In this document: piece after piece, positions 1 to 64,000 of the stretch
Layout of the letters: each line of letters begins with the position of its first letter
How positions within the stretch are numbered: the first letter of the stretch is position 1
NCBI RefSeq assembly: GCF_000315445.1
Contig: NZ_JH992957.1
Location: 169,047 to 233,046 of the forward strand
Direction of reading: 5' to 3'
Source: Alloiococcus otitis ATCC 51267
Lineage (GTDB): Bacteria > Bacillota > Bacilli > Lactobacillales > Carnobacteriaceae_A
Length of the DNA: 64,000 nucleotides
Program-made: the position numbers and the translations under genes
The notes under the pieces: model-generated
What the model saw: the letters and a program-made list of their open reading frames with translations, nothing else
Database searches by the model: none
What the model was told of the DNA's origin: nothing

Positions 1-156
1 ATGTTAGAAGTTCAAGATGATGCCTATGTTCCAGCCTACAAACGCACACGGTTAACGGATCGCTTACATGATCTTTTTGGTTTTGAAACGGACCTCGAAA
101 TTCTCTCCCAAAAAGAAATGAAAAAAATTTTACGCCAATCAAAAAAAGCCAATTAG
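1..156 (+). CDS. IS1634-type transposase, C-terminal end (partial)
   Basis: The last 51 codons of a gene that enters from beyond the left edge. The ATG at position 1 is probably internal. The peptide contains YVPAYKRTRLTDRLHDLFGF followed by a Lys-rich end, which resembles the extreme C-terminus of IS1634/IS4-like transposases, where a YxPxYxRTxLTD.LHD.FGF pattern recurs. This is recognised from memory of the family, since the catalytic DDE residues lie outside the window. It is followed directly by a strong hairpin. Whether the element is complete cannot be judged here. Confidence 0.55.
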   Translation: MLEVQDDAYVPAYKRTRLTDRLHDLFGFETDLEILSQKEMKKILRQSKKAN

Positions 157-174
157 TACGTCTTTTTTTGAACC

Positions 175-228
175 ATAAAAAACCCTTCTAAAGACTGTTA
201 TATCAGCCTTCGGAAGGGTTTTGCTTTC
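175..228 (+). terminator. Terminator after the transposase fragment
   Basis: Inverted repeat AAAACCCTTC (about 179-188) with GAAGGGTTTT (about 213-222), separated by about 24 nt, just after the transposase stop. The arms carry A and T tracts, so it could stop transcription from either side. rarA ends nearby on the other strand. Confidence 0.7.
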
Positions 229-294
229 AAAAAAGTGTCAAACTCAGGATTATGGTAGCACTTACTTTTATGTGTGTCAACCATTTATATTATT

Positions 295-1563
295 TTATGA
301 GTCTTTGTCATACTTATCATATTGGTGTTTGAGGGCGGACTCAAATTTGCTATTTTCCTTGGGTTGGTAGTAACGTCTCCCTTGTAAGGCGGTAGGCAAA
401 TAGGCTTGGTCTACCCAGGCCCCAGGATAGGAGTGGGGGTAGAGGTAGTCCTTGCCCCGTCCTAATTTTTTGGCTCCAGCATAGTGGCTGTCTTTGAGGT
501 GGTCAGGGACAGACTTGTCCTTGGCTTGGTTGAGATCTTTTAGGGCAGCATTAATAGCCATGTAAGCTGAGTTGGACTTGTCTGATAGACAGAGTTCCAC
601 GATAGCATTGGCTAGAGGGATCCGAGCTTCAGGCAGGCCCAACCTTTCCCCTGCCATAACTGCTACAACCGCTCTTTGGGCTCCTGCAGGGTTTGCTAGG
701 CCAATATCTTCATAAGCTGTGACCATCAAACGTCGGCTGAGAGTCTCCAGTTCATCTGCTTCAATCAACCGGCCGGCATAGTGGAGGGCAGCATGGACAT
801 CACTACCCCGGATAGACTTTTGTAAGGCTGACATGACGTCATAGTGGGAGTCCCCATCCTTGTCATGGCTAATGGCCTTGCGCTGGGTGCATTCCTCAAC
901 AGTTGCTAGGTCAATGTGGACTCTGTCGTCTTGGTCTTTTTTGGTCGACTTGACGGCTAGTTCTAAGGCATTAAGGCTACTTCTAAGGTCGCCATTGGTA
1001 GCCTGAGCCAGGTGGTTGAGGGCTTGGTCACTGATTTCGACCTGAAAAGCGCCTAAGCCGTTCTTCTCATCATGAAGGGCCCGGTTCAAGGCTGACTTGA
1101 TATTGTCTTGACTCAAGGCCTTTAATTCAAAAATATGACACCGACTTCTGATAGCAGGGTGAATAGAGATATAGGGATTTTCAGTGGTAGCTCCGATTAA
1201 AATCACCCTGCCGCTCTCCAGGTGGGGGAGGAGGAAGTCTTGCTTGGGTTTGTCTAGGCGGTGGATTTCATCTAAGAGGAGGATGACATTGCCACTCATT
1301 TTTCCCTCTTCGACTACCACCTGTAGGTCTTTTTTAGTGTCGGTTGCCGCATTCAATTTGCGGAAGGCATGCTTGGTGGTCCCGGCGATGGCACTGGCGA
1401 TACTTGTTTTGCCGATGCCGGGTGGGCCATATAAAATCATGGACGAAAGTTGGTTGGCAACCACCATCCGCCAGATAATTTTATTTTCACCAACCAGGTG
1501 GTCTTGGCCAACAATATCTTCAATGGTATTGGGTCTCATACGGTAAGCTAAGGGTTGGTCCAT
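295..1563 (-). CDS. rarA: Replication-associated recombination protein RarA (MgsA)
   Basis: AAA+ ATPase of the RarA/MgsA/WHIP family, 422 aa, close to the usual 420-450. It acts at stalled replication forks and on single-stranded gaps, probably with SSB. The N-terminal AAA+ core shows Walker A GPPGIGKT (residues 46-53), Walker B LLLDEIH (95-101), sensor-1 GATTENP (124-130) and an arginine-finger-like IRSRC (138-142). The C-terminal half matches the tetramerisation region, including the YKYPHxYPGAWV-type ending (here YLYPHSYPGAWV). The start has a good ribosome site (AAAGGAGG on the minus strand). It is transcribed divergently from gshF. The family assignment is firm; the in vivo role is taken from relatives. 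Confidence 0.95.
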   Translation of the reverse strand: MDQPLAYRMRPNTIEDIVGQDHLVGENKIIWRMVVANQLSSMILYGPPGIGKTSIASAIAGTTKHAFRKLNAATDTKKDLQVVVEEGKMSGNVILLLDEIHRLDKPKQDFLLPHLESGRVILIGATTENPYISIHPAIRSRCHIFELKALSQDNIKSALNRALHDEKNGLGAFQVEISDQALNHLAQATNGDLRSSLNALELAVKSTKKDQDDRVHIDLATVEECTQRKAISHDKDGDSHYDVMSALQKSIRGSDVHAALHYAGRLIEADELETLSRRLMVTAYEDIGLANPAGAQRAVVAVMAGERLGLPEARIPLANAIVELCLSDKSNSAYMAINAALKDLNQAKDKSVPDHLKDSHYAGAKKLGRGKDYLYPHSYPGAWVDQAYLPTALQGRRYYQPKENSKFESALKHQYDKYDKDS

Positions 1564-1589
1564 CCTTGTCCTCCTTTAACTTTTCCACC

Positions 1590-1598
1590 AGTATAGCA
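1590..1598 (-). promoter_or_regulatory. Extended -10 promoter for rarA
   Basis: On the minus strand TGC-TATACT sits 27 bp upstream of the rarA start, with no good -35 at 17 bp. Extended -10 (TGn) promoters recur in this window. Confidence 0.5.
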
Positions 1599-1647
1599 CG
1601 AACCTGGTGAATAATCAGTTGCATACTTAGATAAAAAAGACTTGCTG

Positions 1648-1656
1648 TGGTAAAAT
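1648..1656 (+). promoter_or_regulatory. Extended -10 promoter for gshF
   Basis: TGG-TAAAAT forms an extended -10. The ATG at 1655 overlaps this -10, so it cannot be the start of a transcript made here. This supports translation from the ATG at 1688. A near-identical element (TGTGGTAAAAT) precedes the inositol phosphatase gene at 40,626. Confidence 0.5.
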
Positions 1657-1687
1657 GAAAATGCAAAAGATTGAGGATGTGAGCGGA

Positions 1688-3985
1688 ATGAATTTTAGCC
1701 AAATGATAAAGGACCAAGACTTGTTTACTGCCTTCAAGGGTCTTGGCCTAGGAATTGAAAGAGAATGTTTGCGGACTGCAAAGGACAGTCAACTGGCCCA
1801 GACCATGGCTCCTAAAGCCTTGGGGAAGAGGGCAGACCACCCTTATTTGATCACCGACTTTGGGGAAGCCCAGCCGGAGATCATTACTCCCCCAGCTTCT
1901 AGTATCAATGAGACGGTCCAATGGCTTCAAGCCTTGCATGATGTTTACCTTCGTTCCTTGGAGCATGATGAGTATTTGTGGCCCTTTAGCATGCCCAATG
2001 TCCTACCCCAAGATGATGAAATTGACATTATCCAAGTCCCTGAGCAGTTTGAATTAGACTACCGGAACTTTTTAGCTGACCAGTACGGCAAAAAGTTGCA
2101 AATGATTTCTGGCATCCACTTTAATTTTTCCTTTAGCCAGGACTTTTTAGACCGGCTCTACCAGGCCTATTCTGGTCCAGATACTTTTAAGGACTTCAGG
2201 GACGAGCTTTATCTTAAATTGACCCGGAACTTTTTACGCTACCACTGGTTGATTACCTACCTCTTTGGGGCAGCCCCTTATGCGGATGGGTCTTTCTATG
2301 AATCGACCACCCACCCCAAAGAACCACCTGCCTCTTATATGCGGAGCTTGCGGAATAGTTCATATGGCTACCACAACTTTACCAATGTCCAAGTCCCCTT
2401 GACTTCCGTTGAGGACTATGCCCACAAAATCCAAGATTTGGTTCGTGACCAAGTTATTATTGAAGAACGGGAGTTTTACGGCGATGCCCGGCTTAAGAAT
2501 AGTCAGGGGTCAAGCCAGACTTTGTTAGATGAAGGAATTGAATATGTTGAGCTTCGCTGCATCGATATCGACCCTTATGCTGAATTTGGGATCAGCCAGG
2601 ATGAGTTGGAATTTATCCACCTCTTTTTAATGGCCATGGTTTGGATCGATGAAGATGCAGATGAGGAAGCCGTTGCCAAAGGGAATGACTTGAACTCAAA
2701 CATTGCCACCCTCCATCCCCATGAAGAAATCCCAGCTGAAGCAAAAGAAGAGGGATTTCGAATTTTAGATGCCATGACCTACTTGGTTAAACATGCGGAC
2801 CTGCCCGCTAGCTACCTCAACCAGGTTGACCAAGCCAAGGCGGCCTTAAAAGACCCTAAATTGACCCTGGCTAGCCAGATCATCAAGGACCTTAAAGAAA
2901 AAGATTACCTGGATATGGGACGAGATATTGGTCAGGCTAACCTGGCCAAGGCTTGGGACAAACCTTTCTTGCTCCGGGGTTTCCACCAGATGGAGATGTC
3001 CAGTCAACTCCTTCTTTTTGATGCCATCCAGCGTGGGATTGAAGCGAGAGTTTTGGATGAAGACGACCAGTTTCTAGAATTAAACTACAAGGGCCATGTG
3101 GAATATGTCCGTAATGGTAACCAAACCAGCAAGGACAATTATATTTCCCATTGGATTATGGCCAACAAGACGGTGACTAAACTGATCTTGGCTGAGTTGG
3201 GTTACCAGGTCCCTTCCGGCAAGGAGTATAGTTCCTTGGACCTAGCCATTGCAGACTACCCGGCTTATAAAAACAAAGCCCTAGTCGTCAAGCCCAAGTC
3301 CACCAATTACGGCATAGGTATTTCTATATTTAAAAAGCCCTTCAGCCAGGAAGCCTATGAAAAAGCCTTGGCTATTGCCTTTAAAGAGGACTCATCCGTC
3401 TTAGTAGAAGACTATATTGAAGGAACAGAATACCGCTTCTTTGTTATTGACGGCAAAACTCGGTCGGTCCTCTTGCGCAAGCCGGCTAATGTTTTAGGAG
3501 ATGGCAAGCATACGATTAAGGAACTGATCCAGGCCAAGAATGACGATAAATTGCGCGGGGACAACCACCGGGCCCCGCTCACCAATATCAAAATGACTGA
3601 ACTTGAAGCCCTCATGCTGGACCAACAAGGCTATGACTTTGATTCGGTGCCTAAAGAGGGAGAAGAAGTTTATTTAAGGGAGAATTCCAATATTTCAACT
3701 GGTGGAGACTCTCTAGAGGTTAGTGACCAAGTTGATCCATCTTACAAGGCGGTGGCGGAGGCTATGGCCCAAGACCTTGAAGTGAAGGTTTCTGGCATTG
3801 ACCTTATCATACCGGATATTCACCAGGCCACAACACCTGACCAGCCAGGTTATACTATGATTGAAATGAACTTTAACCCAGCTATGAACATGCACGCTTA
3901 TGTCTATGAAGGTTTGGGTCGCCGGCTAACCCAGGACGTGTTAAACATGCTTTATCCTGAACTACCTAAGCGTCCCAACCATTAG
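1688..3985 (+). CDS. gshF: Bifunctional glutathione synthetase GshF (gamma-GCS + GS)
   Basis: Makes glutathione from Glu, Cys and Gly in one polypeptide, as in streptococci, Listeria and enterococci. It is 765 aa, close to the usual 750-760. The N-terminal part (about 1-450) is a glutamate-cysteine ligase with the LGIERE motif near residues 21-26. The C-terminal part (about 480-755) is an ATP-grasp module with KPKSTNYGIG and, near the end, the metal-binding EMNFNPAMN. I chose the ATG at 1688 because GAGG lies 11 nt upstream and the ATG at 1655 overlaps the -10. The next gene, a cysteine desulfurase, starts 21 bp downstream, so both are probably co-transcribed. That links glutathione synthesis to cysteine use. 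Confidence 0.95.
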   Translation: MNFSQMIKDQDLFTAFKGLGLGIERECLRTAKDSQLAQTMAPKALGKRADHPYLITDFGEAQPEIITPPASSINETVQWLQALHDVYLRSLEHDEYLWPFSMPNVLPQDDEIDIIQVPEQFELDYRNFLADQYGKKLQMISGIHFNFSFSQDFLDRLYQAYSGPDTFKDFRDELYLKLTRNFLRYHWLITYLFGAAPYADGSFYESTTHPKEPPASYMRSLRNSSYGYHNFTNVQVPLTSVEDYAHKIQDLVRDQVIIEEREFYGDARLKNSQGSSQTLLDEGIEYVELRCIDIDPYAEFGISQDELEFIHLFLMAMVWIDEDADEEAVAKGNDLNSNIATLHPHEEIPAEAKEEGFRILDAMTYLVKHADLPASYLNQVDQAKAALKDPKLTLASQIIKDLKEKDYLDMGRDIGQANLAKAWDKPFLLRGFHQMEMSSQLLLFDAIQRGIEARVLDEDDQFLELNYKGHVEYVRNGNQTSKDNYISHWIMANKTVTKLILAELGYQVPSGKEYSSLDLAIADYPAYKNKALVVKPKSTNYGIGISIFKKPFSQEAYEKALAIAFKEDSSVLVEDYIEGTEYRFFVIDGKTRSVLLRKPANVLGDGKHTIKELIQAKNDDKLRGDNHRAPLTNIKMTELEALMLDQQGYDFDSVPKEGEEVYLRENSNISTGGDSLEVSDQVDPSYKAVAEAMAQDLEVKVSGIDLIIPDIHQATTPDQPGYTMIEMNFNPAMNMHAYVYEGLGRRLTQDVLNMLYPELPKRPNH

Positions 3986-4006
3986 ACACTTAAAGGAGAT
4001 GTAAGT

Positions 4007-5158
4007 TTGAACCGAATTTATTTAGACCATGCAGCCACAAGTCCCGTTCATCCTGAAGTCGTGGAAACTATTTCCGATACCCTAGCCCATACTTTTGGCA
4101 ATGCTTCAAGTAGCTATCAAAGGGGCCGGGATAGTCGGGCCATCATTGACCAAGCCCGGCAAGTTTTTGCTTCAAGCTTGTCTTGCCAAGCTGACGAAAT
4201 TGTGATCACCAGTGGGGGTAGTGAGAGCAATAATACGGCTATCATAAAAACAGCCCAAGCCAATGCAGACAAGGGCAAGCATATTATTACGACAGCCATC
4301 GAACACCAGTCAGTTTTAAAACCTATGAACTACTTGGAATCACTTGGTTTTGAGGTGACCTATTTACCAGTTAACCAGGATGGGGTGGTGGACCTAGATG
4401 ACTTTGACCAAGCCTTGAGGGACGACACCATTTTGGTTTCTATTATGCATGGCAATAATCAAATTGGCTCCTTGCAACCTATCAAGGCTATCGGGGACCG
4501 CTTGGCCAACCACCAAGCCTTCTTCCACACCGATGCCGTCCAGTCTTATTGCAAGGTTCCAATTGACGTTAAGGACTTACAAGTCGACTTCCTGTCAGTT
4601 TCAGCCCACAAAATTAATGGCCCCAAAGGGATTGGTTTTTTATACCAGAGACAAGGGATTAACTTACCAAGTTTAATCTTAGGTGGAGACCAAGAAAGCA
4701 AAAGACGGGCAGGGACCGAAAATATCCCTTACATTGCAGGTTTTGCCAAGGCGGTTCAATTGCGACTGGACCACTTTGATGACTATCAAGAACTGGTTAA
4801 ATCCTTGAAGCAAAGATTTATCCAGGATTTAGACCAAGAAGGTATTGACTACACTATTAACGGGAATTTAAACCAGTCTTTAGACCACATCCTCAATGTC
4901 CACCTCAAGGGCGTTGAATCAGAAAAATTGTTAATCCAACTTGACCTAGACGGCGTCGAAACTGCTGCTGGATCAGCTTGTACGGCCGGTAACTTGACAA
5001 AAAGTCATGTCCTAGTAGCCCTCTTGGGTTCTGACCACCCTGCCTTGTCCCAAAGCCTGCGCTTTAGCTTTGGCTACGGTTTAAGTTTAGAGGACATTGA
5101 CCAGGCTGTTAGTGACCTGGCCCAGGCTATCCAAAGACTTAAAGACAATAACCACTAG
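4007..5158 (+). CDS. Cysteine desulfurase (NifS/IscS family, YrvO-like)
   Basis: PLP enzyme that removes sulfur from cysteine as an enzyme-bound persulfide. It is 383 aa. The PLP lysine is in SAHKINGPKG (Lys202), and the active cysteine is in AAGSACTAG (Cys325). The short G-SAC-TAG loop resembles Bacillus YrvO/NifS paralogues. It starts with TTG at 4007, six bases after AAAGGAGAT. The order desulfurase, DUF1831, mnmA matches the Bacillus yrvO-mnmA pairing, so the likely sulfur acceptor is MnmA (2-thiouridine at tRNA position 34). This acceptor is inferred from context. No IscU/SufU scaffold gene lies next to it. Confidence 0.92.
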   Translation: MNRIYLDHAATSPVHPEVVETISDTLAHTFGNASSSYQRGRDSRAIIDQARQVFASSLSCQADEIVITSGGSESNNTAIIKTAQANADKGKHIITTAIEHQSVLKPMNYLESLGFEVTYLPVNQDGVVDLDDFDQALRDDTILVSIMHGNNQIGSLQPIKAIGDRLANHQAFFHTDAVQSYCKVPIDVKDLQVDFLSVSAHKINGPKGIGFLYQRQGINLPSLILGGDQESKRRAGTENIPYIAGFAKAVQLRLDHFDDYQELVKSLKQRFIQDLDQEGIDYTINGNLNQSLDHILNVHLKGVESEKLLIQLDLDGVETAAGSACTAGNLTKSHVLVALLGSDHPALSQSLRFSFGYGLSLEDIDQAVSDLAQAIQRLKDNNH

Positions 5159-5167
5159 GAGGAAGAG

Positions 5168-5512
5168 ATGAAGTCAAACACTCAAAGCTTGCCAGGTGGC
5201 ACAACCCGCTACGGGATTTCCGACCAGGCTGTCCGCTATACCTTAAGGGACAATGCCTTTTCTGTTACCAAAAACGGTAACTTTCAATATGAACGTCACT
5301 TGTCCAAACAATTGATGGACAAAAGAGCACCCAGGTTAAAAATATCTGTCAGCAAGGACTTAACTGATCTGACTATATCTACGGTAGCCCCCAACGGTTT
5401 AAAGAAGATTGACCTCTACAAGAACGATCAGCGCCAGGATGCCCGGATCTTTGCCGAGCAAATCTTGGATGACTTGGTAGCCAACCGGGTCCTTGAAAAA
5501 GTAGACCCATAA
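5168..5512 (+). CDS. DUF1831 family protein
   Basis: Small soluble protein of 114 aa with no signal peptide or membrane segment. It looks like the DUF1831 family found in Lactobacillales next to cysteine desulfurase genes. The start follows AGGAGGAAGAG and lies 9 bp after the desulfurase stop, so it belongs to the same operon. No catalytic motif was recognised. Its constant position between the desulfurase and mnmA suggests an accessory role in sulfur transfer, but this rests on context only. Confidence 0.75.
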   Translation: MKSNTQSLPGGTTRYGISDQAVRYTLRDNAFSVTKNGNFQYERHLSKQLMDKRAPRLKISVSKDLTDLTISTVAPNGLKKIDLYKNDQRQDARIFAEQILDDLVANRVLEKVDP

Positions 5513-5520
5513 ATGGTTTG

Positions 5521-5556
5521 GAAGCAGGCTGAAAGGCTTGCTTCTCTTCTTTTTTG
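5521..5556 (+). terminator. Terminator after DUF1831
   Basis: GAAGCAGGC and GCTTGCTTC arms close around a short loop and are followed by TCTTCTTTTTTG. It ends the gshF-desulfurase-DUF1831 unit. The downstream mnmA promoter begins inside the 3' arm. Confidence 0.65.
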
Positions 5557-5566
5557 TTAGTATACT
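5538..5566 (+). promoter_or_regulatory. Promoter of mnmA
   Basis: TTGCTT (5538-5543), 17 bp, TATACT (5561-5566). The -35 lies in the 3' arm of the preceding terminator. This leaves a leader of about 70 nt before mnmA. Confidence 0.65.
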
Positions 5567-5621
5567 AGTCACTATTGGAAAATGATCAAACCTTCAATTT
5601 GATAGATTTTTCAAAATCTAA

Positions 5622-6770
<1,149 letters not shown>

Positions 6771-6798
6771 TGAAGTAACCATGCTTTTGAAGGGCATG

Positions 6799-6849
6799 AG
6801 GATACAGGGAAAGCTTGATTAAACCTGCCAAGCCCCCCTGTATCCTTTT
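6799..6849 (+). terminator. Terminator after mnmA
   Basis: GGATACAGGG and CCCTGTATCC form a perfect 10-bp stem with a large loop and are followed by TTTTATAT. Confidence 0.75.
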
Positions 6850-6909
6850 ATATATGAAAGTAGCGGTAAACTGACTATTTAAGACAAGAAAGGCAAAGGA
6901 CAGGGGAAA

Positions 6910-7770
6910 ATGACCTTATATGAATTAAAGAATTTTCAAATTGACCAGGCTATCCAGCTAGCCTTAAAAGAGGATATTAATTACGAAGATGTCACCAGTA
7001 ATGCCATCTACACAGAAGATAGGCTGGCCGAGATTTCACTCCTAGCCAAGGGAGAGGGGATTTTAGCCGGTTTAGCTGTCTTTAAGCGAGTCTTTCAATT
7101 GCTTGACGACCAGGTGACCTTTAAAGACTACAAGCAGGAAGGGGACTGGGTGAAAGATTCAGACCTGGTTTTGGAGGTCCAAGCCAGGGTCTCTACCCTC
7201 TTATCTGGGGAAAGGGTGGCCTTGAACTACTTGCAGCGAATGAGTGGAATAGCCACTAATGTCGCTCGGTATGTGGCAAAACTTGATGATGACTCAATTA
7301 GTGTGGTCGACACCCGTAAAACTACCCCCAATATGAGGGTTTTCGAAAAATACGCCGTCAAAGTAGGAGGTGGGTTTAACCACCGCTACAACCTGAGTGA
7401 TGGAATCTTGATTAAGGACAACCACATTGACGCCGCCGGATCAATAAAAGAAGCTGTAGCCAAAGTCAGGGACTATACCCGCTATGTCAAAAAAATCGAA
7501 GTGGAAGTCGAAAGCTTAGAAGGTGTTCAAGAGGCCTTAGAAGCCCAAGCTGATATTATTATGCTAGATAATATGGCGATCGATTCCATTCGAGAAGCCG
7601 TTAAGCTCATTGACAAGCAAGCTATTATTGAGTGTTCAGGCAATATCGACCTCAGTAATGTTAAAGACTACCAAAATCTTGGCATCGATTATTTGTCTAG
7701 CGGTGCCATGGTCTACAATGCCCCAGTTTTAGACTTATCCATGAAGAACTTGACCTACTTAAAGGACTAG
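6910..7770 (+). CDS. nadC: Quinolinate phosphoribosyltransferase (decarboxylating)
   Basis: Converts quinolinate and PRPP to nicotinate mononucleotide, the entry to NAD. It is 286 aa, the family length. Diagnostic motifs include LNYLQRMSGIAT, the DTRKTTPNMR loop that binds quinolinate and phosphate, and GGGFNHRYNLSDGILIKDNH. No nadA or nadB is nearby. The gene may therefore serve quinolinate salvage rather than de novo synthesis, unless those genes are elsewhere. It lies between the mnmA terminator and recD2 with no operon partner. Confidence 0.95.
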   Translation: MTLYELKNFQIDQAIQLALKEDINYEDVTSNAIYTEDRLAEISLLAKGEGILAGLAVFKRVFQLLDDQVTFKDYKQEGDWVKDSDLVLEVQARVSTLLSGERVALNYLQRMSGIATNVARYVAKLDDDSISVVDTRKTTPNMRVFEKYAVKVGGGFNHRYNLSDGILIKDNHIDAAGSIKEAVAKVRDYTRYVKKIEVEVESLEGVQEALEAQADIIMLDNMAIDSIREAVKLIDKQAIIECSGNIDLSNVKDYQNLGIDYLSSGAMVYNAPVLDLSMKNLTYLKD

Positions 7771-7818
7771 TTGGCTAAAAGTTTGACAAGGATTATTTTT
7801 CTTGCAGCTGGTTTTCGC

Positions 7819-7824
7819 TATAAT
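7819..7824 (+). promoter_or_regulatory. Perfect -10 hexamer upstream of recD2
   Basis: TATAAT at 7819-7824, 60 bp before the recD2 ATG. TTGACA at 7783-7788 is 30 bp away, too far for a standard pair. If used, transcription begins downstream of the earliest in-frame start, favouring the ATG at 7885. Confidence 0.35.
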
Positions 7825-7884
7825 GAAGACAGAAAAGCTTGCCAAGCAAAAAATGCCTACTTTAGCCGAAAGGAGGAGGAAGGG

Positions 7885-10299
7885 ATGCAAGAGGAGGAAA
7901 ATTATGTTACCGGACGAGTGCTTGCGATTTTCTTCACCAGTCCTGATAACTATTACAAGGTTTTAAAAATTAAGATAAAGGATCAAGATATGCTTTATGA
8001 TGAAGGCGATATTGTCGTGGTCGGTCACTTTGGCCGAGTCCAGGAAGGAGAAGACTATACCTTCTATGGCCACCTGACCAGCCACCCCAAGTATGGGCTC
8101 CAGTTTGCAGCTAACCGCTATGAAGACCAGAAACCTTCTAGTGAGGAGGCCCTTATTAGCTACTTGTCAAGCTCGAAATTCAAGGGGATTGGTCCCAAAA
8201 CAGCCCAAAACATTGTGGATGAGCTTGGCATCAATGCCTTAGACCTTATCTTGGACGACCCTAGTTATTTGGACCAGGTTAGCAATTTAAAGCAAGACAA
8301 AAAAGACCTGATTGCTAAAAACGTCCATGCTGAAAGAGGCGTCCAGAAAATCATCTTGAAATTGAATGAATATGGGATTTCCAATGAATTGGCCTACCGG
8401 ATCTATGCGAAGTATGAGGAAAAAACCCTAGCCACCATCCAAAATAACCCCTACCAATTAATTTACGACATTAAAAATATTGGCTTCAACAAGGCTGACC
8501 AAATTGCATATGAAATTGGAATTAAGCCCGATTCCAAGGAGCGTTTGTATGCCGGGGTGGTCCATAGCTTAACAGAAGACAGCCTTAACCAAGGGCATAC
8601 CTACCTTGAAGGAGAGACTATGGTGGAAGCAACCATCCGGACCTTAGAAAAGAGTCAAGACTATATCATTGACCCAGGCGACTTGGCTGACCGAATTGGG
8701 GAAATGGTGGAGGCTGAAATGATTTTTAAGGATCAAGACCACTATTATCTTCCGTCTCTCAATAACTCTGAATGGGGAATTGTCTCGGCCATTGAACGAA
8801 TCAAGTCCCAAAGTAGCCAGGCCTTGTCCAAGGGTTACTTAAGCGACTGCTTAGCAGAGGTCGAAGCAGACAATGACTTGACATATGATAAAGGACAAAG
8901 GGAGGCCATCCTCCAGGCCATCATGTCTCCCCTTTTTATTTTGACCGGAGGGCCAGGGACAGGGAAGACAACGGTCTTAAAAGGCTTGATCCAACTATTT
9001 GCCCAGGTGCATGACTTATCTCTTGACCCAGCTGACTACCCAAACCAAGCCTTTCCTATTTTAATGGCTGCTCCAACTGGACGGGCAGCCAAGCGGATGG
9101 GGGAGACAACAGGTCTCCCTGCTTCCACCATCCACCGCTTATTGGGCTTGACAGCAGACATGGACCAAGAAGACCAAGACACCCAGCTAGAAGGCCAGCT
9201 CCTGATAATAGATGAGATGTCTATGGTCGACACCTGGCTGGCCTACCAGCTCTTTAAGGCTGTTCCCAACCAAATGCAGGTGGTCCTGGTGGGAGACAAG
9301 GACCAACTGCCTTCCGTTGGTCCGGGCCAGGTTTTTAAAGACCTGATTGATAGTCAAGAGATCGACAAGATTGAGCTTACCGAGATTTACCGCCAGAATG
9401 ATCAATCATCGATCGTTTCCTTGGCCCACCATATCAAAAATGAGGTTTTACCAGCTGATTTTGCTAGCAAAATGGCTGACCGGTCTTTCTTACCAGCTGA
9501 ACCTAGCCAGGTTGCCCAAGTGATTGAACAAGTGGTGACCAATGCTATTGCCAAAGGTTTTACGGCTGAAGATATCCAGGTACTTGCCCCCATGTACAAG
9601 GGACAAGCAGGCATTGACCGTTTGAATAAGTTAGTCCAGGAACTAATCAACCCGCCTGGCCCCGGCAAAAAAGAAGTTCAATTTATCGACACAATTTTCC
9701 GGATTAACGACAAGGTCCTCCACCAGGTCAATGATCCGGACCAAAATGTCTTCAATGGCGACATTGGAAAGATCACAGGTATTATTCCTTCCAAGGAATC
9801 CCAGGTCAATAGTGATGAATTGGTGATTGACTTTGATGGTAATGAAGTGACCTACATGCGCAATGAATGGAATAAAATCGCCTTGTCCTATTGTTCTTCT
9901 ATCCACAAGTCCCAGGGTAGCGAATACAAGATGGTCATCCTACCCTTGACTTTTGACTATTGGCGGATGCTTCGCAAAGACCTTCTCTACACAGCCGTCA
10001 CCCGGGCCAGTGACTTTCTGATCTTATGCGGACAAAAAGCAGCCTTTAACAAGTGCCTGACTACTGGGGTAAATTTGAGGAAAACCAGCTTGAAAGACCG
10101 GCTATTAACCGATAAGACCAGCTTCCAGCTACTGGATGAAAAAGACCAGACCCAAGCCAGCAAGACAGAGGCCGGGGAAAAAGGGCAACAGCCAGGTGGT
10201 CCAAAAGATTACGTCTTGACTCCTGACTTGGTTGATTCACAGGCCATCAATCCTATGATTGGGATGGAAGGAATCAGCCTTTATGATTTTTTAAACTAA
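7885..10299 (+). CDS. recD2: ATP-dependent DNA helicase RecD2
   Basis: SF1B 5'-3' helicase of the RecD2 (RecD-like, RecBC-independent) family, about 804 aa. The N-terminal extension contains helix-hairpin-helix motifs (FKGIGPKTAQNIVDELG, about residues 98-115), typical of RecD2 and absent from RecD. The core shows Walker A GGPGTGKT (about 355-362), IDEMSMVD, VGDKDQLPSVGPG and a late SIHKSQGSEY plus YTAVTRA. I chose the ATG at 7885, which has AGGAGGAGG five bases upstream. A longer reading frame from 7771 has no ribosome site. Relatives act in mismatch repair and fork maintenance. No recB or recC is present. Confidence 0.93.
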   Translation: MQEEENYVTGRVLAIFFTSPDNYYKVLKIKIKDQDMLYDEGDIVVVGHFGRVQEGEDYTFYGHLTSHPKYGLQFAANRYEDQKPSSEEALISYLSSSKFKGIGPKTAQNIVDELGINALDLILDDPSYLDQVSNLKQDKKDLIAKNVHAERGVQKIILKLNEYGISNELAYRIYAKYEEKTLATIQNNPYQLIYDIKNIGFNKADQIAYEIGIKPDSKERLYAGVVHSLTEDSLNQGHTYLEGETMVEATIRTLEKSQDYIIDPGDLADRIGEMVEAEMIFKDQDHYYLPSLNNSEWGIVSAIERIKSQSSQALSKGYLSDCLAEVEADNDLTYDKGQREAILQAIMSPLFILTGGPGTGKTTVLKGLIQLFAQVHDLSLDPADYPNQAFPILMAAPTGRAAKRMGETTGLPASTIHRLLGLTADMDQEDQDTQLEGQLLIIDEMSMVDTWLAYQLFKAVPNQMQVVLVGDKDQLPSVGPGQVFKDLIDSQEIDKIELTEIYRQNDQSSIVSLAHHIKNEVLPADFASKMADRSFLPAEPSQVAQVIEQVVTNAIAKGFTAEDIQVLAPMYKGQAGIDRLNKLVQELINPPGPGKKEVQFIDTIFRINDKVLHQVNDPDQNVFNGDIGKITGIIPSKESQVNSDELVIDFDGNEVTYMRNEWNKIALSYCSSIHKSQGSEYKMVILPLTFDYWRMLRKDLLYTAVTRASDFLILCGQKAAFNKCLTTGVNLRKTSLKDRLLTDKTSFQLLDEKDQTQASKTEAGEKGQQPGGPKDYVLTPDLVDSQAINPMIGMEGISLYDFLN

Positions 10300-10341
10300 A
10301 CCCCAGCCACTTGGTCTAGCCCACTTAGTCAAGTTAAGCGC

Positions 10342-11256
10342 CTAGATCCAATAGCTTTGTTTTAGGCTACTGAGCTTATAAGTTTGCTGGTTTGAACCCA
10401 GGCTCTCTCCATCAGCCTGCCAGTATTCATTGGACCGAACTTGAACCTCTACTTGCTTAGCTCGGACTTGGTAAACCTTAGGGTGGCTGAGTTGGTCTTT
10501 TGAAGTGAAAATTTTAACGACTAAAGTTAACAAGTCCCAAAATGATAAGTCCTTAGCAAAGATGATGTTCATAAAGCCATCTGTCGGATCTGCCTGAGGG
10601 TTGATTTGGATTCCGCCTCCGAATGACCCATGGTTCATAAATAAGATGATGGGAGTCTTTTTTACCTCAATTTCTCTGCCTAATATTTTAATCCTAGCGT
10701 CAAAGGGAGACTGGTAGAACAAGGCCTCAACGGCAGGCGCCAGATAGGTCAGGGGGCCAAATTTTTGTTTTGACTTATCCTGGCTGATACTGGCGATGAC
10801 CCGGCCGTCGATCCCCGCCCCAATACTGTTGACCACGTATGCTTTGTCTTTGGCATTTTCAACCAGGATTAAGTCGTTAACAACTGGTTCTTGGACTTGT
10901 AGCAGGTGGTCAAAAGCCTCTTCGAACTTGGTGGAAACCTGGTGGGCTCGGATAAAATCATTGCCTGCCCCAGCAGGCAAGACTCCAACTGGGTTAGACA
11001 GACCGGCTTCTTTTAGGGCTTGTACTAAGTCCCCCAAAGACCCGTCCCCACCGACAGAAATTATAATGTCACGATTATGTAAAGAGTCTTGAATTTTTTG
11101 GACAATATCTTTAATATTGTAGTGCCTAGACGTTTTAAATAGTTTATAGTCTAGCTTACTTTGTTTTAAGAGTCGACTTAATTTATCACTTGCTTCTGAG
11201 CCACGATTAGCAAAGATATTGATGATGAAATAATAACGTCTGTCAGCTTGCTTCAT
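10342..11256 (-). CDS. Diacylglycerol-kinase-family lipid kinase (DagK/YegS-like)
   Basis: 304-aa protein of the DAGK catalytic-domain family. It has the nucleotide loop GGDGS (residues 69-73), the GVLPAGAGNDF motif, and the C-terminal segment NHGSFGGGIQINPQADPTDG characteristic of DgkB/YegS/BmrU proteins. It probably phosphorylates diacylglycerol or a related lipid and so returns it to phospholipid synthesis. The exact substrate cannot be read from sequence. The start has TAAGGAGG on the minus strand. It converges with recD2 and diverges from the YitT gene. Confidence 0.85.
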   Translation of the reverse strand: MKQADRRYYFIINIFANRGSEASDKLSRLLKQSKLDYKLFKTSRHYNIKDIVQKIQDSLHNRDIIISVGGDGSLGDLVQALKEAGLSNPVGVLPAGAGNDFIRAHQVSTKFEEAFDHLLQVQEPVVNDLILVENAKDKAYVVNSIGAGIDGRVIASISQDKSKQKFGPLTYLAPAVEALFYQSPFDARIKILGREIEVKKTPIILFMNHGSFGGGIQINPQADPTDGFMNIIFAKDLSFWDLLTLVVKIFTSKDQLSHPKVYQVRAKQVEVQVRSNEYWQADGESLGSNQQTYKLSSLKQSYWI

Positions 11257-11285
11257 ATTTATCCTCCTTATCCAAACTTAATCTT

Positions 11286-11291
11286 ATTATA
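11286..11291 (-). promoter_or_regulatory. Perfect -10 hexamer for the lipid kinase gene
   Basis: Minus-strand TATAAT, 30 bp upstream of the kinase start. The -35 region is poor. Confidence 0.35.
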
Positions 11292-11324
11292 CTGGAGAAT
11301 AAATTTTTTAAAAATAATGAAAGG

Positions 11325-12245
11325 ATGAGTAAATTGATAGAATTAGCCAAGCGGTATTCTTTTTCTATCGCAGACTACGTGTACATGCTAGTGGGCACCT
11401 TTATTGTAGCAGTTGCCTTCCAGCTTTTTTTACTGCCAAATAATATCGTATCCGGAGGCGTCACCGGTCTTTCCATTGTCTTTTCGGACTTGTTGGGTTG
11501 GTCTCCAGTTTTTATCCAGTACTTATTTAATATTCCCTTACTTTTAGTTGCCTATATTTTCCTCGGTAAGGAAGCCGGTAACCGGACTATTTTAGCCAGT
11601 TTAATCCTGCCTCTCTTTATTTCCTTAATTGGCAACTGGCAGCCGGCCACTACTGATATCTTCTTAGCAACTGTTATCGGGGGTATCGTCAATGGAATAG
11701 GTCTGGGGATAGTTTTCCGGGCCAAGGCTTCAACAGGTGGAACCTCTATCCTAGCCCAAATTCTAAATAAATACACAGGCTTGTCCTTAGGGGCAACTAC
11801 TATGTTGTCTGATGGTTTGGTAATCTTGCTTTCTCTCACAACCTTCCAAGTCAACACTGTTTTGTATGGTTTTATCAACCTTTACATTACCACCCGGTCT
11901 ATTGACATGACCCAGGTCGGGATCCGGTCCCACAAAAATGTACTTATTATTTCGAAAGAATCTGAAAGCATTAAGAAACTCATTATGAACACCATCAACC
12001 GGGGGGTCACCAATATTGGGATCCGAGGTGGCATGGCCAACCAAAACCGGGACATGTTGATGTGTGTCATTCCCGAGCGTGAGTTCCCTTACCTCAAGGA
12101 AATGATCCTCCAATATGATGAGGAAGCCTTTGTGGTTGTGATGAGTGCTTCTGAGGTTATGGGAAGGGGCTTCTCTCTTGCTAATAAATTTGAGTCTTAT
12201 GGGAACTCCCAATTTGTCGAAGAAGTAGTTGACAGTAAGGAATAA
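11325..12245 (+). CDS. YitT family membrane protein (DUF161 + DUF2179)
   Basis: 306-aa membrane protein. The N-terminal half (about 1-190) holds five or six hydrophobic helices with the LPNNIVSGGVTGLS signature of YitT/DUF161. The C-terminal part (about 205-295) is a soluble DUF2179 domain (NRGVTNIGIRGG). The function of the family is not settled; no substrate can be assigned. The ATG at 11325 directly abuts the AAAGG sequence. An in-frame TTG at 11334 has better spacing (AAGGATGAG), so the true start may be three codons in. The lipid kinase lies divergently upstream, and the alaS promoter starts 10 bp after the stop. Confidence 0.85.
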   Translation: MSKLIELAKRYSFSIADYVYMLVGTFIVAVAFQLFLLPNNIVSGGVTGLSIVFSDLLGWSPVFIQYLFNIPLLLVAYIFLGKEAGNRTILASLILPLFISLIGNWQPATTDIFLATVIGGIVNGIGLGIVFRAKASTGGTSILAQILNKYTGLSLGATTMLSDGLVILLSLTTFQVNTVLYGFINLYITTRSIDMTQVGIRSHKNVLIISKESESIKKLIMNTINRGVTNIGIRGGMANQNRDMLMCVIPEREFPYLKEMILQYDEEAFVVVMSASEVMGRGFSLANKFESYGNSQFVEEVVDSKE

Positions 12246-12254
12246 AAGAAAAAA

Positions 12255-12283
12255 TTGACAAGACCATTGATAAAAGGTATATT
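12255..12283 (+). promoter_or_regulatory. Promoter of alaS
   Basis: TTGACA (12255-12260), exactly 17 bp, TATATT (12278-12283), placed directly before the T-box leader. It is one of the best promoter matches in the window. Confidence 0.8.
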
Positions 12284-12289
12284 AAGGCT

Positions 12290-12508
12290 TGTATAGGATA
12301 TACAATAGGTTGATTGAACAAGTAGAGACGTATTGGTTGCTGTAAAATACGGTCAAGGCCTAGTGTGCTCCCTATCGGAAAGATTTGATTAAGAAATTAA
12401 TCCGCTCCTCAGCGTTAGCGAGTTCAAAGATGTAATAATGGCAATATTATTGCAAGTAAGGTGGTACCGCGATTGACGCCCTTACATGCAGTGGTATTGC
12501 CTTTTTTT
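12290..12508 (+). promoter_or_regulatory. T-box riboswitch of alaS
   Basis: The conserved T-box sequence AAGGTGGTACCGCG is at 12458-12471. Its TGGT would pair with the acceptor end of uncharged tRNA. GTAAGG and CCTTAC, with ACCGCG and CGC, fit the antiterminator helices. In the alternative fold GGCAATA (12440-12446) pairs with TATTGCC (12495-12501) and is followed by seven T residues, which gives the terminator. The position before alaS implies tRNA-Ala sensing. I could not assign the specifier codon with confidence. It fills the 350-bp gene-free stretch before alaS. Confidence 0.92.
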
Positions 12509-12597
12509 CATAACTTATAGTTAGGAGACCGATAGAATAGTGAAGACAGTAATCTAGCTTCTTCGGATTGATCATAAAAGTAAAAAGGATGGTTAAA

Positions 12598-15240
12598 ATG
12601 AAATACTTAACTGGGTCAGAGCTCAGACAATTGTTTTTAGACTTTTTTAAAGAAAAGGGCCATGAAGTCAAGCCAAGTGCCTCCCTCATCCCCGTAAATG
12701 ACCCTAGCTTGCTTTGGATTAACTCTGGTGTCGCAACCTTAAAAAAATATTTTGACGGAAGTTTAACCCCCGACAATCCTCGCATCGTCAATGCCCAAAA
12801 GAGTATCCGGACCAATGATATTGAAAACGTGGGACGAACTGCCCGCCACCACACCCTCTTTGAAATGTTGGGCAACTTTTCAATTGGGGACTACTTTAAA
12901 GAAGAAGCCATTGTTTGGGCCTGGGAATTTTTAACAGGGAATAGATGGATGGCCATTGACCCAGACTTGCTCTATGTCACTATCTATCCGGATGACACTG
13001 AAGCTCACCGGATTTGGCATGACGTTGTGGGCTTGTCCGAAGACCACATTATCGGAGAAGAAGGTAACTTCTGGGACATAGGTCTTGGCCCATCTGGACC
13101 CAATACTGAGATCTTTTATGACCGGGGGCCGGAATATTTAGAAGCAGATTTGCCTGAAAAAGAAAACTATCCAGGTGGGGAAAACTCCCGTTGGTTGGAA
13201 ATTTGGAACCTCGTTTTCTCCCAATTTAACCACAAGGAAGATGACAGTTATGAACCCCTCCCCAACAAGAACATTGATACAGGTATGGGCTTAGAACGGA
13301 TGTTGTCCATCGTCCAAGATGCTCCTACCAACTTTGAAACTGACCTCTTTATGCCCATTATCCACAAGGTTGAAGAGATATCCGGACAAAGCTACGACGA
13401 TGAAGCGAATAAGATGAGCTTTAAGGTCATTGCTGACCACATCCGGGCTATTTCTTTTGCCATCGGGGATGGGGCCTTGCCATCTAATGAAGGTCGGGGT
13501 TATGTCCTCCGCCGACTCTTGAGAAGGGCAGTCATGCATGGTCGTCGTTTGGGCATCTACCACCCCTTCCTCCACCATCTTGTTCCCATTGTTGGTCAGA
13601 TTACAGCTAGTCACTACAAGGAAGTCGTTGACAAGGCAGACTTGATTCAAGATCTTGTCCTTAAGGAAGAAGAACGGTTTTTTGAAACCCTTACAGAGGG
13701 GTCGAGCCACTTGAGTACAATCTTGGAGAAATTGCAGGAAGAGGGCGAAAACTTACTTTCTGGTCAGGATGCCTTCTTACTTTACGATACCTATGGCTTT
13801 CCAGTTGAATTAACAGAAGAGATCGCTAAAGAAAAAGGAGTCCAAGTGGATTTTGAAGGCTACCAGGCAGAAATGGAAAAACAAAAAAACCGGGCCCGGG
13901 CTGCCAGAAGTGATGACCAGTCCATGCAGGTGCAATCAGACCTCTTGACCAAGTTAGATGTCTCCGATGACTTTTTAGGTTATGACCAACTTGAAAGTCA
14001 AGGGCAACTTGTCACCATTTTGGCAGACGACCAAGTCCAGGAAGAAGTCGGTCAAGGGCAAGCCCGTTTGATTTTTGACGCAACCCCTTTCTATGCCGAA
14101 AAGGGAGGACAGGTCGGTGACCAGGGCACCGTCCGTAACTTAAACCAAGAAGTAGTTGCCCATGTAACTGATGTCCAGTCAGGTCCTGGCGACCAACACC
14201 TCCACCTAGTCGATGTGGTCCAACCCCTTAAAGTTGGGGAGACTTATCTCTTGACAGTAGACGCCAAAAGAAGGTCCCTTGTCGAGAAAAACCACACAGC
14301 TACCCACCTCCTCCACCAAGCCTTGAAAGACGTCTTGGGTTCTCATGTCAACCAAGCGGGGTCTTTAGTGAATGAAGACTTACTTCGGTTCGACTTTACC
14401 CACTTTTCGCCACTTGAACCCGGTGAATTGAAGCAAGTTGAGCGGATTGTCAACCAGAAAATTTGGGATAATATTGGCTTGGAAACCAAGGTGACTAGTC
14501 TTGATAAGGCTAAAGAAATGGGAGCCATGGCACTTTTCGGTGAAAAATATAGCCAGGAAGTCCGAGTGGTCTTGGTCGATGACTACTCCAAGGAACTATG
14601 TGGTGGAACCCACGTGAAGACTACTGGGGATATTGGCCTCTTTAAAATTACCAGTGAATCTGGGATTGGAGCAGGGACCCGGCGGATTGTTGCCGTCACT
14701 AGCCGGGCAGCCTATGAATGGTTGGACGAAAAAACCCAGCTCTTAGACCAGGCCCAAGACCAGTTAAAAGCTCAGACCAGCCAGGATGTATTGCAACGCA
14801 TTACCAGCCTCCAAAACGACTTAAAGGCCCTAGACAAGGAAAATGAATCCTTGAACGCTCGTTTAGCCAACCAACAAGCTGACAATATATTCCAAGATGT
14901 CCAAGAAGTGGCAGGTTACCAAGTGATCGCTCAAGAAGCTAAGGTTAAAGACATGGGACAACTCCGGCAACTAGCTGATAAGTGGAAAGAGTCGGACTAT
15001 TCTGATATCCTTGTTCTAGGCTTGCGTAAGGGTGGGAAGGTCAATCTTATTGTGGCTTGTCAGGAGTCTGCTATCGCAAACGGCATCAAGGCTGGGGACT
15101 TAATTAAGCACCTGGCCCAATTTGTCGGTGGTGGCGGTGGAGGCCGTCCTGACTTAGCCCAGGCAGGGGGATCTCAGCCAGACGGATTAGAAAAAGCCTT
15201 ACAAGAAACCTTTACCTGGCTTGAAGATAGAGGGAACTAA
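12598..15240 (+). CDS. alaS: Alanyl-tRNA synthetase
   Basis: Class II aminoacyl-tRNA synthetase, 880 aa, close to B. subtilis AlaS. The catalytic core is N-terminal. The editing domain has HTATH (His566, His570) and CGGTH (Cys668, His672) zinc and editing residues. The C-terminal C-Ala domain ends with the glycine-rich FVGGGGGGRPDLAQAGG. The ATG at 12598 has AAAGGATGG five bases upstream. An earlier ATG at 12568 lacks one. Expression is controlled by the T-box leader. The last five codons and the stop are included in the 25-bp duplication made by the adjacent insertion sequence, but the reading frame is intact. Confidence 0.98.
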   Translation: MKYLTGSELRQLFLDFFKEKGHEVKPSASLIPVNDPSLLWINSGVATLKKYFDGSLTPDNPRIVNAQKSIRTNDIENVGRTARHHTLFEMLGNFSIGDYFKEEAIVWAWEFLTGNRWMAIDPDLLYVTIYPDDTEAHRIWHDVVGLSEDHIIGEEGNFWDIGLGPSGPNTEIFYDRGPEYLEADLPEKENYPGGENSRWLEIWNLVFSQFNHKEDDSYEPLPNKNIDTGMGLERMLSIVQDAPTNFETDLFMPIIHKVEEISGQSYDDEANKMSFKVIADHIRAISFAIGDGALPSNEGRGYVLRRLLRRAVMHGRRLGIYHPFLHHLVPIVGQITASHYKEVVDKADLIQDLVLKEEERFFETLTEGSSHLSTILEKLQEEGENLLSGQDAFLLYDTYGFPVELTEEIAKEKGVQVDFEGYQAEMEKQKNRARAARSDDQSMQVQSDLLTKLDVSDDFLGYDQLESQGQLVTILADDQVQEEVGQGQARLIFDATPFYAEKGGQVGDQGTVRNLNQEVVAHVTDVQSGPGDQHLHLVDVVQPLKVGETYLLTVDAKRRSLVEKNHTATHLLHQALKDVLGSHVNQAGSLVNEDLLRFDFTHFSPLEPGELKQVERIVNQKIWDNIGLETKVTSLDKAKEMGAMALFGEKYSQEVRVVLVDDYSKELCGGTHVKTTGDIGLFKITSESGIGAGTRRIVAVTSRAAYEWLDEKTQLLDQAQDQLKAQTSQDVLQRITSLQNDLKALDKENESLNARLANQQADNIFQDVQEVAGYQVIAQEAKVKDMGQLRQLADKWKESDYSDILVLGLRKGGKVNLIVACQESAIANGIKAGDLIKHLAQFVGGGGGGRPDLAQAGGSQPDGLEKALQETFTWLEDRGN

Positions 15241-15247
15241 GCTAGAA
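15223..15247 (+). repeat. 25-bp target-site duplication, left copy
   Basis: Perfect match to 16434-16458. It covers the last five alaS codons, the TAA stop and seven more bases. Confidence 0.9.
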
Positions 15248-15289
15248 TGTTAGAGTATAATACTTATGTGACACAAAACCATTAAAAAA

Positions 15290-15342
15290 GAGGATGCTTC
15301 TGCTATACTGAAGTTAGCACCCAACAGAAAGGAAGCATCCTC
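15290..15342 (+). promoter_or_regulatory. Fold-back hairpin and internal promoter of the transposase gene
   Basis: GAGGATGCTTC (15290-15300) and GAAGCATCCTC (15332-15342) are perfect complements. The 3' arm overlaps the GGA of the ribosome site just before the ATG at 15345. An extended -10, TGC-TATACT (15301-15309), lies in the loop. Transcripts starting there lack the 5' arm, while read-through transcripts from alaS would contain both arms and hide the ribosome site. Confidence 0.65.
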
Positions 15343-15344
15343 GT

Positions 15345-16286
15345 ATGGCTATTATAACAGAAGAAATGCGTTATCGCGAAAAAGTTGTAAAATATGCGAT
15401 CAAACAGGGCAACAATGCCCAAGCAGCCCGCCGTTACCACACCAACCGGATGCAGGTCAAACGGTGGCGAGACCGTTATGATGGCACGGTCGAAAGTCTG
15501 CGAAACCAGTCCACTCGGCCCCATAGCCATCCTCGTCAGCACCAAAAAGAGGAGCTGACCTTGATTAAAAAAGTTTATCAACGCTATGGCCATGAAGGGC
15601 TTGCCCAGGTTTACGTTGAATGTCAGAAAAGGGGCTATCGTCGGTCCTATGGCAGTATGAGTAAGCAGATTAGAGACCGCAAATGGGGGATGTCGGAAGA
15701 AGCTGCCCCCAAACGCTATCCCAAATCAAAATGGCAAGCGGACCCGGTGTCTTATCCCGGTGAAAAAGTCCAAATTGATATCAAATACGTCCCTCATGAA
15801 TGCATTCAGTTTGAGAGTTATGACCGTCGTTACTACCAAATCACGGCCATTGATGAGTTCTCTCGCAAACGACACTGTACCATCGTCGACGAAAAAAGTG
15901 TCACGCATACGGCCCAATTTCTGCTTGATTTACAAGACCAGCTGGGCTTTCAAATTCAGATGGTTCAAACTGATAAAGGGGCTGAGTTTGTTAACGATCC
16001 CGATAAAACAACGAAAAAGACCTTGTTTGAACAACGCTTAAAAGAGCTTGGCATTCAGTACCGAAACACCCGGCCCTACTCCCCTTGGCAAAACGGAAAG
16101 GTCGAAAGAAGCCACCGGGAAGATCAAGTTCGTTTTTATAGTAAGCGCGTTTTTACATCGGAAGCGGATATGAAGAAGCAACACCAGCGGTATATGAGTC
16201 GCCATAATAACATTGTCCGAAAAGTCCTCAATTTTCGAAGTCCTAATCAAGTGGTCGATCAGTATAGGGCAGAAGTCGCTTCTTAG
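15345..16286 (+). CDS. DDE transposase (IS481/IS1202-like)
   Basis: 313 aa. The N-terminal part has a helix-turn-helix (about 20-55) with AARRYHTNRMQVKRW. The C-terminal rve/DDE domain has Asp145 (VQIDIKYV), Asp210 (VQTDKGAEF) and Glu254 (SPWQNGKVERSH), so all catalytic residues are present. The frame is intact and the ends are intact, so the element could still be mobile. Its ribosome site is embedded in a hairpin described separately. Confidence 0.9.
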   Translation: MAIITEEMRYREKVVKYAIKQGNNAQAARRYHTNRMQVKRWRDRYDGTVESLRNQSTRPHSHPRQHQKEELTLIKKVYQRYGHEGLAQVYVECQKRGYRRSYGSMSKQIRDRKWGMSEEAAPKRYPKSKWQADPVSYPGEKVQIDIKYVPHECIQFESYDRRYYQITAIDEFSRKRHCTIVDEKSVTHTAQFLLDLQDQLGFQIQMVQTDKGAEFVNDPDKTTKKTLFEQRLKELGIQYRNTRPYSPWQNGKVERSHREDQVRFYSKRVFTSEADMKKQHQRYMSRHNNIVRKVLNFRSPNQVVDQYRAEVAS

Positions 16287-16302
16287 CCTTCATCAGTTTA
16301 CA

Positions 16303-16363
16303 TTTTTTCTTCTCCCGGTCAAGGACCGCTACGCTTTCCTCCTTGACCGGTAGGGCGAAAAAA
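16303..16363 (+). repeat. Large inverted repeat in the IS 3' region
   Basis: CCGGTCAAGGA (16315-16325) and TCCTTGACCGG (16340-16350) are perfect complements, extended by TTTTTTC and GAAAAAA on the outside. No T tract follows the stem on either strand, so it is not a typical terminator. It may help limit transcription into or out of the element. Confidence 0.7.
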
Positions 16364-16433
16364 TGAGTTGGTTGTTTAGGCTAACAAGCGTTATTCCTAG
16401 AAGCGGGTGTCACATATGTTTGATTACTCTAGA

Positions 16434-16458
16434 GAAGATAGAGGGAACTAAGCTAGAA
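16434..16458 (+). repeat. 25-bp target-site duplication, right copy
   Basis: Perfect copy of 15223-15247, directly after the right inverted repeat of the IS. Confidence 0.9.
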
Positions 16459-16462
16459 AGTA

Positions 16463-16491
16463 TTGTTAAATTTTTGTTTTTTTAGTAAGAT
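16463..16491 (+). promoter_or_regulatory. Promoter of the ireB operon
   Basis: TTGTTA (16463-16468), 17 bp, TAAGAT (16486-16491), beginning four bases after the duplicated target. The IS insertion has therefore left the ireB operon with its own promoter. Confidence 0.6.
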
Positions 16492-16530
16492 AGTTAGTAG
16501 GTAGTTCCATGAAGAATAGGAGGAAGAAGT

Positions 16531-16803
16531 ATGTCTAACACTGATCATGGCGATCGTACCATGCGCTTTAACTTTGAGATTGATGGCGAACAAGAAGTGA
16601 GTCAAACACTTAAAACCGTTTATCAATCTTTAGAAGAAAAGGGCTATAATCCAACCAATCAAATCGTAGGTTATTTATTATCAGGGGACCCAGCATACAT
16701 TCCTCGCCACAATGACTCACGTAATTTGATTAAACGTCATGAACGAGACGAAATCTTAGAAGAACTCATTACCTTTTACATGGACCATATCGACGAAAAA
16801 TGA
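16531..16803 (+). CDS. ireB: IreB family regulatory phosphoprotein
   Basis: 90-aa protein of the UPF0297/IreB family. In Enterococcus faecalis IreB is a substrate of the Ser/Thr kinase IreK and lowers intrinsic cephalosporin resistance. The sequence has the conserved [19 protein letters not shown] segment. A threonine-rich start (SNTDHGDRT) is a possible phosphosite region. RBS AGGAGGAAG. Its stop overlaps the ruvX start (ATGA), and the order ireB-ruvX-DUF1292 is the common Firmicutes arrangement downstream of alaS. Confidence 0.95.
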
Positions 16804-17219
16804 GGGTAATGGGTCTTGATGTGGGATCCAAGACAGTTGGCATCGCAGTGAGCGACCCTTTGGGTTGGACTGCCCAGTCCTTGGAAACCATCAAAATCAA
16901 TGAAAATAGAAAAGAATTTGGCCTGGACCAAGTCTGTGCCTTGGTTGAGGCATACGAGGTCTCTAAAGTTGTTGTAGGCCTGCCTAAAAATATGGATGGG
17001 TCAATTGGAGACCGGGCCCAAGCAAGCTTGAATTATGGCCGCATGCTCGAGGAAGCCTGCGGGGTAGCAGTGACTTACCAAGATGAACGCTTGACCACCA
17101 TGCAGGTTAACCGGATGATGATCGAAGAAGGCGACCTTTCCAGGAAGAAGCGTAAGCAACTGGTTGACAAGCTGGCTGCTCAGGCTATTTTACAGACTTA
17201 TATGGATAGACAGAAATGA
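16800..17219 (+). CDS. ruvX: Holliday junction resolvase-like YqgF/RuvX
   Basis: RNase H-fold protein of 139 aa. It has [15 protein letters not shown] at the start (Asp in the first strand), [15 protein letters not shown] in the middle and YQDERLTT near residue 96. Relatives are implicated in pre-16S rRNA 5'-end maturation and possibly in recombination. The start overlaps the ireB stop by four bases, with no separate ribosome site, so translation is probably coupled. An ATG at 16809 is possible but less likely. Confidence 0.95.
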
Positions 17220-17227
17220 GGATGCTT

Positions 17228-17512
17228 ATGTCGAGTAACAATGACCATGACTACTTAAACTTGATCGACCAAGACGGCAATGAGGAATTGCACGAAATCT
17301 TATTTACTTTTGAATCAGAAGATTTTGACCGATCTTATGTCTTACTTTACCCAGCCAAGGAAGCTGACAATGAAGAGATTGAACTCAAAGCCTTTGCTTA
17401 CCGGGAAGAAGATGGAGGATTAGAAGGCCAACTGCTTCCGATTGAGTCTGACCAAGAATGGGACATGGTTGAAGAAGTCTTGAATACCTTTTTAGAAGAG
17501 GAAGAAGACTAG
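17228..17512 (+). CDS. DUF1292 family protein (YrzB-like)
   Basis: Small acidic protein, 94 aa from this start. It has the DUF1292 pattern (hydrophobic strand with LLYPAKE, then AFAYREED) and a Glu/Asp-rich C-terminus. No known biochemical activity. Three in-frame ATGs (17216, 17222, 17228) are possible. I chose 17228 because GAGG lies six bases upstream, while 17216 would rely on ATGA overlap with ruvX. It is the last gene of the ireB operon, and a terminator follows. Confidence 0.85.
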   Translation: MSSNNDHDYLNLIDQDGNEELHEILFTFESEDFDRSYVLLYPAKEADNEEIELKAFAYREEDGGLEGQLLPIESDQEWDMVEEVLNTFLEEEED

Positions 17513-17527
17513 GATTAATATTTTAAA

Positions 17528-17555
17528 GAAGGAGGCTTGTAGGCCTCCTTTTATT
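17528..17555 (+). terminator. Terminator of the ireB operon
   Basis: AAGGAGGC and GCCTCCTT with a short loop, followed by TTATTTAT. Confidence 0.85.
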
Positions 17556-17624
17556 TATCTGGTTAGTACATTGCAGAAGAAGATCTTTCCGGCTGACAAA
17601 TCAATAAAAAAATAATGATTTTAT

Positions 17625-17653
17625 TTGACTTATTTTCTCATTTTATTTAATAT
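17625..17653 (+). promoter_or_regulatory. Promoter of the lysine operon
   Basis: TTGACT (17625-17630), 17 bp, TAATAT (17648-17653), about 60 bp upstream of the lysine riboswitch. Confidence 0.75.
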
Positions 17654-17710
17654 GATAGTCAAGCTAAGAAATAAAGCTAAAGCAAACATTTAAATATTTT
17701 ATAACACTAT

Positions 17711-17872
17711 TGATGAGGCGCACGGATCATAACTAGCCTAAATAGACTGCCTGTAAGCGGGTTTAGGTGAAAGGGTGACGTGCCGAGATTCGTCTAAGTT
17801 ACAGCTTAGAAGTTTTGGACCTAGAGGTTAAGAGCTATGGGTCTGTCATTATTTTAATAATGGAGTGCATCA
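17711..17872 (+). promoter_or_regulatory. Lysine riboswitch (L-box)
   Basis: Closing helix TGATG (17711-17715) with CATCA (17868-17872). Inside are the conserved blocks GAGGCGCA near the start, GGTGAAAGGG followed by GACGTGCCGA, and the final GGAGTGCATC. The layout matches five helices around a core. It lies before lysC and is followed by a terminator, so lysine should cause termination. It accounts for most of the gene-free stretch 17,556-17,959. Confidence 0.93.
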
Positions 17873-17903
17873 CTTGTTTTATACCACTGTAGTTAATTTT
17901 TGG

Positions 17904-17935
17904 GACAAGTTCGGCCACTCGAACTTGTCTTTTTT
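17904..17935 (+). terminator. Riboswitch-controlled terminator before lysC
   Basis: GACAAGTTCG and CGAACTTGTC form a perfect 10-bp stem with a six-base loop, followed by six T residues, 25 bp before the lysC start. This is the expression platform of the L-box. Confidence 0.9.
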
Positions 17936-17959
17936 CATTGTTTGATTAAAGGAGGACTT

Positions 17960-19183
17960 ATGTCTGTTTCAGTCTTAAAATACGGTGGGTCGTCCGTTAG
18001 TAATTTTGACCAAATTAAAGATATTGCCCGCTACATCCAAAAGCGGGTAGACCAAGGCGACCAATGTATCGTAGTCGTCAGTGCCATGGGCAAGACCACG
18101 GACCAGCTATTAGCTTCGGTGGCTAGTTTGACACCAGATCCTAAAAATGAAGACTTGGCTTTGCTCCTATCGACCGGAGAGCAACAATCGGTTTCCTATC
18201 TTTCTTTGGTTTTAAATGACTTAGGTGTCAAGTCTAAATCCTTGACCGGCTACCAGGCAGGCATTAAGACCTCAGGCCATGTTTTAAAAAGTAAGATCAA
18301 GACTATGGACCCGGGTCTCTTTCAAGACAAGTTGAAGGACTATGATTGCCTGGTTGTGGCCGGCTTTCAGGGGGTCAACCAAGACTCAGACATGACCACC
18401 CTCGGTCGGGGCGGTAGTGATACAACGGCAGTGGCCATTGCAGCTTCACTAAAGGCCCCTTGCGAAATATATACTGACGTTCCAGGTGTGTTTGCGACTG
18501 ACCCCCGGGTTTTTCCTCAAGCTCCCAAGCTAGACTTGATCACCTATGAAGAAATGATGGAATTGTCCGCCTTGGGTGCAGGCGTTTTGGAGAGCCGGAG
18601 CGTGGAGATAGCCAAAAATTATGGTGTCAAGATATACCTGGGGAAAACATTATCAGACCAAGGAGGAACATGGGTAGTGGCTGAAGAGGAATTATTTGAA
18701 AAGAAAGCAGTAACGGGGGTAGCCTTGGATATGGACATGTCCCATATTACCATGACCTATCCCGATCAAAACATCAATCTTTTAAGACGGTTGTTTGAAT
18801 TTTTACAAAAAAACGAAATTAATGTGGACATGATCTCTCAGATTAATAACGACCAAGCCTTGCAGTTTTCCTTTACCTACCAGTCGGATGAATCCAATAC
18901 CCTGTCACACTGGTTACAAGGCCTGAAAGAAGACTATCCTGCCTTATCTTACGTGATTAGCGACCATTATGCCAAAATTTCCTTGGTTGGGTCCGGGATG
19001 CGTGAGATGTCCGGAGTCGCTTCCAAAGCATTTATGGCCTTGATCAACCAGGCTATTCCTTTTTACCAGACCACCACTTCAGAAATTAGTATTTCTTATG
19101 TCATCGATCGTAAGAAGGCAGACCAAGCAGTTGCTAGCTTGTGCCAGGCTTTTGGAATAACAAAGGAGGATATAAATGGTTAA
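17960..19183 (+). CDS. lysC: Aspartokinase (lysine pathway)
   Basis: First step of the aspartate pathway, forming aspartyl phosphate. It is 407 aa, like B. subtilis LysC. The kinase signature KYGGSSV is at residues 7-13, and GRGGSDTTA lies near residue 155. Two ACT-type regulatory segments follow (about 265-400), including INVDMISQ. The ATG at 17960 has AAAGGAGG; longer frames start inside the terminator. It overlaps asd by 8 bp. Regulation is by the L-box; allosteric control by lysine is inferred from the ACT domains. Confidence 0.95.
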   Translation: MSVSVLKYGGSSVSNFDQIKDIARYIQKRVDQGDQCIVVVSAMGKTTDQLLASVASLTPDPKNEDLALLLSTGEQQSVSYLSLVLNDLGVKSKSLTGYQAGIKTSGHVLKSKIKTMDPGLFQDKLKDYDCLVVAGFQGVNQDSDMTTLGRGGSDTTAVAIAASLKAPCEIYTDVPGVFATDPRVFPQAPKLDLITYEEMMELSALGAGVLESRSVEIAKNYGVKIYLGKTLSDQGGTWVVAEEELFEKKAVTGVALDMDMSHITMTYPDQNINLLRRLFEFLQKNEINVDMISQINNDQALQFSFTYQSDESNTLSHWLQGLKEDYPALSYVISDHYAKISLVGSGMREMSGVASKAFMALINQAIPFYQTTTSEISISYVIDRKKADQAVASLCQAFGITKEDING

Positions 19184-20156
19184 ATTAGCAGTTGTAGGTG
19201 CTACAGGTGTTGTTGGCCGTAAAATTTTAGACGTTTTGGACCGAAGAGGGGTGGAAATTGATGACCTCACCCTCTTTTCTTCCAGTCGGTCAGCTGGTAG
19301 GGAACTTGTTTTTAAAGACCAACCATTGACAGTTCGCGAGCTGACTGATCAAGCGGCCCAAGAAGGCTTTGATTATGTTTTAATGAGTGCAGGCAGCTCA
19401 GTCAGTGACCAATTTGCTCCTATTTTTGAAGCCAGTGGAGCCATTGTGATTGATAATTCCAGTCGCTTTCGAAACGAAGATGACATGGACTTAGTCGTCC
19501 CAGGGGTCAACCAGGCTAAATTGAACCGCCATATCATCGCCAACCCTAACTGCTCCACTATACAATCAGTTGTTCCCCTCAAAATATTAGATGAGGCCTA
19601 CCAAGTCACTCGGGTAGCCTATACAACCTATCAAGCTGTTTCCGGGTCAGGTAAGGCAGGTTTGGAGGACTTGGCTAATGGACCAGAGGGTACCCCACCT
19701 AAGGCTTATCCTTATCCCATATACAACAATGTCCTCCCCCATATTGACCAGTTTTTACCAGATGGCTACACCAAAGAAGAACAAAAGATGATTGACGAAA
19801 CCCAGAAAATCCTAGGCAAAGACATTCCGACCACCGCCACCTGTGCCCGGGTTCCGGTATCGGATGGACACAGTGTTCATATCAATGTTAGTTTAGACCA
19901 ACCGACTGACGTGGCTTCCATTCAAGCCCTATTCGACCAGGACCCCAGAGTGGTCTTAAGAGACCAACCAGACCAAGAGATTTACCCCCAAGCCTTAGAA
20001 GCCGCTGGTAGTGATGATATTTATGTTGGCCGGATTCGGTCTGACGCCACCCTGTCCAACACCTTCCATATCTGGTGTACAGCAGACAACCTGCTCAAAG
20101 GAGCAGCTTTAAACACCGTCCAAATCTTAGAAGAAGTAATGAAAAGCAGAGGCTAA
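19176..20156 (+). CDS. asd: Aspartate-semialdehyde dehydrogenase
   Basis: Reduces aspartyl phosphate to aspartate semialdehyde with NADPH. It is 326 aa. N-terminal Rossmann motif GATGVVGRK (residues 8-16). Catalytic Cys126 is in NPNCSTIQ, and the substrate region GSGKAGLEDL follows. The ribosome site AAAGGAGG lies in the end of lysC, so the two are translationally close. It serves lysine and potentially threonine and methionine synthesis. Confidence 0.97.
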   Translation: MVKLAVVGATGVVGRKILDVLDRRGVEIDDLTLFSSSRSAGRELVFKDQPLTVRELTDQAAQEGFDYVLMSAGSSVSDQFAPIFEASGAIVIDNSSRFRNEDDMDLVVPGVNQAKLNRHIIANPNCSTIQSVVPLKILDEAYQVTRVAYTTYQAVSGSGKAGLEDLANGPEGTPPKAYPYPIYNNVLPHIDQFLPDGYTKEEQKMIDETQKILGKDIPTTATCARVPVSDGHSVHINVSLDQPTDVASIQALFDQDPRVVLRDQPDQEIYPQALEAAGSDDIYVGRIRSDATLSNTFHIWCTADNLLKGAALNTVQILEEVMKSRG

Positions 20157-20172
20157 AAGATAGGAGGACATC

Positions 20173-21042
20173 ATGAGTCACTTATTCACAGGTACAGGTG
20201 TAGCCCTTTTCACCCCCTTCAATGACTGGGGACAGGTGGACTATACTAGCTTAAGTCAACTGGTCAATTTTTTAATCCAGAACCAAAGTCAGGCCCTTAT
20301 TGTCAATGGTACAACTGGGGAAAGCTCCACCTTGACCAAGGATGAAAAGGAAAAAATCTTAAAAACAGTGGTGGACTTGGCTGATTCCAAGGTTAAAGTT
20401 ATTGCCAATGTCGGTACCAACAATACGGCCCAGTCCATTGAAAATGCCAAGGCAGCCCAGGCACTAGGAGCAGATGGTCTCTTGCTAATTACCCCTTACT
20501 ATAATAAAACCAACCAGCGAGGCTTAATCAAACACTATGAAAGTATTCTAGGAGAAGTCGATTTGCCAGCCATCCTCTATGATGTGCCAGGCCGGACAGG
20601 GATGCGAATTGAATTAGCCACCCTAGAAGAGTTAAGCCACCACCCCCAAATCATTGGTTTGAAAGATGCCACAGGGGACTTGGACTTCTTTAAGCAAGCC
20701 AAGGAAAGGGTTCAAGACACCTTTAGTTTCTACAGTGGCAACGATGGCAATATCCAGTCCTACTACCAACTGGGTGGCCATGGGGTAATATCGGTCTTGG
20801 CCAACGTTCTCCCTAGCGACTTCCAACAAGTCTATGACCAACCAGAAGGGAACTACCAAGCCTTGTTTGACTTGGTGGAGGCCTTGAATGTTGATGTCAA
20901 TCCAATTCCGATTAAGGCCTTAGCCCACCACCTCAACTTGGCCCAAAACAAGCTTCGCCTACCCCTTGTTGAATTGGGACCGAAAGAAGAGATTGAATTG
21001 ATTAAAGCTTACCAAAGATACCATGAAGGAGTGCAATCATGA
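20173..21042 (+). CDS. dapA: 4-hydroxy-tetrahydrodipicolinate synthase
   Basis: Condenses pyruvate with aspartate semialdehyde, committing carbon to lysine. It is 289 aa, a TIM barrel. The Schiff-base lysine is Lys164 (GLKDATGD), Tyr136 is in LYDVPGR, and the GTTGES loop is at 46-51. RBS TAGGAGG. The stop overlaps the dapB start (ATGA). Confidence 0.97.
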   Translation: MSHLFTGTGVALFTPFNDWGQVDYTSLSQLVNFLIQNQSQALIVNGTTGESSTLTKDEKEKILKTVVDLADSKVKVIANVGTNNTAQSIENAKAAQALGADGLLLITPYYNKTNQRGLIKHYESILGEVDLPAILYDVPGRTGMRIELATLEELSHHPQIIGLKDATGDLDFFKQAKERVQDTFSFYSGNDGNIQSYYQLGGHGVISVLANVLPSDFQQVYDQPEGNYQALFDLVEALNVDVNPIPIKALAHHLNLAQNKLRLPLVELGPKEEIELIKAYQRYHEGVQS

Positions 21043-21752
21043 ATATTATCTTAAGTGGATACGGGACCATGAATCAGTTAGTGGCTCAAGTCGCTCAAGA
21101 CCAAGGTCATACTATTGTCGGGGTAGTGGCCCCAAACCAGCAAGAAGACTATCCTAGTCTGGATTCCTTTAACCAGGCTTCAGCAGATTTGATCATTGAT
21201 TTTTCTCACCCTGACCACCTTCTCCCCTTGCTAGAAGAGGACCTCCAAGTGCCTATAGTAGTAGCCACCACAGGGGAAAAAGACAAAATTCAAGCAGCCT
21301 TACACCAGCAAGCAGACCATGTTCCGGTCTTTTTCGAAGCCAATATGAGTTATGGGATCCATGCCCTAAGCCAAATCCTAGAAAAGGCGCTTAGTCTCCT
21401 CCAGGATTACGATGTTGAACTTTTGGAAGCCCACCACAATCAAAAAGTGGATGCCCCAAGTGGAACATTGGTAAAATTGTTAGACCTAGTCAGTGAGGCT
21501 AGACCTGACTCTTACCCTAACTATGATCGGCATGAAGCTTCAGGCAAACGGAACCCCGATGAGATTGGGATTCATACCTTAAGAGGGGGCAGCATTGTGG
21601 GGGACCATGAAGTTCTATTTGCTGGACCAGATGAAAGTATCAAGATTTCCCACCAGGCAGGGTCCAAGGCTATTTTTGCCAGAGGGGCTCTCCGGGCTGG
21701 GGCGAAATTGATTGACAAAGAACCCGGTTACTACAGCTTTGACAACTTATAG
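21039..21752 (+). CDS. dapB: 4-hydroxy-tetrahydrodipicolinate reductase
   Basis: NAD(P)H-dependent reductase, 237 aa. It is a little shorter than the 265-270 aa of many homologues because the N-terminal Rossmann segment is compact (LSGYGTMNQ, rather than a full GxxGxMG). The catalytic motif ELLEAHHNQKVDAPSGT is intact (His132-His133, Lys136). It starts within the dapA stop codon, suggesting coupling. Confidence 0.95.
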   Translation: MNIILSGYGTMNQLVAQVAQDQGHTIVGVVAPNQQEDYPSLDSFNQASADLIIDFSHPDHLLPLLEEDLQVPIVVATTGEKDKIQAALHQQADHVPVFFEANMSYGIHALSQILEKALSLLQDYDVELLEAHHNQKVDAPSGTLVKLLDLVSEARPDSYPNYDRHEASGKRNPDEIGIHTLRGGSIVGDHEVLFAGPDESIKISHQAGSKAIFARGALRAGAKLIDKEPGYYSFDNL

Positions 21753-21761
21753 GAGGCTTTT

Positions 21762-22496
21762 ATGACTGACAATATCCAAGAAAAGAATGCCCAAGAAATT
21801 ATCGAGTATATCAGCCAGGCTAAGAAGTCAACCCCGGTAAAAGTTTATGTTAATGGAGACTTTTCAAAGACAACTTTCCCAGATTCTTTTAAAGTTTTTG
21901 GGACAGACCAATCTCTTGTTATTTTCACTGAGTTAAAAGATTGGCAGGCCTTTATCGCTGACCACCGGGACTTAGTGGACCAATCTGAAGTGGAGCTGGA
22001 CCGACGCAATTCAGCCATTCCACTCAAGGACCTGACCCAGGTCAATGCCCGGATTGAACCCGGTTCCTTTATTCGGGAAGAGGCTGAAATCCACGATGGA
22101 GCTGTCGTTATGATGGGAGCCGTTATTAATATCGGTGCCGTCGTCGGCCCAGGGACCATGATTGACATGGGAGCCTGCCTGGGTGGCCGGGCGATTACGG
22201 GTAAAAATGCTCATATTGGAGCGGGTGCTGTTCTAGCAGGTGTCATTGAACCCCCTTCTGCTGACCCAGTTGTGGTCGAAGATGATGCCTTTATCGGGGC
22301 TAATGCGGTTGTTTTAGAAGGAGTCCGTATTGGCCAAGGAGCGATTGTGGCAGCTGGGTCAGTCGTGACCAAAGATGTGCCTGCCCACAAGGTCGTAGCT
22401 GGAACACCGGCTAAGGTTATAAAATCTGTCCAAGATGTGGACGACAATAAAAAAGAAATTGCCCAAGCCTTAAGACAATTAGATGACCAGCAATGA
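21762..22496 (+). CDS. dapH: Tetrahydrodipicolinate N-acetyltransferase DapH
   Basis: Transfers acetyl from acetyl-CoA to tetrahydrodipicolinate, so this bacterium uses the acetylase branch. It is 244 aa. A small N-terminal domain is followed by left-handed beta-helix hexapeptide repeats (about 95-215, for example [20 protein letters not shown]). It is called dapD in some annotations. RBS GGAGG. It sits between dapB and the deacetylase. Confidence 0.95.
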
Positions 22497-22521
22497 AAGA
22501 TGAAGGGAGACAGGTTAGAAT

Positions 22522-23688
22522 ATGGACCAGGGTCAATTTGTGGTAGAAACACGCCGGAAGCTCCACCAGTTAGCTGAAGAGAGCCTGGAAGAACACCAAA
22601 CTACCCAAGCTATTATTTCCTATTTAGAGGAGTGGGGCATTCAGTATGTCAGACCTCTGGATACAGGGGTCTTGGCCTATATGAAAGGAGATAGTGATAG
22701 CGACAGCTTTATTGCCTTTCGGTCAGATATCGACGCTCTGCCTATTCAGGAAAAGCAAGACCATGACTTTCAAAGTAAAACACCAGGTGTCATGCACGCT
22801 TGTGGTCATGATGGCCACATGACAGCTCTTCTCTTATTTGCCAAGCGGTTAAGCGACCGCCACCAGGCAGGAGACTTGAAGGCCAATGTTATATTCATCT
22901 TCCAACCTGCAGAAGAAAGCTATGGTGGGGGCAACTTACTGCTTGAAGCAGGTGCCTTTGATGATTTTAATGTAGAAAAAGTTTACGGAGTCCACCTCTT
23001 GCCTAGCCTAGAAGAAGGCCGGGTTATTTACAAGGATGGCCCCATTACCGCTTCCGCTACAGAATACCGGATCTACTTAAAGGGACAATCTGCCCATGTA
23101 GCCCACAAGGAAGAAGGACATTCGGCTATTGAAGCCTTGTCTATCCTCTTAAGCCAGATCCCCCTTATCAATCACTACCACTTGAACGGACTAAACCATA
23201 ATATTATCCATATTGGCCAAGTGAGAGCAGGTGAGGCCATCAACACGGTCGCCCAAGATGGCTACTTAGAGGGCACCATCCGGACTTATGAAGCCAGTGA
23301 CTTGCAAGTCATTAAAGAATCCTTAAGTAAACTGGTTGAGTCAGTCCAAAGCATGACCGGGGTGGAGGCTGATTTGACCTACAACCAAGGTTATCCACCC
23401 ACTGACAACCACCCAAGTTTGAAAGCAGAGGTACAGCAGGCCATTGACCAGGTAGGCTTAATCGGGGTGGAGGCAGACCGACCCTTCCTATTTGGTGAAG
23501 ACTTTAGTTTTTACAAAAGACTAGCGCCATCTTATTTTGTTTTTTTTGGAGTCCAAAACCTGGACAAAAACTTTACTGCGGGTCTTCATACACCTGAATT
23601 CAATTTTGACGAAATGAACCTAATCAAAATAGCGGACTATTATGAAAAGCTACTGGACTTGGATATAGCTAGTAAGGAGGAGGGATAA
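22522..23688 (+). CDS. dapL: N-acetyldiaminopimelate deacetylase (M20 family)
   Basis: M20 metallopeptidase-fold amidohydrolase, 388 aa. Metal ligands are visible in MHACGHDGHM and in the QPAEES motif. A dimerisation (lid) domain lies in the middle. The position after dapH identifies it as the N-acetyl-diaminopimelate deacetylase (B. subtilis YkuR type) rather than a general hippurate hydrolase. Here dapL means the deacetylase, not the plant-type aminotransferase of the same name. Confidence 0.92.
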   Translation: MDQGQFVVETRRKLHQLAEESLEEHQTTQAIISYLEEWGIQYVRPLDTGVLAYMKGDSDSDSFIAFRSDIDALPIQEKQDHDFQSKTPGVMHACGHDGHMTALLLFAKRLSDRHQAGDLKANVIFIFQPAEESYGGGNLLLEAGAFDDFNVEKVYGVHLLPSLEEGRVIYKDGPITASATEYRIYLKGQSAHVAHKEEGHSAIEALSILLSQIPLINHYHLNGLNHNIIHIGQVRAGEAINTVAQDGYLEGTIRTYEASDLQVIKESLSKLVESVQSMTGVEADLTYNQGYPPTDNHPSLKAEVQQAIDQVGLIGVEADRPFLFGEDFSFYKRLAPSYFVFFGVQNLDKNFTAGLHTPEFNFDEMNLIKIADYYEKLLDLDIASKEEG

Positions 23689-23689
23689 A

Positions 23690-24757
23690 ATGCCAGGAAG
23701 ATGGACTGTCGACAGCCAGGTTTTTCAAGAAAATGCCGAGAAATTAGTCCAAAAGGCGGACTGCTTTGCTGTGGTTAAGAATAATGCCTATAATTTCGGT
23801 TTGGATTTTGCTGTAGACCAGTTTTTACAAATCGGCATCCAGCATTTTGTCACAACCTCTTTACATGAGGCTATAGCCGTCCGGAAAAGGGCGCCCCAAG
23901 CGACGATTTTACTCACTAACCCGACCAGAGAATTTGACTTAGCCCGAAAATACCATATTCAATTGACCCTAACCTCTTTAGATTATTTTTATACTTTCAA
24001 AGACCAGCTTGAAGACCTTCCCCTCCAGTTAGAGTATGAGAGCCACTTGCACCGGTCTGGCTTAAAAAACCGGGAGGAAATTGACCAAGTCCTAGCTCAC
24101 CGAAACAAGCTAGACATCCAGGGTATTTGGACCCATTTTGGCTATGCCGATGACCTGGATGGACCAGGAGATGAATACAGTAAGGAAAGAGAAGAATGGC
24201 TTGACCTTTTAGAAGACCTCCTCGATGATGGTTACCAGTTTCACTACATCCATGCCCAAAATTCGGCCAGTTTCTTCAGGGAAGGAGGACTCTTACCCCA
24301 CCATACCCATAGCCGACTGGGGATTGCCTTGTATGGGGCCAAACCTTATGATGACTTGGCCAATGACCGGATTGATCAATCACTGACAGTGTCAGCTTCT
24401 GTGGTCCAGGTTAGACAGCTAAACCAGGGCCAATATGCAGGCTATTCCTTCAAATACCAGGCATCCCATCAACCGACCCAACTGGCCATCGTGGATATTG
24501 GCTATGGGGACGGCCTATTGCAAGCTCGGGCCGACTACCCCTGCCAGATCAGGGGCAAAGATTACCCCATCGTTGGTTTAATGATGAGCCACCTCTTGGT
24601 TGAAGTAGATGACCAGGTTCAAATTGGGGACCGGGTCTACCTTTATAGCCCCGATCCGAACCTTCGGATAGACTACTTCACCCACAAAGGTGTAGGGGCC
24701 AATTCCCAGCAGTTGTCAGCCTTGAATTTAAACAGCTTGATAAAGGAGTATGACTAA
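23690..24757 (+). CDS. Alanine racemase-family PLP protein in the lysine operon
   Basis: 355-aa fold-type III PLP protein. The PLP lysine is Lys30 in VVKNNAYNFG (canonical alanine racemases read VVKANAYGHG). Arg209 is in SRLGIALYG and Tyr252 in GYSFKY. The usual GRxxMDQ motif is replaced by GLMMSHL, so the aspartate conserved in alanine racemases is missing. The same gene position (alr2) occurs in the Staphylococcus aureus dap operon. It may be a racemase or epimerase with a different substrate. One base separates it from the deacetylase stop, and it overlaps lysA by one base. Confidence 0.85.
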   Translation: MPGRWTVDSQVFQENAEKLVQKADCFAVVKNNAYNFGLDFAVDQFLQIGIQHFVTTSLHEAIAVRKRAPQATILLTNPTREFDLARKYHIQLTLTSLDYFYTFKDQLEDLPLQLEYESHLHRSGLKNREEIDQVLAHRNKLDIQGIWTHFGYADDLDGPGDEYSKEREEWLDLLEDLLDDGYQFHYIHAQNSASFFREGGLLPHHTHSRLGIALYGAKPYDDLANDRIDQSLTVSASVVQVRQLNQGQYAGYSFKYQASHQPTQLAIVDIGYGDGLLQARADYPCQIRGKDYPIVGLMMSHLLVEVDDQVQIGDRVYLYSPDPNLRIDYFTHKGVGANSQQLSALNLNSLIKEYD

Positions 24758-26058
24758 TGTCGCTTTATTATAACGATGACCAAAAATTGTCTATGGGCCA
24801 GCTTAGCTTAGATAGTCTTGCAGACCACTACCAAACCCCCTTAATTGTTTACGACCAGGAGGAAATCGAAGCCACTATTCACAAGTACCAGGAGGGTTTC
24901 CGCCAGGGTTTAGACTTAAGTGACCAGGCTAAGGCAGATGACTTTTACAGTATTTCCTATGCTAGTAAGGCTTTTAGTAATGTCTACTTATTGAGGTTGA
25001 TGGCTGATTGGGGCTTAGACTTAGATGTGGTCTCTTATGGGGAATTATACCTAGCCCTTAAAGCGGGCTTCCCGGCAGACCGAATTCACTTTCATGGCAA
25101 TAATAAGAGCCTGGAGGAAATCAAATTTGCCTTGCAAGCCGGCATTGGTCACTTTGTAGCTGATTCTTTTGAAGAAATTGACCGGATCAATGACCTAGCC
25201 CAGGATGAAGTGGATGTGATGGTCCGGCTTAATCCAGGTATAGCTGTTCAGACCCATGCCTACATCCAGACAGGTCAGGAAGATAGCAAGTTTGGTTTTT
25301 CGCTTCGAGAGGGCTTGGCCAAGCAAGCCATTGATAAGGTTATAGCTTGTCCTAAGTTGAATTTTATCGGTCTCCATTTCCACTTGGGTTCCCAGGTCCA
25401 AGATCCAAGTGTGATGCTTGAAACGGCTCAGTTGGTTTTAGACTGGGCCCATGACCAAGAGATTCCAGTCCAGTTCTTAAACATGGGTGGAGGCTTTAGC
25501 ATTCAGTATCAGGAAGAGGATGTGGCTTTTGACGTCCAACCCGGCATCGCCAAACTAGCTGGGGCTATTATGGACTACTGCCAGGAAAAAGATTACCAGC
25601 TACCCAAATTAGGTATTGAACCAGGCCGGTCTTTGGTGGGGCACACTGCTGTAACCCTTTATGAAGTCGGTACCATCAAGCAAGTTCCAGGCTATCCGTC
25701 TTATGTTTCCATTGACGGAGGAATGAGTGACCATATCCGGACAGCCTTATACGGTGCTGAGTATACTATCTTGCCCACCACTAAAGCCCCATCCAATTCC
25801 TCCTGGAAGCCCAAGCAGGTAGTAGGCAAGCTATGTGAAAGTGGCGATATTATCGGGAAAAACAAGCCCCTCCCCCAGTCATTACAAGTAGGAGACAGAC
25901 TGGCTGTCTTAGCTACCGGGGCCTACCATTATTCCATGTCTTCCAACTATAATCTCATGCTTAAACCAGCTGTGGTCTTTGTCAAAGGCAAGGACCACAA
26001 GCTGGTAACCAAGAGACAGGACATTGACCAAGTCTTGCAAAATGAAGTTTTTGACTAA
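24757..26058 (+). CDS. lysA: Diaminopimelate decarboxylase
   Basis: Last step to L-lysine. It is 433 aa, fold-type III. PLP lysine Lys71 (YASKAFSN), HFHLGSQ, GGGFS for phosphate binding, EPGRS, and KLCESGDIIG carrying the substrate-binding cysteine from the partner subunit. It is the final gene of the eight-gene riboswitch operon, and two hairpins follow. Confidence 0.97.
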   Translation: MSLYYNDDQKLSMGQLSLDSLADHYQTPLIVYDQEEIEATIHKYQEGFRQGLDLSDQAKADDFYSISYASKAFSNVYLLRLMADWGLDLDVVSYGELYLALKAGFPADRIHFHGNNKSLEEIKFALQAGIGHFVADSFEEIDRINDLAQDEVDVMVRLNPGIAVQTHAYIQTGQEDSKFGFSLREGLAKQAIDKVIACPKLNFIGLHFHLGSQVQDPSVMLETAQLVLDWAHDQEIPVQFLNMGGGFSIQYQEEDVAFDVQPGIAKLAGAIMDYCQEKDYQLPKLGIEPGRSLVGHTAVTLYEVGTIKQVPGYPSYVSIDGGMSDHIRTALYGAEYTILPTTKAPSNSSWKPKQVVGKLCESGDIIGKNKPLPQSLQVGDRLAVLATGAYHYSMSSNYNLMLKPAVVFVKGKDHKLVTKRQDIDQVLQNEVFD

Positions 26059-26090
26059 ACTAAGATGTTAACGAAACGAATTACTAAAAT

Positions 26091-26117
26091 CCCCTAGCCG
26101 TAAAATGAAGCTAGGGG
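26091..26117 (+). terminator. Hairpin after lysA
   Basis: CCCCTAGC and GCTAGGGG, an 11-base loop and no T tract. It probably works with the next hairpin. Confidence 0.5.
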
Positions 26118-26124
26118 GTATAAA

Positions 26125-26150
26125 AGGGGGAAGTTTTCTAGCTTCCTCCT
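26125..26150 (-). terminator. Bidirectional terminator between lysA and the aminotransferase
   Basis: AGGGGGAAG pairs with CTTCCTCCT (one G-T pair) around an eight-base loop. On the minus strand the stem is followed by TTTTATA, so it best serves the aminotransferase gene. Confidence 0.7.
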
Positions 26151-26193
26151 TTGTCATAAATAATATCGATTTATTGGATTCTTCTTGCCAGAC

Positions 26194-27360
26194 CTAATCT
26201 CCAGTAGAGTAAGTGGACAGGAATGTTTCTAGCCGGTCCATCCCTTCTTCAAGTTGGTCAAGGGAAGTGGCAAAGGAAATTCGGATATAGCCTTCGCCAG
26301 CTTGACCAAAAGCAGAGCCAGGAACCACAGCAAGATGCTGGTCTTCTAGTAAGTTTAGGCAAAAGTTAAAGGCATTGGGGTCATAGGACTTAATTGAAGG
26401 GAAGATGTAAAAGCTTCCTTGGGATTTGCTATAGTCGAGGCCCATCTTATCCAAGCGCTGAACCAGGTATGCTAGTCGCTCCCGGTAGGCCTGGTTCATT
26501 TTTTGAGGAATATGGAGGCCATGTTTGAGGGCAGCCAGACCAGCGTATTGGCTAGGAAGGCTGGCACAGATAGTATTGTTGAGGTGGGGGATGAGGATGG
26601 ACTGGGTAAGTTTTTTAGAACTTAAGAGGTAACCGAGTCGCCAGCCGGTCATGGCATGAGACTTGGATAGGCCATTAATGATAATTGCCTGGTCCTTGAT
26701 TTCAGGAAATTGACTGAAGCTGACATGGTCTTGGGTCAAACTGTTTTCACCATAAATTTCATCGCTCAAGAGGAAAATATCATGGTCTTTGATGACCTTG
26801 ACCAAGGCTTGGGCCTGGTCTTGATTTACAGACACACCAGTGGGGTTGGTCGGATAGTTTAAGATGATAGCTTTGGTTTTTGGAGTGATTTTTTCCTCTA
26901 CTTGTTGTGGGCTGAGGACAAAGTTAGTCTCTGAGGTGTCGATTGGGATGACCTCACCGCCTAACATGGTCACAATTGCCTGGTAGGCAGGATAGGCTGG
27001 TTGGGGGATAATGACTTGGTCGCCCTTTTCCAAAATAGTTCTTAAAGAGGAGTCAATGGCTTCACTTCCTCCAGCAGTCACAATGATTTGGTCTTCAGGG
27101 TCAAAGTGGACCTGGTATTTGTTGAAGTAATAGTCGCTAATGGCCTGTCTCAGTTCAATTAAACCCGCATTGTGGGAATATTTCAGGGACTTCTTGTCAA
27201 CAAAGGCATCGACTAGAGCTTGCTTAATAAGGGGGTCGGTGTCAAAGTCGGGAACTCCAAGTGTGAGGTTGACGGCATCATCATAGTCACTAGCCTTATT
27301 AGAAAAGTACCTAGTTTGTGGAATGGACATGGATGCAATGGTCGAATTTATCTCTGGCAT
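26194..27360 (-). CDS. Class I/II PLP aminotransferase (PatA-like)
   Basis: 388-aa fold-type I aminotransferase. PLP lysine Lys233 is in NGLSKSHAMTGWRLGY; NYPTNPTG (168-175) and SDEIYG (199-204) are also present. Closest in pattern to PatA/AraT proteins. The dap operon ending 135 bp away uses acetylated intermediates but has no aminotransferase. PatA of B. subtilis is the N-acetyl-LL-diaminopimelate aminotransferase. This gene is therefore the best local candidate for that step. It is convergent, not in the operon, so co-regulation by the riboswitch is not expected. Substrate is inferred. Confidence 0.85.
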   Translation of the reverse strand: MPEINSTIASMSIPQTRYFSNKASDYDDAVNLTLGVPDFDTDPLIKQALVDAFVDKKSLKYSHNAGLIELRQAISDYYFNKYQVHFDPEDQIIVTAGGSEAIDSSLRTILEKGDQVIIPQPAYPAYQAIVTMLGGEVIPIDTSETNFVLSPQQVEEKITPKTKAIILNYPTNPTGVSVNQDQAQALVKVIKDHDIFLLSDEIYGENSLTQDHVSFSQFPEIKDQAIIINGLSKSHAMTGWRLGYLLSSKKLTQSILIPHLNNTICASLPSQYAGLAALKHGLHIPQKMNQAYRERLAYLVQRLDKMGLDYSKSQGSFYIFPSIKSYDPNAFNFCLNLLEDQHLAVVPGSAFGQAGEGYIRISFATSLDQLEEGMDRLETFLSTYSTGD

Positions 27361-27393
27361 AAGAACACTCCCTGATCTAATCTTTTAATTTCC

Positions 27394-27402
27394 ATTATAG
27401 CA
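27394..27402 (-). promoter_or_regulatory. Extended -10 promoter of the aminotransferase gene
   Basis: Minus-strand TGC-TATAAT, 34 bp upstream of the start. Confidence 0.55.
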
Positions 27403-27505
27403 ATTATTTTAAATCTTTTATAGGCCAGCCTAGCTTTATCCTTGCCTACATGACTTTACAAATGTTACAGTGTTTTTAAAACCACAAAAATCATTCGCTA
27501 TATTT

Positions 27506-27533
27506 TTGCTTTTATTGATAGATTCGGTATAAT
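27506..27533 (+). promoter_or_regulatory. Promoter of mltG
   Basis: TTGCTT (27506-27511), 16 bp, TATAAT (27528-27533), 40 bp before the start. Confidence 0.65.
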
Positions 27534-27573
27534 GTTTCCGAGTATGTATTTGTGATAGAAGGTAGGTTAAGTT

Positions 27574-28716
27574 ATGGTAAAGAATGGTTCGGATAGGACT
27601 GTCAAAAAAATAGTGACCATCACCTTATCGGTCTTGGTCGTCCTTTTGCTTGTTTTTTTGGTATCAGGCTACTTTTTTGTCAATTCAGCCCTTGGACCCA
27701 AGGATGAAACAAGTGATGAAGTTATTGAAGTGGAAATCCCCCAGGGGACTTCCCGGTCCAATATTGCCTCTATTTTGGAGGAAGAAGGGGTCATTGACAG
27801 TGCCTTTGTGTATAATACTTATTTAAGAATGAATGATGAGCAAGATTTCCAGGCTGGGACTTATGAAATGTCACCGTCTATGTCTTTAAAAGAGATTACG
27901 GACTATCTCCAAGAGGGTGGGCAACCGATTGGGGTTGAAACAGCAACCTTCAATGTCCCTGAGGGCTATATGTTAGAGCAATTTGCTGAAATCATCGGCA
28001 ATGAAACCCAGTACACAGAAGAGGAATTTATGGACCTAGTCCAGGATGAAGACTTTATCCAAGGCCAAGCTGAAAATTACCCTGACCTCTTAGGGGAGAC
28101 GGCTGACCGGGATGATACCCGGTATAAGTTGGAAGGTTATCTCTATCCGGCTACTTATGAGTACACTGAAGAGGACTCACTGGAGACCATCGTTGGCCGA
28201 ATGATTAGCCAAATGAATGCCGTTGTGGAACCTCACCTGAGTGATATTGAAGCATCTGACTTTACCGTCCATGAAATCCTTACCCTGGCTTCCTTTATTG
28301 AAAGGGAGGGAATCACGGATGAGGACCGGCAAGTAATCTCCGGTGTCTTCCACAACCGCTTGGACCTGGGGATGATGCTGCAAACCGATGTCAGTGTCAC
28401 CTATGCCCTAGGACAGCACCAAGAGCGGATTAGTTATGATGACTTAGAAGTTGATTCAGCCTACAATACCTACCAGCATACTGGACTGGGACCTGGGCCA
28501 GTTAACAGCCCTTCTGCCAATTCCATTGATGCAGCTGTAAACCCAGTTGAAACAGACTATCTTTACTTCCTAGCTGATTTGGAAACCAAGGAAGTCTACT
28601 TCTCAGAGACCTATGAACAACACTTGGAATACCAAAACCAATACTTGAGAGACAATGGGGATGGTTCAGAAGAAGGCCAAGAGACTGAAGAAACTGAGGC
28701 AGAACCAGAAGAATAG
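27574..28716 (+). CDS. mltG: Endolytic transglycosylase MltG
   Basis: Membrane-anchored lytic transglycosylase that cleaves nascent glycan strands and probably ends their elongation. It is 380 aa. One N-terminal transmembrane segment (about 13-36), then a LysM-like region, then the YceG domain with catalytic Glu243 in ASFIEREG and the TGLGPGPVNSP motif. The C-terminal 15 residues are very acidic (EEGQETEETEAEPEE). It precedes udk and greA, as in many Lactobacillales. Confidence 0.95.
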   Translation: MVKNGSDRTVKKIVTITLSVLVVLLLVFLVSGYFFVNSALGPKDETSDEVIEVEIPQGTSRSNIASILEEEGVIDSAFVYNTYLRMNDEQDFQAGTYEMSPSMSLKEITDYLQEGGQPIGVETATFNVPEGYMLEQFAEIIGNETQYTEEEFMDLVQDEDFIQGQAENYPDLLGETADRDDTRYKLEGYLYPATYEYTEEDSLETIVGRMISQMNAVVEPHLSDIEASDFTVHEILTLASFIEREGITDEDRQVISGVFHNRLDLGMMLQTDVSVTYALGQHQERISYDDLEVDSAYNTYQHTGLGPGPVNSPSANSIDAAVNPVETDYLYFLADLETKEVYFSETYEQHLEYQNQYLRDNGDGSEEGQETEETEAEPEE

Positions 28717-28750
28717 GATTTTATTCCGATTAAATGAATAGAAAAGCCAC

Positions 28751-28779
28751 AAAACATTGGGCCTCGGTCCAATGTTTTA
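28751..28779 (+). terminator. Hairpin between mltG and udk
   Basis: AAAACATTGG and CCAATGTTTT form a perfect 10-bp stem with an eight-base loop. The T run is short, so it may only partly terminate. Confidence 0.6.
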
Positions 28780-28803
28780 TGGTGTAGGGATGAAGGTGAA
28801 AAA

Positions 28804-29439
28804 ATGGATGAAAAGGAAAAGCCCTTGGTCATAGGGGTAACCGGTGGGTCGGGCAGTGGGAAAACCAGTGTTACCAAGGCGATTTACAACCACTTCCCCG
28901 GTAAGTCCATCATGATCTTAGAGCATGATTCTTATTACAAGGACCAGAGTCATTTGGACTTCCAAGACCGACTCAAGACTAATTATGACCACCCCCTAGC
29001 CTTTGATACAGAACTCATGGTCGATCAACTCAAGGCCCTCTTAAATAACCAGGCTGTCGATGTACCTGTCTATGACTATAAACGTCACACCAGGAGTTCA
29101 GAGGTCATCCACCAGGAGCCTAAGGAAGTTATTATTGTGGAAGGTATCATGGTTTTAGTGGACCAAGCCTTGCGTAACTTGATGGACATTAAAATTTATG
29201 TGGATACTGATGATGACATCCGGATTATCAGGCGGATTAAGCGGGACATGCAAGACCGGGGTCGGAGCTTGGACTCCATCATTGACCAGTATCTTAGTGT
29301 GGTCAAGCAAATGCATGAACAATTTATTGAACCCTCTAAACGCTATGCCGATATTATCATCCCAGAAGGGTCGCAAAACCAGGTGGCTATTGACTTGGTT
29401 ACGACTAAAATTCAAAATATTTTTGATGAAAGACAATAA
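28804..29439 (+). CDS. udk: Uridine kinase
   Basis: Phosphorylates uridine and cytidine in pyrimidine salvage. It is 211 aa, the family length. P-loop GGSGSGKTS (about 14-22), HDSYYKD (about 41-47), [10 protein letters not shown] (about 81-90), and the lid region [23 protein letters not shown]. Probably read through from mltG past the hairpin. Confidence 0.96.
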
Positions 29440-29463
29440 AAGAGCTTGGAACCAGGTAATTTC

Positions 29464-29492
29464 TTTACATTTTAAGGAGACCATGGTATCTT
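29464..29492 (+). promoter_or_regulatory. Promoter of greA
   Basis: TTTACA (29464-29469), 17 bp, TATCTT (29487-29492). Confidence 0.5.
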
Positions 29493-29526
29493 AGCCTCAT
29501 TGAAATAAAAAGTAAAGGTGATAAGT

Positions 29527-30000
29527 ATGTCAGATGAAAAAGTTTACCCGATGACACGGGAAGGTAAGGAAAAATTAGAAGCAGAACTGGAAGACTTAAA
29601 GTCCAATAAACGCCCGCAAGTGGTTGAGCGAATCAAGATCGCCCGGGGTTTTGGTGACTTGTCAGAGAACTCGGAATATGAATCAGCCAAGGATGAACAG
29701 GCCTTTATCGAGGGTCGGATCAGCACCTTGCAACACATGCTACAAAATGTGGAAATTATTGAAAAAAAAGATAACGACGGCCGAGTCAGTTTAGGCAGCC
29801 TTGTCCGCTTTAAAGAGTTGCCAGATGGGATTGAAGAAGAATACACTATCGTCGGCAAGGCGGAAAGCGACCCCTTCGCTGGCAAGATCTCCAATGAATC
29901 TCCAATTGCCCAAGCCCTTTTGGATAAACAAGTAGGGGACCTGGTTGAGATTCAAACCCCAGGTGGAGCTATGAATGTCGAAATAATAGAAGTAGCCTAG
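29527..30000 (+). CDS. greA: Transcription elongation factor GreA
   Basis: Rescues backtracked RNA polymerase by stimulating transcript cleavage. It is 157 aa. The N-terminal coiled coil (about 10-75) includes the tip with [12 protein letters not shown], where the acidic residues enter the polymerase channel. The C-terminal FKBP-like domain contains GSLVRF and ends with PGG and a short strand. The ATG at 29527 has AAAGGTG six bases upstream; a GTG at 29518 lies inside that site. Confidence 0.97.
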
Positions 30001-30001
30001 G

Positions 30002-30031
30002 AAAAAAGCTGGATTTTATTCCAGCTTTTTT
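30002..30031 (+). terminator. Terminator of greA
   Basis: AAAAAAGCTGG and CCAGCTTTTTT with an eight-base loop. Confidence 0.92.
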
Positions 30032-30104
30032 AACTTATCCAGTGGTGAATGGGACCTAAGACTGATCTTGCCTATAAAAGCTATAAATCGGCTCTTTTAA
30101 CCAG

Positions 30105-30110
30105 TATAAT
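30105..30110 (+). promoter_or_regulatory. -10 element of the liaFSR operon
   Basis: TATAAT 30 bp before liaF, with no recognisable -35. This fits a promoter that depends on an activator such as LiaR, but no LiaR site was identified with confidence. Confidence 0.4.
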
Positions 30111-30139
30111 AAGGGTATTAAAGAATAGGAGCCAATCTC

Positions 30140-30883
30140 ATGGACAGAATAAATAAAGATGTCGTCATTTTCATCCTAATATTGGTCCTAGTCGCTAGCA
30201 TGGGCCTTGAGCTTGCGGCCAGTCCCTTCCCCTTGATATTGATCCTAGCAGGGATCGTGGGTTTATACCTAACCCAAAGCAAGGGGAAAGAGTCATATAG
30301 TTTAATGTTCATCATGAGCTTGGCTGCCATCAGCCTGGCCTTGCTCAATACCTATTCGGCTTGGATTATCTTAGCCATCCTTGTTATCATTATTTTTACT
30401 CGGAACCAGTCTTTCTTTCAATCGCTGAAAGATAGCTTGTTTGAAACAAATTTTTCCTGGACGGGTAGTGAATATATCTCAGTAAAATTTGACCAAGACC
30501 ACGAAAGATCCATCAAGCGGACACGGCGTAAGTGGATTGGTCGCGAAAGCGATGAAAATTTGGTTTATCAATGGGAAGATATTGTCTATACCAAGTTTGC
30601 AGGGGACACCTTCATTGATTTGGGCAACACCATCATGCCCAAGGATCAAAATGTTATACTAATCCGCAAGGTTTTTGGGGACTTGAAGATTTTGATTCCC
30701 CAAGAGGTCGCTGTTTCTTTGGACATTAGTATTTTGCTAGGCAAGGTACGGATTGGGGAGGACGAGTTAACCTTAAACAATGAGGTGGTCACTTACCGGT
30801 CAGACCATTTTGACCAGACCGACCGCAAGTTAAAAATTATGACAACCAGTATTTTTGGAGATGTTGAGGTGGTCTTCTTATGA
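30140..30883 (+). CDS. liaF: LiaF-type membrane regulator
   Basis: 247 aa. Four hydrophobic segments in the first 90 residues, then a cytoplasmic or surface LiaF/VraT C-terminal domain (about 105-247) of short beta strands, including VFGDLKILIP and the terminal TSIFGDVEVVFL. In relatives LiaF keeps the LiaS kinase inactive until cell-envelope stress. It is the first gene of liaF-liaS-liaR, and its stop overlaps the liaS start. Confidence 0.9.
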   Translation: MDRINKDVVIFILILVLVASMGLELAASPFPLILILAGIVGLYLTQSKGKESYSLMFIMSLAAISLALLNTYSAWIILAILVIIIFTRNQSFFQSLKDSLFETNFSWTGSEYISVKFDQDHERSIKRTRRKWIGRESDENLVYQWEDIVYTKFAGDTFIDLGNTIMPKDQNVILIRKVFGDLKILIPQEVAVSLDISILLGKVRIGEDELTLNNEVVTYRSDHFDQTDRKLKIMTTSIFGDVEVVFL

Positions 30884-31941
30884 AAGATCATATCAAAAGA
30901 CTTATCTTAACCAATATCTTGGTCATCATCATCTTGATTTTGGCTATAGCGGTCACTCTCAGATACTTTACGGAATATAGCCTAGTGGGTTTAGTAATAG
31001 ATGACTATTACTCCTTTCCCTACTTAATGGTCTTGCTTATTTTTTCCTTTATTTTGACCCTGGCTTTTTACGGGATCCCCACCCTTTTAAAATACCGGCG
31101 AGACCGAAAAATTGAACAAGCCTTGAAGTCGCTCATTGAAGGAAATTATTCTTCCAACTTAATAGCCCGGATGACTTATGCCCCCAAGGCTCAGATCAGC
31201 CCCAAAATTGACCAGGCCTTTTTACAGCTCCAGAAAAAATTGATCAGCATTTCCAATGAAATCCTTTTAACTAAGGAAGAGCAGGCCCAGTTGGGGACGG
31301 AGACCCGGGAAGAAATTTTGGAGGCTGAACGCAAACGGATTGCCCGGGAGCTCCACGATTCAGTCAGCCAGCACCTTTTTGCCTCTTCTATGATTTTATC
31401 GGCTATAAATGAGCAAGACCTCTTGGCTCAAGACTATCCGGCTATCAGCCAGCAGTTGGCTAATGTGGAGCAGATAATTAACAACTCTCAATTAGAAATG
31501 CGGGCCCTCTTGCTGCACTTGCGGCCTGTCCAACTCAACAATAAGTCTCTAAAAGAAGGCATCAGTCACTTATTAAAAGAGTTAGCCAGTAAGGTTAAGA
31601 TGGCTATCAAGCAAGATTTAGACGAGGTGACCTTACCCACCAGTATAGAAGATGACCTCTTCCGAGTGGTCCAAGAACTTTTATCTAATGTCTTAAGACA
31701 CTCTCAAGCTGAGGAAGTGGAAGTCTATCTCAAAGAAAGGCCTCAAAAGATTGTCTTAAGGGTAGTGGATGATGGCCTAGGCTTTGACCTAGACGAGGAC
31801 CGGTCTGGCTCTTATGGCTTGGCTAATATTGAGGAGAGAATTTCTGGCATGGGGGGCAATGTCAAGATTGTCTCCCTAAAAAATCAAGGGACCAGTGTGG
31901 AGATAACGATTCCGATAGATTTGGAGGAAGCTAATGATTAA
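30880..31941 (+). CDS. liaS: LiaS-type sensor histidine kinase
   Basis: 353-aa NarL-class kinase. Two transmembrane helices (about 8-28 and 47-67) with a short extracellular loop, a linker, the HisKA_3 box ERKRIARELHDSVSQ with phospho-acceptor His159, and an HATPase_c domain with DDGLGF and GSYGLANIEER. The short sensor loop marks it as an intramembrane-sensing kinase that works with LiaF. It overlaps liaF and liaR, so stoichiometric production is likely. Confidence 0.95.
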   Translation: MKDHIKRLILTNILVIIILILAIAVTLRYFTEYSLVGLVIDDYYSFPYLMVLLIFSFILTLAFYGIPTLLKYRRDRKIEQALKSLIEGNYSSNLIARMTYAPKAQISPKIDQAFLQLQKKLISISNEILLTKEEQAQLGTETREEILEAERKRIARELHDSVSQHLFASSMILSAINEQDLLAQDYPAISQQLANVEQIINNSQLEMRALLLHLRPVQLNNKSLKEGISHLLKELASKVKMAIKQDLDEVTLPTSIEDDLFRVVQELLSNVLRHSQAEEVEVYLKERPQKIVLRVVDDGLGFDLDEDRSGSYGLANIEERISGMGGNVKIVSLKNQGTSVEITIPIDLEEAND

Positions 31942-32566
31942 AGTAATGTTAGTCGATGACCATCCCATGGTCCGACTGGGTTTATCGTCTTATTTTTCCA
32001 TCCAGAGTGATATGGAAGTGGTCGGTGAGGCTGACAATGGACAAACAGGCGTGGAGATGGCCTTAACCCAAAAACCGGATATTATTTTGATGGACTTGGT
32101 TATGGATGGGATGGATGGCATCCAAGCCACCAAGGCTATAATGACAGAATGGCCCCAAGCCAAAATTATTATCCTAACCAGCTTTATTGATGATGAGAAG
32201 GTCTTCCCGGCCATGGAGTCCGGGGCAAGTGGCTATTTGCTCAAAACTTCTTCTGCTGCTGAAATAGCCAATGCTATCCGGGCCATTGACAAAGGGGATA
32301 GCGTTTTTGAAGAAGAGGTGACCCAGAAAGTTATTCAAAGGCACAGCCATGACCAGGCAAGCCAGCCTCATGATGACTTGACCAAAAGAGAGCTGGAAAT
32401 CCTTTCTTATATTGCTAAGGGCTATAGTAACCAGGAAATTTCTGATGCTTGCTTTATTACCTTGAAGACGGTTAAAACTCATGTTTCCAATATCTTGTCT
32501 AAGTTAGATGTGGTGGACCGAACCCAGGCTGCTATCTACGCCTACCGCCATGGTTTAGCTGAGTAA
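31934..32566 (+). CDS. liaR: LiaR-type response regulator
   Basis: 210 aa. Receiver domain with Asp8-Asp9, phospho-acceptor Asp54 (LMDLVMDGMDG) and Lys in LKTS, followed by a NarL/LuxR helix-turn-helix (about 145-205; LTKRELEILSYIAKGYSNQEI). Partner of the overlapping liaS. Relatives control cell-wall stress genes and contribute to daptomycin and bacitracin responses. Confidence 0.95.
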   Translation: MIKVMLVDDHPMVRLGLSSYFSIQSDMEVVGEADNGQTGVEMALTQKPDIILMDLVMDGMDGIQATKAIMTEWPQAKIIILTSFIDDEKVFPAMESGASGYLLKTSSAAEIANAIRAIDKGDSVFEEEVTQKVIQRHSHDQASQPHDDLTKRELEILSYIAKGYSNQEISDACFITLKTVKTHVSNILSKLDVVDRTQAAIYAYRHGLAE

Positions 32567-32597
32567 AAAAGCCGAGACAATTGTCTCGGCTTTTTTG
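32565..32597. terminator. Bidirectional terminator between liaR and rnjA
   Basis: AAAAAAGCCGAGACAA and TTGTCTCGGCTTTTTT form a 16-bp perfect palindrome with A and T tails, suitable for both converging genes. Confidence 0.93.
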
Positions 32598-32615
32598 TTT
32601 GATTTTTTATTCAGT

Positions 32616-34289
32616 TTAATTACTGGTTAATACAACAGGTAGGATAATGGGTTTCCGTTCGGTTTCTTCAAATAAGAAGGATTTAACGGCTTCTGTCAGG
32701 TTATTGCGGAGCTTATATTCATTGACATGCTTGTATTGGAAGGAGTCTTGGATGGACTGGTAGGCGACTCTTTGGGCCTGCTTGATCAAATCTTCTGACT
32801 CCCGCATGTAAATAAAGCCCCGGGAGACGATATCCGGTCCAGCAATAACCTGTCGTTTTTGGGTATCGATGGTTGCGACGACTACAACTAAGCCGTTATC
32901 AGATAGGTTCTTCCGGTCTCTTAATACCACACTGCCAATGTCCCCGATCCCACTGCCGTCGATGTAAACTGACCCGGCTGGGAAATCACCAGCTAAGCGG
33001 GCTGAATCTTCGGTCATGGCTAGGACCTGACCGTTATCCAAAATGAAGCAGTTGTTTTTTTCTACTCCGGTTTGGATAGCTAAGTTGGCGTGGATTTTTT
33101 GCATCCGGTGCTCTCCGTGGATAGGAATGAAGAATTTCGGTCGCATGAGACTGAGCATCAATTTTTGCTCTTCCTGGCTACCGTGACCGGAAGTGTGGAT
33201 GGTGTTGACCTCGCCGTGGATAACCTCAGCGCCAGCCTCCATCAATTGGTTGATGACATTATTAACGGAAGTGGTGTTGCCTGGAATCGGCGAGGAAGAG
33301 AAGACCACGGTATCACCTGGCTGGATGGAAATTTGCCTGTGGCTTCCATTGGCAATTCGACTCAAAGCAGCCATGGGTTCACCCTGAGACCCTGTACAGA
33401 GGATTAAAGTCTCTTGAGGATCTAGCTGTTTTAAGTCATGGGCATTGACGAAAATATCCGTATCAGATTCAATAATCCCCATTTCTTGGGCCACTTCAAC
33501 GGAGTTGTTCATGGACCGACCAAAGACTGCAATTTTCCGTCCGGTTTGGTGGGCGGCTTGGACCACCTGGTTAATCCGAGAAACATTAGAAGCGAAGGTG
33601 GCAAAAATAATCCGACTATTAATATTTTGCAAAAGTTTTAGGATGGTTTCCCCCACTACTTGTTCTGACTGGGTAAAGCCGGAAACCTCAGCGTTGGTAG
33701 AATCAGATAGGAGGGCCAGGACACCTTCTTCACCGATACGAGCCATCTTGTGGAGGTTGGCGCGTTGACCAACTGGGGTAAAGTCAAATTTGAAGTCACC
33801 CGTTTGGACAATGTTGCCGTTAGGTGTTTTGACAACAATCCCGTATGATTCAGGGACAGAGTGGGTCGTTTTAAAGAAGCCAACTGATGTCTTGTCCAAC
33901 TTAATAACTGTATCTTCATCGATTTCGTGAATTTCAGTTGACCGCAAGAGTTTGTGCTCGCTGAGTTTGTTGCGGATCATAGCAGAAGCTAGGTGACCGG
34001 CATAAATCGGGACATTGATCTCTTTTAGTAAATAGGGGATGCCCCCAACGTGGTCTTCGTGGGAGTGGGTAATAAAAAGCCCCTTGATCTTATCTTGGTT
34101 TTCGACCAAGTAGGTGTAGTCGGGAATCACATAGTCGATCCCCAGCAAACTGTCTTCTGGGAACTTGATCCCTGCATCAATGATGATGATTTCGTCTTGA
34201 AATTGGACGCCATAGGTGTTTTTACCAATTTCATCTAAGCCTCCGATACCAAATATGGCAACTTCATTGTTATTTATGTCGACTGTCAT
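32616..34289 (-). CDS. rnjA: Ribonuclease J1
   Basis: 5'-3' exonuclease and endonuclease for mRNA decay and rRNA processing. It is 557 aa, like B. subtilis J1 (555). Beta-lactamase fold with the metal motif HSHEDH (75-80), the beta-CASP part in the middle, and the late catalytic region with [12 protein letters not shown] and PIHGE. All metal ligands are present, so it is J1- rather than J2-like. RBS AAGGAG. Its predicted mRNA begins with a stem-loop (separate entry). The rpoY gene often found before rnjA is not present here. Confidence 0.96.
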
Positions 34290-34336
34290 CTTGTCTTATA
34301 TCTCCTTATCATAAAAAATATTTTCCAGTTCTATTT

Positions 34337-34362
34337 CTAATTGGCGTCTTGGGCCCAATTAG
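34337..34362 (-). promoter_or_regulatory. Stem-loop at the predicted 5' end of rnjA mRNA
   Basis: CTAATTGG and CCAATTAG form an 8-bp stem with a ten-base loop. The predicted start of transcription from the promoter at 34369-34397 falls at about 34362, so the stem would be at the extreme 5' end. Confidence 0.55.
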
Positions 34363-34368
34363 AGCTAC

Positions 34369-34397
34369 TTTATAGTTTATCACAAGTCTATCTTCAA
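34369..34397 (-). promoter_or_regulatory. Promoter of rnjA
   Basis: Minus strand TTGAAG (34397-34392), 17 bp, TATAAA (34374-34369). Confidence 0.6.
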
Positions 34398-34503
34398 GTA
34401 TAGATTTACATATGCTAGGATGAGAATAGATTGTGACAAGGAGACTTTGCATTAAGGTCTAACGCTTTAGTAAGCTGGCCTTCATTTACTATAAATTCAC
34501 AAA

Positions 34504-34546
34504 AGAAAGCTCAAAGCTTCGTACTATGGACAAGCCTTGAGCGTTT
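34504..34546 (-). terminator. Terminator of def
   Basis: On the minus strand GCTCAAGGCTT and AAGCTTTGAGC form a stem with one bulge, followed by TTTCTTTT. It separates def from rnjA. Confidence 0.75.
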
Positions 34547-34582
34547 TGTTTTATTAATATGGGATGATCAAGGTAAGTTAGG

Positions 34583-35146
34583 TTAGTTAACCCCTAATAA
34601 TTCCACGTCATCTGGTAGGGCCAGAGGGTTATCGGGATCAATCCGGTCAAAGAAGAGAACGCCATTTAAGTGGTCGATTTCATGTTGAACCACAATAGCT
34701 GGGTAGTTGCGCAAGCGTTCTTCATGCTTCTGGCCATCTTGGTCAAAATACTGGATTTTAACCCGAGCAGCCCGGGGCACGATTCCCGCTACTTTGCGGT
34801 CAACTGACAAGCAACCTTCACCAGTTGGTAGGGCCGTCTTGCCAGCAGAATGGCTAATAATTTTAGGGTTAAACATAATCCGGCTAAATTCCTGGCCGTC
34901 ATTTTCTTCTTCAGACAAGTAGACAGCGATAAAACGCTTGGAGATATCGATCTGAGGGGCTGCTATCCCAACCCCGGGTCTAAGATCGTATTTTTCCGCA
35001 AGCTCAGGGTCTTGACTGTTCTTGACAAATTCTAACATATCTTGAGCCGTTTGCTTGCTAGCGTCATCGAGAGGAAAGGTAACTTCTTCAGCAACCTTTC
35101 GTAAGGTGGGGTGACCTTCCCGGATAATATCTTTCATTGTGATCAT
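34583..35146 (-). CDS. def: Peptide deformylase
   Basis: Removes the formyl group from new proteins. It is 187 aa. Metal ligands: Cys112 in EGCLSV and HEIDH (155-159); motif I GVGIAAPQ (58-65). The length and the insert between motifs fit the type II (Gram-positive) class. The ATG at 35146 has AGGAGTGG six bases upstream. A longer in-frame start overlaps that site. Confidence 0.96.
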   Translation of the reverse strand: MITMKDIIREGHPTLRKVAEEVTFPLDDASKQTAQDMLEFVKNSQDPELAEKYDLRPGVGIAAPQIDISKRFIAVYLSEEENDGQEFSRIMFNPKIISHSAGKTALPTGEGCLSVDRKVAGIVPRAARVKIQYFDQDGQKHEERLRNYPAIVVQHEIDHLNGVLFFDRIDPDNPLALPDDVELLGVN

Positions 35147-35170
35147 TTTACCACTCCTAATCAATAGTTT

Positions 35171-35199
35171 AGTATAGCAATAAGATAAAAATTAAGCAA
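35171..35199 (-). promoter_or_regulatory. Promoter of def
   Basis: Minus strand TTGCTT (35199-35194), 17 bp, TATACT (35176-35171), which also has an upstream TGC. Confidence 0.65.
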
Positions 35200-36637
<1,438 letters not shown>

Positions 36638-36639
36638 CC

Positions 36640-37623
36640 ATGGCTAGTAATCAATTGACCATGATCAAGGCGATTACCCAAGCCCTTGACCAAGAGATGG
36701 AACAAAATGACAAGATGATTATCTTTGGTGAAGACGTCGGTAAAAACGGCGGGGTCTTCCGGGCAACTCAAGGACTCTTTGACAAATATGGTGAAGACCG
36801 GGTTAACGATACTCCTCTTGCTGAATCTGGTATAGGGGGCATGGCTTTTGGTTTAGCCCTACAAGGCTTTACACCAGTTATGGAAATCCAATTCTTTGGT
36901 TTCGTGTTTGAGACCATGGATGAAATTTCTGGTCAAATTGCCCGCCAACGTTACCGTATGGGGGGAGACATTAACTTCCCAGTCACCATTCGTTCACCAT
37001 TTGGCGGAGGTGTCCACACGCCAGAAATGCACGCGGACTCTCTAGAAGGCTTGATGGCTCAGTCTCCTGGTTTGAAAGTCGTTATTCCATCCAACCCTTA
37101 TGACGCAAAAGGCCTTCTAACCGCAGCCTTACGCGACCCTGACCCAGTTGTTTTCCTCGAACACATGAAACTTTACCGGTCTTTCCGCCAAGAAGTGCCG
37201 GAAGAACAATATGAAATCGAACTTGGCAAGGCCAATGTAGCCAAAGAAGGAAGCGATGTGACAGTTGCCGCATATGGATACATGGTCCGCGAAGCCTTGA
37301 AGGCAGCTGAAGAATTAGAGAAAGAAGATATTTCGGTTGAAGTCATTGACTTGCGAACTGTTTCACCGGTAGATTACGAAACCATTACCGAGTCAATTGA
37401 AAAAACCAACCACTTTGTCTTTGTCCAAGAAGCCCAAAGACAAGCAGGAGTGGGCGGTCAAGTGATCGCAGAAGTTGCCTTGCGGTCAATCCTATCACTT
37501 GAAGCACCCCTCAAATATGTTTCTGCCCCAGATACCGTCTTCCCATTTGGCGAAATTGAAAATGAATGGTTGCCTGGTGCAGATGACATTATTGAAGCAG
37601 TGAAAGAATCCATTAACTTCTAA
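36640..37623 (+). CDS. pdhB: Pyruvate dehydrogenase E1 beta subunit
   Basis: Partner of PdhA, 327 aa, usual length. Contains [18 protein letters not shown] near the N-terminus and the TPP-stabilising region with the conserved glutamate in [11 protein letters not shown]. The C-terminal transketolase domain (about 200-320) binds E2. RBS AAGGAGAG. A 120-bp gap with a small hairpin follows before pdhC. Confidence 0.96.
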
Positions 37624-37656
37624 GCAAGTTAGATGATTTATGTCAAGCAGTGAGTC

Positions 37657-37688
37657 GGAATGGTTTCCTCATTGGCAAGGGCCATTCC
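37657..37688 (+). repeat. Intercistronic hairpin between pdhB and pdhC
   Basis: GGAATGG (37657-37663) and CCATTCC (37682-37688). No T tract, so more likely a processing or stability element than a terminator. Confidence 0.4.
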
Positions 37689-37743
37689 CTCTTTGCTTGA
37701 GACCACATCCAATCACACACGTTTAAAAGGAGAGCGATCAAAT

Positions 37744-39024
37744 ATGGCATTCACATTTAAACTACCTGACGTCGGCGAAGGGATGGCTGAAGGTGAAATT
37801 GTCAGCTGGTTAGTCGAAAAAGGGGATACCGTTGAAGAAGGTGACTCGGTAGCTGAAGTCCAAAACGATAAGTCAGTGGAAGAGTTGGCATCACCAGTTG
37901 ACGGGACTATCCAAGAATTTATCGTTGAAGCTGGAACTTTAGTCGGAGTTGGTGACCCTATCCTTAAAATTGACGATGGGTCAGAAGACGATGAGGAAGA
38001 AGAAAGCAGTCAAGACCAGGCAGACCAAGACAGCCAAGAAAAAGAGGAAGATCAAGAAGCCAGTCAGCCCGCTGCTAGTGGTGGGGTAGTTGAAAAAGCT
38101 GACCCTAACAAGCAAGTCCTAGCCATGCCATCTGTTCGACAATATGCTAGAGACAAAGACGTCGACATCAGCCAAGTCCAAGCAACTGGTAAGGGTGGAC
38201 GGGTCACTCGAGAAGATATAGACAACTTTGACGGCTCTGCTAGCCCACAAGCCCAAGATCAAACAGGTCAAGGGCAAACCATTAGCCAAGAAGTCAAAGC
38301 TTACTCTTCACCATTTGAAGACCAAGAAACTCGCGAACCAATGTCCATGACACGCCGGGCAATCGCAAATGGTATGTCTTACAGTTCCAATACCATCCCA
38401 TCCTTCGCCCTCTTTGACCAAGCCGATGCGACAAAACTCATTGCCCACCGTAGTCGGTTTAAAGAAGAGGCTGCCGAACAAGGGGTAAAATTGACCTACT
38501 TGCCTTATATTGTTAAGGCCTTGGTATCAACCTTGAAAAAATATCCCGTATTAAATACATCTTTAGATGACACTACAGATGAAATTATTCACAAAAACTA
38601 TTATAATATAGGTATAGCCACCGATACCCCAAGTGGATTATTCGTTCCGGTTATTCGAGATGCAGATAAAAAATCAATGTATGAAATTGCTGACGAAATT
38701 GAGGAGAAATCTGAAAAAGCTAAGGCTGGCAAATTAAGTTCAGATGACATGTCCGGTGGCTCAATCTCAGTTACCAACATTGGTTCCGTTAACGGTGGTT
38801 TCTTCACACCAGTCATCAACCACCCCGAAACTGCTATCTTAGGAATTGGCCGAATTAAGAAAAAACCGGTAGTCGATGAAAATGATGAATTGGCAGTTGC
38901 CCCTGTTCAAGAATTGTCATTGATCATTGACCACCGCGTGATCGATGGGGCTGATGGACAAAGAGCCCTAAACCACTTGAAACGTGTCATTGAAGATCCT
39001 GACCTATTACTCATGGAAGGATAG
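37744..39024 (+). CDS. pdhC: Dihydrolipoamide acetyltransferase (E2)
   Basis: 426 aa. One N-terminal lipoyl domain with lipoyl Lys43 (QNDKSVEE), an acidic Gln/Glu/Asp-rich linker (about 80-115), an E1/E3-binding domain (about 120-160; [14 protein letters not shown]), a second linker and the acetyltransferase domain ending with [11 protein letters not shown] (His397, Asp401). The start at 37744 follows AAAGGAGAG and gives a protein beginning directly with the lipoyl domain. Confidence 0.95.
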
Positions 39025-39111
39025 GGTCTTGTCAGCTGGCTTAGCAGGTTATCCAAACAGCTGTCTTTGTAAATCCAGACCAGACAAAAGGAAAGGACAA
39101 GGTGTTCATTA

Positions 39112-40524
39112 ATGGTTGTTGCAGACTTTACTGAAGAATTGGATACAGTAGTCATCGGGTCAGGACCCGGCGGTTACGTTGCAGCTATCCGGGCTGCCCA
39201 AGAAGGTCAAGATGTTACTGTCATCGAGCGAGAATTCATTGGCGGGGTGTGCTTAAACGTCGGATGTATCCCATCTAAAGCCCTCATCAATGCTGGCCAC
39301 AAATACCACGATGCGGTTGATTCTAAAGACTTAGGTATTACAACTGGAGACGTTGAGATTGACTTTACCAAGACTCAAAAATGGAAAGACAACCGAGTCG
39401 TTAAACGCTTGACCAAGGGTGTTGAAGGATTACTCAAGAAAAATGGTGTCAATATCATCATGGGCGAAGCTTATATCAATGGCCCTAACAAGTTAAGTGT
39501 TTCGACTGAAGATGGTAAACAATCTTACAGCTTCAACAACTTGATTGTCGCAACAGGATCTTCCCCAATTGAAATTCCTGGTTTCAGCTTCAAATCTGAC
39601 CGGGTATTGGACTCAACTGGTGCTTTAAACTTGGAAGAAATTCCAGAAAAACTAGTAGTTGTTGGTGGGGGTTACATTGGCTGTGAATTAGCTGGTGCTT
39701 ATGCCAACTTTGGTACTGAAGTGACTATCTTAGAAGGTGCAGACACCATTCTTGGCGGTTTTGACAAAGACATGGTTAAAATTGTCGAACGCGACTTCAA
39801 GAAAAACAAGGGCGTTGATGTCGTGACTAAAGCTAAAGCAAAATCAGCTGAAGAAACAGATTCAGGTGTCAAAGTCACTTACGAAGCCAAAGACGAAGAA
39901 AAAACCATCGAAGCTGACTATGTTCTTGTCACAGTTGGCCGTACCCCTAACACTGATGAACTTGGCTTAGAAGCTGCAGGCGTTGAATTGGACGACCGCA
40001 ACCTAGTCAAAGTAGACAAACAAGGCCGAACTAGTGTAGACTCCATTTGGGCTATTGGGGACATTGTGGCAGGTGCTGCTCTTGCCCACAAGGCTTCTTA
40101 TGAAGCAAAAGTTGCTGCTGAAGCTATCTCAGGCAAAAAAGTCGAAGTGGACTACAAGGCAATGCCTGCTGTTGCCTTTACAGACCCTGAAGTTGCTATT
40201 GCTGGTTACTCTGAGCAAGAAGCCAAAGATGCTGGCCTAGACGTTAAAGCAACTAAATTCCCAATCGGTGGGAACGGTCGTGCCCTATCTCTCAATGCGA
40301 CTGATGGCTTCATCCGCTTGATCACCACCAAAGAAGACAACGTCATCGTTGGTGGCCAAGTAGCAAGTGTTGGGGCTTCAGACATCATTGCGGAAATTGC
40401 CTTGGCAATTGAATCTGGCATGAACTTAGAAGATATTACCCTTACTGTTCACGCCCACCCAACCCTTCCTGAAGCTGTCATGGATACTGCTGAAGCAGCC
40501 CTAGACCAAGCAATCCACATCTAA
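39112..40524 (+). CDS. pdhD: Dihydrolipoamide dehydrogenase (E3)
   Basis: FAD/NAD flavoprotein that reoxidises the lipoyl groups. It is 470 aa. FAD motif [10 protein letters not shown] (17-26), redox disulfide CLNVGC (Cys47, Cys52), NAD motif [10 protein letters not shown], and the C-terminal HAHPTLPEA with the active-site His-Glu. Last gene of the pdh operon. Confidence 0.97.
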
Positions 40525-40547
40525 GTTTTGACTGAAGATAGGAATCG

Positions 40548-40579
40548 AAAACCACTGGGTTTAACCCAGTGGTTTTTTT
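40548..40579 (+). terminator. Terminator of the pdh operon
   Basis: AAACCACTGGGT and ACCCAGTGGTTT form a nearly loopless strong stem followed by a T tract. Confidence 0.93.
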
Positions 40580-40680
40580 ACATTCATGTGAGTTTAGATG
40601 ACAAGTTTTTTTCTAAAGGATAGCTGTGGTAAAATTGCTAGTAAATAGGCTGTATAGAGTTTCTAGAGAGGTGGTCAATT

Positions 40681-41463
40681 GTGACAAATTTAAATAAAGT
40701 ACATGATCTGGCGACTGCTTGGGTCAAAGAGGCAGGAAGTCAAATCGCTAGTCAATTGAACCAGGATTTGTCGGTGGAGACGAAAACGGGCCCCAATGAC
40801 CTGGTGACCAACTTAGATGTCCAAACCGAAAAATTCTTGACCGGGAAGATCAGGGCAAACTTCCCCAACCATAGGATTGTAAGTGAGGAAGGTTTTGGCG
40901 ACAAGCTGAGTGACTTAAAGGGGCCAGTTTGGTTTGTTGACCCTATTGACGGGACTTTAAACTTTGTCAAGCAGAGGGAAAATTTCTGCATCATGTTAGC
41001 TTTTTATGAAGACGGGGTGGGGCAATTGGCTTACATCTATGACTTAGTGGGGGACCGCTTTTATCATGTCATCAAGGGCCAGGGTGCCTACTGCAATGAC
41101 AATCCTATTACAGGGCTTTTAGACCGAAGACTGGACCAAGGACTTTTGGCCTTTAATTCTAAGATCTTGATCGACTCTTCTCGGACCAAACTCCAAGGTC
41201 TGCTCGACCAGACCCTAGGCTTAAGGCTCTATGGGTCAGCTGGCATGGAGGCCATGGAAGTTCTCATGAGCCGGACGGTAGCCTATATTGCCTCTCACTT
41301 GAAGCCATGGGATTATGCTCCAGCAGCTGTATTTATGGCTGAAATGGGGGGCAAGCTAAGTGACTTCCAAGGCCAAGATCCAGATTTTCTAACGGAAAGT
41401 GAGATTATCATCGCCAACAAGCTGGCTCACCAAGAAATACTGGACCACTTGCATCAAAAATAA
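40681..41463 (+). CDS. Inositol monophosphatase family protein
   Basis: Mg-dependent, Li-sensitive-type phosphatase family, 260 aa. Metal-binding motifs: SEEGFG (Glu69, Glu70), DPIDGT (Asp87, Asp90) and WDYAPAAVFM (about 209). The substrate could be inositol phosphate, a sugar phosphate, or 3'-phosphoadenosine phosphate; motifs do not decide. It starts with GTG after AGAGAGGTGG. It is preceded by an extended -10 TGG-TAAAAT (40627-40635) and lies alone between pdh and typA. Confidence 0.88.
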   Translation: MTNLNKVHDLATAWVKEAGSQIASQLNQDLSVETKTGPNDLVTNLDVQTEKFLTGKIRANFPNHRIVSEEGFGDKLSDLKGPVWFVDPIDGTLNFVKQRENFCIMLAFYEDGVGQLAYIYDLVGDRFYHVIKGQGAYCNDNPITGLLDRRLDQGLLAFNSKILIDSSRTKLQGLLDQTLGLRLYGSAGMEAMEVLMSRTVAYIASHLKPWDYAPAAVFMAEMGGKLSDFQGQDPDFLTESEIIIANKLAHQEILDHLHQK

Positions 41464-41465
41464 TT

Positions 41466-41494
41466 TTGCAGTCCTTTGACCTAACTGATATAAT
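41466..41494 (+). promoter_or_regulatory. Promoter of typA
   Basis: TTGCAG (41466-41471), 17 bp, TATAAT (41489-41494). Confidence 0.75.
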
Positions 41495-41564
41495 ATTCTT
41501 GCTGTTTTATGACAGGTTAACAAGTAGTAGAAAGACATTGCCAAGATAAGTTGGAGGAAATTGT

Positions 41565-43394
41565 GTGAAAAAACGAGATGATATTAGAAATATAGCCATT
41601 ATTGCCCACGTTGACCATGGTAAAACGACCCTGGTTAACCAACTCTTGGAACAATCCGACACCCTAGATAGCCATACTGAAATTGGTGAACGGGCCATGG
41701 ATTCCGATGACATTGAAAAAGAACGCGGAATTACCATTCTAGCAAAGAATACGGCGGTCCAGTACGGGGACACCTTGATCAATATTTTGGATACCCCAGG
41801 CCACGCCGATTTTGGTGGCGAGGTAGAACGGATTATGAAAATGGTCGACGGGGTTATATTGATTGTAGATGCCTATGAAGGGACCATGCCCCAGACCCGG
41901 TTTGTTTTGAAAAAGGCTTTGGAACAAGACCTGCAACCCATTGTGGTGGTGAATAAAATTGACAAACCAACGGCTCAACCGGAAAAAGTGGTTGATGAAG
42001 TCTTAGACCTCTTGATTGAACTGGAAGCAGATGAAGACCAATTGGAATTTCCAGTGGTCTATGCTTCTGCCTTAAATGGGACTTCCTCTTTTTCAGACCA
42101 AGCTGGAGACCAAGAGGAGACCATGGACCCTATTTTCCAAACCATTCTCGACAAGATTCCAGCTCCAATCGACAACAGTGAAGAGCCTTTGCAATTTCAG
42201 GTTTCTCTATTGGACTATAATGACTACGTTGGTCGGATTGGGATTGGCCGGGTCTTTCGGGGAACCATCAGTGTTGGGGACAATGTTAGCTTGTCCAAGT
42301 TAGATGGGTCGGTCAAAAACTTCCGGGTGACCAAGCTTTTTGGCTACTTTGGCTTGGAAAGACGGGAGATCCAGTCTGCCAAGGCCGGCGACTTGATTGC
42401 CGTCTCTGGCTTTGAAGATATCTTCGTTGGCGAAACAGTTACCCCAACTGACCAAGTAGACCCCCTCCCAGTCCTCCATATTGACGAACCTACCTTACAG
42501 ATGACCTTCCTAGCCAATAATTCGCCTTTCGCTGGTCGGGAAGGCAAGTGGGTGACCTCCTCCAAAATTGAAGAGCGGCTTTTTACCCAGCTCCAAACCG
42601 ATGTTTCTTTAAGAGTTGACCAAACCGATTCGCCGGATGTCTGGAAGGTTTCTGGACGAGGGGAACTCCACTTGTCCGTTTTAATCGAGAATATGCGACG
42701 GGAAGGTTATGAACTCCAGGTCTCCAAGCCTGAGGTCATTACTAAAGAAATTGACGGGGTTAAGTGTGAACCCTTTGAACGGGTCCAAATTGACTCGCCT
42801 GAAGAGTACATGGGCAACATCATTGAAGCCCTAGGACAACGCAAGGGCGAGATGCTCGACATGGTACACACGGGCAATGGCCAAGTCCGGATTGTCTTCC
42901 AAGTGCCGGCCCGGGGATTAATTGGCTTTAGTAATGAATTTATGTCTATGACCCATGGCTACGGCATCTTAAACCACAGTTTTGATGAATATGCCCCAAT
43001 GGTCGAAGGCAATACCGGCGAACGTAAAAACGGGGCCCTGGTTTCCATGGAAAACGGCCAGGCGACCACCTACAGTATCATGAACCTTGAAGACCGGGGG
43101 ACCATTTTTGTTGAACCGGGGACGGAAGTTTATGCGGGTATGATCGTTGGGATGAATAACCGGGACAATGACCTGACCGTCAATATTATCAAGGAAAAAC
43201 AAAAAACCAATGTTCGGTCAGCTACCAAAGACCAAACTAGTGTTATTAAACGACCGAAGATTATGTCCCTAGAAGAATCTTTAGAATTTATTACTGACGA
43301 TGAATATGTGGAAGTAACTCCCGAATCCATCCGGCTCCGCAAGAAGATCTTGGACAAAAATACTCGAGAAAAAGCGAACAAGCGCAAGGGTTAG
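41565..43394 (+). CDS. typA: Translational GTPase TypA/BipA
   Basis: Ribosome-binding GTPase involved in ribosome assembly and stress tolerance. It is 609 aa. G1 AHVDHGKT (14-21), switch I with RGITI, G3 DTPGHADFGGE, G4 NKID. Domains II, III and V follow, and the specific C-terminal domain ends in a basic tail. GTG start with TTGGAGGAA five bases upstream. Confidence 0.97.
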   Translation: MKKRDDIRNIAIIAHVDHGKTTLVNQLLEQSDTLDSHTEIGERAMDSDDIEKERGITILAKNTAVQYGDTLINILDTPGHADFGGEVERIMKMVDGVILIVDAYEGTMPQTRFVLKKALEQDLQPIVVVNKIDKPTAQPEKVVDEVLDLLIELEADEDQLEFPVVYASALNGTSSFSDQAGDQEETMDPIFQTILDKIPAPIDNSEEPLQFQVSLLDYNDYVGRIGIGRVFRGTISVGDNVSLSKLDGSVKNFRVTKLFGYFGLERREIQSAKAGDLIAVSGFEDIFVGETVTPTDQVDPLPVLHIDEPTLQMTFLANNSPFAGREGKWVTSSKIEERLFTQLQTDVSLRVDQTDSPDVWKVSGRGELHLSVLIENMRREGYELQVSKPEVITKEIDGVKCEPFERVQIDSPEEYMGNIIEALGQRKGEMLDMVHTGNGQVRIVFQVPARGLIGFSNEFMSMTHGYGILNHSFDEYAPMVEGNTGERKNGALVSMENGQATTYSIMNLEDRGTIFVEPGTEVYAGMIVGMNNRDNDLTVNIIKEKQKTNVRSATKDQTSVIKRPKIMSLEESLEFITDDEYVEVTPESIRLRKKILDKNTREKANKRKG

Positions 43395-43396
43395 AC

Positions 43397-43424
43397 TTGT
43401 CCCGAGGACTCGATATGGTATAAT
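43397..43424 (+). promoter_or_regulatory. Promoter of ylaN
   Basis: TTGTCC (43397-43402), 16 bp, TATAAT (43419-43424) with an upstream TGG, an extended -10. It starts three bases after the typA stop. Confidence 0.7.
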
Positions 43425-43457
43425 GATTTCAAAGAGTAAAAAAGGAGGGCATGTGGT

Positions 43458-43727
43458 GTGGATAGTGTAAAAGTGCAATATACAAAGGATATTTTAATGG
43501 AAGATGCCAACCGCATTTCCAAATTAATCGAGAACCAGCGTCATTTGTGTGTTTCATGTCCAGCATTTGAAGAAGTGATCGATACACAATTGTTTGGCTT
43601 TTCTAAAAAAATTGAATTCGCCGTTCAAATGGATCTACTCCCAGAAGAAGACGGGCACCAAATGATGGCTGACTTGGAAAAACATTTAAATGATGTCTAC
43701 AACCATGCCGTTGACCAAGACGAGTAA
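43458..43727 (+). CDS. ylaN: YlaN family protein (UPF0358)
   Basis: 89-aa helical protein with the family segment NQRHLCVSCPAFEEVIDTQLFGFSKK. In S. aureus and B. subtilis YlaN binds Fe(II) and relieves repression by Fur, which links it to iron homeostasis. It starts with GTG, eight bases after AAAGGAGGG. Own promoter and terminator. Confidence 0.92.
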   Translation: MDSVKVQYTKDILMEDANRISKLIENQRHLCVSCPAFEEVIDTQLFGFSKKIEFAVQMDLLPEEDGHQMMADLEKHLNDVYNHAVDQDE

Positions 43728-43741
43728 ACACAAGTTAAGAG

Positions 43742-43767
43742 AGCCCTCATGAACAGAGGGCTTTTTA
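43742..43767 (+). terminator. Terminator of ylaN
   Basis: AGCCCTC and GAGGGCT with a seven-base loop, followed by TTTTATTAT. Confidence 0.88.
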
Positions 43768-43803
43768 TTATATTAGAAGTGGGCTGGAGAGGAGTTTGGC
43801 GAC

Positions 43804-44124
43804 ATGGACAATATAGAAAGAAAGCGCCAGGGAATTATTGTATGGCTGTACACGCCCAAGTATTTAAACCAATTAAGTCAGTATGGGACCTTGCATTATG
43901 TTTCCAAGAAGATGAAGTATGCCCTCTTGTACGTGGAGAAGAAGAAGCTAGATAAGGTGAAGTCCCAACTCATTAAACTGCACTTTGTTAGAAGTATCGA
44001 AGACTGCCACTACCAGGACTTGACAGCAGACTATAGTGGCTTGTTGGAGGAGTTAGACCAAGAGGCCAAGGCCAAAAATGAGGAAGATAGTGGACTGAAG
44101 TTGTTCTCACAATTAGATTATTGA
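43804..44124 (+). CDS. ylbG: YlbG family protein (DUF2129)
   Basis: 106-aa protein with RQGIIVWLYTPKYLNQLSQYG and YALLYVEKKK typical of DUF2129. Function unknown. The order ylbG-rsmD-coaD is the common Firmicutes arrangement. RBS AGAGGAG nine bases upstream. The C-terminal 25 residues are acidic and poorly conserved. Confidence 0.9.
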   Translation: MDNIERKRQGIIVWLYTPKYLNQLSQYGTLHYVSKKMKYALLYVEKKKLDKVKSQLIKLHFVRSIEDCHYQDLTADYSGLLEELDQEAKAKNEEDSGLKLFSQLDY

Positions 44125-44133
44125 GGTGGATGT

Positions 44134-44688
44134 ATGCGAATTATTGCTGGAAAATATGGTGGACGGCCACTCAAGGCTGAGGTAAGTGAAGAGACCCGGC
44201 CGACCAGTGACCAAATTAAGGAATCGGTTTTTAACCTGATCGGCCCTTATTTTGAAGGAGGCTTAGTCTTAGACCTATATGCAGGGACCGGGGCCCTTGG
44301 CATTGAGGCAGTCTCTCGTGGCATGGATAAAGCCTACCTGGTTGATGCTGACGCTAAGGCAGTCAAATCAATTCAAAAAAATATCACCATTACCAAGGAA
44401 GAAGACAAGTTTTATCCGTATCGTTCGCCAGCAGCCAAGGCTTTAATGACCTTTAAGCACAAGCAATTGGCCTTTGACCTCATTTTCCTAGACCCTCCCT
44501 ACCAAGACGACCAAATCATTGGCGATATCGAGGAAATGGTCAAGCAAGAAATGGTTAAGCCTGGTGCCTTGATTGTCTGTGAGACCAAGTATGACTCCCA
44601 AATGCCAGAGACCATTCGAGATTTAACTATTTACAAGCAAAGAAAGTATGGGACCACCCTTATCACTATTTATGAAAGGAAAGCTTAA
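44134..44688 (+). CDS. rsmD: 16S rRNA (guanine966-N2)-methyltransferase
   Basis: SAM-dependent methyltransferase, 184 aa. N-terminal RIIAGKYGGRPL, SAM motif VLDLYAGTGALGIEA (about 47-61) and catalytic DPPY (about 127-130). Its base composition is like the rest of the core region, in contrast to coaD, whose ATG follows the stop codon directly. Confidence 0.95.
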   Translation: MRIIAGKYGGRPLKAEVSEETRPTSDQIKESVFNLIGPYFEGGLVLDLYAGTGALGIEAVSRGMDKAYLVDADAKAVKSIQKNITITKEEDKFYPYRSPAAKALMTFKHKQLAFDLIFLDPPYQDDQIIGDIEEMVKQEMVKPGALIVCETKYDSQMPETIRDLTIYKQRKYGTTLITIYERKA

Positions 44689-45171
44689 ATGAATCGCGCA
44701 ATCTATGCAGGCAGTTTTGATCCGATTACTAAGGGGCATATGGATATTATCAAGCGAGCGTCAAAAATATTTGATGAAATAATAGTTGCAGTAGCTAATA
44801 ATACTTCAAAAAACAGTATGTTAGATCTTGACACTAAGTTAGTATTAATTAATCAGTCAGTACGAGGTCACAAACTAGAAAATGTATATGCAACTAAATT
44901 AGAAACTGGTTTAATTGTAGATTTCGCTAGAGAAAAAGATGCTAAAATCCTCATAAGAGGTCTTAGATCTGTTAAAGACTTTGACTATGAGTCTTCTATT
45001 GAGGATTTGAACAAGGTTCAAGATCCTAACATTGAAACAGTCTATTTATTATCATCAGCTAGACATCGTTCAATAAGTTCTACAGTAGTTAGAGAAATTA
45101 TTCAATTTGAAGGACAAATTGAACAATTAGTACCTAAGCCAGTTGTAGATTACTTTCAAAAGAATAAATAA
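44689..45171 (+). CDS. coaD: Phosphopantetheine adenylyltransferase (mosaic gene)
   Basis: Fourth step of coenzyme A synthesis. It is 160 aa, normal. Nucleotidyltransferase motif GSFDPITKGH (8-17), ISSTxVR-type end (SISSTVVRE). It appears functional. The first 72 bases match the composition of the upstream genes (the line 44701-44760 has 26 G+C of 60), whereas the next line has 14 of 60 and many ATA, AGA and TTA codons. The switch comes just after the conserved GH motif, which suggests recombination inside the gene. Confidence 0.93.
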   Translation: MNRAIYAGSFDPITKGHMDIIKRASKIFDEIIVAVANNTSKNSMLDLDTKLVLINQSVRGHKLENVYATKLETGLIVDFAREKDAKILIRGLRSVKDFDYESSIEDLNKVQDPNIETVYLLSSARHRSISSTVVREIIQFEGQIEQLVPKPVVDYFQKNK

Positions 45172-45409
45172 TAATAATTGGAATTAATGCTCGCCATACT
45201 AGTGTGAAATAGTTTGGTAATTTTAATTCCATTATATTAATCTCTTTAAACCATGATGTAAATTATCACAATATAAGACGGTTTTCCTTCACTTTTTTAG
45301 ATTTATAGTTAGTAGTGAACAAAAGAGCTAGTACTTCTTTGTTTTTGGGAGGCTTATATTATCTTTTTAGATTTTTGGAACTTTATTTTTATTTGAGTTA
45401 GCTCATTAA

Positions 45410-45455
45410 AAAGGCCAGATCGAACATTATTAATCCAATGTTTGATCTGGCTTTT
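45410..45455 (+). terminator. Hairpin in the coaD-oppA gap
   Basis: AGGCCAGATCGAACATT and AATGTTTGATCTGGCTTTT form a long stem with one mismatch. The remainder of this 408-bp gap (45,172-45,579) is AT-rich; I see an extended -10 TGC-TATATT at 45542-45550 for oppA and no gene. Confidence 0.8.
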
Positions 45456-45579
45456 AGTATTATCTTTAACTTTATTATTACATTTCAATACGTTAATTTT
45501 ACAATTTCAGCTGTTTGATTTACCTTACGTTAAAAATCATATGCTATATTGAATTAGTCAAATATAGGAGGTATGAAAA

Positions 45580-47154
45580 ATGAAAGAAAACTTGAAAACT
45601 TTATTGTTAGTCACGGTGCTTCTTAGTACATATGGATGTAGTAATAATTCAGATCAATCACAAGATCAACAAGCCGATCAGACTCAAGACGAACAAACTG
45701 AGCAAACTGAAGACCAACAAGCTGATCAATCCCAAGAACAGCAAATAGTAAAAATATCAAATTCTTCAGAAATCGATTCACTAGACAATCATAGATCTGA
45801 AGCAACTGAAACAGGAAAAATGTTAGACCAAATACATGACGGTTTAGTTGATTATGATACTGCCGGTGATATAATACCAGCTTTAGCTGAAAGCTGGGAA
45901 ATTTCTGAAGATGGTTTGACTTACACTTTCCATTTAGTAGAAAATGCAACTTTTCATAATGATGATCCTGTTACTGCCCAAGACGTTGTAGCCTCTTATA
46001 GCCCATTGGCAGGTTTAGATGGCGAAGAACCATTAAGTTCAAAATGGGAAGTAGTTGAAAGTGTAACAGCAGTAGATGATTTTACTGTGGAAATAGTTTT
46101 AGAAAGTCCTGATTCTGGATTCTTAGCTCGAACTACTTCAGGTATTCGTCCTGAAGGATATGAAGATCAGGCTAATCATCCAATTGGTGCCGGTCCATTT
46201 AAGTTTGTTGAATGGAATCAAGGAGAAAAATTGGTTATGGAAAAATTTGACGGGTACTACGATCAAGAAAATATGCCTTCTATAGACGGGGTCGAATGGT
46301 ACTTAATGGAAGACTCTTCAACTGCTATGTTAGCCTTACAAACCGGAGAAATTGATATTACTAATGTTTCTTTAGAAGAAAAAGAAACGCTAGGTGAAGA
46401 ATACAACTATATTGAAGGTCCAATGAACATGGTGACAGTTTTTGGTCTAAACCATGAATTTGAACCTTTTTCTGACGAGAGAGTTCGTCAAGCTATGAAT
46501 CATGCCATAAATAAACAAGAGTTAATAGACATTGTTTTCCAAGGAGAAGCTACTGAATTAGGCTCCATGTTTTCACCAGTTATGGAGTTGTACTATCAAG
46601 AAGGTCTTCAAGATAAATGGCTATATGATCAAGATAAAGCCAAAGATTTATTGGCCGAAGCCGGTTATGAAGATTTAGAATTCACATTGAAGGCTCCTAG
46701 TCATGCTCAAATGTATGCAGATATGGCTCAAGTAATTGCAGATCAACTAGGTCAAGTAGGTGTGACAGTGAATATTGAAATGATAGAATGGTCTACCTGG
46801 TTAGAAGATGTTTATACCGATTTTAATCATGAAGCTACAATAATTGGTTTGACAGGGAAAATTGATCCATATGATGTTCTAATTCGCTTTGTAGATGGCT
46901 ATCACAGAAACTTCATAAATTATAATAATGATAACTATAATCAAGCTATGGAAGATGCTGTACAAGAGATTGATGATGATAAGCGTATTGATCACTACAA
47001 AGAAGCTCAAACTTTGCTAGCTGATGATGCTGCTTCAGTATTTTTGGCAGACCCATATCGTATTACTGCTACAAAATCACACATTGAAGGGTTAGAAATG
47101 TATCCCGATGAAAAATTAAACCTTGAAGATATTGAATTCGTTAATACTCAATAA
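45580..47154 (+). CDS. oppA: Oligopeptide-type ABC transporter substrate-binding lipoprotein
   Basis: 524-aa SBP family 5 protein. Signal peptide 1-19 with lipidated Cys20 (STYGC, a weak lipobox), then a Gln/Asp/Glu-rich linker (21-55) and the binding domain (LAESWEISEDGLTYTFHL near 105). Substrate may be a peptide, nickel chelate or other; motifs do not decide. The ATG at 45580 has AGGAGG eight bases upstream. Start of a low-GC block with oppB, C, D, F and a phosphoesterase. Confidence 0.88.
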   Translation: MKENLKTLLLVTVLLSTYGCSNNSDQSQDQQADQTQDEQTEQTEDQQADQSQEQQIVKISNSSEIDSLDNHRSEATETGKMLDQIHDGLVDYDTAGDIIPALAESWEISEDGLTYTFHLVENATFHNDDPVTAQDVVASYSPLAGLDGEEPLSSKWEVVESVTAVDDFTVEIVLESPDSGFLARTTSGIRPEGYEDQANHPIGAGPFKFVEWNQGEKLVMEKFDGYYDQENMPSIDGVEWYLMEDSSTAMLALQTGEIDITNVSLEEKETLGEEYNYIEGPMNMVTVFGLNHEFEPFSDERVRQAMNHAINKQELIDIVFQGEATELGSMFSPVMELYYQEGLQDKWLYDQDKAKDLLAEAGYEDLEFTLKAPSHAQMYADMAQVIADQLGQVGVTVNIEMIEWSTWLEDVYTDFNHEATIIGLTGKIDPYDVLIRFVDGYHRNFINYNNDNYNQAMEDAVQEIDDDKRIDHYKEAQTLLADDAASVFLADPYRITATKSHIEGLEMYPDEKLNLEDIEFVNTQ

Positions 47155-47279
47155 TTTAAAAACTTTAATTAAGAGAGTAGCACCAAGATCAATGTATTCA
47201 TTTCAGGGATTTAAACTAGCTGTCGTCTCAACTGGAAGCATTCAAGCATACTAATGTTAGAGAAAATGAAAGTGATTTT

Positions 47280-47316
47280 TGATATAGGGACTTGCCGAGT
47301 GTAAGTCCCTATATCA
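47280..47316 (+). repeat. Perfect 14-bp inverted repeat between oppA and oppB
   Basis: TGATATAGGGACTT (47280-47293) and AAGTCCCTATATCA (47303-47316), nine-base loop. No T tract follows on either strand, so it is more likely an mRNA 3'-end stabiliser for oppA or a partial terminator. The gap has no gene. Confidence 0.7.
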
Positions 47317-47435
47317 TTACAAAAAATAAAGAATAAATTATATCCTATTTGTTTAGCATAATATCTTTATTATTCATTAGATGGTCTAAAGTTATAACTT
47401 TTAGCAGATAAGTTTTATATTAGTTGGGGGTTATT

Positions 47436-48383
47436 ATGAAAATTATTGTGAAGAAAATTATGACTACTATAGTTACCTTGCTTTTAGTATCTATTATAAT
47501 TTTTCTTATGTTTAATGTTCTACCAGGCAATCCAGCCCAGTCTATATTAGGCATTGATGCAGATCCAGCACAAATTCAAAATTTGGAAATTGAACTTGGC
47601 TTAGATAGGAATTTACTTGAGCGTTATTTTGAATGGTTAGTAAACTTATTCAGTGGTGATTTAGGTATTTCTTATCGTTATCAACAACCTGTAGCTGACA
47701 TAATTTCTTCTCGATTGCCAGTAACTGTTTCTTTAACAATTTACTCATTTGTTATCACTTTAATATTTGCTATTCCCCTTGGACTTTTTATTTCTCGTTA
47801 TGAGGGTACAATGATGTCTACTATCGTTTCATTAATTACTCAATTAGGAATTTCTACACCATCCTTTTGGTTAGGATTCTTACTTATCTATTTTTTTGCA
47901 TATAAATTAAATCTTTTTCCCACGTTTGGGTACATCCCATTTCGTGATAATTTTGTTGGAGGATTACAATCTCTTTTTCTACCGTCACTTGCGATAGCTA
48001 TTTCCAATATTGCTGTTATTATTCGCTACTTATCAAATTCTGTATCTGATCAACTTAGTCAAGATTATGTTACTACTGCTATGGTTAAAGGGGCTTCAGA
48101 CGGACGAATAATGTATCGGCATGTATTGAAGAATGCATCTCTTCCTGTAATAACGATTATAGGATTAATGGTTGCCGATACTCTTGGAGGTTCTATCATA
48201 ATAGAAAATGTCTTTGCTTTACCTGGATTAGGGTCTCTACTTAATGCATCAGTAGAATCAAGAGATTTTCCGTTAATTCAATCACTAGTAATGTTTATAT
48301 CGATAATTATCATTGTAACTAATCTAGTGGTAGATATTGTTTATAATCTAATTGACCCACGTATTAAACTAGGAGGCAAGTAA
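47436..48383 (+). CDS. oppB: ABC transporter permease OppB/DppB type
   Basis: 315 aa, six predicted membrane helices (first at about 9-31) and the BPD_transp_1 domain. The EAA-like loop (DYVTTAMVKGASDGRIMYRHVLKNA) that contacts the ATPases is present. Typical N-terminal LPGNPA motif of OppB/DppB. The ATG at 47436 follows GGGGG. It is 280 bp after oppA, and its stop overlaps oppC by one base. Confidence 0.9.
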   Translation: MKIIVKKIMTTIVTLLLVSIIIFLMFNVLPGNPAQSILGIDADPAQIQNLEIELGLDRNLLERYFEWLVNLFSGDLGISYRYQQPVADIISSRLPVTVSLTIYSFVITLIFAIPLGLFISRYEGTMMSTIVSLITQLGISTPSFWLGFLLIYFFAYKLNLFPTFGYIPFRDNFVGGLQSLFLPSLAIAISNIAVIIRYLSNSVSDQLSQDYVTTAMVKGASDGRIMYRHVLKNASLPVITIIGLMVADTLGGSIIIENVFALPGLGSLLNASVESRDFPLIQSLVMFISIIIIVTNLVVDIVYNLIDPRIKLGGK

Positions 48384-49195
48384 TGAAAGGTACTCGTGAC
48401 TATAACCTTTATATTGGTACAATTATTATTATTGGCTTACTTATTATTACACTTGTTAGCTTTGTTTGGACCCCGTACCCTCCTAATACCATAGGAGTCG
48501 GGCCTCAGTTACAAGGACCCTCATTTGATCATTTGCTTGGGACTGATAACTTTGGTAGGGACATTCTTAGTCGTATTATGGATGGATCCCGTACAGTATT
48601 TTTGATTGGAATATTGTCGGTAGCTATTGGTCTTATTGGTGGTCTAATTATAGGATCCATATCCGGCTTTTTTGGAGGTTGGGTAGATGAAGTTATTATG
48701 AGGCTTAATGATGCTATGATGGCGATTCCTGGTATATTATTTGCAATTATGCTAGTTTCAATTTTTGATGCTGGGCTATCTAACACAGTTCTTGCTTTAG
48801 GAATACCAAGAATTGCAACGTTTACTAGAGTAATTCGTGGAGGCTTTCTCCAAGTCAAAAATTATGATTTTGTAAAATCAAGTCGTATAAAAGGGGCAAC
48901 AAACTGGCACATAATTAGCCAACATCTATTACCTAATATTATGACTCAAATTATCGTAGCGACAACTTTGTCTTTCTCTGGAACAGTACTGTCAGAAGCA
49001 GGTTTGTCTTATTTGGGCCTTGGAGTGCAACCGCCTGATGCATCGTGGGGTAGAATGTTATCCGAAGCTCAACCTTTTATTGTATCTGCACCCTGGTATA
49101 TTATTTCAATTGGTATTATTATCACTCTCTTGGTATATGGCTTCAATCTTCTAGGAGACGGGATCCGTAAGTTGCAAGATAAGAGAGGTATCTAA
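48383..49195 (+). CDS. oppC: ABC transporter permease OppC/DppC type
   Basis: 270 aa. It has an N-terminal membrane helix, the LGTDNFGRDILSRI motif typical of OppC/DppC, and the cytoplasmic EAA loop VKSSRIKGATNWHIISQHLLPN. RBS AGGAGG lies in the end of oppB. It forms the transmembrane channel with OppB. Confidence 0.92.
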   Translation: MKGTRDYNLYIGTIIIIGLLIITLVSFVWTPYPPNTIGVGPQLQGPSFDHLLGTDNFGRDILSRIMDGSRTVFLIGILSVAIGLIGGLIIGSISGFFGGWVDEVIMRLNDAMMAIPGILFAIMLVSIFDAGLSNTVLALGIPRIATFTRVIRGGFLQVKNYDFVKSSRIKGATNWHIISQHLLPNIMTQIIVATTLSFSGTVLSEAGLSYLGLGVQPPDASWGRMLSEAQPFIVSAPWYIISIGIIITLLVYGFNLLGDGIRKLQDKRGI

Positions 49196-49197
49196 AA

Positions 49198-50352
49198 ATG
49201 TCTGAAATATTAAACATAAAAAATCTTTCTTTGGATTTTAAAATACAAAATCAGTTGTATCCAGCAATTTCCAATGTTGATATGAGCGTGAAAAGTAAAG
49301 AAATAATTGGCATCGTAGGTGAGTCAGGATCAGGCAAGTCATTAACAGCTAAAACTATTATGGGCATTGCACCTAACAATGCCCATATCGATTACGAAAT
49401 TCTTAATTATAAAGGTAAAGATATTAATCAAACCTTGAAAAAAAACAGAAAAAATATTCAAGGCAAAGAAATTTCTATGATTTTTCAAGACTCTGGGTCA
49501 GCACTCAATCCTTTAACAAGAGTGGGAAAACAGATTCAAGAAGTTTTAAAGATCCATAAAATTAACAGTAAAGATCAACGTAAGAGGATGACTATGGATC
49601 TTTTGGGAGATGTTGGATTTCCAGATCCCCAAAGTATTTACAGAAGTTTTCCCCACGAATTATCTGGGGGAATGAGACAAAGAATTATGATATGTATGGC
49701 TTTAATTGCTGAACCTGATCTCATAATTGCTGATGAACCAACAACTGCATTGGATACTACTATTCAAAAACAGATTCTTGATATTTTATATCGTTTAATT
49801 CGTGAGAAAGAAAAGTCTATGATTATTATAACACACGATTGGGGAGTAATTAACGAGATGTGTGATAGGGTGTATGTTATGTATGCAGGTAAAGTAGTTG
49901 AAGAAGGTTCAGTAGAGCAAATAGTTCACCATCCACGTCATTCATACACTAAGGCACTTTTGAAAGCTATACCTTCTCTGAAAAGTAAAGGTCACCCTTT
50001 ATTTTACATTCCTTTTAAAGTTTCATCAATAACCGACAGACGTCATGGAGAGTGGCCCTACTTGGAATTTAGTAAAAGTAATGAAGAGTATATACGAAAG
50101 AATTTTCCTGAATTTATAATTGAAGAGTATAAATCTTCAAAAACTGCTAGTGGAAATTCCAAAGATGATAATAAAGACAAACTTACTAGAAGTTTAGCCC
50201 AAGATTCGAAAGAAGAAAAAAGCAATGGCCATGCTTCTTTACCTAACTATTCTGATAAGGCCAAAGCAGATACAATAATTCATCAAGTTCCTGACCTACC
50301 AAATTTAAATAATAAATCAGTTAAAGAAAAGCGGGATCTAGAGGAGGATTAA
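49198..50352 (+). CDS. oppD: ABC transporter ATP-binding protein OppD type with long tail
   Basis: 384 aa. Walker A GESGSGKS (41-48), signature LSGGMRQR, Walker B LIIADEPTTALD and the oligopeptide C-terminal HPRHSYTKALLKAIP (about 242-256). After about residue 285 there is a further 100-residue charged, Lys/Asp/Ser/Asn-rich, low-complexity tail ending in EKRDLEED. OppD proteins normally end after about 330-350 residues with a cysteine-rich FeS-type segment; I see no Cys cluster here. The start is two bases after oppC. Confidence 0.88.
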   Translation: MSEILNIKNLSLDFKIQNQLYPAISNVDMSVKSKEIIGIVGESGSGKSLTAKTIMGIAPNNAHIDYEILNYKGKDINQTLKKNRKNIQGKEISMIFQDSGSALNPLTRVGKQIQEVLKIHKINSKDQRKRMTMDLLGDVGFPDPQSIYRSFPHELSGGMRQRIMICMALIAEPDLIIADEPTTALDTTIQKQILDILYRLIREKEKSMIIITHDWGVINEMCDRVYVMYAGKVVEEGSVEQIVHHPRHSYTKALLKAIPSLKSKGHPLFYIPFKVSSITDRRHGEWPYLEFSKSNEEYIRKNFPEFIIEEYKSSKTASGNSKDDNKDKLTRSLAQDSKEEKSNGHASLPNYSDKAKADTIIHQVPDLPNLNNKSVKEKRDLEED

Positions 50353-50353
50353 G

Positions 50354-51145
50354 ATGGATAAAATACTACAAGTGAAGAATCTCAATAAAACATTTACCTC
50401 AAATTCCTTTTCACTTTTCAGTGCTCCAAAAGCAGTAGTTGCTGCTAACAATATTACGTTTGATATTAATCGTGGAGAAAGTTTCGGATTAGTGGGTGAG
50501 TCTGGTTCTGGTAAATCTACAATAGCAAACATTATAGCACGTTTACTTCCGCCAGATTCCGGACAAATACTATTTAACGGACAAAATATATTTAAATCTA
50601 AAGGGAAAGAAGCTCGGAATTATTATCGTAATTTACAAATGGTTTTTCAAGATCCCTATGCTACACTAAATCCCCGTAAGACCATTGGTTGGAGTATTGG
50701 AGAAGCATTAAGGAATTTTGGGGATATTTCTCGGGAAGAAGTTAAACAACGAGTTGTAGAAGCATTAACCGATGTGGGACTCAATAGTTCATACTATGAC
50801 CGTTATCCTCATAATCTAAGTGGGGGACAGCGTCAACGTGTGGCTATAGCTTCTACCATAATATTACGTCCTGAATTAATTTTAATTGACGAAGGTGTGT
50901 CAGCTTTAGATGTGTCTATTCAAGCAGCAATTTTAAATCTTTTAAATGATCTAAAAAAGAAATATAAATTAACCTATTTATTTATTTCTCATGATCTAAA
51001 TGTTATAGAGTACTTTTGTGATCGAGTTGCTGTAATGTATCGTGGAGACCTTATAGAGGTTTTTGATCCTTCAGTGACATCTGTTGAAGATAGATCTGAC
51101 TATACTAGAAAATTATTTGATTCTATCCCTCAGATTTATCTTTAG
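50354..51145 (+). CDS. oppF: ABC transporter ATP-binding protein OppF type
   Basis: 263 aa. Walker A GESGSGKS (48-55), VFQDPYATLNPR Q-loop, LSGGQRQR. Walker B reads LIDEGVSALD: the usual proline after Asp-Glu is glycine. The catalytic glutamate is present, so activity is probably kept. It lacks the full oligo_HPY extension (ends about 10 residues after SDYTRKL), which is common in shorter paralogues. RBS GGAGG at the end of oppD. The phosphoesterase ATG is 13 bases after the stop. Confidence 0.9.
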   Translation: MDKILQVKNLNKTFTSNSFSLFSAPKAVVAANNITFDINRGESFGLVGESGSGKSTIANIIARLLPPDSGQILFNGQNIFKSKGKEARNYYRNLQMVFQDPYATLNPRKTIGWSIGEALRNFGDISREEVKQRVVEALTDVGLNSSYYDRYPHNLSGGQRQRVAIASTIILRPELILIDEGVSALDVSIQAAILNLLNDLKKKYKLTYLFISHDLNVIEYFCDRVAVMYRGDLIEVFDPSVTSVEDRSDYTRKLFDSIPQIYL

Positions 51146-51282
51146 AGAGGAATTTGACATGCGTATAGGATTCGTTTCAGATATACACATTGACCAAATA
51201 CCTCTCGAAGGTACTGAAGTATTAAAGCTATTTGGATATTGGATTAAGAAAAATAACCTTTCTCACTTTGTTATCGGCGGAG

Positions 51283-51287
51283 ATATT
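51283..51287 (+). repeat. IS21 target-site duplication, left copy (ATATT)
   Basis: Matches 53439-53443. It lies within codons 42-43 of the phosphoesterase. Confidence 0.88.
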
Positions 51288-51373
51288 TGTCAAGGGCAGT
51301 TTAAAATTGTAGGTTTTCGGCAAGATAAAAATGTAGGTTTTTGGCAATTCAATTGTAGGTAATCGGTAGTTTT

Positions 51374-52102
51374 TTATTTCATTCGGTATGATTTTCCAGT
51401 GATCTTGAATACCTTCACGTGATGTACCAGACGGTCAAGTATCGCTGCCGCAATCTCTGAGTTCTGAAATAATTCCCCCCAACGGGATAACACAATGTTG
51501 GTTGTTATGACAGTTGAATTCTTTTCATACCGCATCGTCATTAGTTGAAAGAATAAGTCTGCTTCAATCTTTTGAATAGGTAAGTAGCCAATCTCATCAA
51601 TGATAAGCAAGTCATAACGTGCATAACGTTTTAATACGCGCTCTTCTGTCCCTTTTTCAAAAGCTGAACGAAGACGTAAAAGTAATTCATGACAACTAAT
51701 AAACAATGTACGATAGCCTTGGTGGCAAGCTTCAATCCCTAAGGCAATTACCAGGTGGGTCTTACCCACACCTGGATTACCAATAAATACAAGGTTTTCT
51801 TTCTTTTCCATAAAAGCCATATGTTTGAGGTCAATGATTTCGTTTTTATTAATACTTGGTTGGAAATCAAAGTCAAACTCCTCTAAAGAAGTTCTTTTGG
51901 GGAAATGAGCGCGCTTAATCACACGTTCAATCTTTTGGTTCTTTTGATAGTGTAGTTCTTGGTTTGTCAGTTCTAATAGAGCCTCAGTTAAAGAAATTTC
52001 ATTTTTGTTTGCGACATCGATATAATTGGGCACATATTCTCGCATATGGTTTAAATTGAGTTCTTCTAGATTATATAAGAGTTTTTGATAAGCGCTACTC
52101 AT
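51374..52102 (-). CDS. istB: IS21 helper ATPase IstB
   Basis: DnaC-like AAA+ ATPase that helps IstA choose target DNA. It is 242 aa from the ATG at 52102, which has GGAGGAG seven bases upstream. Walker A GNPGVGKTH, Walker B LLIIDEIGYLP, and C-terminal LDRLVHHVKVFKITG. It overlaps the end of istA by 8 bp, as usual for IS21. Confidence 0.94.
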   Translation of the reverse strand: MSSAYQKLLYNLEELNLNHMREYVPNYIDVANKNEISLTEALLELTNQELHYQKNQKIERVIKRAHFPKRTSLEEFDFDFQPSINKNEIIDLKHMAFMEKKENLVFIGNPGVGKTHLVIALGIEACHQGYRTLFISCHELLLRLRSAFEKGTEERVLKRYARYDLLIIDEIGYLPIQKIEADLFFQLMTMRYEKNSTVITTNIVLSRWGELFQNSEIAAAILDRLVHHVKVFKITGKSYRMK

Positions 52103-53333
52103 TCGTTGGCTCCTCCAAAAAGTCATACTGTTTTAAACTATTTTCAATATAGGACTGAATATCATCTTCATCCTTATGACTTAGGACATCAGATTTTAGA
52201 ATTTGAACCATATCATCATAGTTATAATTCAATGGTTTCTCCGTTAATAAGTGCGAACGGATGCGTTCTCCGTTATAATAGATGTGCACGTGCGATTCGT
52301 TATCGGAAAGGGCTAATTCAACTTCTTTTCCAATATAACGAGGATCTACCGAGTACCTACATTTGCGGAACAGAACCATCGCTTCCTTTGTGACTTTACG
52401 GCAAATAGAGTCATTGAAATATGGCGTTAATAGGTTTTCTGGTAGCTCATGTAGGTGCTCTTTTTCTTTATCCTTCCATAGGAAATAGGGTGTTTCTCCT
52501 GTAGCTTGAGACACTTCCCGATTAAGGTCGTGGCAAAGCATATCTACGATGTGGATAAGGTCTGTACTATCATGGAATTCATGATTATAGACACGTAATC
52601 GTTCAACTGTTCGGGCAAGTGCTTCCACACTTCCTTTTGTTTGAGGGCGAAATGGACGGCAGACCATCGTTCTAAACCCTGCATCTTTACTAAATGCATA
52701 GAATCGTTCATTCAATTGTACTTTTGAAAACTGAGTTCTTGATTGATCGACAACTGTTTTCATATTATCAAACCAAATTTCTTCTGGAACGCCACCGGTA
52801 TGTTTAAAAGCCTCATTTAAACACTGAAATAATGTATCTTGTTTGCGGTCAAACGTCAGTGTTATAAACTTCATTTTTGAAAATGGCAATACATAGAGAA
52901 AAATATTAAAGCAAATAATTTCTCCTTGTTCACTGATAAGATGTATGTTTTCTTTCCAATCAACTTGAGCAGAAAGACCCGGCGTATGTTCAACACGGAT
53001 CGTCGCTTTCTTGACTCGCTCTTTCTTTAACTCACGACAGTAAGTTTTTACCAAACTATAGCTGCCATCAAAACCTTTCTTCTCAATAAATCGGAAGATA
53101 CTATAGGCACTACAGTGGCCTTCTAGCTTTTCGTGAATCATGTTTTTAAACGGATCCAGTTTGCTTCCACGTTTCTTACGAGGAGAGGTTGAGCTTTCTC
53201 CTTTCAATGCTTCATGATAGGCTGCCTTAACCGTGCGGTAATCGCACCCAAATTGTTGAGCTAAAGCAGAAAAATTAGGTTTAATACCGTCTATCATATA
53301 TTTTTTCACTCCTTCTCGAATATCTCTTCTCAT
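52095..53333 (-). CDS. istA: IS21 transposase IstA
   Basis: 412 aa. N-terminal helix-turn-helix (FSALAQQFGCDYRTVKAAY), a central rve domain with Asp in AQVDWKEN, Asp in IWFDNMKT and a Glu in the TKGSVEALARTVERLR region, and a C-terminal Mu-like domain. The frame is intact. RBS GGAGGT six bases upstream. Confidence 0.93.
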   Translation of the reverse strand: MRRDIREGVKKYMIDGIKPNFSALAQQFGCDYRTVKAAYHEALKGESSTSPRKKRGSKLDPFKNMIHEKLEGHCSAYSIFRFIEKKGFDGSYSLVKTYCRELKKERVKKATIRVEHTPGLSAQVDWKENIHLISEQGEIICFNIFLYVLPFSKMKFITLTFDRKQDTLFQCLNEAFKHTGGVPEEIWFDNMKTVVDQSRTQFSKVQLNERFYAFSKDAGFRTMVCRPFRPQTKGSVEALARTVERLRVYNHEFHDSTDLIHIVDMLCHDLNREVSQATGETPYFLWKDKEKEHLHELPENLLTPYFNDSICRKVTKEAMVLFRKCRYSVDPRYIGKEVELALSDNESHVHIYYNGERIRSHLLTEKPLNYNYDDMVQILKSDVLSHKDEDDIQSYIENSLKQYDFLEEPTNE

Positions 53334-53438
53334 CCCAATACCTCCATTTCTAAAGGGATAAGAAGAGTATATAAAAAATGTAGGAAAACCAACAATTTTA
53401 AATTGCCGTTTTCCTACATTTTATAGCTGCCGTTTACA

Positions 53439-53443
53439 ATATT
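53439..53443 (+). repeat. IS21 target-site duplication, right copy (ATATT)
   Basis: Copy of 51283-51287. Confidence 0.88.
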
Positions 53444-54082
53444 TCAAATAATTGGAAAGTCTCTTGTCATTTTGTTCAAGATCTTCAAGATACAACAGGT
53501 GTCCAAGTTTATTTTATTCCCGGTAACCATGATTATTGGTCCCAAAATACGGAAGAACCACAATTATATGATCAAATAGATACTTGGAGTATTTATAGAA
53601 AATTATCTAAACACCCACAATGCTTGTTAGAGAAATCTATTTGGCTTAGCGATCAACTTGTCTTGGTAGGACACTCTGGTTGGTATAATCATGCATATAA
53701 AGGATCCAAGGATAATGGAAATATCTTTACAGAGCAAGAGTTGGAGAAAGGTGAATATAATGAACGAACATGGCAAGATAAGATATTTGTGAATTGGAAA
53801 ATGTCTGACCGGGATACTTCAAAGATTATGACTAATAAAGTTAGAAACCAACTTGAAAGGTTAAAAAATGATTTTACTAAATCATTCGAAAAAGAAGAAC
53901 TTCAAGTTATTCTTGTGACACATATGGTTACAATACCTGAATTTTGCGTTCCAATGCCTCACCAAGAATTTGACTATTTTAATGCATTTATAGGTACAGA
54001 CGATTTTGATGAATTAATTAAGGACCATCCAATCCTGTATAATTTTATGGGACATGTTCACTATCGAAGTGAACTAATTGTA

Positions 54083-54089
54083 GGGGGGG
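54083..54089 (+). repeat. G7 homopolymer tract with frameshift
   Basis: Seven G in an otherwise AT-rich gene. One G fewer would join the phosphoesterase frame to its natural C-terminus. Confidence 0.75.
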
Positions 54090-54409
54090 ATTTCATTTAT
54101 TGTTAACTGCTTAGGTAACTATGAGGAATGGAGAAGCAGCGATTTAATAGCGGAGCTCCAAGATGCAGCTTTTATTCTAGAAATTGATTAAGTAGATAAT
54201 ATTAATAGCGAAAAAATAATATCATTTTTATTTAGAATTATAATGATATGTATTCCCTAAATATAAAATTTTAAAATATTAACTAGTAAATTTAAAGTAT
54301 ATATAATATGAATCAGATCAAACAAAAATTTACACAATATTAACTTGTATAAGGTAGTTGCTTTCATAATCATTTAGTAAAATAAGGTTATTAAAAAGGA
54401 GTGATAATA

Positions 54410-57400
54410 TTGAAAAACAAGAAATTCATTATTTGGTCGACAGTTACCATTGCTGGGCTTTTAAGTTTAAATGCTGTAGAACAAGTTTCTGCCGAAGACT
54501 TAGGCCAAGACCAAGGACAAATGCCGGATTCAGACTCCGGAGCAAGCTTAGATCTTCCTCTAGAGGGCCAAGCCATCGACCAAGGTCAATCAAACCAAGT
54601 CGAAGAAAGTAATTTAGAAGTAACCATTTACCCAAGTGACCAAGGTGAAAGTGGTGGGGTAGAGGTAGAAACGGTCCAACTTAGTCAACCAGATAAACCA
54701 GATGATGTAAATACAGCTGATGATTCATTTGAACTTAAAGATAATCCGGCTGATAGCAAAGTTGTCTCAGGTCAGTCAGAAAACTCTGAAAATAGTGACG
54801 AGGTAGAAGAAAAAAAGAGAGAAATTCTAGAATTCTCTGCCCCAATAGATGAAGAAAAAGCTTACGTTGAAGCCAACACCCCTGACCCACAACCAGGCTT
54901 TAGGGTTCTTCCTTACTTACAGAAACCTTCTAGCGATTCTATGAGAATATCTTGGATTTCTGAACTAGGCTCTCCAGCCCGTATAACCTTGAAAGCCGGG
55001 GGGAAGCAAGTTTCACAGCAAGTTATTGAACCCCAGTACATGGAGATCATGGAATATACTCGGGCTGAAGTAGACGAAAACATCTCACATGCTGGCAAAA
55101 CACTACCAAAAGGTGAGTGGTTATATTCTAACAGTAACTACAAGTACGATGCTGACTTTGATAAGTTAGTCCCTAACACCGAGTATACATATATGATTGA
55201 AATGGATGGGCAAAAATATCAAAACACCTTCAAAACCTTTCCGACCAAGGATGATTGGGACCACATCCGACTAGCAGCATTTTCAGATACTGAAACTGAA
55301 CCTAAGGGTGCTATTGAGCAAAGAGAATGGGAGCTTCACACCACTAATCCTTACACTTCTGAGTCTGAACCCCGTCCAGGACAGGGATCTGACTTTGCTG
55401 AGAAGCATGGTGCTTCAACCCGTAACGATATGTTCTTGGTGAACTACCCGATTGACCAGCAAACAGCTTTGAATGAAAACTTGGCCCACCTAGCTGAAGC
55501 TAATTTGGATGCCCTCTTAATTGCAGGAGACCTTACCCAGGGATCTGGTTACCAACCTGCCTGGGACGAATTTTGGCGCCATTTTGCGGGAAATTTCAAC
55601 GACTTTGCTTCCAATGTTCCCCTAATCACTGCCTTGGGTAACTGGGAGACTACTGCCGCCCTAAGTGGAGACTACGGGTCACAAGCTGACCGAAGTCCTG
55701 TGGTAAAAGCTAGAAATAGATACCACGCCTACATCTCTACTCCTGACTACCCAGGACACGAACAACATAAGTCTTCTTACTACCGGACTGACATTGGACC
55801 AATTACCATCTTGACCCTTGATTCTACTAATGGCTTGCCAGATGAAGATGTCAACCAAGGCATGCTGACTGGTGAGAAATACACTGGTGATGACAGTATC
55901 TTGCAAGAAGAATTATGGTACAAGGGAAAGGAGTATGATCCTTACATTACAACTGATACCCAAGGATCCTTTACAGCTGAAGAATATGCCAATGCCTACC
56001 CAAAAGTTTTTCCTGGAACTAGTCCGGAAGATTCTGACCTTCCAGCTTTCAATCCAGGTAGTCTTCAGTGGAAGTGGGCTGTTGAACAATTGCAAGATGC
56101 CCGAGAAAAAGGTCAAATCATCGTTGTCCAATTCCACCATGCTCCGTATTCTTCTGGTGTCCACGGTATGGCTCCAAACTTCTCCGAACCAGACAACCAG
56201 TCAGGGGTTGCCATGCGGGTTTACTCGCCACTATTCGAAAAATATGGTGTCAGTCTAGTTATCGCCGGTCACGATGAAATGTTTGAACGGTCATTTGTAG
56301 ACCTTGATGGTGATGGTCGAGGCTTCCATGTTTACGATGTTGGGGTAGCAGCGGATGGTCTCCGCGGTGAAAAAGTTGTCAGGGATGAGGAAGGCAAGCT
56401 AGTTCCATTGAACTTCAACACCTACTCCCAGTGGTCTGCAACTGCTAATGAACCTGAGACTTGGCTAACCAATGAAAACGGGGTTAAGCACCTAGTGGAT
56501 GGCGGCTTACACTATGGTCACCTACAAATTGATTTAGTTCGGACAGACTACGGTTCTAAAATGATCCTCCAACCGGTCTACCTTTTCCCAATCTTAGATG
56601 ATGACTACAATTTTGTCAGAACTGAACGTCGAGTATATGACGATGTAGTAGTGATGCACTTTGACCACGATGGCCTAGAAATTATCGATTTCCAAGAAGA
56701 GTTCACCTTTAAATTTATCAACTCAACTACTAAAGGCAGCACTAGTTTTAAGTCTCCTAGCATTGGAGAAGCCAAAAAATACTTCGACCAGTACGCTAAA
56801 GAAAGTGGTTTAGGTGACCTAGTCTGGACCTTTGATCCTGACAGTAGAACTTTTACAGCAGTTGGTCAAGATGTAATTGGCAAAACGATTGCTGACATAG
56901 ACGAATCCGTTTACAACTTCCTTGCACCAACTCCTGATTGGTCTCCTTCAGAAGAAGATCAAGATGAAGAAGATAGTATATATCCAATTGAAGGAGAGGC
57001 TTCAGTAGACTCAGTCTACGACTTCCAAGCACCAAGCTTTGAATGGAACACTGATCAAGAAATTCCAGATCAATTAAAAGTTTATACACTAGTTTACATT
57101 ACCCAAAATACTAGGGGCAAAAATGGAGCGACAACTGTTAAAGCGGGTAATCCGGAAGAAGCTGAAAAATACTTCCGCAACTGGGCTAGTGAAAATGGTT
57201 TAGGTGACTTAGATTGGGCCTATGACGAAAGTAGCCGAACCTTCACAGCGAGAGAAAAAGTTGAACAAGCTACTACCATTGAAGGAGAAAGTTCAGTTGA
57301 CGCGGTTTATGACTTCTTAGCACCAGACTTTATATGGAATACTGACCAAGTGGATTCAGGAACAAACCAACCGGGTCAAGAAAGTTCTGACCAAAAAGAT

Positions 57401-57757
57401 CCTGAAGCAGATCAACCAGGTCAAGAAAGCCCTGAACAAGAAGATCCTGAAGCTGACCAACTAGATCCAGGAAATACTGACCAAGAAGATCCTGAAGAAG
57501 AAAAGCCAAATTCAAAAACTTTAGACAAGGAGTTCTCTGGTCAAGGGCAGACTAAACAGGAATCTCCTGACCAAAAGTCATCTGACCAAAATTCACCTAG
57601 TAAATCAAAAGATTTTAGTCAAGGCAGTCCTGCTAGCGGGGATCAACCAGCCAACCAAGCTCTGCCAGATACTGCCACAGGGACTTGGGCTTTAGGTTTA
57701 CTTGGATTAACCACTTTATTTACCGGATTCTTAACCAGTAAAAACAAGGAAAATTAA
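54410..57757 (+). CDS. Cell-wall-anchored metallophosphoesterase-like surface protein
   Basis: 1115 aa. Signal peptide 1-28 (cut after VSA), acidic spacer, purple-acid-phosphatase-like N-domain (from about 163; FRVLPYLQKPSSDSMRISW), then a metallophosphoesterase domain (about 285-690). Motifs: Asp293-Thr-Glu295, GD (Asp374), GNW (Asn411-Trp412), QFHHAP, and GHDE (His621, Glu623) followed by FERS. Canonical GNH and GHxH histidines are replaced by Trp and Glu. Two related modules of about 85 residues follow, then a Gln/Glu/Pro/Asp-rich wall-spanning region and a sorting signal LPDTA, a membrane helix and KNKEN. TTG start seven bases after AAAGGAG. Confidence 0.88.
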   Translation: MKNKKFIIWSTVTIAGLLSLNAVEQVSAEDLGQDQGQMPDSDSGASLDLPLEGQAIDQGQSNQVEESNLEVTIYPSDQGESGGVEVETVQLSQPDKPDDVNTADDSFELKDNPADSKVVSGQSENSENSDEVEEKKREILEFSAPIDEEKAYVEANTPDPQPGFRVLPYLQKPSSDSMRISWISELGSPARITLKAGGKQVSQQVIEPQYMEIMEYTRAEVDENISHAGKTLPKGEWLYSNSNYKYDADFDKLVPNTEYTYMIEMDGQKYQNTFKTFPTKDDWDHIRLAAFSDTETEPKGAIEQREWELHTTNPYTSESEPRPGQGSDFAEKHGASTRNDMFLVNYPIDQQTALNENLAHLAEANLDALLIAGDLTQGSGYQPAWDEFWRHFAGNFNDFASNVPLITALGNWETTAALSGDYGSQADRSPVVKARNRYHAYISTPDYPGHEQHKSSYYRTDIGPITILTLDSTNGLPDEDVNQGMLTGEKYTGDDSILQEELWYKGKEYDPYITTDTQGSFTAEEYANAYPKVFPGTSPEDSDLPAFNPGSLQWKWAVEQLQDAREKGQIIVVQFHHAPYSSGVHGMAPNFSEPDNQSGVAMRVYSPLFEKYGVSLVIAGHDEMFERSFVDLDGDGRGFHVYDVGVAADGLRGEKVVRDEEGKLVPLNFNTYSQWSATANEPETWLTNENGVKHLVDGGLHYGHLQIDLVRTDYGSKMILQPVYLFPILDDDYNFVRTERRVYDDVVVMHFDHDGLEIIDFQEEFTFKFINSTTKGSTSFKSPSIGEAKKYFDQYAKESGLGDLVWTFDPDSRTFTAVGQDVIGKTIADIDESVYNFLAPTPDWSPSEEDQDEEDSIYPIEGEASVDSVYDFQAPSFEWNTDQEIPDQLKVYTLVYITQNTRGKNGATTVKAGNPEEAEKYFRNWASENGLGDLDWAYDESSRTFTAREKVEQATTIEGESSVDAVYDFLAPDFIWNTDQVDSGTNQPGQESSDQKDPEADQPGQESPEQEDPEADQLDPGNTDQEDPEEEKPNSKTLDKEFSGQGQTKQESPDQKSSDQNSPSKSKDFSQGSPASGDQPANQALPDTATGTWALGLLGLTTLFTGFLTSKNKEN
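56705..57345 (+). repeat. Two copies of a C-terminal module in the surface protein
   Basis: Copy 1 (about 56705-56942) and copy 2 (about 57083-57345) share the pattern AKKYFDQYAKESGLGDL/AEKYFRNWASENGLGDL, then SRTFTA, then VY(N/D)F(L)AP...W. A partial extra copy of SVDSVYDFQAP lies between them. An internal duplication; the domain is not one I recognise. Confidence 0.75.
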
Positions 57758-57812
57758 CCAGATGTATAAAATTTTAGCCTAACGAGTTACTTTCTATTAA
57801 AGATTGCTAGCT

Positions 57813-57857
57813 ACCAGTCATGGCCTTATCCCAAGATAGGTCTATGGCTGGTTTTTT
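57813..57857 (+). terminator. Terminator of the surface protein gene
   Basis: ACCAGTCATGG...CTTATC and GATAGG...CTATGGCTGGT form a long interrupted stem followed by TTTTTT. Confidence 0.85.
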
Positions 57858-57969
57858 ATCGCATTTTGAAAAGGATTAATGACAAATTAATAATTTTAAT
57901 TTTCTAGCAAAAAATAAAAAATGGATTTTTTTGCGTATTAATAGTTAGGACAGAAAAGGAGGGTGATCC

Positions 57970-58608
57970 ATGGAAAAAGTAAAAGAATTTTGGCAGGACT
58001 ATTGGCAAATCATCTTAGCTGTCCTAGTTCTTAGTTTTATGACTCTTTTTTTCCTCTTAAACCAAGTCAAGGGTCAGGACCAGGAAGAAGAGAGTTTTGC
58101 TAGCTTAGTAGAAGGCAAGGAAGAGATGGGGGACGAACTTGACCAGGAAGATCTGGAGGAAGTAGCAGAAGAGGAGCCTGGATGGATTATGGTAGACATT
58201 AAAGGCCATGTCAAGTATCCAGGGGTCTATGAAGTTTTGGCTGATTCTAGAATTCAGGATGTCGTCGAACTTGCTGGGGGCCTCAGTCCTGAAGCCAACC
58301 CCTTGACCTTTAACTTAGCCCAGAAAGTTCGTGATGAAATGGTCATCTATATCGGGGGACCGGATGATCCAGAAGTGACCAGTCAAGCTTTTGAGACCAG
58401 TGAAGAAGGGGAGAGCCTGGTCGTTAATCTAAATGAAGCCAGCAAGGAAGAATTAATGCAATTAAATAGTATTGGGCCAGCCAAAGCGGACAATATCATC
58501 CAATACCGAGAAGACCATGGTGGTTTTAAAACAATTGAAGAACTGAAGAATGTGTCCGGCATCGGAGACAAAACATTTGAAAACCTTAAGGATAATCTTT
58601 CAATCTAA
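57970..58608 (+). CDS. comEA: Competence protein ComEA (DNA receptor)
   Basis: 212 aa. One N-terminal membrane helix (about 13-33), an acidic spacer, an SLBB-like domain (about 75-125; DIKGHVKYPGVYEV) and a C-terminal helix-hairpin-helix pair (NLNEASKEELMQLNSIGPAKADNII and VSGIGDKTFENL) that binds double-stranded DNA. Start of the comEA-comEB-comEC cassette. RBS AAAGGAGGGTG. A possible competence box lies just upstream (see findings). Confidence 0.95.
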   Translation: MEKVKEFWQDYWQIILAVLVLSFMTLFFLLNQVKGQDQEEESFASLVEGKEEMGDELDQEDLEEVAEEEPGWIMVDIKGHVKYPGVYEVLADSRIQDVVELAGGLSPEANPLTFNLAQKVRDEMVIYIGGPDDPEVTSQAFETSEEGESLVVNLNEASKEELMQLNSIGPAKADNIIQYREDHGGFKTIEELKNVSGIGDKTFENLKDNLSI

Positions 58609-58666
58609 AAGTTAAATGTAGTAGAATAGGCTTTGTGAAGCAATAAATGAGTAAGGAGGTTAGGCC

Positions 58667-59146
58667 ATGACGACCAAACGCATTCCTTGGGACCAATATT
58701 TTATGGCCCAAAGCATTTTAATTTCCATGCGGTCTACCTGTCAAAGACTAGCTGTCGGGGCAACCATTGTCAAAGACAAGCGGGTTATCTCTGGCGGCTA
58801 CAATGGGTCGGTCAGCGGGGAGCCCCACTGTATCGATGTTGGTTGCTATATAGAAGATGGCCATTGCCTAAGGACTATTCATGCTGAAGAAAATGCCATT
58901 TTACAATGCAGTAAGTTTGGATCTTCTACTGATGGTGCAGCTATCTACGTCACCCACTTTCCCTGCCTGCAGTGCACTAAGCACTTAATCCAGGCCGGTA
59001 TAAAAGAAATTTACTACTTGAAAGATTACCACAACCATCCTTATGCCATGGAATTAATCGACCATGCAGGTATCCATCTCAAAAAAGTTGAGATGGATGA
59101 CCAGGTTTTCAATGCTATTCAGTCCTTCACTCCAGACCAGCCCTAA
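58667..59146 (+). CDS. comEB: dCMP deaminase family protein ComEB
   Basis: 159 aa. Zinc and catalytic motif HAEENAIL (His, Glu) and PCLQCTKHL (two Cys). Converts dCMP to dUMP in relatives; it is not essential for transformation itself in B. subtilis. RBS AAGGAGG. It lies between comEA and comEC as in Bacillus. Confidence 0.94.
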   Translation: MTTKRIPWDQYFMAQSILISMRSTCQRLAVGATIVKDKRVISGGYNGSVSGEPHCIDVGCYIEDGHCLRTIHAEENAILQCSKFGSSTDGAAIYVTHFPCLQCTKHLIQAGIKEIYYLKDYHNHPYAMELIDHAGIHLKKVEMDDQVFNAIQSFTPDQP

Positions 59147-59161
59147 GCAATAAGCACTTGC

Positions 59162-61498
59162 ATGAAGTATAAGTGGTTACTGCTAGCCATTATGGTCTTA
59201 GCCCTGGCCTGTCTTCTAGGGACTGGCCACTTCCTAGCTTGGCTTGTGACAATTTTTTGGTTAGGCCGACTACTATCTTTTAATAATAAAAAAGTCTTAA
59301 GCCTGGCCTTACTTTTATCTGCTCTTTTAGTCTTCCGTTACAATTTCATCAAAAATGAGTCCAGCCTCGCTACTGACTTAGACCAGGCGCAGGGTCTAGG
59401 CTTGCCGACCACAACCAGGCTTGACGGAGACAAGTTAACCTTTGAAGCCTACCTTCCTGACTACCAAGAAAAAGTGATGGTCCACCACCTTTTTGCTAGT
59501 CAAGCCGAAAAAGAAAGCTTCCAGATTGACGCCATTCAATCCTTTACCATCCAAGGTAAGCTTGAACAAGCCCAACCCAATACCAATATTAACCAGTTTA
59601 ACTACCAGTCCTATCTGGCTCGACAAGGGATTTTTTATATTTTCAAGGCTGAAAAACTCCAGCCCCTACCTGATTCAGGAGGCCAACTGCCACTATTCCT
59701 TTACCTAGACCGGGCTAGACACCAGATTTTGCAAGGGCTGGAAGACGTTTTTATTGGCCCTGTTTTGCCCTATATCCAAACCTTGGTATTTGGCCATCAA
59801 AAAGCTATGGCAAGAGACCAGGTTAACTTGTTTAAAGAACTCGGTATTATCCATATTATCAGTATTTCAGGGCTCCATGTAGACTTATTGGTTCAAATTT
59901 TATCTCAAATTTTGTCCTTTTTCCGGGTCAGCCGAGACCGAAGCCTGTTTTTCCTTATCTTAGTCCTGCCTCTCTTTAGCCTGCTGGCAGGCTTGGGGAC
60001 AAGTGTCTTTCGGGCAGTCGTGTCAAACCTTTTGTACTTTATTTTTCGCTTAAAGGGGGTCAATTTAGCTAAAAGTGATGCCTGGTCCATAACCTTGATC
60101 TTAGCCTTATTGCTTAACCCTTTAGTTATTTTCGGGATTGGCTTTCAATTAAGTTATGGGATCAGTGGCCTTCTTCTATTAATTGAAGAAAGGCAGCTAT
60201 TGAAGACCTATAAACCAGTCAACCAGCTTTTGGTCCTTAACTTATTAGTGAATATGTTCGTTATCCTTTTTGTTAGCTACCACTATTTTGAATTTCCCTT
60301 GATCTCTTACTTCTTAAATATCGTTTTTGTCCCTATCTTCTCCCTAGTTATTTTTCCCATGGTTTTGGTCACTCTTTTCCTAGGTCTAGTTCTGCATCAG
60401 ACTGGTTTTGGGGCCTGGATTATGGCTTACACCAATTTTGTTTTAGAGTCCATGGAAGACCTATTATCCTGGGTTCATAACTACGGATCTTTTACCATCA
60501 CTCCAGGACGCCTATCATGGCCGGTCTACCTCGGCTTGGCTGTCATTTTTTACCTGGTCTTGGTATACTTGCAAGCCAAGAGGAAGAAAATCTGGGCCTT
60601 ATTGGGTTTAGCTACACTTTTTATTTTAGGTCTGTCTAGTCAGCAATTCTCCCCTCTTGGTCAGGTTTATGTCTTTGATGTTGGCCAGGGGGACGCGATC
60701 TTGGTCAAACCTCCAATGTCAGCTTCCGGAATTATGATTGACACAGGGGGTCAGTTCAAATGGCAGGAAAAAGAAGACTGGCAAAAGCGGGAAAGAGATT
60801 TTTCCTTAGCCCGGGATGAAATTGTCCCCACTCTAAAATCCATGGGCATCAGTCATTTAGAGGCCCTTTACCTGACCCATGGTGATTATGACCATGTGGG
60901 GGAGACCCAGGCCTTACTTGACCATTTCCCTGTTTCAGAAATTCGGGTCAGCCAAACGACTTACCAGTCAGATATCATCCAGGCTTTTGCCCGGGCTGGA
61001 ATCGACTTTAAGTTAGTTGAGGCTGGTCAAGTTTACCGTCATCATTCCTTGACCTTGGCTGTTCTTCACCCCAAAGAGCTAACAGAAGACAGCAATGATG
61101 CTTCCCTGGTTTTGTATGGCAAGCTTGGGGGTGAAGGTTGGCTTTTTACAGGGGACATTGAAGCCGGTGGGGAGGAAACGATTATGGCCTCCTATCCCAA
61201 CTTACAAATTGATAACTTAAAGCTAGCCCACCATGGGAGTAAAACTTCCTCAGGCCAGGCCTTTATCGACCATTACCGGCCTAAGCGGGCTTATATTTCT
61301 GCCGGTCGCTTAAATCCCTACGGCCATCCCCATTCTGAGGTCTTGGACCGTTTAGAGGGGGTGGGGACTCAGGTCTTTCGGACTGACCAAGCCGGTGGTT
61401 TGATTTATACTTACAGTGACCTAGAATGCTTGATTCAGCTAGTTAAAAAATATGACCAAGTAATAAAAGAAGAAGGGAGGAAGACTGATGAAAATTGA
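59162..61498 (+). CDS. comEC: DNA uptake channel ComEC/Rec2
   Basis: 778 aa. An N-terminal DUF4131/OB region, a multi-helix competence domain (about 215-480) with ISISGLHVDLL, and a C-terminal metallo-beta-lactamase-like domain with VFDVGQGDAILVKPP, THGDYDHVGE and LAHHGSKTSSG, the proposed nuclease. The frame is full length. The ATG at 59162 has no clear ribosome site, so expression may rely on coupling to comEB 15 bp upstream. It overlaps holA. Confidence 0.94.
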   Translation: MKYKWLLLAIMVLALACLLGTGHFLAWLVTIFWLGRLLSFNNKKVLSLALLLSALLVFRYNFIKNESSLATDLDQAQGLGLPTTTRLDGDKLTFEAYLPDYQEKVMVHHLFASQAEKESFQIDAIQSFTIQGKLEQAQPNTNINQFNYQSYLARQGIFYIFKAEKLQPLPDSGGQLPLFLYLDRARHQILQGLEDVFIGPVLPYIQTLVFGHQKAMARDQVNLFKELGIIHIISISGLHVDLLVQILSQILSFFRVSRDRSLFFLILVLPLFSLLAGLGTSVFRAVVSNLLYFIFRLKGVNLAKSDAWSITLILALLLNPLVIFGIGFQLSYGISGLLLLIEERQLLKTYKPVNQLLVLNLLVNMFVILFVSYHYFEFPLISYFLNIVFVPIFSLVIFPMVLVTLFLGLVLHQTGFGAWIMAYTNFVLESMEDLLSWVHNYGSFTITPGRLSWPVYLGLAVIFYLVLVYLQAKRKKIWALLGLATLFILGLSSQQFSPLGQVYVFDVGQGDAILVKPPMSASGIMIDTGGQFKWQEKEDWQKRERDFSLARDEIVPTLKSMGISHLEALYLTHGDYDHVGETQALLDHFPVSEIRVSQTTYQSDIIQAFARAGIDFKLVEAGQVYRHHSLTLAVLHPKELTEDSNDASLVLYGKLGGEGWLFTGDIEAGGEETIMASYPNLQIDNLKLAHHGSKTSSGQAFIDHYRPKRAYISAGRLNPYGHPHSEVLDRLEGVGTQVFRTDQAGGLIYTYSDLECLIQLVKKYDQVIKEEGRKTDEN

Positions 61499-62519
61499 AG
61501 ACCAACTCAAAAAAATTAAAGACCAAGACTTGGCTCCCCTCTACCTGGTCCAGGGAGATGACCAGTACTTGTTAGACCAGGTTAAAAAAAGTTTGAGCCA
61601 GGCCCTTTTGGACCAGGATGAAGCTTCTATGAATTTTGGTCAATTTAATATGATGGCAGATAGCCTAGACATGGCCTTGTCTGATGCGGAATCTTATCCC
61701 TTTTTTGGGGACAAGCGCCTGGTTTACATCCAAGACCCCTTTTTCCTAACAGGGGAGAAGCGGAAAACAGATCTGGACCATGACTTGGATCGCTTGCTGG
61801 CTTACCTCCAAAACCCAGCCGACTTTACTGTTCTCGTCTTCTTTGCTCCTTATGAGAAACTGGACAAGCGGAAGAAGGTCACCAAAGCCCTATTGCAGGA
61901 AGCTGAGATTATAGATGCCAGTTCCCCAGACCAAAGAGATCTAAAAGATATGGTCCAGAAAAAAGTAAAGGCTCGAGGCTACCAGTTTGACAAAGGAGCT
62001 TTAAAGGCCCTGGTTGAAAAAACCAATGCCAACTTAAGTCGGGTCATGCAAGAGTTGGACAAGTTATTCTTGTACCATTTAGATGACAAAATCATCACCG
62101 TCCAGTCAGTTGACCAGGTCGTATCACCAAGCCTGGAAAGTAATGTCTTTAGTATTAATGACTATATTTTAAGCGGGCAAAGCCAGGCTGCTATACGGGC
62201 CTTTAATGACTTAATTCAACAAAAGGAAGAGCCAATTAAAATCATCGCCATTATGATGAACCAATTCCGTTTATTATTGCAGGTTAAAATATTGCGGACT
62301 AAGGGCTACCAACAAGGAGAGATCGCTAAAATCTTAAAAGTTCACCCCTACCGGGTTAAGCTAGCCATAGAGAAACAGGAGATTTTTTCCAAGCAAAGTC
62401 TATCGACCGCCTACCGCTACTTAATTGAGTCAGATCATTTGATTAAAACGGGCAAGGTGACCTCGCAATTGCAATTTGAACTTTTTGCCCTACAATTTAA
62501 AGATTCTGTCATGAATTAA
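61488..62519 (+). CDS. holA: DNA polymerase III subunit delta
   Basis: Clamp-loader delta subunit, 343 aa. N-terminal PLYLVQGDDQYLLDQ and the region with FFAPYEKLDKRKK, ending with C-terminal FALQF. The start lies 11 bp inside comEC with GAAGGGAGGAAG upstream. The comEC-holA-rpsT order is normal for Firmicutes. Confidence 0.94.
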   Translation: MKIEDQLKKIKDQDLAPLYLVQGDDQYLLDQVKKSLSQALLDQDEASMNFGQFNMMADSLDMALSDAESYPFFGDKRLVYIQDPFFLTGEKRKTDLDHDLDRLLAYLQNPADFTVLVFFAPYEKLDKRKKVTKALLQEAEIIDASSPDQRDLKDMVQKKVKARGYQFDKGALKALVEKTNANLSRVMQELDKLFLYHLDDKIITVQSVDQVVSPSLESNVFSINDYILSGQSQAAIRAFNDLIQQKEEPIKIIAIMMNQFRLLLQVKILRTKGYQQGEIAKILKVHPYRVKLAIEKQEIFSKQSLSTAYRYLIESDHLIKTGKVTSQLQFELFALQFKDSVMN

Positions 62520-62520
62520 C

Positions 62521-62549
62521 TTGCTTTTTACTTGTATTTTTTGTAAACT
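62521..62549 (+). promoter_or_regulatory. Promoter of rpsT
   Basis: TTGCTT (62521-62526), 17 bp, TAAACT (62544-62549). The short leader contains GAGTTAG and CTAGCTC, a possible hairpin. Confidence 0.65.
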
Positions 62550-62606
62550 GATTGAGTTAGCAAGCTAGCAACTAGCTCAGTTAGATTAGACAAGGAGTGT
62601 TACAAT

Positions 62607-62858
62607 ATGGCAAATAATCCACAAACTTTTAAACGTATTCGCCAAGATGAGAAAAAACGTCAACTGCATAAAAGTCAAATTACCGGGATGAGAACTGCTA
62701 AGAAACGATTCTTAAAAGCAGCTCAAAATAATGAGGACAATGCCCAAGACCTATACCGACAAGCAGTTTCTGCTATAGACCGGGCTGTGACAAAAGGGCA
62801 CATCCATAAGAATAAAGCTGCCCGTGACAAGTCACGTTTAGCTAAAAAATTAGGTTAA
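62607..62858 (+). CDS. rpsT: 30S ribosomal protein S20
   Basis: 83-aa basic helical protein that binds 16S rRNA. N-terminal [16 protein letters not shown], and C-terminal [16 protein letters not shown] typical of S20. RBS AAGGAGTG. It has its own promoter and a strong terminator. Confidence 0.97.
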
Positions 62859-62867
62859 ATAAAGTCT

Positions 62868-62933
62868 CCTATATTATGGTCTACCCAGCCAGTCAACTTG
62901 CTTGCTGGGTAAGCTAATAATATAGGTTTTTCT
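62868..62933 (+). terminator. Terminator of rpsT
   Basis: Outer arms CCTATATTAT and AATAATATAGG with inner arms TACCCAGC and GCTGGGTA, followed by TTTTTCTTTT. Confidence 0.92.
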
Positions 62934-63121
62934 TTTACTTAGTCTTGAAATCAATCTGAAAGGGCAGGGACCGGACCTGGCCCTTGTTAGCTATACAAGG
63001 AGAGGACCAAGCGAAGACCACCCTTCCGGCTTTGTATGAAGATCCACTTGCTCGCTTTCGGTCATTTGGTCCTAGCTGGTTTACGTAAGCCGATATAGAG
63101 AGATAAGTAAGGAGATTAGCC

Positions 63122-64000
63122 ATGACCAACCCAGATTCAGTTTTTGATTTACAGTCAAAATACCAACCTGCAGGTGACCAACCCCAAGCTATTAAAAAAA
63201 TTGCTCAAGGTATCTTAAACCACCAAAAAGAACAAGTCCTACTAGGGGGGACAGGGACAGGTAAGACCTTCACTATCTCCAATGTCATCCAGGAAGTCTC
63301 CAAGCCCACCTTGGTTATTGCTCATAACAAGACCCTAGCCGGACAGCTCTACACGGAAATCAAGGAACTATTCCCTAATAATGCAGTAGAGTACTTTGTT
63401 AGTTACTATGACTATTATCAACCTGAAGCTTATGTCCCTTCAACGGACACCTTTATTGAAAAAGATGCTTCTATTAATGACGAAATTGATAAATTGCGTC
63501 ACTCTGCCACATCTTCCATTCTGGAGCGACGGGACACCATTGTTGTTGCCTCTGTTTCTTGTATCTATGGTTTGGTCAATCCTCTCGACTACCGTGACCA
63601 TGTCCTTTCTTTAAGAGAAGGAACTGAAATGAGCCGGGATGAATTACTGGCTCGTTTGGTTGACATGCAATACGAACGGAATGACATTGACTTCCAACGG
63701 GGACGGTTCCGAGTCCGGGGCGATATCGTGGAGATTTTCTTGGTTTCCCGGAGTTCAGAGGCCATCCGGGTTGAGTTTTTTGGGGATGAAATCGACCGGA
63801 TCCGGGAAGTGGACGTTGTAACAGGTGAAGTAAGAGAATCCCTCAAGCATGTTGCCGTTTTCCCTGCCACCCACTTTGTCTCAAGCAAGGAACAAACGGA
63901 AGAAGCTATTCACTCCATCCGGGTGGAACTCAAAGAACAATTGAGCAAACTGAATGATGAAAATAAATTGTTAGAAGCCCAAAGACTAGAGCAAAGAACG
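63122..64000 (+). CDS. uvrB: Excinuclease ABC subunit B (5' part; runs off the window)
   Basis: 293 codons are visible, open to the right edge. Nucleotide-excision-repair helicase-like subunit. Walker A GGTGTGKT, the beta-hairpin region [21 protein letters not shown] that is inserted between DNA strands, and [25 protein letters not shown] five bases upstream. The 190 bp before it hold no gene, and I found no convincing LexA box. Confidence 0.96.

Follow-up and report, generated by a model that had tools for sequence, protein, structure and literature searches.

Composition break at coaD in Alloiococcus otitis: a probable crossover of an AT-rich opp island in the conserved 5' end of a housekeeping gene

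Introduction

The coaD gene is generally regarded as essential, and in Alloiococcus otitis ATCC 51267 it lies where DNA of host composition gives way to an AT-rich block. The question raised by this locus is whether the AT-rich DNA begins beside coaD or inside it and, in the second case, whether most of the gene was replaced when the neighbouring DNA arrived. An earlier note, made from the letters alone, read the gene as a mosaic in which an incoming AT-rich segment had recombined near codon 25, just after the conserved TKGH motif. Here we analyzed composition, codon use and gene content in a stretch of 64,000 nucleotides from one contig (hereafter the window), and compared rsmD, coaD and the genes that follow them with their counterparts in related and distant genomes.

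Results

A composition step at the start of an AT-rich block

The G+C count fell from 26/60 at positions 44701-44760 to 14/60 at 44761-44820, the same exact values that the earlier note had obtained by hand, and 60-base lines with 14 G+C or fewer made up 0.4% of those in 1-44688. When rsmD and coaD were considered together, the likelihood change-point in G+C was 44762, with a 2-lnL interval of 44586-44773. When the stretch was widened to 40000-50000 or 42000-48000, the optimum moved to 44620, within rsmD, with 2-lnL intervals that extended to 44767 and 44768 and still covered codon 25 of coaD. The right change-point of the AT-rich state had a 2-lnL interval of 54409-54524 or 54416-54502, depending on the stretch considered. 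A composition step is present at the rsmD/coaD junction, and the low G+C to its right is continuous with the AT-rich block, whose features are collected in Table 1.

Table 1. Features at the rsmD/coaD junction and in the AT-rich block (positions in the window)
Feature	Position	Strand	Characteristics
rsmD	44134..44688	+	ORF of host composition, GC 45.1%, GC3 0.478; last gene ahead of the block
coaD codons 1-24	44689..44760	+	GC 44.4%, GC3 0.458, log-odds +3.4; GSFDP and TKGH motifs; host-like codon use
coaD codons 25-160 and stop	44761..45171	+	GC 29.4%, GC3 0.154, log-odds -38.3; AT-rich, island-like codon use
AT-rich spacer, coaD to opp operon	45172..45579		26% GC
OppA-type solute-binding protein (SBP_bac_5)	45580..47154	+	Pfam PF00496
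OppB-type permease	47424..48383	+	Pfam PF00528, PF19300
OppC-type permease	48383..49195	+	Pfam PF00528
OppD-type ATPase	49198..50352	+	Pfam PF00005, PF08352
OppF-type ATPase	50354..51145	+	Pfam PF00005
Phosphoesterase gene split by IS	51159..54106	+	5' piece ~51159-51303, 3' piece ~53440-54106 (PF00149; pieces translated apart)
IS21-family istB and istA coding region	51374..53333	-	Pfam IstB_IS21, rve, Mu-transpos_C_2
Right block edge, at surface-protein gene start	54409..54524		Change-point, best 54434

The block (44762-54433) extended over 9.7 kb with a G+C content of 33.9% vs. 44.5% elsewhere in the genome, and this foreign composition over several genes is in keeping with a horizontally acquired genomic island. 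In a reference sample of 240 kb, taken as twelve stretches of the genome (GC3 0.486), 0/160 genes of at least 150 codons had a GC3 of 0.20 or lower and 3/160 were below 0.30; GC3 of the opp genes ranged from 0.19 to 0.27. These genes constitute a complete transporter operon, for which the best NCBIfam models were those of dipeptide, glutathione and nickel transporters, none of them above its cut-off. The best-scoring match of OppA in 295 genomes of the order reached 34%, and in the phylum (398 genomes) matches at E < 1e-85 came from 21 other genomes (34-43%), all 21 outside the class of the host; in plasmids it was at most 36% among the matches listed.

No integrase was found among the scanned proteins of the block (ORFs of at least 90 amino acids), where the recombinase genes found were the IS21-family pair; no tRNA gene was found in the window, and repeats near the block edges were weak (e.g., 27 nt at 74%). 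An integrase-driven island (ICE or chromosomal island) was set aside on these three grounds, and an RNA element was set aside in view of the lack of Rfam matches in 43000-58000.

Three further observations were made in this genome. The gene at 54413-57754 encodes a large protein that is secreted and, as read by eye, ends close to an LPDTA sorting-like motif; its domains are PF00149 (calcineurin-like phosphoesterase) and, twice, PF01378 (protein-G-type IgG-binding B domain; 2 stretches, E 2.4e-51). A second AT-rich stretch (locus L145, 4001-8000; 34-35% GC per 2 kb) encodes a secreted-looking protein with a GC3 of 0.216 and without Pfam match. The ORF list also contains a transposase-like ORF at 15345-16286 of the window, in DNA of host composition.

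The interval after coaD in the family

The coaD-comEA interval was read in six loci of the family (G003, G004, G006, G007, G008, and G009). In all of these except G006, coaD was followed directly by sepM and then by comEA-comEB-comEC-holA, and an opp operon of the present kind was absent before comEA; two weakly similar ABC ATPase genes (22-28%) occurred in the interval of G004. G006 carried other genes downstream of coaD. In the host, the island and the surface-protein gene lie between coaD and comEA. The interval after coaD is a variable place in this family. A search for sepM in the host genome (G000), made with the SepM of one relative instead of the family model, gave only a 19-bit partial match, and the gene was not found in G001 (85% complete), G005, or G006 either. 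That the event at coaD directly caused the loss of sepM was set aside, and this loss need not belong to the arrival of the island, because these three relatives also show no sepM.

Codon use and the place of the break

Synonymous codon choices were scored as log-odds, host minus island, with a host model built from 36 genes of the window and an island model from the five opp genes. The tail of coaD (codons 25-160) scored -38.3. In 8841 host stretches of equal length the score never fell below -0.9; these stretches overlap one another and were drawn from the training genes of the host model. The GC3 of the tail, 0.154, was close to that of the opp genes (0.224; Fisher P = 0.067) and well below that of rsmD (0.478), so that the AT-rich, opp-like codon use that the earlier note had attributed to most of coaD was confirmed. 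Codons 1-24 did not differ in GC3 from rsmD (P = 1.0) and differed from codons 25-160 with P = 0.0016, a value obtained with a cut chosen from the same sequence.

The best break from synonymous choices alone fell between codons 24 and 25, and thus coincided with the G+C change-point for rsmD plus coaD. Breaks before codon 26, codon 27 or the seventh-last codon of rsmD were within 1.5 lnL of the best. Codons 1-24 exceeded the remainder of the gene by 15.0 points in G+C, compared with a mean of 2.5 and a maximum of 13.1 in 73 other coaD genes; for GC3 the contrast was 30.4 points, compared with a mean of -3.0 and a maximum of 26.0. In the AT-rich subset (31 of the 73) the means were 4.8 for G+C and -0.3 for GC3. 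The composition of the conserved N-terminal motif as the sole cause of the step was rejected, since the contrast exceeds that of 73/73 homologous genes. When coaD was recoded with island codon use, a prefix as host-like as the one observed, with any end up to codon 60, appeared with P = 0.024, and with the prefix fixed at codons 1-24 the value was P = 0.0034; the former is the fairer figure because the cut at codon 24 came from an inspection of the same sequence. Under host codon use, the observed value of the prefix or a lower one had P = 0.22. A break within the first ~27 codons of coaD is therefore favoured without being proven, on evidence that comes from 24 codons, and a break close to the end of rsmD is possible instead.

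The second of these placements belongs to another account of the locus, according to which the whole of coaD came with the island, the left crossover fell at the start codon or late in rsmD, and the host-like codons 1-24 reflect chance together with the conserved motif. The wider G+C scans agree with it through their best point in rsmD, as does the break before the seventh-last codon of that gene, at 1.5 lnL below the best, and as protein, codons 1-24 were not more host-like than the rest. The start codon as the place of the break was 3.4 lnL worse than the best one, and the account has to accept both the low probability of such a prefix in an island-recoded gene and a contrast above that of all 73 homologues. 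We consider it unlikely, while retaining it as the first of the competing explanations.

Comparison of rsmD and coaD with their relatives

The difference in G+C between rsmD and coaD was 13.4 points in the host, whereas it was below 6 points in the 22 family loci; across 62 loci of all groups it averaged 0.3 (sd 3.6) with a maximum of 7.2, and some rows of this set, taken from short loci, were rsmD fragments, one of which gave the minimum of -18.9. Low G+C in coaD shared with relatives, which the earlier note had named as an observation that would speak against its reading, was not seen in either set, and that objection therefore fails. The best identity to the family was 11.4 points lower for coaD than for rsmD, the largest shortfall among 23 genomes; for the median identity the difference was -5.0 points, with 6/23 genomes more extreme, and the host was no outlier. 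Nucleotide identity to the family averaged 67.8% in codons 1-24 (67.5% in 195 ordinary family pairs) and 52.4% in codons 25-160 (54.8% in the ordinary pairs). Residue 7 of CoaD was Ala, as in 13/24 family rows, the other 11/24 having Val; Pro was present in 46/49 non-family rows of that alignment, and Ala was also common at this position in CoaD genes of family f5.

Origin of coaD

In the rsmD tree the host paired with its relative G006 (support 100/97), whose TypA was 86% identical to that of the host. Full-length coaD joined the same relative in a tree of 74 rows (95/89) with an end branch of 1.28, and codons 25-160 did so with 95/55 and an end branch of 1.52; for these careful trees 11/85 rows had been dropped (the partial gene L116 and ten near-copies). 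No supported placement of full-length coaD was obtained among 84 rows (a quick tree that left out L116) or 93 rows (20/113 rows dropped; L152, one of 29 f5 loci, was omitted as a near-copy of L010), and AU tests rejected none of the coaD placements tried (P from 0.255 to 0.615). Since the coaD trees disagree and the AU tests reject nothing, no origin is claimed from them. Codons 1-24, with 24 residues, offer too little signal for a phylogeny. The two origins that separate phylogenies of the parts had been expected to reveal were not borne out, codons 25-160 having no firm place.

Profile scores of codons 25-160 were highest for the family of the host (159 bits), followed by other families of the order (142 bits) and a mostly clostridial set (136 bits); in the control, 21/24 left-out family members scored highest on their own group. 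Codons 1-24 gave 57.1, 52, and 62.6 bits, respectively, which is within the spread of the test. The tail of CoaD also equalled the family genes in length where most other rows were shorter. Grouping of both parts with relatives of the host, which the earlier note had considered contrary to its reading, was thus found for the tail, codons 1-24 remaining within the spread; if it held for both parts, either the donor was AT-rich and close to the family, or no replacement took place. As judged from sequence comparison, the data are compatible with an AT-rich donor close to the family of the host and do not show a remote one. A single donor fits poorly, because the tail scores as the family of the host and OppA does not look native to the order.

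These results bear on the explanation that coaD was inherited vertically, evolved fast and drifted towards AT, the island merely adjoining it. The trees of 74 rows, in which coaD joined the rsmD sister of the host on a long end branch, are in line with this, as are the family-like profile score and length of the tail; nevertheless, the pairing with G006 was lost with more rows, and the low G+C is sharp at one end, goes with an opp-like codon use and was seen in 0/160 sampled genes. We regard vertical drift as improbable.

The best protein match of CoaD overall, at 51%, came from genus g13, which shares the order of the host but belongs to a different family; matches in the family of the host reached up to 50%, and those in more distant groups 46-48%. 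Genome searches covered 60 relatives, among which no other genome of the genus appeared, 398 phylum genomes (searched twice), 395 genomes from the order, and a choice of 31 from f5. A peptide-pattern scan over 84,980 species yielded 7 coaD loci, with identities of 37-45%. No coaD at 60% or more was found in plasmids (46% for the best among the matches listed), and plasmids compared with a 10.2-kb query matched only in short stretches of its IS part. Phages searched by DNA and viral contigs searched by peptide patterns gave no match. The donor of coaD and the block was found in none of these searches (species-wide pattern scan, genomes, plasmids, phages, and viral contigs), and coaD adjoined this opp operon in no other locus examined.

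The coaD product

The CoaD protein scored 183.1 bits against the equivalog model TIGR01510 (cut-off 103.3), which identifies it as pantetheine-phosphate adenylyltransferase. A single coaD was found in the genome, with an intact reading frame. The gene presumably supplies the coenzyme A of the cell, because it is in frame, matches the equivalog model and is the sole copy found; its activity and essentiality in this host are predicted from family membership and copy number. That DNA of another organism was wrongly joined into the contig is hardly credible: the genome is a draft of 8 contigs, yet two false joins would be needed, one of them keeping coaD in frame, and the own coaD of the host would then be expected elsewhere.

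Discussion

We think it probable that the opp island was acquired in the interval downstream of coaD, that its AT-rich source is an unsampled bacterium, and that the left crossover fell within the conserved 5' part of this gene. Horizontal transfer would have brought in an AT-rich donor segment that recombined into the coaD-comEA interval, a variable one, and this segment would have carried a copy of coaD on its left, followed by an opp-type operon and a phosphoesterase gene. The left crossover would most likely lie at about codons 24-27, so that the host would have kept rsmD, the start site and some 24 codons, codons 25-160 being of donor origin; the right end would lie just upstream of the surface-protein gene or in its signal-peptide region. 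The IS21-family element interrupts the phosphoesterase gene and may have arrived later. We infer the joint travel of the donor coaD and the opp genes, the exact crossover, and homologous recombination as the mechanism, the last because no integrase was found among the scanned proteins, the edge repeats are weak, and the step lies where the gene is conserved. The crossover may have used the TKGH region. From the earlier proposal of an AT-rich segment recombined within coaD and replacing most of it, the block starting at coaD stands and a break in the first ~27 codons is favoured, whereas two origins could not be recovered by phylogeny.

A bolder and rather doubtful version of this acquisition is that the housekeeping gene was rebuilt in one step between very divergent copies, a host start being joined to a foreign catalytic body with the opp operon brought along. 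This may have been a homeologous exchange on ~70 conserved bases, with about half nucleotide identity beyond codons 1-24. Such divergence is far beyond that usually thought to permit homeologous exchange. If the acquisition of the island through coaD is true, a housekeeping gene was overwritten as a passenger of an accessory operon and a foreign island can gain entry through a brief conserved segment of a core gene, which would also explain misleading single-gene trees of such neighbours.

Core genes that turn mosaic beside exchanged islands are already known, and the present locus would be a new example. The likeness to gnd, by the O-antigen cluster (PMC2884935, PMC6696633), would be that of a core gene beside a variable cluster turned mosaic by crossovers within it. 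SpyCI (PMC4129442) is a chromosomal island inserted by an integrase in the 5' end of mutL. The likeness is an island that starts inside or beside a conserved gene; the coaD block differs in having no integrase among its scanned proteins and only weak edge repeats. A literature search on horizontal transfer and recombination breakpoints of phosphopantetheine adenylyltransferase gave no papers.

At the pneumococcal capsule locus, the neighbouring pbp genes are likewise mosaic, through crossovers that exchange the cluster. Exchanges at gnd and pbp join close relatives at high identity; coaD is unlike them, with 51% protein identity to the best match found and an unsampled donor. The missing donor, the divergence and the housekeeping nature of the gene are what is unusual here. 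In homology-facilitated acquisition, which occurs in competent bacteria, non-homologous DNA gains a foothold at one end through a conserved stretch. The proposed event resembles it in the use of a conserved stretch as an anchor at one end, and differs in that a housekeeping gene, coaD, would provide this anchor with about 70-80 bases.
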